64,000 nt of DNA from contig NC_087078.1 of NCBI RefSeq assembly GCF_026151205.1, forward strand, positions 8,262,675 to 8,326,674, in the 5' to 3' direction. Below the pieces are notes generated by a model. It was not told where the DNA came from. It searched no databases and was given only the letters and a program-made list of their open reading frames with translations. Below are positions 1-64,000 of this stretch, one piece after another. Position numbers and translations under genes: made by a program. Source of the DNA: Bolinopsis microptera. Taxonomy: Eukaryota; Ctenophora; Tentaculata; Lobata; Bolinopsidae. Within the stretch, counting starts at the first letter, position 1, and each line of letters opens with the position of its first letter.

Positions 1-1020
1 AATCACAAATCTCCAGTACTTATTAAAAATAAACTTTTTGGTATGAGGATGTAATAAGATTAAACTTAAAGATATGATGCCTATTTTAATCGAATCGTTG
101 AGCTGCATTGTCTCACGTTGCTGCACTGTTGTTGCTGCATTGTCTCACGCTGTATTGTCTCAGATCACGTTATACACCGTCAAAATTTGTAGAGTAGATG
201 GACATATTAATATTTGTTTACTGATGATCGTGACAATTATACAAACATCGTAAAAGTTAAAACCAACAATTTCAAATGCACGAATTGTAGATATAAGATA
301 TTGCAGCTTTGATTTAAAAATCCTTTAGTAATTTAATTTAAGCTGCAGGTCTTCATAACTTAAAGTTCATTAATTTAATGAAAAACGACTCGTACTCTTT
401 ATTACAAACAAGATCAAATGTTTACCAATTAACTATAATTATATAACTGTATAAAAACCTGCAATGCAATATGAATGAAACGTTATATTAGCGTAAAGGC
501 TAAATTAAATCATATATTAATACGGTAATCTCATAATCTGGCACGTTTAACAAAATTGGTCGTTTTGCACATGCTCTACCAGAGAGCCACCATTAAATTG
601 CAGCTGTTGTGAATTCGTATAATTTGCCAATTTCGTGCATCTTCAGAAATTTGTTCAATAAAATTCCTGCAACCAAATTCTTGTAATAAATGGTGCTTCT
701 CTCATGTTGAAAGCTTTCATATGCTTGATCGGCTTTTTTACCGACACCACAAAATAAAACAAAGATAACGCGATGCTATAATACTGCTACAATTACAAAG
801 ACTCGTACACCATATAGGTCTTTGTGTTTTCTTGATGACTGGCATTATTTGAGTATATTAATGGTACATACATTGTATTGTATTAAATCTTCATAGTTTG
901 TGATACTGATAGACACTAAAGAGCTAAGCTAGGCCACACAAAAGATGGTGTTCTGCCGAAAAATTCATGAAAATACACTGCAACATTTCGTAATTGAATA
1001 CTTTAATACCGTATTATTTG
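1..1020. other. AT-rich stretch, no gene seen
   Basis: Only short random ORFs and AT-rich sequence are visible. I see no splice-bounded exon, RNA gene or clear repeat. Confidence 0.5.
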
Positions 1021-1023
1021 AGT

Positions 1024-1071
1024 ACTAGTGTAACCCGTGCCTACGGCCGGGACTTCACTATCGCAGTTGAA
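1024..1071 (+). repeat. 48-bp dispersed repeat, copy A
   Basis: A 48-bp segment beginning ACTAGTGTAACCCGTGCC is found again in reverse orientation at 63232-63279, with 46 of 48 positions identical. The flanks do not match, so the shared unit is short. It may be the end of a dispersed element. No coding meaning is apparent. Confidence 0.75.
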
Positions 1072-2299
1072 GTGCAAAAATATAAACCCGCCTATTATAT
1101 TCGAACGAAATGATAAAGCACAAATTAAATAAAAGTAGAACTTGACTGTCAGCTGAACAATATAGAAACAGTCTCCTTCCTATTACTACGTTGTGTGATC
1201 ATGCAATAACCCCTAATTCTCTAATTGCTAATAGTATCAGTTAGGGCAATATGGATAATATTTTCTGAGAACTAATTTGCCACAAGCATTTCTGTGCCGA
1301 AATATGTTGTCCATAGTCCCAGGAACCACTCCAAAGAGTTTTAAAAGTAGATCCGATTGGAACAACTACTCAACTAGCCAGAGCATATTTTCTCCTAAGA
1401 ATAAACTTCAAACATTTGTTTCTGCCATAAGGAAAGCTTTCAGGAGAAAATGGCAGCGTGACTTCGCATTACAATCTATTTTAGCAGCTCTGCAAAAGAA
1501 ACATAAAAGCATGGTCAGTAAAGCCGGATGATGTAGTCGTTGTTGCGAATCCTTCATTTGAGAATCGCAGTTTTTGTCGCCACTGGCTATCATTATTTTT
1601 TGACACTATGGTCGATTTAGTATAAGCTTTAGTATCCCAACAGGCTATATTGAAAAGAAATATTAAAACTTTAACTAAAACAAGAACAACTTCTTTTTTA
1701 AAGCAATATAGAAAGCAGACGCTCGGTATTACTGCTAGTGCTACAAATCTGCAATGTACGAATCTGAGATAACACACAGATGGCCAGAAAACACACAGCT
1801 GCAGCTAGATACATCACCATTGCACATCTTTTCATATATTGTACATGATACCCAGTAGCCATATCATGTAATATAATGCACAATCTGTACATGTAAACTG
1901 TAAAGATCAACTGATAACAAGGTATTCGCAACTCTAACAAGAAGGCAGCTGCACGAGAACCACTACTGACTACATGCAAATGATCTGAACGTAACCAATG
2001 ACTCCTGTTGTACATGTGGAACCTTGACTTTAACCTTGTTAAACTAATATATAAGTATTGGTCAGCTTATTTCTGGGCGGATCAAGCTGAGGGCGGTATG
2101 AATTATGGTCGGGCCTAATTATAAGCAGATGTAAATTTCTTCAATATAATATGTCACACACGAGTTTTATTTTTGCAACCTTCAAAGAATTTCGACTCTT
2201 CGGATATAACTTTTGGTCGTCAATAAATTCCATGATTGTTGGTTTCATTTGAGCTAAATCAAACAGTAAGTATTAAACGAACTACAAACTAATGTAAAG
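1072..2299. other. Non-coding stretch, no gene seen
   Basis: ORFs of up to about 105 codons on both strands overlap each other and lack domain-like composition. Nothing here can be supported as a gene. Confidence 0.45.
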
Positions 2300-3110
2300 A
2301 ATAACCGGCAAGTTTCCATAAACGATATTTTATGATCGGCGCCGATAATCGCTTATTGAGCGCTTTCTCGGCGCTTTTTTTTTTAAAAACCGTTTATAAT
2401 CGATTTTTTTACGATTATAAACGGTTCAAAAAAAAATCGCTTATAATCGACTATAATTGATGTCATAATTCAAAAAAGCGCTTTTTTGAATTTAAAAGCG
2501 CTTATAAGCGCTTTTAAGCGCTTACTAGCGTCGCTGAGCGATTTGAAAGCGGTTTTCCAGTAGGATTGGCGCCAAAAACGGGTGGATAAGCGGTTGGCCG
2601 GATAAGCGATTCGTAGGCGCTTTTTTGAACCATTTATAAGCGATTATAAGCGCTTATAAGTGGGGTACAATTTAGCTGTTTGTAAAGCGCAAATAAAGCG
2701 CTTATAAGCGCTTTTAAAATTGAGTCAGGAAAACGCTATATTACATCTTATAACCGCTTATAATCGATTATAATCGCTTTTTTAGAAATCGCTTATAACG
2801 GCTAATTCATCGCTATTTTACCGCTTTTACCACTTTTCCTATCATCCATGGCCAGGTGAGCAGGAATTAAAAAGCGCTTATAAGCGCTTTTTCGATGCTG
2901 CCCCTAACCTGGTCGGAACGGGGTAGTGCCCGGAATTTAAAAGCGCTTATAAGCGCTTTTTCAATGCTGCCCCTTACCTGGTCGGAACGGGGGAGTGCCC
3001 GGAATTAAAAAGCGCTTATAAGCGATTTCTCAATACCCCTTTACCTGGTCGGAACTGGAAATCAGAGTGCCCGCTTATAAGTGCTTTTCTGTGCAACCTG
3101 GGTCTGGGGT

Positions 3111-3990
3111 GCACCGGCAGAGTCAGGATTTAAAAGCGCTTATAGGCACTTATGATCGCTTTTCTACCGCTTTTCCTATCACCCATGGCCTGGTTGACAG
3201 GAATTAGAAAGCGCTTATAAGCACTTTTTCAATGCTGCACCTAACCCGGTCGGAACGGGGGAGTGCCCGGAATTAAAAAGCGCTTATAAGCGATTTCTCA
3301 ATTACCCTTAACCTGGTCGGAACTGGAAATCAGAGTGCCCGCTTATAAGTGCTTTTCTGTGCAACCTGGGGTGCACCGGCAGAGTCAGGATTTAAAAGCG
3401 CTTATGATCGCTTTTCTACCGCTTTTCCTATCACCCATGGCCTGGTTGGCAAGAATTAGAAAGCGCTTATAAGCGCTTTTTCAATGCTGCCCCTAACCTG
3501 GTCGGAACGGGGGAGTGCCCGGAATTAAAAAGCGCTTATAAGCGATTTCTCAATTACCCTTAACCTGGTCGGAACTGGAAATCAGAGTGCCCGCTTATAA
3601 GTGCTTTTCTGTGCAATCTGGGGTGCACCGGCAGAGTCAGGATTTAAAAGCGCTTATGATCGCTTTTCTACCGCTTTTCCTATCACCCATGGCCTGGTTG
3701 GCAAGAATTAGAAAGCGCTTATAAGCGCTTTTTCAATGCTGCCCCTAACCTGGTCGGAACGGGGGAGTGCCCGGAATTAAAAAGCGCTTATAAGCGATTT
3801 CTCAATTACCCTTAACCTGGTCGGAACTGGAAATCAGAGTGCCCGCTTATTGCTTATAATTGCTGTTCTGTGCAACCTGGGGTCACCGGCAGAGTCAGGA
3901 TTTAAAAGCGCTTATAGGCGCTTATGATCGCTTATCTACCGCTTTTCCTATCGCCCATGGCCTGGTTGGCAGGAATTAGAAAGCGCTTAT
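3111..3990 (+). repeat. About 255-bp tandem modules in left foldback arm
   Basis: The marker CACCGGCAGAGTCAGG recurs near 3112, 3374, 3626 and 3885, giving periods of roughly 250-262 bp. Each module contains a CCATGGCCTGGTTG block, a GTCGGAACGGGG block and several GCGCTTATAAGCGC palindromes. Inverted versions occupy 5340-6300 in the other arm. The modules probably spread by unequal exchange. Confidence 0.85.
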
Positions 3991-4663
3991 AAGCACTTTT
4001 TCAATGCTGCCCCTAGGCCCTAGCCTGGTCGGAACGGGGGAGTGCCCGGAATTAAAGAGCGCTTATAAGCGCTTTCTCAATGCCCCTTAACCTGGTTAAA
4101 GTCGCGTAATTTGACCAAATTCGTTGATTTTTGTCGTATTATTTCGGACACTTTCCTTGTAAGTCTATGAGTAAGCTCACCAATTTGTGTTGCAATCGGA
4201 GGTCGGGAAGGATACTCAATATCTATTTGTTTGAAGAAAATTGTGCTGGCCGAAATTAGCGCTAAAAAACCATACTACTATACAGTCGGCACGCGCGGCT
4301 TTCACCTAACCATGTGCTTTCGCGCCACTGCGGGCGCGCTTGTTTCACAAGTCAAGTTTTTACCGCCGTGAGGCGGGCGCGCGCTACTGCAAGCGCAAGG
4401 GCTCTGGATAGAGCAACGCGCGGCTCACTGTCGAAGTGTCGATGGCGCACTACATATCTGGATAAAGCAACGGCAGCACGAAGGCACATGGTTAGGTGCA
4501 AAATAATCGAACATGCAGAAACTGTTAGGTTTATTGCATTGTATATCATGTGTACGCTTATTTTTATATAAAAACCGGCTCTTGCTAATTCGCTCGCCCA
4601 AAAATTTCACGTGACCTTGGTTTTTATGGTTTTGCAGCCGTACAAAACAGTTTTACATAAACC

Positions 4664-4742
4664 CTAATCCCAACCCTAACCCTAACCATAACCATAACCC
4701 CGAAGCTATCCATAACCCGCGTACCACAACCCTAACCCTAAC
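4664..4742 (-). repeat. Interstitial telomere-like repeats (TTAGGG complement)
   Basis: Runs of CCCTAA and the variant CCATAA occur in two short blocks, 4664-4699 and about 4728-4742. They are complementary to the TTAGGG telomere repeat common to most animals. They lie in the central part of the foldback element between its arms, not at a chromosome end. Confidence 0.75.
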
Positions 4743-5251
4743 ATGAGCCCTAAACAATCGAAATCATGTTTTACTACTGTACTAGCCTGTTACGTGACTA
4801 AAACGGTTTTTGCCTATGTAACTCTCCAGGGAAGTATTTTTACCCTACTTCATGGCGGGTGATATTTTACCCTACAATACACCGATTCAGATCAATATCA
4901 TACCCAAAGGCCTTTTCACAAGAATTTTCTTAAAATTTGGGCGAGCGATTTCAAGCGCTTTACAATTTCTGACAATTATTGTTGGAGAACTTTGCCGCGC
5001 CGTGCACTTAGCCTTCTTGCTTGGCTTCTAGATCGCCAGTCAAACAACTATGTTTAAATCCATGTTGATAAATGATAGATAAAGCGGTTAAAACCAGTAA
5101 TAAAAAGTGATTGTAATCGCTTAACCGCTTTTCAAATCCTGACTCCCGCCTGTGCATGACAGGTTTAGGGGCATCGAGAAAAGCGCTTATAAGCGCATTT
5201 AAATTTCGTGCACTCCAGGTGAACGGATGTTCAGATTTGTGCTTATAATTG

Positions 5252-5336
5252 TAAGTTTATAACTTACCAGGACGCACGCCGAGTTGGACTCAACGTAATA
5301 TTTGAAACAAATATTTTACGAGTATCGCCTGTTAAG
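5252..5336 (+). repeat. Block shared with the swiprosin-gene intron
   Basis: This segment contains TTACCAGGACGC, CGCCGAGTTGGACTC and ATTTTACGAGTATC in order. A diverged copy with the same order lies at about 15567-15680 in the last intron of the EF-hand gene. It is a dispersed repeat captured in, or part of, the foldback core. Confidence 0.65.
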
Positions 5337-6824
5337 CTTATAAGCGCTTTCTAATTCCTGGCACTCTCCCTTATAAGCGCTTTCTAATTTCGGGTACTCC
5401 CCCGTTCCGACCAGGTTAGGGGCAGCATTGAATAAGCGCTCGCGCTTATAAGCGCTTTCTAATTCCTGCCAACCAGCCCATGGGTGATGGGAAAAGCGGT
5501 AGATAAGCGATCATAAGCGCCTATAAGCGCTTTTAAATCCTGACTCTGCCGGTGCACCCCAGGTTGCTCAGAAAAGCACATACGAATGGGCACTCTCCAG
5601 TTCCGACGTACCAGGTTGAGGGGAATTGAGAAATCGCTTATAAGCGCTTTTTAATTCCGGGCACTCCCCCGTTCCGACCAGGTTAGGGGCAGCATTGAAA
5701 AAGTGCTTATAAGCGCTTTTTAATTCCGGGCACTACCCCGTTCCGACCAGGTTAGTGGCAGCATTGAAAAAGCGCTTATAAGCGCTTTCTAATTCCTGCC
5801 AACCAGGCCATGGGCGATAGGAAAGCGGTAGAAAAGCAATCATAAGCGCCTATAAGCGCTTTTAAATCCTGACTCTGCCGGTGCACCCCAGCTTGCATTG
5901 AAAAGCACTTATAAGCGGGCACCCTGATTTCCAGTTCTGACCAGGTTAAGGGGAATTGAGAAATTGCTTATAAGCGCTTATTAATTCCAGGCACTCTCCA
6001 GTTCCGACCAGGTTAAGGGGAATTGAGAAATCGCTTATAAGCGCTTTTTAATTCCGGGCACTCCCCCGTTCCGACCAGGTTAGGGGCAGCATTGAAAAAG
6101 CGCTTATAAGGGTTTTTAAATTCCGGGCCCTCCCCCGTTCCGACCAGGTTAGGGGCAGCATTGAAAAAGCGATTATAAGCGCTTTTAAATTCCGGGCACT
6201 ACCCCGTTCCGACCAGGTTAGGGGCAGCATCGAAAAAGCGCTTATAAGCGCTTTTTAATTCCTGCTCACCTGGCCATGGATGATAGGAAAAGTGGTAAAA
6301 GCGGTAAAATAGCGATGAATTAGCCGTTATAAGCGATTTCTAAAAAAGCGATTATAATCGATTATAAGCGGTTATAAGATGTAATATAGCGTTTTCCTGA
6401 CTCAATTTTAAAAGCGCTTATAAGCGCTTTATTTGCGCTTTACAAACAGCTAAATTGTACCCCACTTATAAGCGCTTATAATCGCTTATAAATGGTTCAA
6501 AAAAGCGCCTACGAATCGCTTATCCGGCCAACCGCTTATCCACCCGTTTTTGGCGCCAATCTTACTGGAAAACCGCTTTCAAATCGCTCAGCGACGCTAG
6601 TAAGCGCTTAAAAGCGCTTATAAGCGCTTTTAAATTTAAAAAAGCGCTTTTTTGAATTATGACATCAATTATAGTCGATTATAAGCGATTTTTTTTGAAC
6701 CGTTTATAATCGTAAAAAAATCGATTATAAACGGTTTTTTAAAAAAAAAGCGCCGAGAAAGCGCTCAATAAGCGATTATCGGCGCCGATCATAAAATATC
6801 GTTTATGGAAACTTGCCGAATAAC

Positions 6825-7378
6825 CAACACAAGTATCCAGACCCTAACGACAAGTTTATTTCAACAAGTCGAGAATGTTTGAAATCTGATAAGAACCATG
6901 TACTTAATTTATATTCATATTTATATTTATATGTGTATAATACCCTATAATAATATTTTCATAATACCCGTATAATACGAGCAAATCAGTGTGGGCGGCA
7001 AAAATTACGAGCGACCCAAATAATCAGCAGTAAAGAGGGGGCATGTTACTCAAATGAGGACCGTTCGTAAAAATGCCGATAAGACACGGATAAATTTGTA
7101 TGGATAAATTGGGATGCCATTAGAAAGCCTCCAAATGTCAAGAAACACTACTTATTTTATCCTTAACTCTTGTTTAAACGGCCTCGGGTCATTAGCGTAA
7201 TAAATGATTTCATTACCATTGTTATTTGTATACTGCTGAGTGACTTTATATTGGTATAATTGTCGTAGTTGGTGCTTTTGAAGCAACCAATTCCTTGATG
7301 ATGACTGAAGCTATTCATATCAAAGCCAATCAAGCCCTTGCCGCTATACCTAAGTGACAATGCCACCCATGTTGAATA
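6825..7378. other. Non-coding stretch, no gene seen
   Basis: AT-rich sequence after the foldback element. The only ORFs are short and unsupported. Confidence 0.45.
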
Positions 7379-7380
7379 AT

Positions 7381-7403
7381 CAATTGATCAATTGATCAAT
7401 TGA
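7381..7403. repeat. Short CAATTGAT tandem palindrome
   Basis: About three iterations of CAATTGAT, itself close to self-complementary, form a small hairpin-capable tract. Confidence 0.7.
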
Positions 7404-7578
7404 TAACACCAATGAGGAAGGCGCTGATACGCAATGAAGAACATTGGCGCCTACGAGAAAAAGCTGAATTAGTCATTAAACCTTTGCTTATTTGATGGTT
7501 ATTATAATCCATATCATTCATTCTTATTATAATTATACAGTAAATGAATGTATTATACAGTAAATGAATGTATTAAGT

Positions 7579-7639
7579 TAGTTATACATCAATCACAATT
7601 GTGATTGATGTATAACTAGTCGCGAAATTTCGCGACTAG
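7579..7639. repeat. Two overlapping perfect palindromes (40 bp and 24 bp)
   Basis: Bases 7579-7618 are a perfect 40-bp palindrome centred on CACAATTGTG. Bases 7616-7639 are a perfect 24-bp palindrome centred on CGCGAAATTTCGCG. They overlap by three bases. Just upstream, a 19-bp TATACAGTAAATGAATGTAT-like unit is repeated twice. Either could extrude as a cruciform or be the footprint of a palindromic element. No gene is adjacent. Confidence 0.85.
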
Positions 7640-8135
7640 AGTCTTAAAAGAAAGTAGTCAAATATTTTGATATTTTGGGCGATTATTTGCCTAATGATTT
7701 TCGGATAACTGACATGTCAAATTATGCACGCATGTCAGCTGTCACCATGGCAACGTATGTCATTCTCGTCACTGCCGAGAAATTTCATATGTTCGTAATC
7801 ACATGCGCGGTAATGTTCCAAACATTTGCAGTGAGCATTAATTTGTTGCAAACTTGGTCAATTGGTTTCCAGTGAAGGTAAATGTTAATGTTGTAAATAA
7901 CTCACCGACAAAATTTGAACCAACACAAATAGAGGAATCACACTTGTCAGACGTTGCTCGGCCTTCTGCAGATCTCTTTGTAAAACTAAATCTAACAGCT
8001 GAATTTCTACGTCATTCACAATCTGCAGAAATAATCTATTCGAAGACGCGCTTGATTTATTGGATTTAAGTAATGTATATGGAAAGTGAGAGACACAATC
8101 AGATGAATTAATTTTTGCTAGTACGTAATGCAAAG
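7640..8135. other. Non-coding stretch, no gene seen
   Basis: Overlapping ORFs of 66-82 codons on both strands have no recognisable composition or splice context. Confidence 0.4.
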
Positions 8136-8176
8136 ATTTTCAACAAGACTAATCTCCGATTAGTCTTGTTGAAAAT
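8136..8176. repeat. Perfect 19-bp stem hairpin
   Basis: The arm ATTTTCAACAAGACTAATC is followed by a 3-base spacer and its exact inverse complement. It is hairpin-forming and non-coding, and the function is unknown. Confidence 0.85.
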
Positions 8177-8844
8177 AATCATTTATATTATTTGCTGTGC
8201 GATTACTAATAGTCAGTTAAAGATATTTTATCTACCTTCGATCCCACCTAAAAGATTCACCGGTTACAAAAGATAGTTTGATCTTGGTCGGGTCAAAGAT
8301 ATCGGCAACATTTGCTTTTAATTTTTAAAGGTTTTAGTCACGTGACAAAAAGAATGGAATTGATTGGATGTTTCTCAAACCTGGTTTGAAATTTTATCTT
8401 TAGCAGATAAAACCAATCGATAATCACAAATCACAAAATTGTGTAACTTTAATTCCGTTCATATTGCTACGTTAACAGTTTCAGATTTGCAATGCAGGTA
8501 AACGTTTTAGTAATTTTATATGTACGTTAGCGTCCTCGGAAGATTGTCCTCAGAAGATTGTTGTTAGATTGTACCGCACACGGAAATGGCAAACTTGGCA
8601 GAGTGAACTACAAACTAAAGCCTAACTTTCCTTTGTTCAACACAATCAAGTCTGATTTAAAAGTTAGAGGTTTAGATTATTTAGAGGATCTGTTAATAAG
8701 CACAGAGATAAATGGATATTATTACTTAACGGACTAGATTGTTTGTTCTCTACAGACTAGAGTCTGAATAGGGAGTTTGTGTTGCGTTTAACTTTTGTAT
8801 CATATCAATCAAAGACGAGCCTAGTTATAATATCCTTTTGTAGG
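8177..8844. other. Non-coding stretch, no gene seen
   Basis: AT-rich, with no supported gene or large repeat. Confidence 0.4.
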
Positions 8845-9010
8845 TTTGGTCGTACTTTTAGTCATACTTTTAGACGTGCTTTTAGACGTGCTTTTAGTCG
8901 TGCTTTTAGTCGTGCTTTTAGACGTGCTTTTAGTCGTGGTTTTAGTCGTACTTTTAGTCGTACTTTTAGTCGTACTTTTAGTCGTACTTTTGGTCGTATG
9001 TTTTAGTCGT
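8845..9010 (+). repeat. 12-bp minisatellite
   Basis: About 13 copies of a 12-bp unit of the form TTTTAGTCGTAC / TTTTAGACGTGC. The period is divisible by three, so one frame stays open and would read as repeated Phe-Ser/Arg-Arg-Thr/Ala. That frame is a by-product of the repeat and is not credible as a gene. Confidence 0.9.
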
Positions 9011-10489
9011 ATTTAAATAATTTTTGGATTGCATCAATTTGGCAATCAGTTTTCCGATCAGGTATAATTCCCGAATCACAAGCTAGAAGATGTTTTGTGA
9101 CCGACAATAGTGTGACTCAGTACACGATGTATGATCACAACTACTTATAGTGATGTGACATGATCTTAAGTTGGTATGGATTTAACAAGCCCATGGTTTT
9201 ATAAATTAACAACTTACACCGTTATATATAATATTGACACCGTGAGCCCGGCATCTGTTACTTACCTTGTCCACACATGGTTGTCAGTTTAGCTTTAGTT
9301 CCCTGTTAACCAAGTATAAGCTAGCAGCTGGATGCAGTGATCACGATGCTGTGGAGGAGTTTAACTTTAGTATTTCCGTTGAACTATCGCAGAAAAATGA
9401 TATTTTGACAGTTCGTAAACGTCTTGTGAGCTGCACACTTAAATACTACGTAATGTTTACTCTTGTAGTTCTCCAGAAGATATTTTGTATCTGCAATTTT
9501 CGTGCCGCTAAGATTCTACATCGCTTCATGATCAAATCTGCAAAATATCAACATCGAGTAACACTTATGAACTGTGAAGTAGGTACCGTAAACAGTAAAC
9601 ACCATTTCAAGATTACATAACATTAAAAAAGTAGGTACTTTCAGCATCGTATCAATACACGTGACGATAGAAAAGTAGGTACCTTCAGCATCGTATCTAC
9701 ACACATATAACACTGGTAAAGTTGACACATTGGCACCAGTCCAGATGAAACAAATTTACACCGCCTGCCTGCTTTTAATACATAGCTAGATATAGCGCGG
9801 CTGTATTTCACTATTTTTTGAGTTGACATAGTCTGTTGTGAAAATAATTCGACATTTCCCACTTTTATTCGGCTTCATCCCTGGTGTTGCCGCCGATAAA
9901 CATGTTTTGTCGTTGTAGATATTATCGGTGTCCACATTTCTACATTTTGAAGTAGACAGCTTGTCATATTTTTACCATCCTTTACTAATAAGGCGGTCAC
10001 GTATTCTCTGATAAAGTATACAACCGTACAACAATTAAAAATACCAGGTAAGTTATTCCGTTATCGAATAAATGAAACCTACGTGTTATCTGTTGGCACG
10101 ATCGTCTGGCTTTTAATTGAATCATTCGTGCTGTTAGGATGTTTTCATTAAGCCTTTATGCGTTAATACCTCTCGCATACAAAATATGCTATTTTGAACA
10201 GTTCCTGTTTCGCAATTGTTCGATAAAGTCAGTTTGATTTTGCAAATTATTACAAATCTTGTTTCTTCTATAATCGGTTGTGGTTCTACCAGCAAGAATT
10301 TACATTTTGTAGAGCTATAACTAGGTGAATTACATTTTAGGATAGATTGATGTCGAGATTTTGGTTTTGAGTCAATACAATCAATCATTATTTTTGTTCT
10401 CTTAGCTTTTGCTTAAGTATGGCAATTTTTGAAACATCTTTTCTTGAAATTTTAACATGTCATCCTCAAAGATCAGATTGTGTTTGGGC
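9011..10489. other. Non-coding stretch with short direct repeats
   Basis: An approximately 20-bp motif GTAGGTAC(C/T)TTCAGCATCG occurs at about 9630 and 9676. ORFs of up to 117 codons overlap on opposite strands and have no recognisable features. No gene is supported. Confidence 0.4.
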
Positions 10490-10605
10490 GAAGTGAGAAG
10501 TATAGAAAAGAGTGTGAAAAAAGTGAAAAGTGAAGGGTGAAAAGTGGGAGATTGAAGATTGGAGAGTGACGAGTGAAAATTGAAGATTGAAGAGTGACAT
10601 CTGCA
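10490..10605 (+). repeat. Purine-rich GTGAA/GAAGATTG degenerate repeats
   Basis: A strongly purine-biased tract of degenerate short repeats (GTGAAAAGTGAA, GATTGAAGATTG, GAGTGACGAGTG) lies directly before the first coding exon of the EF-hand gene. It is probably 5'UTR or promoter-proximal and could form triplex or act as a GAGA-type element; the role is inferred. Confidence 0.6.
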
Positions 10606-10622
10606 ACTTTAGAAATCTCACA

Positions 10623-13600
10623 ATGCCGCTATTTTCAAGAAAAAATAAAATGCTGGGTGGACAGAAGATAGTGCCGATGCCTCGACAGAGAAGCAATAGT
10701 CTGTTCCAGAAACTTCAGAGGAGACAGAAGATCGTGGAACAAAGGGAGGGAGCCGAAATAGAGCCCATTATGGAGGTAAGATTATTGAAATTATTATTAT
10801 TATGTGGTGTTGTCGACATTGTGTTTTTAATCATAACATCGATTAACAATTTTCAAAAATTGTGAACATTTTTCATTTCATTATTATGATTTAAACTACG
10901 GTTCAAGAGTTTACTCTTCAGAGTTTGATACATCAAGAAAGAATGTACTCCATTATGGAAAACAAAACTGAGAGGGGATGAAAACAGATAAGGCAAAAAT
11001 AACCTAACCGATCCGTTTAGCAGATAATTTATAATTACATTATGGCATTGGCATAATTATTGGAATTACTCCAGTTATGAACAGTATCAAGGATGCCAAT
11101 AAACCTGTGTTTGGGCCACAGGTTATTAAAATTAATAAGACCAGAGCCACACTGGCCGCACTGGCCGACATTTTATTAAGTAGTGAATAGTACAGACAGT
11201 GAGCCCTTGTATGCAGGCTCTCCATTAACTAGACACCGTTAGGTTTGCTACTCGAGTACTTGCCGACTAGGTTCTTTACACTTTACCACCTTGAGCTGTT
11301 CACACTAGATCATTTTTCAACGCGAATCAGAAATTGTCCAGTGTCCGACGAAGGGTCATCATCACCAGGGTCTGATTACAGATTCAGAGAAGATATCTGG
11401 ATCAGCCTTTATTTGTACCATGTGTTATTTGAAGTTTGTTGTTACCAATGTAATTGTATTCATGTTCGATTTGACCAGATATACTTTGTGAACTATATTC
11501 GTAATTGCTCAACTACAAATAAAATGTGCGGTTACAGCAACCTAACAAGCTATTTACACCTGCGACTGAGCTGTGGCCGGTTTCTTTTAATCTTCTTGGC
11601 ACTTATTAAGCCACGTCAAAGATGGCCAACAATAAACATGTTACATTGGATACATAATGTTGGATGCTGGTTTGACGGTTTTTTCTCTAGGTTACTCGGC
11701 TCGTTACTATGACGGGTTTTATTTATTTATTTATAAAGATAAATTATTTTGTCATAATTTTGTCTGATATTTTATCTTTTTACCAGCTTGTTGCTTTATA
11801 AGTGATTTTTGTTTAGAGGCGACTCAGCAGAGAGATAATCAGGACAATTACCAAGACACTCTTCCGTTTTGTAAATATATTCAGCACTGTGCAGTTGTAG
11901 CACTTTCACTTTTCACATTCACAAAGAGAGCGGGATTAAGTCTTAACTCTAAAATAGAGCTATAAAATTTAATCGATAAATGCTACGTTGACGGGTTGAC
12001 TATCACCCTGGCATTGTTACCAAGTTTGGTTCATTTCCACAGTAAAGGATTTTTCTGTTTTTCAAAAAGTGGAAGTAGCTCGAAAGTGCAAACTGCACAA
12101 TGGTATCATTGTAATTAATTGCATCATTCAACATTTAACACTATGCTAAAAGTAACATAGTGTATGCCACAATTAATTAACTGGCAGTGTAAGCATGAAG
12201 TTTCACAGCTGTATGTCACATACACATATAATTACCGTCAATAAAGCTGTAATTACAAGGACAACATTTTGTTTGTTAGCCACTTAATTGTTTGAAGTTA
12301 ACTTGAGGTTGTGGAGTTTCTGTTTTTTGCTGTAATTTTGTGTCCCCGCGTTTCTTTTGCGAAAGAGATAATTTGTACGCAAATTCCACAATGTACCATA
12401 CTGTTTTCGCATGTGCATTTTATTGTGTTCGCTTGAATTTCACTTTTCCATTTATACTTATAGTCGAGTTATAAGACACCGTTAAGCAACGTTAACATTT
12501 CCAAAGTTAACCAAAGACAGTTTTTGTTTTGAAAGCCGGATTGCTTGAGCAGCTTTGATTTAAAGTATTTCGTTTCAATAAAACCATAACAAATTCTTCA
12601 GCCTTTGCTCGAGGAGGAGGAATTAGAGTTGAATGGTTCCGATCTACAACTCAGCAAATCAGACAGTGAAATAGATTCTGCCAACGAAAATCAATCCCCA
12701 AATATCGAAAGATTGTCCCCTAGAGAAACTGATCTCACACATTTCTCCAATTAATTCAGACTCAGAAATATTCAACCAGAAAGGTGTGCATCAAACCATG
12801 ATGGAATTGGAACAAGATAACAGCAATTATTCACACGAAACAGCTGATAACCCAGATGATCATTACCTGATAGCGGTGGCAGGGTCAAGAGAGGGGCGAT
12901 CATCACGTGCTACAGATGCTGACGACTCTTCTCTTGGTGACATTGGGGAGGACCAGGAGGAGGAGGAGGAGGAGAGTGACGGGGACTATATCGAACTACC
13001 TGCTCTGACGAAACCCTCACCTCAAACTTTCGATCATCCGATAAGTAAGTATGATGGTCTAGCAGTAGCGAAAGACATGGCAAAGAACGACGTCATTCGT
13101 AAATCAGAGGAGAAGAATAAAGTTAGGGGCAGGTCAAACAGCTTGTTTAAGATTCTGGGCAGGAGACAAAAGTTAGTTGAGGAAGCAGAGCAGAAGAGAG
13201 ACCAAGAAAAACTTGAAGAGGGTTCCCAGGTATGGATTGTTGTATTCTGTGGAACTCGACATATTTAAACTAAAAGAAATTTTAGATGTTAGAACTAAAA
13301 TGGAAATATCTTGGATAAAGTATTATATCTTATGGAAATGATAGCATGGCATGATGATGAACAATATGATTTATTGTATTCTAACCATAAGCCTATTTGA
13401 GAGCATCAAGCATGACAGTTGAACTGATCAGGCATACCGTCCCTAGGAAGAGCCTCTCTCTCCGATCCCGAAAAAGGCTAAAAGCAATAAAAAGTCACTA
13501 CAAAACGAGAAACAAGCTAACAGACCTCGTAGAAATAGTTTATTTCAAAAGCTTGGGATCCGCAGAAAGCTCGAGGAGGATTTCACAGCAATGGAACAAT

Positions 13601-16416
13601 TAGATGAGGTGAAATCTTGCGAGAGAGTATTTTCTGATGGAGCTGGTGTGTGTGTCCATGTAGCACTGCACGAATATGCACGAATGTGTGCACGAATATG
13701 CTCGATAAATCCACGAACCATTGGTCCTTATATGAAGAGCGAGAAGCATCCTAGAACAACAAATTGTACATTCAGCACAAGTGCATTTTTATTCAGTTAA
13801 TTATCACCTTTAATTAGTTAATAAGCACTTCTCAAGACTATCAACAGACAAAAAATGGAGCACCATAAAACAGCAGATTATGTTCCCTTGAAGCCAGCTC
13901 ACAGCAAGAAACCCTCCATCTATAACCTGATCCTCTCATCAAGGATAAAACTCCAGTAGATGAACTGACTGATGAATGTCCGGTCCTCCCATCATGCTCC
14001 ATGAAGAGCAAAGAGATTTGATCAAGCCTAAAGGGTTCGCTGGATTCGGACGGCGGAACAGTCTGTTTAAGAAGCTGGAGAAACGACAGAAGAAAATGGA
14101 TAATCCGGATGATGTCTTGAATAAGAATACTATGATGGTTCGTTTTTACTTTCTCAATGATTGTTAGAGATAGTGTTCAACAAGAAGGTAGTGATTTTAT
14201 GGTTGTTCTCAAATTTTGGTAAAATTTGATATTTCTGCAGTGTGCATCACCTTATAAATACAATTTTGAGAGGCGTATGAATTCATTACCTGGGGACCCC
14301 AGGCTATCATGTTCACAAACATGAATAGAGATTCGGCGGAATGACAGGCTGAGCTCGTCAGTCGCAAACAGATGGTCACATGGCCAATGGTTCGGAATTA
14401 GAGGGCGTCAATAAATTAATTGAATCGATTCAATGGCGAAGATCACTGGACCAGTATGTCTTATCATATCTTAACTTTGTTAACAATTAATTTGTTCTTT
14501 AACACCACTTATCACTTCCAGGTATTCAACCCATTGATAGAGTTCAAGGAAATGGCAAAAGCAGATATCGTAAAATACGAGGAGACTTTTCACGTGTAAG
14601 AAATTGTTAATTTACATTTGTTTCTATTCAAGAAAGCATTGAATGAGCACTTATAAAAATATAATTGCATAGCACTTACCATTTCAATTATTTCGAATTC
14701 TCAATTCCTTAACCTGCTAAATTATACTCATCAGGTTTGATGCTGACGATGACGGTCTCTTAACTCTCGAGGAGATCAAGGGTGCGATGAGGACGTTAGG
14801 GACTGTTATGACTCACATGGAATTTAAAAACATTATAAAGGAGCTGGATACTGATGGTGATAAGATGCTTGATTTAAGAGAGGTATTTATTGAAGCATCC
14901 ACTTATAAACTGTGAAATATTTTGGAATCTTTTTATTTTGATTTAACTTCTAGCAACTATCTTTTCTTGACCATACATGATAGAGATTGCGGTGCGTCAA
15001 CGACATTTGATAAGTAAGTTTTAGTCGGCTGCTAATATGGTAGCCGGCTTAAAGCTGGTTTTAAACCGGATAGGTTGTCTTAACAATTGTATTTCTTCAG
15101 TTCATCTGCATATATCAGAAGATAAGGTCAGGGGACGGATCAGACAGCCTCAAAAAGTTGGTGGACGAGATTGAAGTAGCCACTGTTGGAGTTGGTGGTG
15201 CGAAGAACTTTTTCGAAGATAAGGCTGCTCGAACCAAGTAAGCATTGTTTTCCTTTCAGTCTCTTTAATGATAAGGCTGCTCGAACCAAATAAGCATTGT
15301 TTTCCTTTCAGTCTCTCTAAAGATTCATTTTGTAAATGGCACGCTTCCTTACATATTTTAATTTCTATGTGAAATTATTTTTATCAAAAATATTTCAACG
15401 TTTCCCTCATTTGATCCTTTATCTCTTTATGTTTTATAAAAAATTCAGTCAAAACAGTGAAATTTGGGTCACGGAAAGCTGAAATTCAAATATTATGTCC
15501 TACCGGTAGGACATATTCAACATTTTCATTACATCAAAGTTTTCTCCGGATATACTGCTTCTTGTAGGTTTACAACCTACCAGGACGCGCGCCGAGTTGG
15601 ACTCGTCGACGGTCCTGGTAGGAACGACGGTCCTGGTATGGAACAGATATTTTACGAGTATCACCCGTTAAACTGCTTCCAGAACCTTGATGGCGACTTG
15701 TGTCACTCTGACCGACCTCACTGATTGGTCACTGGTCAAAATTTCAGTCGAAATCGCGAAATTTCGGTCAAGGGGATGGCAGAAAAGGTCTTCTTCAAAA
15801 ATCTTCCAAAATCTCTTTTTATATTCTGATGATTTTCCGTTTGTCAAAGCATTCTTTGGGAATAGAACTTTGAGTACCCCAATCGTGTCTTGTGCCATCC
15901 TCCGTGACCTTGTAAGATGGTCATTCAAGAAAAATTCATTCAAAAAAGTGAAATTTGGGTCGCGGAAAGCTGAAATTCGAATATGTCCTACCGGTAGGAC
16001 ATATTCAAAACTTTCATTGCATCAAAGTTTTATCCGGATATACTGCTTCCAATACCTTGGTTTGTCTTAATTTAAACTAACTTAAGTTTTCCAGGGAAAC
16101 TTCTTATGAAACTGAGTTACGAATAGAAAGAGAAGAAGCAGTGAAGCAGAAAGAAGCGGAGGAAGAAAAAAGGAAGAAAATGGCGTCAAAAGCGTCAGTA
16201 TTTGGAGACGTGAAAATGGGAAAGAAGCCCACCCTCACCGAGAAAAGGCCATCTAAGTTGAAGATAAAGAAAATAAAATCAAAGAGAGACGTTCTAAAAA
16301 GCGATGATAATGGAAGTATGGAAAGACAATCATCCACAGTATCAGTATCGAGCAGCTCGAGCGCCGGAGGAATTGAAAGACAGATTTCAAACATCAGTAT
16401 TTCGAGCAAGTCTTGA
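10623..16416 (+). CDS. Swiprosin/EFHD-type EF-hand protein with NSLF-repeat N-terminus
   Basis: Coding exons: 10623-10775, about 12602-13229 (in one reading with a 94-bp intron, 12666-12759), 13447-13608, about 13837-14137, 14522-14595, 14735-14882, 15101-15237, 16095-16416. The last four give a continuous frame. It runs VFNPLIEFKEM, then EF-hand loop DADDDGLLTLEE, EF-hand loop DTDGDKMLDLRE, a GVGGAKNFFEDKAA segment, and a charged coiled coil rich in Lys/Glu, ending at TGA. This order (VFNP-EFKE, two EF-hands, GAKxFFE, coiled coil) is that of swiprosins EFHD1/EFHD2, Ca2+-binding actin-associated adaptors. The upstream exons are not part of the known family. Each carries one basic module: RSNSLFQKL, RSNSLFKIL, RRNSLFQKL and RRNSLFKKL, in acidic disordered sequence. 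The first three exons join in phase 0. The C-terminus is Ser-rich. Reading-frame breaks in two linker exons make the long form less certain than the EF-hand half. Confidence 0.85.
14433..14453 (+). CDS. Possible alternative first coding exon of the swiprosin gene
   Basis: An ATG opens seven codons (MAKITGP) ending at a GTATGT donor in the phase needed to join the VFNP exon at 14522. An in-frame stop lies just upstream. This would give a short swiprosin lacking the NSLF modules, transcribed from an internal promoter. The evidence is one start, one donor and a matching phase, with no transcript data. Confidence 0.4.
15218..15321 (+). repeat. 52-bp tandem duplication across an exon-intron border
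   Basis: The unit includes the last 20 bases of the swiprosin exon, its GTAAGC donor and a TTTTCCTTTCAG acceptor-like tract. It is repeated at 15270. In the second copy the donor is GT to AT (ACCAAATAAGC), so only the first copy retains a usable 5' splice site. Confidence 0.9.
15440..16050 (+). repeat. Direct repeat pair in last swiprosin intron
   Basis: A block of about 120 bp recurs at 15443-15562 and 15925-16050, about 85-90% alike by eye. Both copies contain GTGAAATTTGGGTC, AAAGCTGAAATTC, the palindrome TGTCCTACCGGTAGGACA and CGGATATACTGCTTCC. Between them lies the block shared with the foldback core (15567-15680). This is a transposon-derived intron insertion. Confidence 0.75.
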
Positions 16417-17268
16417 ACCCTTACTGAAACTTGAACCTAGGTATAAGATTTCCCAAAGTTTATAAAACTGAATGCGATTGTACTTCTTTTAAACTTGCAA
16501 CGGACTGGCCGTTTTGGAAGTGCCAATTAGGCGTATTCTAATGTGAAATCATATCAGTCGATAACTGTTGTCGAACTCTTAACCTTTCTGATGATCATTT
16601 ATCAATACTTCAAGAGACAGGTCGCTTTGATTTCTGCTTTTGCGAGACCTTGTCTTGTTTATATTCAATTGCTTGTTGAATTCTGTAGCGCCAATTGAAT
16701 TATTATGTGTTATGGCTTGTTTTTCAATTTCATGAAGTAGAAAGTTTTCAACTTGGGATATCGTCTTGAATAGTGATTGTTGTACTTTGATAAGTTGTAT
16801 TTTAGATTCAAGACGGATAGTGAACATTATAGATTAATATCGAATTGATGAGTAAAAAGTCTGGATTATCAAAGTAGAATATTGAAAATGAGACAGTAGT
16901 GCACAATCAAGGAATTAATTTTTGTGATAATTTCCTCGTGTTTTCGATATTGAAATTGCAATCTAAAAATACTGATTTAAAATAAATTGTTTGTGAATTG
17001 CTTTATCAACCACATCCGGTTCCTGAAACACTTTTTAAAGTTTTGTATTTGGCAAAAAATGTGTTTCAGTGACAGAGTCCGTTTGTTAAAACTCTAAGCT
17101 TACTGATAAGCACTGTTCAATTGGTTATAACTGTGATAAGAACCCCCTGGTTAAATTCATTAAACCTCTTTTTTTGCCACCTTTGGAAGTGTGATCTCAC
17201 AGATCGAGCTAAGAGTGAACGGTTGGAAGTTTTCTATCTTTCAGAATCCAGACTTCAGACTTAGAGGC
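16417..17268. other. Intergenic between convergent genes
   Basis: This lies between the 3' ends of the swiprosin (+) and TPR (-) genes and presumably holds both 3'UTRs. The 82-codon minus-strand ORF here has no support. Confidence 0.5.
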
Positions 17269-20200
17269 TTACTTTCCTCGCTGCCGGGAACTTTTAGGGC
17301 CGTTTCGTGTTGGTGGATCCTCTGCCAGGGTTGGGTTGATCTGTAACAGCTGGTCCATCCAGAACTTCTCCCGTGTTGCATTCTGAGTGGAGGAAAATTA
17401 TTAGTTTTAATTTTGATACTACGAATTCAGAATGCATATGGAATTTTGTGGAGGAATGTTGTTATCAAGAACTCTAAAAGTAAGCTAATATATAAGTTGA
17501 CATACATCACTCTTAAAGTGCTCGGCGAGGATAGTGACGGTTTCTTCTAGTTGTTTTAGAGCAACCTCGTCGTGGTTTGCGTGGGATCTCAGTTTAATTG
17601 CCTCTTCAATCATCTCATCACCCTTGGAATCGTATTTTTTAGTTGTCAAATCTTAAATTGTTTATCCGAAAAAATTGAACCACTAATAAATTCAAGTGAG
17701 GAAGACGGTATTATGACAATGAGGTTATGAGGTATCATTCTAAAATCTAAGCTGGCTCACCCGAGGAAAGTTTCCAATCTTGATAAGGAACCTCCCAAAC
17801 TTCCTGTAAGCTAGCTCTCTGTCCACTGGATTACTCGACTCCAGAATATTGTTAAACATGGACTCCGCCTCACTCTTTCGATTCAACGAGCAGTATATCT
17901 CAGCAAGGTCCAGTGAGATCTGTGTAGATCCAACCGGGGAAAGTTTCAGTGCATGTTTCAGCAGTTTTGCTACCTGAGATCGTGCGTTTAGTGTTTTAAC
18001 GTTCGCACAATTTGTTAATAAACAACATCATGGTCGTCATAATTAAATGTTTTTCAGAGGAAAAAATAACTGGACTTAAGTTCTGACCCTTATGAAGCCC
18101 TGTTGAAGTTCGTTGTCTCCTTCAAAGACAAACGGCTTTGGTTTGTCACTTTTAGAGGAATGATGCTTTATACTCTTTTTACGTTGCTCCTGCTAGATAC
18201 AATGCATTTTTAAAAGGTGCATTCATCATTTCTACGGAAAAGAGTGCGTTAGAAATAGTAAAAGATGGGAAGTCCGGATGAGATAGAGATACGAATGAAT
18301 TCAACCGGATAATAGACAAATTTAAATGTCACATGTTAATCTCATGCAAACTATCATAACAAGGTCAACACAGGTCTTTTTAATATTCAATATTTACCAT
18401 GCTTGTACAGGTGGGTTTCGGACGACTTATTTTTCTATTAATAAGTTGGTACAAACATTGAGATGCACAAAAATCCGGCGATGTTAGCTAGCTGCGGTCA
18501 TTACATTAATTTCATGGCGATTCACCGAGTTTACGATTTAAATATTCATTGTCATGGAGTATTAACTTGGTAAACTAAAGTTGCAACTTTAAACTTGCCA
18601 TCGTAGACTTGTGAGAATCCGTGCTACTATTGTTAGTGAACAATATCACAGTGAGAGGCATGCAAAAATGAATGTAAAGCAATATCTTTAGATAGTTTAA
18701 TATTGGTCCATTTGAAGTTTGACCCATCTGTTGCTAATTTGTAATTTAAATCACATCATTCTTTGGTTATCATTCCAGCATTCCGTTACTCATTGATCAT
18801 TCACAAATAACATTTCGGTTCAGCAAATTACATGCACAAGCATCACCCGTGGGTTTCCGAATGCACGGCCCCGGGTTGTTCTAGATCATGCACCTTCGCA
18901 ATATTATTCCTTTGTGACCAGGACTCGACCGGAATTCTGGACCAAGCCCCGGTTACTGCCGGGATTGGCCAATTTCTCCCGGTCCGGCCCAACAAATGCT
19001 TGAAAAAATCCCGGTCCCGACAAGTCGGCACTAATCCCGGCCCCGGTACAATTTTAAGATTTTGCCGGGATATCAGCCAGGAGTTTCCCCGTAATTTAAA
19101 GATTCTGCTGCACAAATGCAGAAAAAATGCAGAAAGAACTGAAATAAGAACAAATTTCGACCGATTCTGGGTAACAAAAAAATTAACAAAAACCCCTATC
19201 CGGCAGAGTGACAAACTCCGATCTATCATAGGTTTAACCCGGCCCCGGAAATTCATTCTCATTCTTCTCCCCACAATCCCGGTCGACCCCTGCTCACGTC
19301 ACATCAGGACTGATACGGACCACATCTTACCAGTGCATTTGCGCTACTCAGCATTAAACTACCCAGTGTCCTCTTTATAGGAAACAGTTTGCTAATTGTG
19401 CCCCCAAAAGAAGCCGTGGCTGGTGGTGCAAGAGGAGTCGCTGGTGCTTTATCCACTCCTATTTTAACCTGGTCCAGCTGGTGGTCCTGCTGTAACTTGC
19501 ATGATGGGCTAAAAGCTGGCATAAAAGAGATCCCAATGATGTCATTGGTGCAATCGAAACCTATAGCTAATGGCGATGACTGCGATGATCTCTTTTGATA
19601 TTTGTATATAAAATAACATGATATGATGCTTTGAATAAGAAATCAGAAATCAGAGGTTGCTTGTAGAGGAATCGTGTGATAAATGACAAGAATCAAAGTG
19701 AATCCCAGAGTGATTTTGATATTTTTTTAATATATGATAAAAAAGACACATCAGAATCAGATATTATTGCAAGAACATCTATAGTTCATACAATGAAACA
19801 TGCAAATCGTGCATTTGGGATCATTGGATAAAATTCGTTGTTAGATATGGTCATAAATTATCATTATTTCATAGTATTTGCAAATAGATCAATGAAACTT
19901 ACACATTTAGTTCGTTTATATGTGCATTTTGCGTGTGGAAACTGGGAAATCAATCTCAAACACCAATTAATTATGAATTAAAACATTAAAGTTTCAAGAA
20001 AATGTTAATGATGGTATAATAAGAGAACTAGCAGTAGCACATTAGAGACGAGAAGTAATAATTGAATATCGAGGGTAGATATCTCAAAACAATTCCTGTA
20101 GATCTCAAACCTGCTCGAGAGCGTTATCCATAGCAGAGTCGTGTTCAGCTGCTCCGTTGTGGGAGGTAGCTGTGGTCATGTTGGAGACAGCTCTGAACCG

Positions 20201-23200
20201 CTCTTCGTACTTCAACCTTTCCCATCTGGAATTTTCGAAATGGTCAGAAATCTATGTGTGGAATGGAATATTTCCTGAATACCGCTTTGCTGCACTTATC
20301 GAAAATTCAATGGCTTCAACTGTAACTACGCTGGAGTAACAGTTTCATTTCTGTAATGGTGAATTCATCAGAATTGAGATAAAAATGAAAAAATTTATAT
20401 TATGAAGATTAGATAATAGATAATCAACTAAAATTAAATCTAACTTGAGAATAGCAAGGGCGTAGGAATGATATAACAGGGAGCTTTCTCTGATCTCAAT
20501 AGCTTTTTTCAATAAGTTTAGTGCACTTTCCTCTCCATCGAAGTAGTTCATCAGTCTCTTCTCGTCCCCAATTTGGTACAACGTGTACACTGAACCTTCT
20601 GAGGAGAATGTGAAATCAAATATTGCTGTTTATTTTAAGCTTTTACGCTTCAGCTGCCAACAAGCTGCTCTTCAAAATATTTCGTCTCCAAAATCAAATA
20701 TAAATTAAAGATATAATCGAAGGTGACTGGTGACATGTGCAAAATGATTAATTTTATGGTTTTATCGGAACTCGTGTAGCTATGAACTATACCGCAGTGT
20801 CCTAAAGCAAGATCCAAGTAATCTAGAGCTTCTTGAGTGTATTCTTTTTCCAGTCTTCTAGATCTTTCGTTGAGTGCCCTCGCCAGAAGGATTACCGCAT
20901 AAACGTTATTCACCGCTGAATTAAAGGGGTCATTTGATTTGACCAAACTAATGCCTTTCATTGCTTTATAATCTCAATCTCAATTAGTCGACAATTAGTC
21001 GTGTTAGCTGATTAACCGTGCTATTACCCTAGAAACTGCATTAGGTTTGAGGCTTTAAGATCAAATCAGACTACTACTTAGAACCGACCTTTGTTATCTC
21101 GAGGGAGCGGCGACTCTCGTGGGTCCTTTTCTTTAGCGAGATTCAATACGTTGTACTCAGCAATATACTTTCTCAGACATTTAACTCCCTCGTTGAGCGT
21201 CTTCAAGGCGTTAGCTCGACCTTGATGTTTACTGAGCCTCACCAGTACTTCCCCTGTTAATAGAGGATTCGTCAACTTAATATCAAAATATTGTCGACAA
21301 TAGTCATCATCCTTATCATGTTATTATTTTTCCTTATCAATATCATGGTTCAATATAGATTGAACAACTTTATTAGATCCAATAGCTATTGGGATGGATT
21401 ATGAAATTGTGCTGTTTTTCTTATCAACGAAAAATTCCATCCCTCTCTGATAACATGCTATCAGAACTAATCACCTTTTCCCAGATAACAGTCGAAGTTA
21501 AGAGGATCAGCCTTAAGAGCAGCATCATAGTGTTTCAGAGCAGCACAGCTGAGTCCCAGTTTGTTGTAGGACAGTGCTATCGTGTTGTTTGCTGCTGATA
21601 GTGGGGAGAGACCGGGTACGTGAGAGGATCGGGCTTCGATCTGAGGATGGATTTTGTTAAGAACAGCACCAGGGGGTATCCGGTATGGTGAGATTTCTTT
21701 ATCTCATTTTAATAATCCCTTTCAGTTGCATGTCAATCATATTAATTAATGCTTTTCATACAAAGTTACAACAAAGTCTTCATGTTATGTATCCTGGGTT
21801 TGGACAGGATATTTCCACAGAAAGTATGTACACAATATTAATTTAGCCTTTACGTGATGATATAATTTATTTTATCATCGAAACATGAGTGTTATGAGTG
21901 TAATCCCCAGTCCTGCTCGAAGAACATTCGACGCGCTCAGTCACGTGCAACGATCACGTGCCCTTGCGTCACGCATTTTTCAGCCAATGGACCTGAAGAG
22001 AAGGTGCCGCGCCATATCACCTATTTGAAAGCTTCGACAAACGAGTGTCACACTAATAAGTTGTTGTAACTTTGGAGTCCTAATTCCTGTTTCCGGAATA
22101 TTGCCGCCCTTTTCGTTAACCACGTCTTACCTTAGTTCCACATCGATATTGTTTCACTTATATTAAAGATTTTGTTCTATTACCTAAAACTAAAAGAGCA
22201 AGTGATACAGAAACCACGAGGCTTTTCTGCTTTTATCGATTCTTAGGTCGCTGTTTTACAACTTAACCTCCCGAATTTGTATTAAATATTGATTCATTAA
22301 ACTCGTAATCATCGTCTGAACTCTGGAACTATCTGCTGGTTTTAAATCACTACCATAGTTCGTTTGTTACCTAATAATTAATTCCATGAAGTGTGTTACC
22401 ATAAATTCTACTTTCACTTCCATCACCTTAACCTGTATCAACTGACTTTCTCATTCTGTCTACAAGATTTTAATTTACCCCTGATACAGCTTAGCTCTAA
22501 GAATTTCGCAATTTTAATAACTAAACTTTGGACGGGCCAGACTTCAATTTTATTTCGACTTATTCCAGCTTGATTGGTAGCAGATTTAATCTGAGTAGCT
22601 ATCCTAAGGTGATCCACTCCATATTTTCCTACTTCTAAACACCAATGTGACTGGTTGTAATCCACTGTCTTATTGAACTTTACTCAGTACAATGTGATGT
22701 GTAATCCACTGTCTTATTGAACTTTACTCAGTACAATGTGATGTGTAGATCCTTCAATAACGAAGGATCTTACTTCTCAATCGTCCTAAAACAATTGGCA
22801 TCATACTCACTCTATCCTTTTCTTCTTAAATAGGCATTTGCATCCTTCAACATAGCATACGGAATTACCATCGAATTTGAACAGACCACTGTAAAACAGA
22901 GACAACATCCCCCCCACACCCCCCCCGGCCCCCCCCCAGCCCCCCCCCCCCCTCACATTATACATCTGGTATAAGGTAAGCAGTAATCAGATTCAGAGGA
23001 TCCTACTCAGCAATGGATTTTATTTGCTAGTAATGACAACTGATTATAATTTAAAATAAATATCATAAAACTTAGAGCTGATTGACCTTCCGGAAGAAGC
23101 AATCAACCTGATAGTGATATGATACACTTTTATCACTGTATTTGTAATAACATAAACCCGCCACGCAAAGGGTTTATATAACAGATCATCCCGCGCTAGC

Positions 23201-26200
23201 GGGATGATCTGATAAACGCATACGAGTGCGCGCAGCGCACGAGTTTTGTGTTAATATGTAATCCCGAAGCGCCAGCTGAGGGATTACATTTATTTAGCCC
23301 TGAGCGTGAAGTGTTTATGGATTATAATTATCTCCGGCGATTTCGACAAGGGATTTATACTTTAGAAGACTAACTGTACTGTATGTCCGGAACACGATTG
23401 GAAAGCAGTTCATCAATCTGAATGTCAAACCGATCTGTCATAGTGGAGCAATAGCTTGAACGTTAACAGGAACAAGAGCTGGAAGGAGAGCAAGCAAAAC
23501 AATACTATTTTTAGGGCACGGACAAGGGTAGCTGGCTAGTCGCCAAATTCTCACGCCACGCGTTGGAGAAATTCCAAGAATTAGCTGCTTTGGCAACGTT
23601 CCCAGGAATTTGCGTGTAAAAGAAGTGGACGGTTACGATGTTTCATATCACGTGGTGCGCTTTCGTGTCACGTGGTATAGACTCGGCGTATGCTATTGGT
23701 GGCACGTGGTACGCACGTGACGCGCCCACGTGATCGCGCGTCTAACTGTTCTACTATTATCGAGTTCTAATCAGCAGTATCATTGATTATTGTAAGTCGG
23801 AGAATTGAATGATAAACATCAGTTACGACTAAAAAGCGGGCCGGGTTTATACAAATTTCCGGGGCGGGATGATATCACCTTGAGATGTTTATCTAACAGC
23901 AGGCCTGGCTGAGTGATAATATGATCCCGCGTCGAAATCCCGGAGATATTTATAATACTTAGTAAGCCATGAAGTAGGTACAGGGCTCTTTCGGGCGAAG
24001 AATTCTGCAACTTACGACAAATTTCAGATATTAATTTGCTAAACGTGAATGTCTCTGGAAATTTGAAAACATAATCATTCGCAGGGTCATCCCGTACATG
24101 GGGTACGAGATGGAGGCAAAATTACGTAGTAATTAATCCCACTGCTGGCTTATCTTCCAAGATTGCTTATCTGCGTTGAGCATCTATGCTAGATCAAAAT
24201 GAACCATTTTAAGAGTTTTACGGATTTATTTTATTTTATCAACAATATTTTGCTTCTTTATCAACAATACTATTTTAATTGATATCTCACGTCTTTGAGT
24301 CTTCTTATAACAGGATGAATCTTCATGATCTCGTTGTTTTTGAGGTAATTTCTTGCTTTGTTCACACAGGCGACGGTGTCGTCCGCGTTTATCTTCAGAG
24401 CCATCTCGAAATACTTTTCCGCTTTTTCAAACTTGTCAAGCATCGAGTAGAAGTAACCTGAGATTAAATACATTGTCAAGAACTTTACAGATTCAGCATC
24501 TTACAAACTAGAAGGCACCAGCTTGAGCTACAAAGCCTGAAGTCCTCAGGTAAGATCTTCATAATTTTTATGAAATATCTGATACGTATCAAGATTTCTC
24601 CCACTGATAGTATTAATAATAATTCAACTTGCTTGATGAATACAACTAGTCGAAATGTTAACAATCATAAAGCTGGTTGAAAAGATGTTAAATCTTACAA
24701 GATTTACAAATATAAAACTTACCTATAAGGTTGTAGTAGGGACCCCTGCAGCGTAGCGGGATAACTGAACATTCCATAGATAACACGTCAAGATAACCCT
24801 GGGGATTATGAGTAACTGGCCCCTGGGATAATGAGGGATGGATCAGAACTACAGGACACTATTTATGAAACACCCTGTATATAATACATATTAATACAGG
24901 GAGATCTCGAGAGATTTCAGGAGTCCACTTCAACTGAGAATACTGTAGCTTGTCTCCTGTTATCTTGTAGACCGTTAAACCCAATTCTATCAAAGTATGC
25001 ATCTTTTAGTAGTTATCTCTAAAGCATGTTTTGAAGGTTGTCTGAAGATGTTCCAGTTTTCAGCCATTGCTTGAGTAGGATGTCAGACAGAGGCTAGCAC
25101 GAGAGGTTTGTCAGCAGACACTACATATGCACTTTCTTAGTATGTACTTTCCTAGTAATGAATTCAACCCGGCACGAGCCTTTAGGAGACTGACCATGGT
25201 CTCCAGTGACGTTTGTAATGATACCATTATTCTCAACCTCTGCTTTTAAGAATAAATCTGCAGCAGTTATATGGGCATTGCAGCAGTTAATGTGCAACCG
25301 TAAACGGCTCAGGGTATTTATATGCATTATTGGATTGATAAAGCTGCCGGACCATATCGATGTTATTTCAGGGTTGATACCCACTGCGTAGTGTTACAAA
25401 CCGGTAGTAAATCATTTATTTTTCTTCGCTGCTTACCGTCAGCCGTTTCCGAGCATTGTGCAGGTTCAATATCTAAACTCTTAAATAAAATATAACCCCC
25501 AAGGAGTATGATCTCCTGGATTTGGATAGTTTGATCATGCCATAAATTTAAAATTATTGAAGCGATACGACCACCAGATCGTGTCAATGTTATTTCAGGG
25601 TTGAGAACACTGCAATGTGGACAATTTATCAGTTATTTTTGGTCTTGAATTTTCAAGATTATAATAAATGTAATATCTTATATCACACACAGATCGCGTC
25701 GTACGAAAACATAAATTTGAAAGGTTCTCTTGTTAATTTTATAACCAGGTTACAAATTATTATCAATATTTCTATATTTCTGGAAATCCACGAACAAGAG
25801 CCGTCTAATTAACCATGTAATTAACATTAAGAGCCATGTAATTAACATTAAGAGCCATGTAATTAACACGGATCCGATCACCGACAGACTATTCTATTTA
25901 AATTTCGCGCTTTTAGTCACCTTTTTGACTGATACATAGTGAAATTTGAATTTCAGATATCTGTTTTGTATCATTTTATGTTTTTATATCGTTATGGATT
26001 AGTCATATCGGGAAAACAACATCAAACATATCATAAATATTGAATATAAGTCACATAACGCACTCTCTGACTGCTGCAGTCATCGTGAATCAATGATTGT
26101 GATTTAAAACTAGCTAATCTAGATAAACAACTAACCTTGATGTTTTTGTTTTTGTAAGTAAGCCCCTGGGTAAAGAGGCAAAGATGTTTGTTGAGAAAAG

Positions 26201-26852
26201 TGTTTATTTTGAAAGCAGCATCCACCATATCCACGGTTGGGGTGGCTTCTTCGCGACTTGCTACTTTTAAATTACCTGAGTGGGTCGACATCATCAATAA
26301 CAGTCGATCGTTTAAGTTGCATGCATATTGTATATTTGATTAAAACATTAAATAAATATCTGTAATGTAAAGGGGGGCATAAAAAGCAGCGAGGGATGTC
26401 ATTAAGTTCAACCGGTCGACGCATATTGGATAATGATACTGTTCATTTATTTTAGATTAATGAATAGTATCATTATCAAATATCCGATCTTTCTATAATA
26501 AATATTTCGTCATTAAAACCCTTGATGAATATGTAGTTAATAATAAATTAAGTAAAGAATACCATTAAATATGACTCAGACTACTTGCTACAATTTATTT
26601 CTCAATCATGATATCGCGCTACTTATACTGACGTACTAAGATATCGTGATTCAGAATTAAATTATCATTAAACGAATACGTACGTTTGCCGCCAAACTCG
26701 ATGTTTATTTTCGATATCTGTCTCTGATCCCGAGAGGGACTGAGCTCAATGCTCGACAAGGACCTCTGGTCTATACCAAAGTTGGTGATGGACCGATTCA
26801 CTTGTGATCCATTGAACATTGTGTTCTGTCGACTGTGAATTGTTTCTGCCAT
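17269..26852 (-). CDS. TPR-repeat protein with IFIT-like architecture, 622 aa
   Basis: Thirteen exons read continuously with matched phases: 26852-26684, 26275-26136, 24798-24723, 24457-24291, 21640-21475, 21253-21089, 20963-20793, 20598-20445, 20225-20111, 18189-18088, 17973-17761, 17622-17506, 17382-17269. TPR-like helices are visible throughout. Examples are YYNLIGYFYSMLDKFEKAEK near residue 125, NTIALSYNKLGLSCAALKHY in exon 5, ALNLLKKAIEIRESSLLYHS in exon 8 and LDLAEIYCSLNRKSEAESMF in exon 11, the last followed by AYRKFGRFLIKIGNF. The spacing resembles vertebrate IFITs: an N-terminal NLLAY-type TPR, a central ALELLKKAL-type TPR, then a LDLARMY...AE..F segment followed by YGRF. That kinship is an inference from remembered family features; TTC22 or another TPR family is possible. 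A soluble cytosolic scaffold or RNA-binding role would follow from the fold. The terminal codon is AAG then TAA, and the same bases could also read as a GTAAG donor. Confidence 0.8.
18860..19275. repeat. CCCGG-rich repeat-like insert in TPR intron 9
   Basis: GC content rises sharply and CCCGG/CCCCGG words recur every 15-40 bp between 18868 and 19275. Long ORFs exist on both strands here (182 and 143 codons), which is typical of GC-rich non-coding sequence lacking stop codons. This is likely a mobile-element remnant in the intron. Confidence 0.5.
22657..22744 (+). repeat. 44-bp tandem duplication
   Basis: Two identical 44-bp units beginning GTAATCCACTGTCTTATTGA lie head to tail in TPR intron 4. 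They are followed by a GATCCTTC...GAAGGATC hairpin at about 22749-22770. Confidence 0.9.
22909..22952 (-). repeat. C-rich tract; G-quadruplex potential on minus strand
   Basis: Four or more runs of 7-14 C separated by ACA, GG or AG in 44 bp. The minus strand, which is the sense strand of the TPR gene, would carry consecutive G-runs able to form a quadruplex in the intronic RNA or DNA. Confidence 0.75.
23152..23288. repeat. Four consecutive stem-loops
   Basis: Stems in order: ATAAACCC/GGGTTTAT (23152-23177); a 13-bp stem CAGATCATCCCGC with a GCTA loop (23182-23211); GTGCGC/GCGCAC (23226-23240); TGTAATCCC/GGGATTACA (23257-23288). They are packed with short spacers in TPR intron 4 and are GC-richer than the surroundings. 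The array could be a structured RNA, part of an element, or nested short inverted repeats. Confidence 0.7.
23649..23732. promoter_or_regulatory. Cluster of five CACGTG E-boxes
   Basis: CACGTG occurs at 23649, 23669, 23703, 23714 and 23727, five times in 84 bp. Two more lie at 21942 and 21955 in the same intron. The palindromic E-box is the site of bHLH(-Zip) factors such as MYC/MAX, USF and CLOCK. The setting, intron 4 of the TPR gene, suggests an intronic enhancer or internal promoter. The surrounding 23550-23740 is locally GC- and CpG-rich. Function is inferred. Confidence 0.55.
25333..25614. repeat. Direct repeat pair in TPR intron 2
   Basis: The segment TGTTATTTCAGGGTTGA with related flanks occurs near 25360 and again near 25588. 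Minus-strand ORFs of 87 and 74 codons lie across the interval, but the frame is broken and I recognise no domain. It may be an element remnant or decayed coding sequence. Confidence 0.45.
25813..25868 (+). repeat. 21-bp tandem repeat
   Basis: About 2.6 copies of CCATGTAATTAACATTAAGAG, intronic. Confidence 0.85.
26429..26477. repeat. Imperfect hairpin, 19-bp arms
   Basis: Arms GATAATGATACTGTTCATT and AATGAATAGTATCATTATC pair with one mismatch across an 11-bp loop in TPR intron 1. Confidence 0.8.
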
Positions 26853-28242
26853 CTTCTTGTTTTTATACCACTACTGGAAGTTACAATTTCGTTACTTGTT
26901 GGGGAGAGGGGATGGGGTGGGGTGTTACAGAATGGTACTATATTAAAATCACAATTGTGACAAGCCCTAGAGCTATTTTTGTATCACATGGTTGTATTAG
27001 CAGTATTGAAGCTAAAAGAATCTCTTAAAAGACTACTGCCAACCTATTTACTATCAGGAAACCAAGATTCTAAAAAACGAACAACCGGAAATAAAAATAT
27101 AGCTGTAGTGCATCAGCAACCCTAGCTATAGAGCATGTCCACAGGGCTCACATTACAATGGCACACAGTTTGTACCAAACATCATTAAAAGCTTTTTGGT
27201 TGCCTTGGAAACAATTTCCAGGTTTGAGTAATATAATCATAATATATTACGAGCCTTGACATATCTCTGTATAACTAACAAGACAAAGTGGTACACATGG
27301 AATCAAAGCAAATTAGAGTGAACTCCACCGATCATTATGTTCGAAATTGCCGTAACAAGCAGTGTGAATGAAAGCAATTGTGATTTTAGAATCCAAGCTG
27401 TATTCATCGCAATAGCATAGAGTTTGGATTGCGTGAATGTGGCAAGCAGAGCGATCTCTTGAGAAACAGAGCTGTGAGATATCCAGTAACCCGGAACTCA
27501 GCTTTACTGTTTTAGTGCCATTTAGTGCCAGTGTGACAAACAAGTCCGCGTGATCAAGCGTGACAAAATACAAATAATTAGAAATTTTCAGTGATTGTTT
27601 AAGTGCCGCGTCACACGGTGCGAGAGAAGCTTACAGACTTTCAACTCTTGAACGTGGTAATGCGTTTAGTGGCGTGTTTAAATCACTTTTTAATTAATCC
27701 ACCGCTGATCTATACAGAACAATGCAGTAAACAGTTTAAAGTTAGAACAGAAAGATAGCCGTTTGCGTATTTTTCTTCTATCTAAAACCCGCTGAAAGAT
27801 ATTAAACTGTCAGTAATGGAGTGTAAGTGTATCTTACATGTAATCTATATTTCAGTCAGTCGGCTCCTTAGATGATTGAAATTTACACTTTCACTGAAAT
27901 TGATACTCTCGTCACGTTTTAATGCGTATTTTAAGTATTAATCTGATTCTCTCTTTCATCTCAGAGGTAACTCAAAATGACAGCACAATTAGTTAAAACG
28001 CCCAGAAAACGATGACATGCACATAAAGCTATTATAACTTCCTGCGGTAAAAGTAACCACTTGTTATCAAACTTGAATATAGTTAAATCTTTAAATAAAA
28101 AATATGACAAAAAATATAAAAACCTTCGGCATAATGCATGTTAACAACGAAAAAAGTTGAATATTTATTAAAGCCTAGCATTATTTGTACAAGGAACTAA
28201 CCATTTGATCAAGCAAACTGATTCGACAGGAAAATTATATTA
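26853..28242. other. Upstream of TPR gene; no gene seen
   Basis: This is the promoter-side region of the minus-strand TPR gene. ORFs are short and unsupported. I cannot place a core promoter. Confidence 0.4.
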
Positions 28243-28288
28243 TACCGCACTGGTATATTTTTACCGCACTGGTATATTTTTACCGCAC
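28243..28288 (+). repeat. 19-bp tandem repeat
   Basis: About 2.4 copies of TACCGCACTGGTATATTTT. Confidence 0.85.
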
Positions 28289-28827
28289 AGGAACCGTCAC
28301 ACTATCAGTTATTCAAGTACGACGGTGAGTTTTGATGGTAAGCCTGGTTTATATTGGCACAAAGAAAGATACCGCATAAGTCAACTGTTCAATTTAATTT
28401 AAGATGGGTTTTGCTATAAAATACATCGAACTAAGCCGTTTACAAAATGTTTCACAATTCAGAGTAGGACTAAACACATCTCATCCAGCTCACAAGAAAA
28501 ACTTACGCACAGCTTTAGTCCTACTAGTACTCGTCATCAAGAAAACAATGCGGCATGACCAAATGCACGGATATATCTCAATCTAGACACATAGCACCTA
28601 CTTAACATACTCATTCATTGATGCACAAGGTGTTCGTTTTACAGTTTATACACTCCTAATGCAGGGAGTAGTGATTATTGCAGCTCGTGTACTGCTGAAA
28701 TGAACCTTGAACTGTTGAGATGTGCATGACAAGTTTAGGGAGCCGCACTATGGTCATTTTATATCGTCATTATATCGTCACTGTAACATTTGTTGGGAAA
28801 ACACGTGCAATGACGACCTTCTATTAA

Positions 28828-28907
28828 CGGTTGTTATGGTAATAGCCCTCTAACAGCCCTCTAAAAACAAATACCTGGATAATAGAGGGCTGTTACCATA
28901 ACAACCG
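28828..28907. repeat. 80-bp inverted repeat (MITE-like)
   Basis: The left arm CGGTTGTTATGGTAATAGCC and the right arm ending ACCATAACAACCG are inverted copies carrying AGCCCTCTA/TAGAGGGCT blocks, around a short centre. The left arm also has a second CAGCCCTCTA. Probably a tiny non-autonomous element; no clear target duplication was found. Confidence 0.75.
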
Positions 28908-30589
28908 AAATATAGCCGATCGCCACTGTACCTATTTGCAGATTTGTGGTTACTATATGGTCACTTTTGATGGTCAACACATGGTCACTAAAAAGTGAAA
29001 AGTCCAACTGAAAAAATGTAGGTTTAGAAGTAGATCAATATTCAGCGCATTCTACCGAATCTAAACGTACCAGAACCACCAGTTCCATTCATCAGACATT
29101 TAAACACAAGCTTCCTGAATATTACGTACTTGATAACAAAATGTTAAAACAAGCATCACGTGATGCGGTCAACTAGAAACATGGGTAACTCCTGCATTGT
29201 TAGTCATCAACCATTCAAATAATTGAGTTAGATACAGTAATATCATTGTGGATTTCATTGGCATCGTAAATAAAACGACAATACATTACATATTACACAT
29301 ACATTACATATTATATAATATTGATAAAGGGTTCAACTTTCATAGCCTGTTTAAAAATTCAGAAATACTATCCAGACGGTTCCAAAAGACGAAAACAACT
29401 GGTGTCGGTCGATAGACTAAAAGATAATTGATCGTACTTACTGCTATACTAACTACTTAACTTATAATGCTTTTGGACACGAAGGGAAACACACAACGTT
29501 AGGCTTTAAATCTTCGTAAAACTACATCATTAGAGCCTCAAATTATTTGTTATATATTAGTGTTGAAAGTACTTAACTTACTTATCTGATCTATGAATAG
29601 AACATCTCACAAAAAGCAAGGAATAAAACAGTATTATAATAATCATTCGAGCAATAAAATTCATAACTTTGACTTTAAATTCTGTTAGCTTTATCTAACA
29701 TGCATCCAACAATGAATATTTTTTACAACAATGAATATTGTTACATGATTGAGTTGGCATAGGTAGTATATCCATTTGCTTCATGATTTTTACAAAAAAG
29801 GATTCAACTTTACTCGAAGTTATTATCCTTTCACGTGAAAATATTAACTTCGATTAATTATAAAACAAAAGCTTTTAAATGAACTTGAATTTTAAATAAA
29901 TACTGAGAATTGAGGAACGATTGATGCCATTTCTACCGATGGACGGTGATACGGGATTAGCAAATAAACGAAATTTGATCTTATGAGATGTTCATGCCCT
30001 TCCGAATTGTCGTCCTGACAACGGTTTAAGGCTAATTTTATCGTACAATGTAATGCATACGTCATGCATCGGAAAGTACCACAATAATATTTTCGGTGTC
30101 GTATAGCGCTACAGATTCTTTGAATAACATTATCAGCATATTTCAGTAGAATTTCAGGTAAGCTTAAAATAGTTGTTTAAATGTGATGGCTAGAGATAGT
30201 ATTCAGTAGCAGAATTCAATGATGCCAATAATACGTTGGTACTGCAGATAAAACGGTTAGATAGCGTAATTGGTGTAGATTGAACCCATTTACAGTGTAA
30301 TCAGCCTGAGCCATGGGAATATTGACATTGGTTGATCCGGTTATAAACTGGTACAAACGTGGTCCGAGATTTGAAGTTCCGTTGTACTTTGTATTAAATT
30401 TATTTGTTTCCACTGATTGGCGCAGATTGGCCACGAAGATTCAATGACAAATGTACGAACAGCAAAATCAACACGTATAATCAACAAGTATAAAAACCAA
30501 TAATGCTCGCTTGAATTATTCAAGGCTATTAGATTCACTTCATGTCTTCATTGAATTGCGAATGCAAGTTAGAAGTTCTAAACTATATA
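28908..30589. other. Non-coding stretch, no gene seen
   Basis: AT-rich. Only short minus-strand ORFs (65-72 codons near 30.2-30.5 kb) without recognisable content. Confidence 0.4.
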
Positions 30590-31387
30590 CCTTACTCGGG
30601 ATTATTACGACGGGTTTATTAACGACCGGTTAAAATATGGTTCGGGAAAAATATGGCGAAATTGCTCAAAACCCACCACATTTTCCCGGTCGCCATTTTA
30701 CCGGTGTCCAACCTTTCAATTTTAGATTCAAAAATTTTGTCTCAGATGTAAATTTCCTTATTAGAGATAAGCAGGTTCAGAAATTTTCGCATTGCTAAAA
30801 CTTGTGAAACAAGTCGAATTATCAATAATTGTTGAAAGTAGACTCTAGCAAATTCGTTGTTTTGAATTACCATTACATGTTTACGTGTATCAAATAACCA
30901 TTATGACTCAATTTGTAGAAAATCTTCGAAAGAATGCATCGTTCACATTGTTTAGAATTATGAATAAATGACTGATGAAACTGATTCATGTTATTGACCG
31001 TTTTAATTAATTCGAGTTTTAATTTAACTGTTACTTTTACTTTGAGTCCTATTTCATTATGTAGAGATAGTCAATACCTAAGAAATTAAAAATTGGCCTA
31101 TTTAAATCAACTTTGACAATAAGGATATATGACAAGAATTGGGCAAAAAGGTGAATTTTTTGCAATTTTAGCCAAATGAAGTCGAAAAACCTACAACAAG
31201 TGTCCCAATAGTCTTCTTTAGTGAATATAAGACAACCATTAAAATATGAGCACCCATACCCCTTGGGAACCCTAAAAGCTGAGTCGGCGGGTTTATTAAC
31301 GACCGGTGAAAATGTGGTTCGGGAAAAATATGGCGAAATTACCCTAAACCCGCCACTTTATCCCGGTCATAATAATCCCGAGTAAGG
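30590..31387. mobile_element. Tc1/mariner-like non-autonomous element
   Basis: The terminal inverted repeat CCTTACTCGGGATTATTA is perfect over 18 bp at both ends. Each end abuts TA (30588-30589 and 31388-31389), the expected TA target duplication. Inside the ends, an approximately 80-bp block containing GGGTTTATTAACGACCGG and GGTTCGGGAAAAATATGG is present at both ends in direct, not inverted, orientation. There is no transposase ORF. Confidence 0.85.
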
Positions 31388-31389
31388 TA

Positions 31390-32339
31390 TTCACGTTTGA
31401 GGACCCAGGTAAAATCATTAAATTATTTTTTTAAATGTCGTATTAATACTAAAATGCAGATCGTTCGATAATTACTGTTAAAGTTTTAATTATTATATTA
31501 TTTACTATGAGTATGAGTAAGAATTCACTACTTAACTCGAATAATCTACAAAGTTCAAGAATTGGATGAATATTTCCATGTTTTTCATATGCAATAACTT
31601 AACGTTTCGTCATATTAATTATTATGTTGGTGATTAATTATATTATTAGCAAAGGCATATTGAGAATTTCACTAGGTCGCACAGACAAACAATATTATGG
31701 CCGAAATAGAGTTTTACATCAATAATCATGACCAGTATTTCGGGCCAATCTCATCAAACCCGCACAACTGATATGACATATTGGTTGCCTGGGATTGGCT
31801 CTTACTAGGCCATCATGGGGAAATGTTATCATGTAATCTGAATGCTCCTCTAACTTTACCCCTACAGGTATCTGATATTAAAATGTCTGGGAGTCCAGGC
31901 AATTGTATTAGTTTTTGGTAGAAGATTACTTATAAACCTATGTGGTTTCATATCGGCACCGGTCCCTCCCTAGTGGTTTCCACCGAATAGTACTGATGTC
32001 TGATAGTGATATGATTCCTTTAGTTGTCCAGACTTATAGATTGTGGGTTGAATGAGGGATAGGAATAGTTGCTGGTAAGCTAGAATTGAGATATTCAATC
32101 GGCAGCACGTGCCTTTATGTTGCTATGACAATTGAGTACGTACCAAAGCAGGAAACTCCTCAACAATGCTCCCATTCAGCATTTGTTCCTTGGTTTCCTT
32201 TATTTCGGATAGTGTGATCTTCTCTGTCAAGTTTGTTGTCAGATGACTGCCTGAAGTCGTGTATTATTATTGTATAGAATTTGATAAGTGATAAATAAAT
32301 TAAGAGCAGAAGTTATTCAATCGGATTTTTTGCAAGTCA
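31390..32339. other. Intergenic upstream of the Kv gene
   Basis: No coding exon recognised. It presumably includes the Kv promoter. Confidence 0.4.
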
Positions 32340-32804
32340 AGTTTTTAAAACTCTGTATTGAAGGTACTTTTAGAATGAACGAATGGAAGTTAATACTGAT
32401 GATAGCGGATTCGCTGCTGGCTCGACTTTGTATCACCGGGGGTAAGTATTTAATTCATTAAATTGGGTATTTAGTGTGGATATGAAAGAGATATTTATTT
32501 TATTATATCATGTATCTTAATTATGTGTCAGTATTATTATTTTGCCTACAGATCATATTATTTCAGTTAGTATCGACATGAATGTTTCGATCGCAGTTTA
32601 TTTTTTATATTATATTGTATTTAATAAACCGGTTTCAAAGCCCTTGATTATGGGTGGCCCTCGGGTCTTTAAAACAAAACGGGTACATTTTACGATTTGG
32701 ATTATAAACTTTTATTATTCCAGAGTCTTACATACATTTTGTTACTTAATAAATGATCTAATGTTTTCCCTATTACAAGTTCAAGAGACGGCGAATACCT
32801 GCTT

Positions 32805-35341
32805 ATGAACAACTTACCCACAAACCATGACGAAATTAACGGAGATAATAACAATCATGTTGATGATTCCTGCACGATAGCTCTGCGTGAGGCTGAGCCT
32901 AAGGATACCACTGCTTCGCCCAAAAAAGTACGCTAAGTTTTTCATTATAAGATAAGTTCCAACGCTGATATTCAAATATAAAACTTGTTGTTATAAATTT
33001 TAATGAAGATCGAATGAAGATACTGTAAGGTTGGTTTGCTAAATGAGCACCTCCAATATTTTGATCATGTCTGACGGATATAACAGATCAGGAGGAAGGA
33101 CAAACTACTCCACATCAATGTTTGTGGCTCGGTTTACATCACTCGAGAATCAACTCTGGCCTACTTCCCTGAAACTCTCCTCGGCTCCTCGGAGAGAGAA
33201 GACTTTTTTCATCCTGAAATAGGAATGTACTATTTCAACAGGTACGCTTCTTGTGAATATTTTCACGGTCATTGGACTCTAATGAAGATCAAACGGGAAT
33301 ATAGCTGCCTAGTAAACAATATTTCTTTGACAATTCATTAATTTATCCACTTATTTACAGGTATTGACATACCATTGCCGACTTGTTTTGACGGATAATA
33401 TTCCGCAGGAATAGGTCAATGTTTGACGCCATATTGTATTTTTACCAATCTAAAGGAGTTTTTAAGCCTCCGACGAATATTGATGAGGATATTGTCAATA
33501 CTGAGTTGGAGTTCTACAAGATTTCTTTAGATGATATTTTTGGGGCCGTTGAGGAGGCCATCAAGAAGAAATACGTTCCGACCACCTTAAAGCAAAAGGT
33601 AAGTGGTTTCAATTAGGCTCTATAATTGGTTTATAATTGGTTTATAATTGGTTTATAATTGGTATACAATTAAAGACATCAGTTTAATTGAAATAGTTTT
33701 TAGTCTATAATCCTTTTTATTTGGAATATTCTTTTGAGAATGGTCACAGATTTAATACCCGTTTCACACTTGAACCACATTATAAATTACTACTTATAAA
33801 GTACTACTTATTTAGATCCGAGAGTTCATGAACAACCCACACTACTCAAAAGGAGCATGTGTTTGGGCGGTGGTGGATATCATTTTCATCTGTATCTCCC
33901 TGACTCTCCTGGTGATGGAAACTATCCCTGAAATTGTGATCTACTTTACTGATAACAAGGAGCCTCTTTACATGTTCTTCCTTGTTCTAGATACTCTTGT
34001 CATTGCCTTTTTCAGGTTTGCTCTTTTGGTGGTTTTAAAATTTATTGTTTTTAATGACATTTATTTCCCGCAATGATTAAAAAAATTGAATACTGAAATT
34101 TGTATAATCCCTTCTTATCATTGCCAGGTAGTTTCCCTGTAACCATTCATTCCAGTGTTGATTTGTTTATACGTCTCATAACCTGGAAGAACATGATCAA
34201 ATTTCTCACCGTTCCGATGCACATCATGGACATACTATCCATTCTACCATTCTACATCGGTCTTATCGCCGACATGATGTCTCAAACAACAGATTCTACC
34301 AAACAACACGGCTATGTGGCTCTAAGAGTCTGTAGGACGTTTAGAATTGTGAGGATATTCAAATTTGTGCGGCACTCCAAGGAGCTCATTGTGGTGATGA
34401 AGGTTAGATTTGTGGAACTGAATCTAAGAATTAGCTGAGAGATTGATCTACACGATTGTATTGAAGTTAAAACTGCCAGTTACAAATGAAAAACGTAATA
34501 CCTCTTGATTCTCTTGTTCAATCCAGGTTATATCGGGAGCAGCAAAAGAGTTCCTAGTGCTCTTATTACTAATCCTAATCTTCGTGCTCACATGTGGAAC
34601 TATTATGTATTACATCGAGTGTACAGACGGAGATTCGGACAATCATGATTTCAAATCTATTCTTGAGGTGAGTGCTCCACTGTAATAATTTGTATATCCT
34701 TCAAGTATGGATATTTGTTCCGAGGTTCATAATCAGATTGTGTTGATTGGAGTTTTGAAAACGTAATGGTCAGTTGTCTGTTCTTTTACCTTTCTGGTGC
34801 TTTTCTCCACCATCATCCTCAGTAACACTCTTCTTTTAGTTCTATATTAATATCATATTTTGTTGAGCAAGTGGTCAACGTGCAGAATAATATGTTGAAG
34901 TGGTAACACTCGATGACCACAGGGTTGCTGGTGGGCAGTGGTCACCATAACAACAGTTGGCTACGGAGATGTCGCACCTAGGACCCACCTTGGTCGGATA
35001 TTTGGCAGTCTGGTTGTTGTCATGGGGATTGTTATCCTTGCCCTTCCCATGACTATCATTGTCAGCAAGTTTTCTAGCTCGTAAGTTTAAAAAGTTAAGA
35101 GTTTTAAGGGAAAAGCGTTATATCGTATTATCATAATAGCATAAAATTAAAATCAAGGCTCTCCAGGAATACTCATTTATCTCAAAAGATTTGGAAAATT
35201 ACTACAGTGTTGTCTATTTTCAGATATGATGAAGAGAAGCGGTTCATGGAACAAAAGATGATAGCGCGGTTAAGGCAGGACCGTGAGACTCAAAATATGT
35301 TTATTTGGGAGGACGAAAGTTTAAAAACAGTTTCTGCTTGA
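32805..35341 (+). CDS. Voltage-gated potassium channel (Kv, Shaker superfamily), 443 aa
   Basis: Eight phase-matched coding exons: 32805-32927, 33087-33241, 33409-33598, 33816-34015, 34156-34402, 34527-34667, 34923-35080, 35224-35341. Exon 1 probably begins at the acceptor 32780; a 5'UTR exon ending at the GTAAGT donor after 32441 is likely and contains a short upstream ORF at 32375. Domains: T1 tetramerisation domain (INVCGSVYITRESTLAYFPET, then DAILYFYQSKG), S1 in exon 4, S2-S3, and S4 with RxxRxxRxxRxxKxxR. The pore reads WWAVVTITTVGYGDVAP with the K+ selectivity filter, and S6 is GIVILALPMTIIVSKF. In S2 the usual Glu is Asp, and in S3 the Asp of MDILSILPF is kept. The S6 PVP hinge is replaced by PMT, and the short C-tail ends LKTVSA. 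It acts as a tetramer in the plasma membrane. The subfamily is uncertain; no zinc-site CC pair is visible in T1. Confidence 0.95.
33621..33664 (+). repeat. 11-bp minisatellite in Kv intron 3
   Basis: Four copies of TATAATTGGTT just after the exon 3 donor. Confidence 0.9.
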
Positions 35342-35837
35342 TTGGCATATTTTAAACTGGTTTTATTATGTCGATTGTGACAGGTTTTAACAAGTTTAGT
35401 TATTTTGTGCTTGTATGTGAGACTGCGACTAATCTGCTATGGTGGTCATGGTAATTTAAACTTGGAATGGTTTGAATTCTAATGATGGGCAGGGATGTCA
35501 GCATAACTCATTGACAAAAGGAACAATTTCAGAGATTGCATTTGAGATTCACCAATTGCATTTGCATTCATTCAGTGTTAAATTTGCTGTTTCACATTTT
35601 TATTCTGACGTAAAAGTGATTTACCCAAGAAATGTTCAATTTATTCAACAATCCTATTCATCTAAAGACACTGTAAGCTAACGATAAGATGATGATTACT
35701 CAAACCAAAGGTATAACTTAAAGTTAACTAGCTCCCGGCTCCTTGATGATGACCTGTATCTCTAGCTCTGCTCTCCCTTCCTTTGGGTTACTTCTCACAC
35801 TTTTACACACTTTTACCAACAATTATACAATATTACA
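35342..35837. other. Kv 3' flank
   Basis: Probable 3'UTR of the Kv gene. No other feature is supported. Confidence 0.45.
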
Positions 35838-38628
<2,791 letters not shown>

Positions 38629-38636
38629 TATAAATA
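38629..38636 (+). promoter_or_regulatory. TATA box of the tyrosinase gene
   Basis: TATAAATA lies about 120 bp before a strong GTAAGT donor (exon end 38751). A matching pyrimidine-rich acceptor ends at 38870, immediately before the tyrosinase ATG. This implies a first exon of about 38660-38751 that is entirely 5'UTR. Confidence 0.6.
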
Positions 38637-38870
38637 TAATACCCACCCAATAAATATCATTGACATTTTTACTAACATTCTTTGTAGTATTTGCCTGATA
38701 AATGTCACAATAGTGTACCTCGTGTTGAGTGATAAACAACTGTTACAAAAGGTAAGTTTAAAGTTACGGATTGGTTTGGTTGGATATGTTTAACTCTTTG
38801 TTTAGACTATGAATCGAAATATGAACCCAATTTACCGCTGTGTTGCTTTTCCTCTTTTTCATGATGCCAG

Positions 38871-40145
38871 ATGCACCACTGCATCATGGTTTGTCTTCTC
38901 ATTTTAGGTTTATCCGTGGGTTTAGTAATCTCCCAAATTACACCTGAGTCTTGGATTGACTCGGATAGCACACCATCGAGCATTTCTCTAGACAGTGAAA
39001 AGGTTAAGGCTTTCGGCCTTCGCCCCTCGAACAACTTCAGATGTAAAAGAAACACTATAACACGGAAATGTAGATTAAAATGCACATGTATAAAAGGAAG
39101 AAGATATTGCTGCAGACAGAGAAAAGATTGGGATGCCCTGACTCATGATGAAAAGACAAGATTTCTCAATGCTGTGTACAATATTGGAACGGGAAGAGCT
39201 GGCTGGCGGCTGAGAAATAACTGGGTGAGACTGCTTTACATCCACGAACTGTACTGGGTGGAAGGAATCCATGACAGAGTACAGTTTTACCCTTGGCACA
39301 GGATATACTTGCTGAAGATTGAGAACCTCCTCAGGCAAGTAGATTGCCGACTGACTGTGCCGTATTGGGACTGGACCAAGAACGTTGCCCGGTGGTGGGA
39401 AAGCTCCATTTTCAACTGGAGATACTTTGGTTCCAATTTGAATTACAATGCCAGAACTGGTGAACAACAACTAACAACTGAAGATCAATGTCCAAGCAAT
39501 GGTTACTTTTCGCCACAATATGGCTATCAAGATCTGGAAGGTCAGTGCTTGGTAAGACAATTCACTTACAACGTTTTTCCTGCCAGTTATAAGAGAATTC
39601 AGAATATTCTGAGCTGGAAAAATGCCCTGCGATCTGAAGCCGACTTGAGGCATGAACATGGAATTCCTCATTACATAGTCGGTGGAGAAAAAACAGGCCT
39701 CTTCTTTACCGAAAGAGCCGCAGAAGATCCCTTATTCTGGATTCATCATTCTAACGTTGACTACCAATGGTATCAACGACAGACCAGATATTTGGAGACA
39801 ATATTCGAACCTTGGAAGGAAAGAGGGAACATTGGTCAATCACTGACAGCCTTCCCAGAAACCGTGGGACAAGCCTTGAACCCTTTTAAGCTTGGAAGAC
39901 TCAAAACATGTGTGGAGTATGTTGAATACGATGATAGATATGAAGACTGGTTGAGAGATAAAAGGACGCGAGCGAACAAGGTAGGGAGTTTGAGTTCTGG
40001 GACGCACGGGTACTCTACTGCTTCTAAAATGGAATGTATGAAAAGCCAACATAGTTTTCCAGCTCTGATTTTCACACTATTCAAGACATCACCCGCTGAA
40101 AAGAAAAATTTCTTGAGGAATAGAAACCAAGATGGAGATTGTTGA
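38871..40145 (+). CDS. Secreted tyrosinase (type 3 copper oxidase), 424 aa
   Basis: The single uninterrupted coding exon starts at an ATG lying exactly at a splice acceptor. A signal peptide is likely at residues 1-21 (hydrophobic VCLLILGLSVGLVI). A basic Cys-rich segment follows (C58, C67, C71, C73, C80, C81). The CuA site has H125, H134 and H143 in HELYWVEGIHDRVQFYPWHR with the family's H-x8-H spacing; VPYWDWTKN follows. The CuB site has H263 and H267 in HGIPH, then DPLFWIHHSNVDYQW with H292/H293. All six copper ligands are therefore present, so monophenol/diphenol oxidation with O2 is expected. Roles known for animal tyrosinases are pigment, cuticle or shell cross-linking, and adhesion or defence; which applies here is unknown. 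The coding part has no introns although the neighbours are intron-rich. Confidence 0.95.
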   Translation: MHHCIMVCLLILGLSVGLVISQITPESWIDSDSTPSSISLDSEKVKAFGLRPSNNFRCKRNTITRKCRLKCTCIKGRRYCCRQRKDWDALTHDEKTRFLNAVYNIGTGRAGWRLRNNWVRLLYIHELYWVEGIHDRVQFYPWHRIYLLKIENLLRQVDCRLTVPYWDWTKNVARWWESSIFNWRYFGSNLNYNARTGEQQLTTEDQCPSNGYFSPQYGYQDLEGQCLVRQFTYNVFPASYKRIQNILSWKNALRSEADLRHEHGIPHYIVGGEKTGLFFTERAAEDPLFWIHHSNVDYQWYQRQTRYLETIFEPWKERGNIGQSLTAFPETVGQALNPFKLGRLKTCVEYVEYDDRYEDWLRDKRTRANKVGSLSSGTHGYSTASKMECMKSQHSFPALIFTLFKTSPAEKKNFLRNRNQDGDC

Positions 40146-40430
40146 ACGTGAAGGAGACATTTGATATTGATTTAAAGACTGAAAGACTCTAAAAATTTTG
40201 TTGCTTATTTCAATTTTTATCAATTTTTAAGAAGCATATTAAATATTATTGCCTTTAAAATGCAAATTGTAAGGCTGAACTCGGGAAGAAAATAATTTTA
40301 AAAGTGGCATCAAATCATGAACATGATTATGATTTTATGTTAGAGCTGATTTACCCGATCATCATTAAAGATACCGTGCATTATTATCTTTAAATGAATA
40401 CACAAAATTTCAGGCAAAGTCAACTACAGA

Positions 40431-41515
40431 ATGTCAGCTTCAGAACCGCTGATTACAGACCCTAAAGTACCAGGAGATGAAAGGAAAATCTTCCTTAAAG
40501 AAGTGTGTCGAGATTGGAAGTTTCATAGGGATGACGTCTTGAAGGAGGTCTTCGAGATGGTCGACAAGGATGGAGACGAAAAACTAACTGGTAGGCTTAA
40601 CAGATAAAACGTTTAGGAGTCGGTTATTTTACTTAATTTAAAGAGTTGGCCATCTTGCTTAATAAAAGTTTGTTAAATTAGTTGTCTCACAGAATTTTAA
40701 ATTTCTGTACATGAAATTGCACACTGACACAGTAAAACTGATTAATACCGTGGCGTAATTTTTCAGAAAAAGAGATGGGACAGGCTCTAAGGTTTTTGGG
40801 TTTGAATCCAACAGAACCTCAAATCCGGGAGATGATTATTGAACAGAATACGCCGAAAGGAAAGCTCACATACAAACAGTTCGTTGATTCCCTCGAAACG
40901 GTAAAATTAAAAAATGATTTAATGCTATCTCTACCACACAATATGTATTTTCCGTGTTATATAAATCATAATATTTATACAAAATTCACGGTTTAATTGA
41001 CAGCCAGTATGAATATCCTATCAAAAGTCAGAAGTTTTGATATTTGATTGTATAATTTCAGGCAATTGGCTCCTGGAGCGTTTATGAAGACCTGATGTTT
41101 GCGTTTAGCGTGTTTGATCCCACTGAGACAGGCTACGCAAATAGAACCGTGCTGAAAGATCACCTGACCATGATAGGGGATCCACTAGACGAGGACGAGG
41201 CAGAGGAATGGCTCTCCCTTGTTCAGGTGAACGAAAAAAAGCTCCTATTAGAAACACTGTTTGATCTTTGTACAGATACTTGTAAAACGTTTTGGTGCAG
41301 TCTCGCCACAAAGATTGAATTTATCCATCTGCGCTGGCACCCATTAAATCAGTGTCTCAACTCTTATAATGCCATGCTGTTGCTAACGATCTTATATGTT
41401 GATATAGCAAACTTCCCAGTCGAACAGCAAAGGCGACATCAACTACCAGAGTCTGATAAAGCGAGTGCTGCACGATGAAGGCTGGCTGGAGGACCAGACT
41501 AAGACTGACAAGTGA
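40431..41515 (+). CDS. Calmodulin/essential-light-chain-like EF-hand protein, 184 aa
   Basis: Four coding exons with matched phases: 40431-40590, 40767-40900, 41062-41226, 41420-41515; the 5' acceptor is at 40413. The first EF-hand loop DKDGDEKLTEKE is canonical for Ca2+. The next segment MGQALRFLGLNPTEPQIREM is the classic calmodulin/troponin C linker pattern. Loops 2-4 (NTPKGKLTYKQF, DPTETGYANRTV, SNSKGDINYQSL) have lost key oxygen ligands. One working and three degenerate hands is the pattern of myosin essential light chains and divergent calmodulin-like proteins. The N-terminal extension is about 45 residues. AATAAA at 41591-41596 is a likely polyadenylation signal. It sits about 285 bp downstream of the tyrosinase stop on the same strand. 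Confidence 0.88.
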
Positions 41516-42414
41516 CAGTACCTGCAGATCCTCAAACGAGCAAATATACAGACGTATCCTCAGCTCAAATCAGAGCTGTACCTTATTGACAATAAACTTG
41601 CCGTGAGGCAACGCTCTGCCAGAACATCATGTGTTCACTGAACACTGTTCAGCCAGATCCCGCTGATAGTAGAATATGTTGTAGTGAGGTTAAATACCTT
41701 TCAGCTGGTCTAGAGAACGGATGACGCTCCTTTAAAGATCTTCTACGTCTTACCTAACCAAATTGTAAATAGTGTCAAATAATTCTCTGTGGTTGATGAA
41801 ATTATTTTTGGACGATCGTTTTCACCGCAGCAAACACTTTTTATCAACGGATACGGAAAGACGGTCAGTATTATTATATGTACAAAGCTTGTACCTTACA
41901 TTCATTCGTTTAACAACAATTATTATTACCACTTTGTCACACAAATACTGAATATCAGACCATAAGTATTCAATGTACTAATTTGTTGAAATAAGAACAC
42001 TTGAAATTTGCTGAATCGCTGGACTCTTGCCGATGCAAATGACTGTCGTTAATATTTTGTTCTTCATATTATTTGAATAGTACGTCATGTACAGTGCAAT
42101 TCGACTATTCAAAACAAATTAGTATTAATTTTACCTTCGATAAGATTCAAATTTTCGGTCATGAAGAAATACTTGTGGTAGGAATCATCTAAATTAAATA
42201 TAACCCTACATAAAAACGTTAAATATAATAAGCATGTGAAAATAAAAACGTTAAAATACCGACGATAAAATACAAGTCGAATATTGTTAAATCGTTATAT
42301 TTTTGAAGTTATTACCTTTCTGACTGTGAATCAAACTAATACTAATAGTTAAGATTAAACTTGAATCGACGATTCAAGTGAAGCGTACTGGCTTTTATAT
42401 TAAATCATCTAAGA
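41516..42414. other. 3' flank between convergent genes
   Basis: Contains the AATAAA of the EF-hand gene and presumably the 3'UTR of the minus-strand GH31 gene. Nothing else is seen. Confidence 0.5.
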
Positions 42415-45400
42415 TTAATTTGTTTTATAGTATATCATGATATCATAAGTCTTATGCAAGGAAGGGGTGGTGTTCATATCACTGTCCTCAAGAATGCTCA
42501 GAGAAGATTCCCTCCAGTTTTCAGCATCGTAGCTGTAGCTTATACCAGATAACCTGTTCCCGTTAATTGTGATGTGGGACACTTTTCCGCGGAGTCCTCC
42601 GGCTGCTATCATGATTTGGTTCCAAGTCCTAGAAAGTGATACAGCTTCAAAACAATATATTGTGACCTTTATAATGCTTGAGTTTATTACCCTTAGTGAG
42701 GGTGCTCTTTACTTGGTTTTGTTCGCAATTGTTGTACAACTACAATGTTGCTATGGGTGCAGACTGCAGAGGCTAATTCTTTTGTTTTGATTATTCATGG
42801 GGAAATTTGGGAATTTTGAGTTCGACGCCCCTAACCTTCTAATGTCAACATGTCTTAGTAGGATCACGGTATGTTCAGTAATATAATTTACTAACCGTTC
42901 ATCTGATGAACTTTTTGCTAGAGCATCCCCAGTAGGTTGAATGGTGATTCTGACTCCTTCAGAAATGCTGTCCACACTTACAGCCACTTGAAGGAGCAAA
43001 TCATCTTGTTCTCTCAGATAGTATGTCTCGTAAATTGTTTCGGATGTTTCCGTCCCGCTTAGAAATATCGTTATTTCAACGTATTCTAGCCTGCAAAAAT
43101 TTTTTATTGCTTTTGATATCCTTTTTTTGATTTATTCTGTGCTACTACTCTGATTTACAAAGAATCACAGATAAGACTCGGGCATTAAGTTTTGGACTAT
43201 ATACTTATATACAGTTCACAAATTTTCCCCCTCGGGGTCATAATTTAACATACATAAATTACCACAAATTGCCACATATTTTGCATGGGCTGATTGCACT
43301 GCCATCCAATTACAGCGTCATATTATTCAAAATTGCGAAACACTAATTAGCCACCACCCTTTGGCCTTTTGAACTTGAGATTGCGCAAAATCATAATAGT
43401 TATTTCAAAATTAAGTGACAAAAAGGATCTCTCGTTGATGTTTGAGGTTCCACCCGAAATTTCATCGTAATACGTTTAATTTTGTTGAAACTGTTACTAA
43501 TACTTGAAAGTTGCATAAAATAACCATTTACTGTCAATGGCTTCTTGCAAAACGAGACAATTTGCTTTTGAATTTAATATTCTTTGACTGCTTAACCATG
43601 CTTTTAAATACCTCATCATATCATCGTAATTTTGAGTTCGACTTCGACGACCCTTAACCTTCTAATGTCATAACCATGTAGCACAGCATTATTGATCATA
43701 ATCAATTATAAATGTATATTCATTTTCTTACTTCACAGTCTCGATTGGGTTGCCACTCATCTTGTCAATATCAGAGAGTCTGCTTGTCATGAGGACACTC
43801 CCTCCTTTTATAAAATAGAGTTGTGAGGGGTCCTCGTTCGAGTCTATCGTTACTTTACCTGATGAAACAGGAGTATCGTTATATTTGAATTTAAGGTAGG
43901 TACAACTACAATATATTAGCTGCTTTTATGGGTGGAATGAGTACATGCGAGACCTGAACTGATGAACAGTCGTCATTTCTTGAAATATTTCTTGGTATTT
44001 ATTATATCTGACATGAATTTGAGTGGGTATATTCGACTGCGGATAGCGTTCATGCAGTTAAAAGTTTCGCCCAACGTAGCTTTGGCGCTTCACAAATTCC
44101 TCATAGCATAATCATGGCTGGCAACTTGCTTTAAACTGGCTTCAGGATCATGACTACGTAGCTATATAATACTCTTTATAATGAGACGGCACGTCACAAG
44201 CTAGTTAGCCAATATTCAATAATATTAAAATGTCAAATTTAATTGGGTTACTCAATGTTTAACTTTAAGACGTTAATTTATGTTCAATTTTTGATTTGAT
44301 TAAAGTTATATAATATTAATATTAACTTTATCTCATATTGCTTGTTAGAAAGGTGAGGCGAGGGAGGCATGCACCTCAATTCTAAATACTAGAGTTTTTG
44401 TGTGATTGATTCTGTGACGCTTGTCTTTAAGAGATCTTCGTAATAATCATTTAAATCCTGAGATCAGTTTTTAACTGAAATGAGACAGCTATAACGATTC
44501 AGCTGTTTACAGCGTTTTGTCACATCAGTTTAACCGTTCATAACATCGCTGATTAAAGGTTGTCGCACCTTTGAAAAGCAGAAATTAAAGATGAACGAAA
44601 GCAACCGATTACCTTTTTGTGGAACAACTCTCTGGTAACTGTTTTGGTTTCGTCTGTACCAGGTGTCATTCTGAGATGTCGGTAAATAAACGCTCGTCTC
44701 ACTCCCCAACAAGGCTCCCGCAGCCACGACAATTTTATCGCCCACCATGAACTGTAGTCCGTGATCTGATCCAGCTAATAGAACATCGCCAGGGAAGTTG
44801 AAGGACATCTCTCGGATCACGGGGAGTCCGTTGGTGAGACTGGATTTGTGGAGAGCAGTTAGCCATTCCGGGTAGAGATGGTATTTTGTCTTGATAAACT
44901 CCTTTATCTCCGCGAGTGCAGCGCTGTTCAGTTTTGACAGTGCAGATTCGTCGCCTGTGCGATAAGGGTTCATTTTGGGGATAAGAAAGCAAAAATGTAT
45001 ATTTCTTATCAAAGGTTGATCATTAATCATAGATTTTTATAAGTTAATATTGAATAAAGGTTTGGACAAAAGATATCATTTTCATTTTATTCATTCACCA
45101 AGCCCGATCTTTCATTATACTTGAATCTACTTAATTGTTTATGGTGTCGTCTGCACTCATTTTAATAACGTACGATTAGAAACCTTAATACAATTCCCAA
45201 GAAACCTTAAAATTCTTGAGTACCTGAGGTCAACAATAGGAATCCATTAAGCTTGTGGTAATTTAATATCATTTCATTGTCAGTCACACCAGGGGCTAGT
45301 CTTGTAGTCGCCAGTAGTCCTACATTTCCATACCAAATAATCATCGGTATCAACTGCCAGGGAAAGTGTAAACTTTTATAAAATTACAAGACTAATTTAA

Positions 45401-48400
45401 CGATTTAGTTTTGAAATGCTGTTAATTTAGTTGGTGTGTTGGCACCAGGTGGTACTGGTACATCACAAACAAGACAAATGATGTGGGGCAATGTGGGGTG
45501 CCTCCCTTACCTGGAGAAGGTCCTCTCTTGTGGCAATCTCGATATACTTTGCAGTATACTGTCCTGCTCCCAAGCTGACACTATCGCTGATCTGAATAAA
45601 ACTATCCCTATCCATCGACCGATATTGGTGCAAAATCTTAGCCTGCCTGCGATATTAAATACTTTTTACGTCCTCATTTTTTATAATGTGAGTATTTCAA
45701 ATGGAAATTTCTTGTGTACCATTAGAGTTCATAGAATAAACTTACAAGGTACCGTGTCGGTTGTGAATCCGTCTATGTACCGCATTCAGACCTTCGAGAT
45801 CTTTTCCGGTGTGACCTTTGCCGGTGTGGATGTAATCTAGGCAAATTGTACCTGGAACAAAATGAAATAAATCTAATATATTATTATGATCCACACATTA
45901 TTGTAGATCTAAACTTGCGTTACTACGCGAAATTTGTGCTAACAATTGCGGTAGGCCTTCTGAATACTAACATCGTAATCTTAATATTAATAATATTGTG
46001 TTAAGTTTGATGAATCTGGGAAAAAACAACTGTGTTAAATTTCACACTATACCAATTAAATGTAGTTGGATTAGGTATAGAGCTCTTTGATTAAATAAGC
46101 CAAAGAGTTCAATAACTCACGCTAATGATACCACAGAATATATTTAATTCATAAAATATCGCGCATCATCTTAGTTAACTTAACCGTTTTCGTTTTGTAT
46201 CATTAATTTATCTAAGCGGTATTGTTTTCTTTGAATATATTTGTTACACTTACAGAGCTGTGCATAGATATTCAAGGAGTATTTATGATTAAAAAAAGCG
46301 TTTGATCATATTGCATCGGAAGCTGTAAAATAAAAGTTCACCGGTAAGCCCGATAAAGACGTGATGTTTACAAAATAATTACTTGTGTTTAACTTACGAA
46401 CCATTGAAAAGAGGTTTATCTGAGAGGCTGAGAAAGGGTGAATTGTTGATAACGTTATCTGTGCAATTGAGATCCGCAAAGTTCAGAGGATAGTTGTGTC
46501 GTAAGTTGTGTCCTGCTCGGTTCGCAAGATACATACTGTCATTTCTGGAAAACATATTTTTTAGATTTTCTCGGGAGGTTGCTTATTGTTAACGCCACTC
46601 CTGAATCACATAATAAATTTGTCCAAAAACTAATTTAAAGCAAGCAAACTTAATGACATGTTTTAATATTTCATTGTTTATCTTGTATGATAATCCCTCT
46701 GAAAGTACTCACTGGTTATCATAATCTGTCATTGGGTGGGTGTAGTCGACGTAAGCACGAAAAGAACCAGGCATCTCCGAGTGGGATAAGGTCCCCATAA
46801 AGTAATCTCCCTCTGCTGTCCGGATCGGAGGGTCATTAGAATTTAATCCCAGCTGCACGAGCGGATCAACGTATCTGTAAATTGGTGCAAATTAGCACTT
46901 CATCAGTTAGCACTTCATCATGTGAAATACAAGTCGTCAGATATCGTTTAGATAGTAAGTAAACATGCGCGAACAATCGTGAATAGTTCAAGTTGACGTA
47001 CGTTATTACGGATTTAATTTGCTGCGAATCGTCGGGAACATCGATGAAATTATCGAGGACGAGCACATCAATTTTGAATTGGGTACTGTTTATGGCTTCG
47101 TTAGGATCGTGGTGAACTAGGGTGCCTAGACTCCACCAAGGGGTTCTGTTCGGAAGGCCTGCGGGTTAATTGGGTTGTTTGTTTGTTGGATAGCTGCTGA
47201 TTTAGAGTAAATAGAGTATAGGAATCATATCCACTTCTTCGAGTTAACGAATTAGTTCAGTAGATCTCGTTACCTCTACCTAAGCCCTTATTTCCTGATA
47301 AAATATAAGTCAGCGGAGCAAGTTTACCGAAAGTCTGAACGAACTGTGTTGCCACATCCTTCCTTGATGGTCCCACGAAAATTAACATTTCGAAATCCCC
47401 TCCCAACTGAGTGATATCAACAACTGTAGCACTGCCTTTTCTCGCACCGAAACTTATTTTCATCGGTGCAGGACTGCCCATAGCTACTCCGAACACTTGA
47501 GGGTTTGCTTTTCCGACTATTCCATAGAAGTACGGTAAGTTTGAGTTGTCTTCGCTATTCCATATCTGAATTAGGTTATTTTTAGATTTTGATATTGTTT
47601 GCTACAGGCAAAAGTTGAATAGTTGATGGGCTCGACATGTTTTATCAAATACAAAATTAATAAATTTATTCGTGATCACAGTTCTAGCAAGGACAATATA
47701 TTTCGTCAGATTCTTTAATTTGATAGCATCTCAATTCTAATCCGAAGTTCAACTGAAATGAAAAAGCATCATGCTCCTTTCAATCAACAAGAAATAGAGG
47801 ATTCTGGTTGTCTGAAATTTAGTATAATACCATTAAATTGTCGCCAGACGCCATCTTATTCCCGTTGGAAAAGATCTCAGCCGCTCCGAAGACGCCAGTG
47901 AATTGGACAAGGTTATCACTGACAATCAAAGGATGCTCTCGGGTATCCAGGATAACGTTGTCTTTTCCGTCTGAAAAGTGTTAATTTTGAAAAAAATTGT
48001 TACACAGAAAGTCGCTGAAAAGGTTGAATTGAGTCAAATTGTTTAGTTGAAATTGTTGCAGCTCTTTTCAGTGGGTTACGACAACTGTAATTAGATATCT
48101 GCCAAATGTAACTTTTCATCATTTTTCTAATAGTTTAGAATTGATTACAGTTATAATAGATATTATCGATCATTTATGTTTCGTTATTGTTCTAAGTGCA
48201 CGTTCCTTGTTGTTGGACGTTGGTAGATAAGGATCGAATGTAAGATATGAACAATATTAGAACACAGTCGCCATTAGAACTAATGGTGAAGTTTATTGTT
48301 ACACCCCCCCCCCCCCACCTCGCTCCTTCACTCTATCTATAAAGATGATAATGCTTGGGGTTGTAATCGATACCAGCTGTTCTAGTGCATACATAATATA

Positions 48401-51400
48401 AAGAGCCATGGGGTTAAGCGCCGTTATGTTTAGTAAGTTTGCACATGGTACCAACCTAACTTATATCACCGGGGCCTGGTGTGCTCTCCACCGATTATAT
48501 AGCGATTAAATAAGTAGTAGATGAAATGGAACATCCACCATGGTCCCTAAATACCAAAAGTCCTGCTTCAGTTACATCATTCCGTTCTGGGGTGTTACCG
48601 CAAGTGTTCTGGCACTTTCAATTACGGACGGTAATTCTAGATCAGCTCTCCTGGTGTGAGGCTCAATTTCAGAGAGTTGCTTCATCATAGTGGGATCACA
48701 TCTAAATTGTTACGAGCTGTTCCGCGGATATTTCATTAATCCAGGATTTGTTTATTGTTATTACTGTTGATTGTCTCAGTTACGATGATGGCGCAAGTAA
48801 TGAAACATCATCGTCATATCAAGCAAACTGCAGCAGTGGTGAGGATATGTGCATTGTGCCGCCCCATTTTAATCTCGATGGCACATATTCACAAAGTAAT
48901 TGCCTTGTTCGGTACAATTTAATATCGTCTGGACTGATGGTGCCTGACCAGTACCAGGTGGTTCTCCTCTCTCTCTCACCCTCTCATTGTAGTTACACAA
49001 CAAGCTCCTCTCTCACCCTCTCATTGTAGTTACACAACAAGCTCACACAGCCTCATATCATGGTGCTAAACGTGATCAACTTGTTAATCTCCCAACTAGA
49101 TCAACGTGCTCATCACCCAACTAGATCAACTTGTTAATCTCCAGAACAGTCTTTCACTTTTCAGTTTTCAGTGTTTAAATTAGCAGATGCCTGCGTAAGT
49201 AATGGCATGCTTTATTACTCGGACACAAGACCATTTCTTTGCCACGTGCCAGTGATTAACCAATCAGCTACAGCGATCAGTAATCATACCTGGCTAATTT
49301 AAAGTAGCTGTCACGTTCTGACACGAAATTGCCCAGGAATTAATTCCGTGTCAAAACAAAGTGGCTTCGCCTTGAAAACTGCAGTTTATCCAGGGATCTC
49401 ACGCTTTCTGGGTATTTTTGGGTATTTCCGACAGTCGACTTCTTTTAAGAATGTTATTAAGTATTGAACCATTTTCTCGTCATGGAACCATTATCTGGCA
49501 TCGTCCATAATTTATATTATTCATAATTCATATTATTATGCAGTATTTATCATGGGTTTTCATCAGCTTATATTTTGCAATACCTAATCGCAATAATACA
49601 CAATGATGTTGTAAGTTACCCACGTAGACTTAGATTCGTGTTGTGCTACTCAGCGGAAGATTTTGCTGACCGCACAATATTCTCATCGGCTCATATATCA
49701 TAGGCTACTCGGATTGGATAATATGATGGATGCTATGACGAATTTCTGAAGAGTAACATTCTCAACTGCAAAGTTTCCACCCAGTGGTCTTATCTCTGTG
49801 GGGTGTTGGCAGTGATCCAATTTCTCAGTCACTCCCGTGCTTAGAGCGGATCCCAGGTCACTGATCAGGTCGCATTTATATTGTTAGCTCACTCTTCTCA
49901 ATATAGTTCGTAACATATACATATTATTTTTCATTGTACATCTAAGCATAATGTAGTAAATTTAAAGCGTACCCCTAAGAGCCAGTTGTTTTACAATTTT
50001 GTTCGTCTAATTAAATTTTTTTAAAAGTTAGTTCGTGTATATTTATCTATATAAATATTAGATAGCGAAATTTGGGTCAGATCAAAGGACAAATTGGCAA
50101 GGCACGGATTACCTGAGGACCTCATGCTCCGTTTTACACACTGTTCCGCAAGATTAGGCAAATAGATAGGCTGGCAAGGAACAGAGATCATTTTTAATCG
50201 AAGACGCTTTGTTATCATTTTGTTTGTTATGTTGATTTATTTACAGGGTGTTCACGAAACATTGGTACGGTTTTAAACTTGTGTAAATTAGTTTATGAAA
50301 GAGCAACCAGCTATATTTAGCTATTATTTTCGTTGTAAATCGGTAACAATTTTGTTACAGCAGTCCAGATATCGAATATTTAACATAGCTCTCGAAATTT
50401 CGTATTCATTTAGCTGCAAGGCTCTTTAAATATGCTATTGCCAAAGCCTACTTTGAGAATGATCTCAGCTCATTTCCCACCAAAAGGTACCTTGTTTACG
50501 AGTTGTTGTTTGTTGTTTTTGTTGTTGTTCTACTTGTAAATTCGTGTCTTTCTTTTTGGAACATTTCATCTATGCTGACACAAATGCACATGGTCTGTGA
50601 AGGCCCGTGGCTGCTCGAACGGTTTATCAGCTGGAACTTGTTATTCACATTTATAATTCAAAAACAATTTAGCTTTGTCAACACCATCTTAAAACCTTGG
50701 GAAATGTTTCAATGTCAATTGTAACTATTTCCTGACGCGGTAATATTCCCAATAATCACTCAGCTCGACAGTCTTTACCTGCTAATGCTATGAGTATTAC
50801 ATTCTCGCTAGGCAGTATTTATCTTTTAATGTTCAAATCCAAAGTTCTGTATAGTCTGTTACTTGACAGTTGAAACTCTTTGTAGTGGAAATGGGGAGAG
50901 TGGTTTCGAAATGCTTTTAAATCCAATTTCTAGAATTTTGCCATGTAATGTGTTTGAGCGCCAGTTTTACAAGAGTGGTTTTAAATGGCAAAGGGACCCT
51001 AATTATCAGCTTATTGTTTAACTGCTTCACTATTTGCACACTTCACACTCTATTATACATCCTGCCTTCTATTGTTTATCTACTTGAGGTATCATTGTTC
51101 GGGGCTGAGTTTATCACCCAACCAGTTAGTTGTTTAGTAGTTTAGTTGCCAGTTTGGTTGTCGTATGTACTCGTACTTATACTAGAGGTTCGATTCTAAG
51201 TCGGTTACTGGTTCAGAATTTAATAGAAACATTTACAGTAGTATTGATTTTAATTATTCGGAAAACTTTTATTCATAATCGAATTAATCCACATTCAACA
51301 TTAATTCAAGCAAATGCTAGTTTAGGTATTTGTTTTCATATCACTAACTTTTTTTATCTAAACGTATTTTTAAGTATGCCAATTCAGTATTTTCACTGAT

Positions 51401-54400
51401 TTTTCATTCGGACGCTGAAGCCGCTTTAAGTCAGTAAATGGAATCTGCAGTATTATAAACATTTAAGAGCTCTCTCACCATTACTAATCCTACTGACGAT
51501 GATGTAGAAGGGGTCTCCCTGTCCCGCTGTAGTTAGCTTAAAATTACTATTCGTCAGATCCCTCTTGCTGGGTGGTCCAGTCTCTTCGTCCGAGTCGTCC
51601 GAGTGGCTTGTTGATACCTGAGATAGTGTGATAGCTTCCATTTATAGGCATATGTAGTTTTCGATTAAGAGTTGCGTTTGATATTTTAAACAACCAATCG
51701 AATTTAAAAATGGATGTTATGGTAAAAACAGTTGCCTCAGCCGGCCTAATCAGAAACCCATGTCTGACCCGGTTATACTTACGAGCGTATTACAAGACAT
51801 TTAACTATACCATACAACCGCAAATGACTTGCAACTCTGTGCGGGAGGCCCCCCAGAATCATGATAATCAGATCCAACTTTGAGGAATATCATATCCGAT
51901 AGTAATGCCACCTTGAGGAGGCCTTTGTACTATATTAATCGGACTCTTAGGTTAAGATAGCTTATCTCTCCAATAACATGGTTGTTTACAGAGATATGTT
52001 GTTGAGATATCTAGTTTTAATCAGAGTATTACTAGTTCTCAGCCTCTCCTAAACCCTCACTCTCCTAAACTCATCCCTCTCAATCTAATCATTTGCAAAC
52101 TCATTCATTGCACGCACAGTTATCAGGCAGTTATCGTTTACTTTCTTTGTAAGGTATATAACACTGTCTTTCTTGCTGTCTTAATTTCTTGTGAATTTCT
52201 GGTATTTATGTTGCTTTGTTAGCCGTACCAATTATTGATAGACACGACACTAGTTGGCCTGATTGGGAAGACATGCTTGTGTGCACGCTATCGGGTAGTA
52301 TTTTGCTCTCATGCTAGCTGTGAGACAGCTATAAAGTTTTCCGGAAATTATCATAAATATTTATGGGAAAGCTGCGCGCTCTATAACCAATCTCCAAATT
52401 GTCAAATCTCAAACTGGGCCCGCTTACTTTAATTTGCTTCCAAGTAATGCCGTTTTTATAGTGCTTATATACGACGGATTGTATCCCTTTTCCAGGATTA
52501 TTTATCCAGGTCTAATTAATGTGGGAGAGGAGACAGGAGCTACAAAAGAGCAGACAAGCACCAGCATAATAAGTAATCATCTAAAAAGGTAGTTCCCAGA
52601 ATCTCAACATTTACAGATTACTGACCTTTATTCGTAAAGTGCTCCCGCCTTCGTTGGTTATCAGCACGTAAAGAGTCTCCGGAAGAATTGCTAAGGGGTT
52701 ACTCTTCACTTCTTCCTCGTCTCCACTTGTCTCCTCGTCTCCACCTGTCTCTTCGTCTCCACTTGTTGTATCAAGAGTAGAGTTCAAATAGTCTGCTTCA
52801 CTGATGGGGATTCAGAATTCTAGTAATCATGAATTTTGGGACGAATAATTACAGTTATTCAGTGACGGTTTAGTCATCATTTATAATCTTTAGATACAGA
52901 ATCAAAGATAAGCTTGACAGTAGCAAACACTGTGAGAGAATGGCCACGTTGTCAGTTAATCATTTTGTGAGCAGTCGACTCTGGCCAGATGAATCAAACC
53001 GAACTCAATAATCATGATAATGACCGGAATCTCACTTTGAAATTGGCACAGTTCATTGTTTCCAGAGTTTATTAATATTACAGTTCTGCTATCCACCCTA
53101 GCCTCTCTCTGATCTTCGGAAACAAGCGATGCTTGTTTGGCCGAAGTATTAGTAAGGCTACTCCTTAATCTTATTCAATATTTTCAAAACTGTATGTTTT
53201 GGAAATATTTACGTTGGCCTTATTTACATTGGCCTTACGTGGAACCTCCGGTTACAAGTCTTTAAAACTTCAATCATAGTGTTAGCAATTTTAATTTTCT
53301 GTAGTTTCAAATAATCTGTCCTTTGGCAGTATAAAACTACCCATAAATTTATAGTGGTCTATAAACAGTTGTTATGAACAATGTTGACCGCCAGGCTTCT
53401 CGGATGCAACTTAAATAAATTACCAATTATTTTAACCAACTTACGAAGAAACAGCATCTCTTTTATGCAGCGATGATTTATCAGCCAGTTTAAGAGTTAT
53501 CCGCACTGTTGTGCTCGTCGTGTTCTTGCTCTCTACCGAGTACGAACTCTTCTTAGGATAGACGCACCTGAAACCGTGGTTCTATCAAGGAAATTTGGAA
53601 CAACCACGTACAATCCCCGAACAACCCCGGACCCATCAGTTATTGATATTGCATAGGTTTCAACATAGCAAGGGTGTTGCTATTGAGGTTTAATAAAAGT
53701 ATGAAGCAGCAGGGACAAAAGGAAATCGCGGCATGTACGGAATCGCGATTTTTCCCATTATTTGCGAAAAATTGTATGTATAGTTTAATATACCGCGAAA
53801 TGTAATTCGCGGTATCGCGATTTTTGGCCAAAATAACCGCGAAATCCTTTTGTCCCTGTGAAGCAGGGTGTGTGGTTATTGGCTAAGATGGCAAGTACGT
53901 ACGGTACGTACCTTTAACTTAGCTGTACGGTACGTACTTAATAAAGTAGGCTGAAAGGTACAAATCCAGTGGATAGCAATGGACAAGCGTAGATTAAGGT
54001 TGCGACTTGAGCTAGCTGAAAAGCTGGTGTTCGTATACTGCAACAAAAGGATGAAGCTTTGAGTTTAACGATAATTACAAGTAGTAGTAGTGTAGTACCG
54101 GTTAATTTGTGTGTTTATTTTCGACTTCTATAGTTCTGTCTCAAAAATTATGATGATAATACTAATCAAAAATTGCAAGTAATTCACTGAAGTTGATTCT
54201 AAAAATTTGAAAAAAAAATTGTACCTTACATTGCCTGTACCGTACGTACCTTTAAAAGTAGCTGTACCGTACGTACTTAAAGCCCTGTACCGTACGTACT
54301 TTCCATCTAAGGTTATTGGTTGAATAAAAAAGAACATAAAAGGTCCTGTCCCTCAATATTACCCGCATATGATGTCAGAAGTAAAAGGAGCATGTAACTA

Positions 54401-57400
54401 AAACTACAGTCCTCAGTAGTTTGTTCTCTAAATTACTGCCGCCTATTAATGTTTGAGACCTGTCTCTTTTGTCCCAGCTGACATGGGAACCTTTGTTCAG
54501 GATAGTAAGTTTACAGTATAAATATTAACTCAGTATAGACATTTTCAGTGTCAGAGTCGTGGTCGTTAGTACATTAAATATTTCATATTTGACGTATATA
54601 AGCGCCCGAGCATTTAGCGGTTTAGTACTTTATAGTAAGTGTTGGAATCGAATATTGATCAGCGCAGAATGATCAGCATGTAATGAATATGATTGATGAC
54701 TTGCATCACATTTTATGTGTCCTGAGCACTTGTCATTAGCACTTTTCATAAGTTCTTGTTGCAATATGAAGGTGAGTACCTACAAAATAATAAATAAAAG
54801 AGATTATAAATCTCCCCTTTGTTTCCCAAATAACAACTAAATTGAAAATAGAGGATATTCCTTTTTCAAATTATTAAGTTAAGGTTGCATTGATTGTAGG
54901 AGTTATAAGTAGAAATAATACCTTTTAGAAGTGGAGCCATCAGAATTTTCCGTACTCCTAAACTCGCATCCTGACACTTCACACATTCCCTGGGTAAGTA
55001 CTTAGTACTAAGCTGATGCTTGTAAAAATAAGGAGACAGTAAACTCTAATTTACAAAATTTCTTTTGATTTGAGCATCCATGACCAATATTTGAAAGGTT
55101 ATTTAAATTTACGACCGTTAGTATTGATGGTGTTGATACCTTGGACGGGTTCAGTCCTGCCAAAGTGCAGGTTATCATGTCAGCTGTATCAGGGAGTGGT
55201 TCTGACTCTGTTGGGTCCTCGTCATTTACCTGTTAAGTTTTGATTTTTAAGAGTATGTCCATTATACCCCAGTTTAATTCAAAGTTCAGATTTTGGGTTG
55301 GGATCAGGTCAGTTTTAAAACTTTAAATTAGTGATTGGAAAGAGTAAGAATAATGTTCGGACATTTTTGAGTTTGGTTGGGGATCAAACGTCATGAGATC
55401 TTAAACAGAGTATTCTAGGTTGGAATTAATTTTCGCCGTCTTCATCATTGTATAATAGGGTCGCGTGTATTGATTAACACTTAACCTTATGTACCGTAGA
55501 ATGGGGGAACTTCGCCATGTTTTACAGTTATTTCATGTTATTTAGAAAATACGACAGGAGTACTTGAAAAAGTTTATAGCTCATATGAACAGGATTGGTA
55601 AAGCAAATGTTTTCGTATGAACCACATCAGCCAGGCATAAATAGTCAGCTAGATTGGTGCCACTGAAATCAGGGCGAAGTTACCCTGCAATATGGGGTAA
55701 CTTCGCCATTCTGAAACTATACCATATTCGGTGCTAAGCACCATACCACTCGAAACTCAATTATATTTCCTTGATATACCTGCCAATTTTACTTATCTAG
55801 CTCTAGCCTGCGTGTTACAATGGGCAATTTGGTCGCCGGGGTAACATCGCCATGCTGCGGGTAACATCGCCGGGATGAAGTAGAAATGTAGTCGAACTTC
55901 GCCAATACACGTGCGTGACTTTGCCAGCCGCGCGCGAATTTCGCGCCAAACTTCGCCGAACAGATGGGATCAGAAGAGGGTAACTTCGCCACACACAAAT
56001 TTGAAAACTTTATAATATCAGTTGTGTGCATCATGGCTAACTAAATTTGCCCTTAAATGAACAGGACATATGCTAATGATGTCACACAGAATTAATTAAG
56101 GATATAATTGTAAAATATGGGAAATATGCAAGCAGGAAATTTTAACCACTTTATAGCAATATTTCATGTTGCCTGAGTTTAATTGACATAGTAAACGTTT
56201 ATTTTTGAATAGGAATACCTTCATAACCATTTGTTCAACACAATACTATACAAAAACTCGATCTCCTAACAATTCAAAACAGTAAAATGATTATTTGAAA
56301 AATAGTGGCGAAGTTCCCCGACACGGCGATTTTACCCCAATCTACGGTATGTTGTTGATGAGGTAGACTCAGCATAAAAGATAAACCGTTCATGAACAGA
56401 ACAGTTAATTATATTAATTTATTCAGTTCATGAACGGTTTATCTTTTATACTGAGTCTACCTCATCAAGCTCAACAATCTACATAAGTTGCACACTCTCA
56501 CTTCCTTAGATTACGACTATTCCATGTTGTGCATTATTTACTATGTATTTATAAAATGTGTATAATAGCCACTCTAAAGCACAGACGTATATAGCTTTTT
56601 TATTGTTTGTACCACTCCAATTTGACACACACCGTCTCAGATTATAAGTTCACAACCTACTCTAGTCGCTCAAGGTTGCAAATATCAGACTGTCGATATC
56701 CGAGACTAATGCGAGTCGATCATTCGCTGAGTTTTGTCGCGACCACATCGTTTAACTCTTTAACCCCATGCATCATGACCAACGCTTTTTAAATTATAGT
56801 CATGCAGTCATAGAACTTTGAGAAGGGGGATGATTATATTGAGTTGATCTAATATCAAGTTTTCAGGAGTTGATGATGATTCTTATCGATTCGAAATATC
56901 TCATTTTCAATGACTGCCATAGTCAGTATTGATTGATTTTTGAACTATCCCACAAATAACTTTAGTAATATAACCGTAGTGTTTGCAAAGTAATAGCGAG
57001 TACATACTGTACCTTGAAATTGAAATTACTTTTCCGAAGTCGACTCACGTACATGATGATGACGTCATCACTTAGTCACGTGACCTGATGAGTAGGTCAC
57101 AAGATGATCACATGCCTCATCAGAGATACGAGGTACAGAAGGTAACACAACATTTCCCTTTCTTCAAATTTAACTACACCTATTTTCAACAGGGGTGTTG
57201 TTAAGTTTTGTTACATTTCATAAGTGATAAGTTCAGCCCGGTCCAGAGGGCGTGTTCGAAACTTATTTATTTTGTAAACTCTTTTCATTATACTTATTAA
57301 ACTTATTCTTAAACCTAAAGTTATTTTAACAAGCTCATAATTATCACCAAAAATTACACTTATTAATAGTTTAAAGTCTTTGATGACTTGCGATCACAAT

Positions 57401-60400
57401 GAACATAATATAAATTGTGCAATAGCCAATAATATCACATACTATTCGAACTGTCGTAGACTAATCCTTATACGATCTGAGCGATGTTTTTAATGCGGCA
57501 TCACACAGGAGAGGAAGAAGTCGATTAAAATCTTATAATAGTACATATTTTGTTTGGGCGTTCTTTTTACTAATATTAGTCTTATATAATTCAAGAAATC
57601 GATCTACGAACTTTAGCATTTAATTTTATTATAACTTTGAGCTTTAATTAGGCCGGCTCTAATCCATAAAAACTTCCATAAAAACAAAGATTGTAGCCCA
57701 ATTTTGTCAGCTACTCGATTCTCAACATGCTGTTAGCATGACAAAGCTAGGTAAAATGAGCCAACCATTTTCTTACAGTTACGTTGGCTCATGACAGATT
57801 TGTCATTTGATTATTTTAAGAAGCTTTTCTTTCATCATTGACCAAGTAAAAGCAGTGATTACAAGAATTTATTGCAAATCGGCCCATGATCTCTCGTAAG
57901 ATTAGCCTTAAAATATGTTAGCTTTAAATATTACGAGCCGGTAGAGGAATGGCGCAGCAGCTGCAGTAATCTACCAGGCCCCGGTCGGCGAGTGAAATTT
58001 ATCAAAAGAAGAAGTTCACAGCTCACTACGCATGATGAGCACATTGCCACGAGGCCGTTTATCTTGCCAACTTCCAGCAAAACGGTTGTGATTATGGAGA
58101 TAATATCCACTACTGAACGCTGGTTCAGGCCATCAAGTCTCAACTTTAACTATGATTAATTTTACCTTGCAGTTATAGAGGTATTAGACTAATAATGGTG
58201 ATAAATCTCAGGGGTGATAAATCTCAGGGGCAAAGAAATAAATTATCCTAATGATGTGCACAGTTTATATAAAGTTAAATATAATATATTTAATATAATA
58301 TATTTAATATAATATATTTATATAATATATATATATGGTTACATTACTTTACTTAAATATAAAGTTTAATGACTCTTATCGTTTTATAAATTCCGCGCAC
58401 GCGGCATGAGTCCTAATTCTATAATAGTCAAGGGATCAATGGTTTGGAATACTGATTGTTAGAATATTCCGTTATCACAGATTGTACTTTGCGAAACAAA
58501 ATCTTTACCGAACCAACTCTATAATTCCCTATGGAAAACGTTTCGAAAAGTTTCTTTTCGTCATCATAGAATCAGAACTAAGGTAATGAAATTGCCAAAA
58601 CTTCTACTCGCTCAATATTATTTACTAAATAATAAATATATATTATACAATAACCATAGTGAAGATAGCTTACTAAGCACCATTTTCTTTACTTAACAAA
58701 CTAAGCACCATTTTCTTTCCTTAACACAACCATTTCTGAATCCTCAAAATTCCTTTGAGCTGCTAAGATAATTTCTATTATGTGTGTCAACGTCATATTT
58801 AATTACAATTATTTGAGGACTGAAACGGTAATTTACTACGGACAATACAATATGTCCTCTGTCAATAATCAACAGTCACTGATAATTTGTTGTAGCTGAA
58901 CAATTTAAGCAATTACCATCAGTTACAAATTCGTTTCTCCCTTGTTTTGTCAACATTGTTGTCTAGTAGGGCACCGTTTAAACTTTAAAACAACATTATT
59001 CAACCTCGTCATCTATCTATTTAACAGAACCCCTCGATTCTCACCAGGGTGGTGATTATCAGGGTTGTGAAAATAGGGATCATACTTATGTGATCTAGCT
59101 AGCTTTGTAGTCACACTGTAGTGCCAGTAATTAAAGGCCGCAAAGTAGAAACGGGACCTAAATGAGTGAATAATGATATATCGTTTAAACATTCAATATT
59201 TTCAGTTCATTGCATTTCATTACAATATTTATATATTTTTGTTGCAACATATGCCAGCATCCACAGGGGGCTTTCATGGAAACATTATCAATCACAAAGT
59301 TACGATGCGATTTTGCAATTACGATTTTGCTACACGAGCCTTGAAAATCCTTTTTGCGTTTAATTACTTAGGGCAGAAATTTTATTATATCGACTTATGA
59401 TCTGGTGACTTTTCTAGAGACCATACCTTACGAGACATATTTAAAAGGTACGAAATGCGGTGGCTTTCGGAAAAAAATCCCATATTTACGTTCCCAAATC
59501 ATTTAGTTCACCGGAATTATGTCGAATAGTATGGCTTTGATTGAATTCTCTGCCTCACCAGAGCACTTAAAAGCAATTTAATTTTAAAGGATTTCTTCGA
59601 TCAAATTAATCAAACAGGCAACGCATGTCTATGTACTAAGTGCACGTGTACAGACCTTTAATGTGCGTTGTCTTCATTTGTCACGGAGTTTTCGAGTCCT
59701 AATTACTCACATTGATGCCGGGTTTCTTGACCACTAGCAGCACCACACACAGTACTATTACAAGTAGGATCACCACTGCTGAGATTGCTCCTCCTATTAT
59801 GAAAACTCTTCGTCTTCTCTGTCGTTGTATTTCCGCCGCGTCTTGTGGCTGAAGAGTAGATTTTTTAATTTGGGTAAATGCATCTTCGTTTTTAATGATA
59901 CTGTTATGTCAATGATGATTATTAACATTTTATTCACTAGTCTAGGTTACCATCCATGTTTTTTCGCTATTTTTGGCATCGAAGATCCTAATTTCTCGCA
60001 TACTCATAGATGGCGAGAACGGCAATGACCGCCACTACGATTATATTTATATAATCGTTTATTTATATAATCGTATGTTTATATAATCGTATATTTATAT
60101 AATCGTAAAAAAGTAGCTCCTTCTAACTGGTAAAGTGTTTCGCAACAAGATCCCCTCAACTAACCGACCTACTTACGCACAATATAATCGTCCGACCACT
60201 CTAAAATATAAACACCTGTACACACGCGAGAGCGGCCTGTTTAATGGACTGCTCAGCTGCACTAAGCCGGTTATCTCCTCAACCACTTTGACAATAACTT
60301 TAAGGCTGATGTTGCATGCGGTCGATACGACTATTGTTGATGGTCCATGCGTGTCGGGGATGTTGTGCAGGAGTGTGATATTAAAGATTTAAAGCTGTTA

Positions 60401-61112
60401 AATGGTCATTTGCTAAAGTGACAAGTTGTGTCCCTAGTCTGGGTAGCCTAGCAGTTTAGATAGCTTTTTATTGGCATCACTGATGTTATGTGTGTAAATC
60501 ATTTATTGCATTTAAATGGCATTTTATCTGCGCTTTATGCTCGTCTGGGTTAATAACAGATTATAGACTTATTTCTGCACTGCAATGATTAAAGGCCACC
60601 TATGATCTATAAATTACACTAAATTACAGTATCATACAGTGATGCTGCATCACTGATGCAATATTTAAACGTCTGATCTTTAGCTGCTAATCCTTTGTCA
60701 GTGATAAATAAACTTTCTGCGCTGCCCAATATGTGGCATTATTATTACTGTTATTTTTATGGAGCAAACTTGCCACCTAGGTCAAGGATCATTATATGTA
60801 TACTACTGGATGTTTAGGCAATGTGCTAGGATATGGGACATACCCAACCACTCCCTCTATCCTGATTCCTGAAGTGGTGTTAACTAATTAACTGGCATAC
60901 TCTTCTTCATTAATTGGCGTTATGCTATTTTTGGTATTTCCTAGTTTCCACGGGGCCTTATCTTTTATCCTCTCAGTGTTATTACATATGTGTACCTGAT
61001 CAGAGGTGGGTAGAACAACGTAATCCTTCCCTTTGTTTGGGAACCTGACTCTATCAGACAGTTTATCTTCTCCTGTCTCCTCCTCCTGCTCCTCTTCTTT
61101 TAGACGTTCCAT
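42415..61112 (-). CDS. GH31-family type II membrane protein, probable pseudoenzyme, 982 aa
   Basis: Nineteen exons form one continuous frame: 61112-60996, 59848-59711, 55229-55140, 54989-54922, 53567-53445, 52800-52626, 51617-51479, 47970-47831, 47565-47280, 47158-47002, 46874-46713, 46544-46402, 45851-45781, 45642-45511, 45353-45224, 44954-44613, 43858-43732, 43090-42896, 42628-42415. The acidic cytoplasmic tail is followed by RQRRRR and one membrane helix at residues 54-79 with no signal peptide, so it is type II. A short Cys segment comes next. GH31 landmarks then follow in order: the N-terminal sandwich, PYFYGIVGKANPQVFGVAMG, GGDFEMLIFVGPS, NRTPWWSLG, YVDPLVQLG, TICLDY, LEGLNA, LTNGLPVIREMSFNFPGD, TSVYLP...WYRR and YFIKGGSVLM. 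Where active enzymes have WxDMNE this protein has NDSMYLA (residues 533-539), and the acid/base GDN region reads YIEIA (636-640). Hydrolysis is therefore unlikely, and a binding or receptor role is inferred. The relatives are sucrase-isomaltase/maltase types. The donor of exon 12 (GTTCGT) is weak. Confidence 0.88.
48780..48957 (+). other. Possible exon of unknown gene within GH31 intron 7
   Basis: An open segment bounded by GATTGTCTCAG upstream and CAG/GTGGTT downstream encodes a Cys- and Ser-containing stretch (SYDDGASNETSSSYQANCSS, EDMCIVPPHF). The composition is protein-like and it lies opposite the host gene. No neighbouring exons were identified, so it may be chance or a fragment. Confidence 0.25.
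48965..49142 (+). repeat. Short tandem duplications
   Basis: A unit of about 38 bp containing CACCCTCTCATTGTAGTTAC is present twice. It is followed by three approximately 25-bp copies of AACTAGATCAACTTGTTAAT-like sequence. All are intronic. Confidence 0.8.
53710..53858. mobile_element. hAT-like MITE, 149 bp, with 8-bp target duplication
   Basis: The ends are CAGGGACAAAAGGA and its exact inverse. Both are flanked by TGAAGCAG (53702-53709 and 53859-53866), a perfect 8-bp duplication. An 8-bp duplication with CAGGG ends is the hAT superfamily signature. The interior is rich in TCGCG/CGCGA words in inverted order, so the whole element can fold. Located in GH31 intron 4. Confidence 0.92.
53883..54310. 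mobile_element. Inverted-repeat element with GTACGTAC ends, 9-bp target duplication
   Basis: Left end CTAAGATGGCAAGTACGTAC, and right end the near-inverse (GTACGTACTTTCCATCTAA). It is flanked by GGTTATTGG at 53874-53882 and 54311-54319. A 9-bp duplication suggests a Mutator-like origin. The motif GTACGGTACGTAC recurs twice at the left and three times, inverted, at the right. It begins only 8 bp after the target duplication of the hAT-like MITE. Confidence 0.85.
55494..56347. mobile_element. TA-flanked element with repeated AACTTCGCC motif
   Basis: Ends CCGTAGAATGGGG and CCCCAATCTACGG are inverted repeats with one mismatch. Both abut TA, so a Tc1/mariner-type duplication is likely. GGGTAACTTCGCC or a close variant (ACATCGCC, AACTTCGCC, GGCGAAGTT) occurs at least eight times inside and at both termini. 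No transposase is seen. Located in GH31 intron 2. Confidence 0.8.
56355..56468. repeat. Long hairpin, about 45-bp arms
   Basis: The left arm TTGATGAGGTAGACTCAGCA continues into AAAAGATAAACCGTTCATGA. The right arm is its inverse with a single difference, around an AT-rich loop of about 25 bp. It starts eight bases after the element ending at 56347. Confidence 0.88.
57057..57084. promoter_or_regulatory. Adjacent CRE-type and E-box palindromes
   Basis: TGATGACGTCATCA (57057-57070) contains a perfect cAMP-response-element core. GTCACGTGAC (57075-57084) is a perfect E-box palindrome. Four bases separate them, within GH31 intron 2. Binding is inferred from motif identity only. Confidence 0.4.
58270..58335. 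repeat. TA-rich palindromic repeat
   Basis: Iterated AATATATTTAAT/ATATAT units in GH31 intron 2. Confidence 0.85.
60037..60108. repeat. About 17-bp minisatellite TTTATATAATCGTA
   Basis: Five imperfect copies of the unit TATTTATATAATCGT in GH31 intron 1. Confidence 0.88.
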
Positions 61113-61255
61113 TGCTCTGAGTGGACGGTTAATACTTAATAAGTTAAATCAGGTGGTATGATGACATTTAAGACTTAAAATGCTGCGAAACATAGCGAAT
61201 ACTATTTTAAAGTTCACGACATCAAAGAAGGTCACGCAAAACAAACTAAAGAGAG

Positions 61256-62996
61256 TCCAGGGGTGTAGGAAGCGGGGGGGCAGGGGGGGCCATCGCCCCC
61301 CCATGAAATCTGGGCAAGTGGCCAAAAAGGGCCAACTTTTTAATTTAGGTTTCTAAACATTTTTGGAAAAACAATTTTCCCGAAAATTTTCCAAGTCAAA
61401 AAATGTTTAACTCAAAAATTTTCTAAGTCAAAAATTTTCTAAGTTTTCTTGGAAACTACTTTTGTTCATGTTTCATGCTACCCTGATCATTATGAGTCAA
61501 ACATATTTTTTTCGGTTTTCGAAGTTCGATATACGAATTTGGACTCGATGGTTCCCCTTTGTAATGCGATCTCGGAAGGCAGGCCTCCCCTTCGCAATAC
61601 GAGCTCATAAGCGGGAGCTCTGCTTTCAGAGGTACGTATCGAGAATGACTCGGACCGAAAATTTTCTAAGTCAAAAATTTTTAAAGTTTTCTTGGAAACT
61701 ACTTTTGTTCATGTTTCATGCTACCCTGATCATTATGAGCCAACAATATTTTTTTCGGTTTTCGAGGTTCGATATACGAATTTGGACTCGAGGGTTCCCC
61801 TTTGTAATGGGATCTCGGAAGGCTGGCCTCCCCTTCGCAATACGAGATCGGAAGCGGGAGCTCTGCTTTCAGAGGTACGTATCGAGAATGACTCGGACCG
61901 AAAATTTTCTAAGTCAAAAATTTTTAAAGTTTTCTTGGAAACTACTTTTGTTCATGTTTCATGCTACCCTGATCATTATGAGCCAACAATATTTTTTTCG
62001 GTTTTCGAGGTTCGATATACGAATTTGGACTCGAGGGTTCCCCTTTGTAATGGGATCTCGGAAGGCTGGCCTCCCCTTCGCAATACGAGATCGGAAGCGG
62101 GAGCTCTGCTTTCAGAGGTACGTATCGAGAATGACTCGGACCGAAAATTTTCTAAGTCAAAAATTTTTAAAGTTTTCTTGGAAACTACTTTTGTTCATGT
62201 TTCATGCTACCCTGATCATTATGAGCCAACAATATTTTTTTCGGTTTTCGAGGTTCGATATACGAATTTGGACTCGAGGGTTCCCCTTTGTAATGGGATC
62301 TCGGAAGGCTGGCCTCCCCTTCGCAATACGAGATCGGAAGCGGGAGCTCTGCTTTCAGAGGTACGTATCGAGAATGACTCGGACCGAAAATTTTCTAAGT
62401 CAAAAATTTTTAAAGTTTTCTTGGAAACTACTTTTGTTCATGTTTCATGCTACCCTGATCATTATGAGCCAACAATATTTTTTTCGGTTTTCGAGGTTCG
62501 ATATACGAATTTGGACTCGAGGGTTCCCCTTTGTAATGGGATCTCGGAAGGCTGGCCTCCCCTTCGCAATACGATATCGGAAGCGGGAGCTAAGCTTTCA
62601 GAGGTACGTTTCGAGAATGACTTGGACCGAAAATTTTCGAAGTCAAAAATTTTCAAAGTTTTCTTGGAAACTACTTTTGTTGCTATACTACCCTGATCAT
62701 TCTGAGCCGAAAATATTTTTTTCGGTTTTTTTGAAGTACCTACATTTGGAAGGTTGTGGAAGTGACACTGATTGGTTTCATATACTAATTATAGAAAACG
62801 TGATATTTGGTCCTCAGATTTAAAGGAAAATGCGCAATATGACGTGGAGAACTGAAAAAAATCGCGATTTGTCGTGAGGCCCCCGAAATTAAGGCTTTGG
62901 TGCGAAGCGCCAAAAAATTTATGCTGTGGCGCGAAGCGCCAAAAAATATTTAGAATTTGGCCCCCTCATGAAGAAAATCATTCCTACACCCCTGGA
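61256..62996. mobile_element. Inverted-repeat element (hAT-like ends) containing a 243-bp tandem array
   Basis: The outer ends TCCAGGGGTGTAGGAA and TTCCTACACCCCTGGA are perfect 16-bp inverted repeats. The flanks carry AGAGAG on both sides, but a clean 8-bp duplication is not certain. Next to the ends lie GGGGGGGC/GGCCCCC-type sequences and two GGCGCGAAGCGCC-like words on the right. The interior is a tandem array (61441-62730). No transposase is recognised. It lies about 140 bp upstream of the predicted GH31 start codon. Confidence 0.75.
61441..62730 (+). repeat. 243-bp tandem repeat, five full units
   Basis: Units begin at 61441, 61684, 61927, 62170 and 62413 with AAGTTTTCTTGGAAACTAC, and a partial sixth begins at 62656. 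Copies 2-4 are almost identical; the outer copies are more diverged. Because 243 is divisible by three and no indels occur, two frames on the plus strand stay open (453 and 334 codons), both with an 81-residue period. Simultaneous openness in two frames argues against coding selection on either. Confidence 0.95.
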
Positions 62997-62999
62997 AGA

Positions 63000-63231
63000 G
63001 AGAGAAACGGAGATTTAACATTAAATGGCATGTTTGGAAATAAAAGGGGTTTTGGAAATATTATACGGCGTATTGATGTTACAGAAACTGTAAAATAACA
63101 TGTGTTAAAGGTTTTCAGTTGATTAAATTCTATCACATTCATTCTTTGACATATTGTCGAAAACAGCGGCAAAATTGCGTACCTCCTGGTCTTAACAAGT
63201 ACAAGAGTACCTAGTGGCTTAATTGATGCAA
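63000..63231. other. Non-coding stretch, no gene seen
   Basis: Only short ORFs; no supported feature. Confidence 0.4.
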
Positions 63232-63279
63232 TTCAACTGCGATAGTGAAGTCCCGACCGTAGGCACGGGTTCCACTAGT
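63232..63279 (-). repeat. 48-bp dispersed repeat, copy B
   Basis: Inverse copy of 1024-1071 with two differences. It ends CCACTAGT. Confidence 0.75.
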
Positions 63280-64000
63280 CCAGTATAATTACACTGCTGG
63301 TTACAATACAATTAAATAATTAATGTGAAAGATCTTTTTTGATTTAGAAAACTTGTGGTGCAGAAAGGAAGGCATTTGCTTTGGACCGTTCCTATTGCGT
63401 TACATTTGTATGCATGTATTCAAGGCACTGTCTTCAGATTGCTAATTTAATACTTTTTCAAAGTCCACGATATCAAAGGAAGTCATAAAAAAATCGCAAA
63501 GAGAAAACTGGGCGCTGTTCTACTAAAATTGATATTTTTCAACTCTGCTGTGAAAATTGAAAAATAATAACCGTAAACTTGAAAAGACTACACTTCTACC
63601 ACACTCTCAATGAGTCACAGCTTGAGACAGCTTCTTTCAAATTCATAGAAAGCCTTGAAACTATTTTGCATTGTAAAACAAATAAGTAAGTTAAACTCAA
63701 CTTATACGATCGATTGAAAGCTGGACGGTGCAGGCGGTTCTAATGACCAATTAAAACATATAAAATAATAGTGAATAAATAATCCCTCTGTTCACCAGTT
63801 CACTGTTCAGGGCACTGCACACTACATGGTTCATGTTTAGTATGAACTCACCCCAATACAACACTTTAATAGCCTAAAATGAAATCAAACCAAAATATTG
63901 CGAAAACTATGAAGTTTTGTGAGCTCATATGGAGCGAAAACAAGAAAAGCTAGTGCAAGGTGGTATGCATAAACATTCACCATCTTTAAAAACCGCACAC
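63280..64000. other. Window end, no gene seen
   Basis: AT-rich sequence without a supported exon or repeat. Confidence 0.4.

Follow-up and report, generated by a model that had tools for sequence, protein, structure and literature searches.

A 64-kb window of Bolinopsis microptera contig NC_087078.1 (the window being the whole stretch of DNA analyzed here) contains a minus-strand, 19-exon gene whose predicted product retains a GH31 architecture and, as its alignments strongly indicate, has lost the catalytic pocket. We consider it highly probable that this product is an intact-frame GH31 pseudoenzyme. The gene structure, the homology, the loss of pocket residues, the type II topology and the presence of siblings with partial or full loss are all read from sequence.

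A 19-Exon Gene Encodes a 995-Residue Open Frame

The gene extends from an ATG at position 61112 to a TAA stop (61112..42415), with all exons on the minus strand, and its spliced model encodes 995 residues with no internal stop. The predicted product contains, in order, a type II anchor, a four-cysteine trefoil-like segment, a GH31 N-domain with an acidic insert, the barrel and C-terminal beta domains. The initial annotation had described a 19-exon, in-frame GH31 gene ending at 44530; its multi-exon, minus-strand, open-frame character stands, but the end was misplaced and is dropped here, as exons 17–19 (43858..42415) hold the remaining C-terminal beta domains and the stop. The chosen frame outscores the other two by codon score in every one of the 19 exons, the lowest values being those of exon 5 (−0.1) and exon 15 (1.4), each still the best of its three frames, and GC content by codon position resembles that of the training genes. 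At the stop-triplet rate of the introns, 995 open codons would arise by chance with a probability of ∼10^−33; the open frame is not due to chance. Stop codons marking a pseudogene, which had been raised as a possible refutation, are likewise missing from the 995-codon genomic model.

Spliced alignment to a paralogue matched both borders of 6/19 exons (12–17) and one border of seven more (the 3′ border of exons 4, 7, 8 and 18 and the 5′ border of exons 5, 9 and 10, exon 5 itself deriving from this alignment). The aligner missed exons 6 and 11, gave different borders for exon 19 and placed five extra stretches, which were not accepted into the model. Because the 18 introns were picked for being GT-AG, their consensus is no test of the model; two donors are weak, GTTCGT at exon 12 and GTTAGT at exon 18. 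With the first trefoil exon set aside, intron positions common with paralogues (2/15) are at the chance level (mean 2.0) and thus lend the model no support. An ORF at 49883..49698 was rejected as an exon, being unneeded for frame or homology. Scans of the 64-kb window with Rfam (gathering scores) and for tRNAs found none.

The N-Terminal Region Is Predicted to Contain a Type II Anchor and a Trefoil-Like Segment

Exon 1 (60996..61112, residues 1–39), which has the best codon score of its three frames, contributes the start ATG and an acidic, putatively cytosolic N terminus. In exon 2 (59711..59848, residues 40–85) the basic stretch RQRRRR precedes a hydrophobic helix, the arrangement of a type II signal anchor, as had been proposed from the sequence; the ectodomain would then be lumenal or extracellular. 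Exon 3 (55140..55229, residues 86–115) encodes a linker and the first cysteine of the trefoil segment within CTLAGLNPSK. It matches a C7a paralogue exon reading CTLAGDNASK, and by eye the two introns that flank it agree with C7a, with identical intron place and phase. The trefoil-like segment continues through CEVSGC in exon 4 (54922..54989, residues 116–137) and ends in exon 5 (53445..53567, residues 138–178; RCVYP...SYSVES). Its four cysteines and CVYP align with those of C7a. The C7a trefoil matches Pfam PF00088 at 4.4e-7; the corresponding segment here, searched with a query that was wrong at its first residue, gave no PF00088 match, nor did the whole protein.

The product has ten N-glycosylation sequons and seven cysteines, at residues 73 (in the helix), 106, 118, 123, 139, 559 and 583, with none at residues 80–105, which link the membrane helix to the trefoil segment. 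The acidic, low-complexity insert lies in exon 6 (52626..52800, residues 179–237), which also starts the N-terminal beta domain, and a second short acidic stretch is in the part of that domain encoded by exon 7 (51479..51617, residues 238–283). The acidic stretch is therefore inside the N-terminal domain, after the trefoil segment, rather than in the long juxtamembrane stalk that had been described. The N-domain continues in exon 8 (47831..47970, residues 284–330) and ends in exon 9 (47280..47565, residues 331–425), where the barrel starts.

The Gene Product Is Related to GH31 Enzymes by Descent

A profile built from three GH31 paralogues in this genome that look catalytic matches the gene product with an E value of 6.3e-29, compared with 0.0046 for the best of 200 shuffles. 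In addition, a genome search with C7a recovers the stretch of exon 16 (E 4.7e-9), a match independent of exon choices, and a whole-genome search in the reverse direction gives a reciprocal match with C7a at 4.4e-11. Exon 16 (44613..44954, residues 704–817) completes the barrel and covers the greater part of the C-terminal domain PF21365. The gene product matches this family over profile positions 1–87 with 33.9 bits (cut-off 24.4); before exons 17–19 were included, the match covered 1–59 or 1–60 of the 87 positions at 26.7 bits (29.8 in a single frame). The proximal C-terminal beta domain continues in exon 17 (43732..43858, residues 818–859), which contains LYFIKGGS, and the distal one is formed by exon 18 (42896..43090, residues 860–924) and exon 19 (42415..42628, residues 925–995), the latter ending in TAA. 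The top PDB match, obtained with a 954-residue version without exon 5, was the GH31 alpha-glucosidase 3w37 (1.9e-7). The barrel family PF01055 gave no match up to E 1 with the gene product or up to E 10 with a 776-residue version; it does match both degraded siblings, C6a with 206.1 bits and C6b with 75.2. Judged by these profile and reciprocal matches, the product is a member of the GH31 superfamily by descent. It keeps 53/150 residues that are invariant among the paralogues, a retention compatible with relaxed constraint.

The Catalytic Pocket Appears to Be Almost Wholly Replaced

Exon 10 (47002..47158, residues 426–477) reads VLVLDNFID where WxDIDYMD is expected, and exon 11 (46713..46874, residues 478–531) keeps YVDP with VWPG replaced. 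In exon 12 (46402..46544, residues 532–579), the nucleophile region, GIWLDMNEPANF is replaced by GHNLRHNYPLNF. Exon 13 (45746..45851, residues 580–614) continues the barrel with C583 and a kept HN. In the acid/base region, exon 14 (45511..45646, residues 615–660), SRST..HWLGDN has become SDSV..KYI--, and in exon 15 (45224..45353, residues 661–703) TTRLAPG lies where GADIGG is expected.

The initial annotation had proposed that both catalytic aspartates are lost, and the alignments bear this out: the nucleophile column is R and the acid/base position a gap, each in 9/9 alignments. It had, however, placed the nucleophile motif in the wrong stretch. WxDMNE aligns to NLRHNY within GHNLRHNYPLNF, and NDSMYLA was dropped as its counterpart. 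The other two motifs had been located correctly: YIEIA is the stretch corresponding to the acid/base GDN, the acid/base position itself being gapped, and TTRLAPG corresponds to GADICGF, with L, T or R in the aspartate column. Sugar-contact residues were taken from the human GAA structure as given in the accessible text of PMC5653652; R600 is replaced by D, W613 by Y, M519 by H and H674 by D in all nine alignments. Among residues invariant in the three paralogues, 0/10 published pocket positions are kept compared with 52/140 others (Fisher test, 0.012; weakening to 0.076 when D404 is counted as kept), and residue loss thus looks denser in the pocket than elsewhere. Because D443 is kept in 9/9 alignments and D404 in 5/9, some acidic pocket residues may persist. 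Alternative splicing that might restore the motifs was also considered. Six single frames across 42.0–61.5 kb and the frames of the spliced model contain no in-frame catalytic motif; the only WxDMNE-type motif is an off-frame FTDISE at 44686, in a scan that motifs split by introns outside the model would escape.

Catalytic-Looking and Degraded Paralogues Are Present in the Same Genome

The genome contains five other GH31 genes, three with catalytic motifs and two degraded (C6a and C6b). The models of these five genes were made automatically and are checked at the motif regions only; for C2 and C12 they start with short, doubtful pieces. C7a is on the same contig, 7.5 Mb away, and by eye has the same anchor and trefoil layout as the gene described here. 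Within the upstream stretches covered by a simple scan, C6b has a type II-like anchor, and none was seen for C6a or C2. In a tree of the six genes none of the three inner branches is starred, so single and several losses are indistinguishable; on this unresolved tree the gene has a long branch of 2.48–2.73 changes per column. Searched with C6b, the genome gave one weak match beyond the known genes, namely C11 (E 0.59). Prokaryote contigs scanned with a plant GH31 fragment returned 14 pattern matches, none of them confirmed. A separate search of prokaryote plasmids had matches in 202 plasmid records.

The active site is partly lost in C6a, which keeps its nucleophile aspartate, and fully or nearly so in C6b and the present gene; anchors were seen for the latter two. 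Conceivably, three or more genes of this genome are GH31 pseudoenzymes that make up one family with the active site lost to different degrees, beside the three catalytic-looking members; in that family a digestive-type ectodomain would have given rise to membrane recognition or regulatory proteins, and the present gene would be the furthest diverged, a reading that we hold to be doubtful.

Comparison with Known GH31 and Glucosidase-Like Proteins

GH31 proteins without catalytic residues are already known from flies and mosquitoes. A search of the open literature, which takes in few subscription journals, found among the papers listed a single report of GH31 pseudoenzymes, a sandfly survey (PMC8063059). 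Its accessible text describes the dipteran "lysosomal" LysAglu proteins (sandfly and mosquito) and those of NET37 clade IV as devoid of catalytic residues, and suggests that the dipteran proteins have lost activity. The product described here shares the absence of catalytic residues with these dipteran relatives and an N-terminal membrane helix with NET37 clade IV, and the mosquito relatives are reported to have trefoil and NtCtMGAM domains (PMC8063059). Features that may set the ctenophore product apart are the replacement of almost all of the −1 pocket, a barrel unmatched by PF01055, the acidic N-domain insert and the two degraded siblings in the genome.

The domain order agrees with that given for GAA, sucrase-isomaltase and maltase-glucoamylase in the part of PMC5653652 consulted, namely trefoil (here a trefoil-like segment), N-terminal beta domain, barrel, and proximal and distal beta domains. 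Unlike these enzymes as a group, the product has no catalytic aspartate, keeps at most 1/11 of the sugar-contact residues listed for GAA and is a single GH31 unit. MYORG/NET37 likewise has a type II anchor and a lumenal GH31 domain; according to the sections of PMC9491548 available, it is an active alpha-galactosidase without a distal C-terminal domain. The present product, unlike MYORG, has a trefoil-like segment and, by alignment to C7a, a distal beta domain in exons 18 and 19. The heavy chains rBAT and 4F2hc are type II proteins with glucosidase-like ectodomains, described in the accessible text of PMC8537225 as without proven enzyme activity; 4F2hc is without catalytic residues, and rBAT keeps its own.

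Discussion

In the model that we propose, the gene would descend from a trefoil-bearing, membrane-anchored alpha-glucosidase resembling C7a, and would have lost catalysis and the −1 sugar subsite, with the protein frame and recognizable GH31 landmarks kept. The product would be a type II membrane glycoprotein with an ectodomain that, held at the membrane, engages a second protein on the cell surface or along the secretory pathway; one of the GH31 paralogues that look catalytic is a possible candidate. As the sugar-cutting pocket is almost wholly replaced, the product is probably a binding or partner protein. It may well serve as a non-catalytic scaffold or partner, a role that we put forward tentatively, and on balance we lean slightly toward an anchored GH31 pseudoenzyme with such a role as the best explanation of the whole. 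We infer folding, expression, location and binding role from these features. The surface pseudoenzyme of the initial annotation, here widened to the secretory pathway, agrees with the intact frame, the predicted type II topology and the missing pocket; nothing was found that points specifically to the receptor, chaperone or transporter roles it had also suggested.

An unlikely alternative is a lectin-like surface receptor, in which the trefoil segment or another surface would bind glucans. The GAA trefoil is a secondary carbohydrate site that binds a second acarbose, as reported in the accessible part of PMC5653652, and the segment here has the same four cysteines as C7a; unlike that of C7a, however, it has no Pfam match (for a query wrong at its first residue), and the barrel pocket has lost nearly all of its sugar contacts. 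It is somewhat less probable still that the gene is free of constraint, little expressed or silent, and heading toward a pseudogene. The long branch (on the unresolved tree) and the low retention of invariant residues are what such decay would produce, and expression is reported to be weak for a sandfly GH31 protein that lacks the catalytic residues (PMC8063059). Set against this are the 995 codons without stop or frame break and the best codon score in 19/19 exons. Many radical pocket changes would take time, in which neutral drift should have left stops.

That the product accompanies a membrane transporter in the manner of the heavy chains rBAT and 4F2hc is improbable. The analogy drawn initially stands as regards a type II, glucosidase-like and apparently dead ectodomain, to which the ten sequons may be added, but it is conceptual only: rBAT and 4F2hc belong to GH13, not GH31, and the neck cysteine through which they form a disulfide with an SLC7 transporter, in the account of PMC8537225 available, has no counterpart here. 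Least credible is an enzyme with relocated or unusual catalytic machinery. Such an enzyme might draw on the retained D443 and the partly retained D404, yet the arginine at the nucleophile, the gap at the acid/base and the replacement of R600, W613, M519 and H674 are common to all nine alignments.

If one genome combines GH31 paralogues that look catalytic with others whose active site is half or fully lost, the order of the losses would become directly testable, as would the purpose for which the GH31 fold is retained.

Gene Model and GH31 Homology

Exons of the window gene were assembled from the minus strand read in three frames, using GT-AG borders with matching phases and, by eye, the GH31 pattern as a guide. 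The final model comprises 995 residues in 19 exons, spanning 61112 to 42415, with a single terminal stop. The model was checked with our own protein-to-genome aligner, using the closest paralogue in the same genome, C7a, as the query. Among the 18 stretches returned, exons 12–17 match the model at both borders (six exons) and seven further exons match at one border, while exons 6 and 11 were missed; the aligner also pointed out a trefoil exon absent from the initial exon set. Five of the stretches were not accepted as exons. Codon scores, trained on 1,488 codons taken from C7a, the paralogue C2 and, within the window, the tyrosinase and potassium-channel frames, with introns of the window gene as contrast, rank the chosen frame best of three in 19/19 exons (lowest −0.1, in exon 5; highest 17.8). 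If stop triplets occurred as often as in the introns, a run of 995 codons would stay open with a probability of ∼10^-33, a figure that is a guide and no test, the exons having been selected as open.

A profile of three GH31 paralogues matches the model at 6.3e-29, compared with 0.0046 for the best of 200 shuffled copies. Because the exons were picked with GH31 in mind, the unbiased figures are the whole-genome matches between the window gene and C7a, which are 4.4e-11 in one direction and 4.7e-9 in reverse. The GH31 C-terminal domain model PF21365 scores 33.9 bits (cut-off 24.4) over positions 1–87 of 87, and 26.7 bits, as a partial match, when exons 5 and 17–19 are omitted; the genome search with PF21365 missed the window gene itself. 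The barrel model PF01055 finds no match in the product, and matches both degraded siblings, C6a and C6b. The solved structures nearest to the product, with earlier model versions as queries, are GH31 glucosidases.

Elsewhere in the window, the plus strand carries a 426-aa tyrosinase-domain open frame at 38865–40145 (PF00264, 3.1e-24), voltage-gated potassium-channel-like gene pieces at 33816–35117, two of which exceed the cut-off for PF00520 and PF07885, and EF-hand-like pieces at 40398–41250 (EVFEMVDKDGDEKLTG), with PF13499 matching below cut-off only, for 41056–41478. Just upstream of the window gene, a 470-aa plus-strand open frame at 61411–62823, with no Pfam match above cut-off, consists of 5.4 tandem copies (97% matches) of a 243-base unit, whose length is a multiple of three. 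Two large arrays at 2863–6262 have 69/252/330-base units with the palindrome AAGCGCTTATAAGCGCTT, their consensus units oppositely oriented, and an (AG)n run of 588 bases (98% matches) lies at 35838–36425.

Loss of the Active Site

For human GAA, whose numbering we use, the available text of PMC5653652 gives D404, D518, R600, D616, H674, W376, I441, W516, M519, W613, and F649 as sugar contacts. Pocket columns were scored in nine alignments, each of three sequence sets (two, four, and six members) being aligned in three MAFFT modes. The initial annotation had described a GH31 alpha-glucosidase-like gene lacking both catalytic aspartates, and this reading stands: in 9/9 alignments the nucleophile column holds R and the acid/base D616 column is a gap. 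The same alignments place H at M519, D at R600, Y at W613, and D at H674, and W516, F649, W376, and I441 are each replaced or gapped. The D404 column holds D in 5/9 alignments and a gap in 4/9; D443, which we take to be a pocket position, is D in all nine. Among positions that are invariant across the three catalytic-looking paralogues, the window gene keeps 0/10 in the pocket versus 52/140 elsewhere (Fisher 0.012, and 0.0077 and 0.0091 with the two remaining MAFFT modes), all in alignments where D404 is gapped; treating D404 as retained raises P to 0.076 or 0.054. Alignment columns being non-independent, these P values are only indicative, and loss looks denser in the pocket than elsewhere. 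Nor did alternative frames restore the motifs: WxDxNE, GDN-type, and GxD(I/V)xG patterns are absent from single frames of 42.0–61.5 kb and from all frames of the spliced model, bar one off-frame FTDISE, in a scan blind to motifs split by an intron outside the model.

Predicted Protein Anatomy

After an acidic, cytosolic N terminus come RQRRRR and a hydrophobic helix, a predicted type II anchor by the positive-inside rule, the basis for assigning this orientation. The 26 residues C-terminal to the helix (80–105) contain no Cys. The four Cys that follow align with the trefoil of C7a, which has a Pfam trefoil match (4.4e-7); the corresponding segment of the window protein has none. The acidic stretch, GDEETGGDEETSGDEEE followed by DDSDEETG, described earlier as a long stalk, is not juxtamembrane but lies C-terminal to the trefoil segment, inside the N-terminal beta domain. 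The protein has seven Cys and ten N-glycosylation sequons. Cys 559 and 583 fall in stretches with a C7a Cys pair (GCENNTINN, TLCLD); in GAA the corresponding pair forms a disulfide.

GH31 Paralogues at Different Stages of Loss

Searches of the 264.65-Mb assembly, whose gene content points to an animal, with PF01055, PF21365, and proteins, exon by exon with the best candidates scored, indicate at least five other GH31 genes. Three have catalytic motifs: C7a (minus strand, C7 ∼759.5–762.7 kb; L030:3495–6706; WLDMNE, GDN, GADIGG), C2 (WIDMNE, HWTGDI, GADICGF), and C12, which we take to be glucosidase-II-like (WNDMNE, GDN, GADVGG). C7a is closest to the window gene (23.4%, 177/758) and, by eye, has an anchor exon of the same kind, the same first trefoil exon, and identical positions and phases of the two introns around it. 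Past its trefoil, C7a is nearly intronless. Apart from these two introns, positions common to the window gene and its paralogues (2/15) are not above chance. The C7a DNA as assembled has one apparent break of frame, near L030:4256–4319, which the searches read across; either a recent lesion or a fault in the assembly could explain it, and we therefore term C7a only catalytic-looking.

Two paralogues are degraded. In C6a (plus strand, C6:2432893–2447927, L035+L033 with L036; aligned in 22 spliced pieces) the nucleophile survives (FIDENEP), GDN is changed to KEN and GADICG to GANICG, and the DID and VWPG motifs are lost, making C6a a candidate second, half-lost pseudoenzyme. C6b (minus strand, C6:17664492 to ∼17659447, L034) reads HLHQNTP, GPNI, and SDGT for SRST, and its acid/base column holds Asp within a loop of other length. 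Its start is trefoil-like, its N-domain shares with the window gene an acidic low-complexity insertion, and a likely type II anchor lies upstream; C6a and C2 yielded no anchor in the same scan. A tree of the GH31 genes did not resolve their branching order.

Possible Functions and Relation to Known GH31 Proteins

Collectively, the model supports an anchored protein whose GH31 ectodomain would lie outside the cell or in the lumen, and which would be unable to hydrolyze substrates by the GH31 mechanism. With the sugar contacts lost along with the acids, the former pocket is unlikely to serve as a lectin, and protein binding, in which the ectodomain would act as a scaffold or partner, is favored. 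The main alternative is that the trefoil segment might bind glycans; the GAA trefoil carries a second sugar site according to the available text of PMC5653652. A role as transporter heavy chain is less probable: the neck Cys of such chains, as described in the portion available of PMC8537225, is missing from the window protein. The gene may also be under decay.

GH31 proteins without catalytic residues are a kind already on record. In the sections available of a sandfly survey (PMC8063059), dipteran GH31 proteins without catalytic residues include a NET37 clade and a type named "lysosomal", which in mosquitoes carries trefoil and NtCtMGAM domains; activity loss is suggested for the latter, with no function given there. 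MYORG, according to the available text of PMC9491548, is a type II GH31 protein, active in animals, that lacks the distal domain. Within the literature searched, what is new in the window gene is the depth of loss together with the in-domain acidic insert, and what is new in the genome is a series of GH31 paralogues at different stages of loss.
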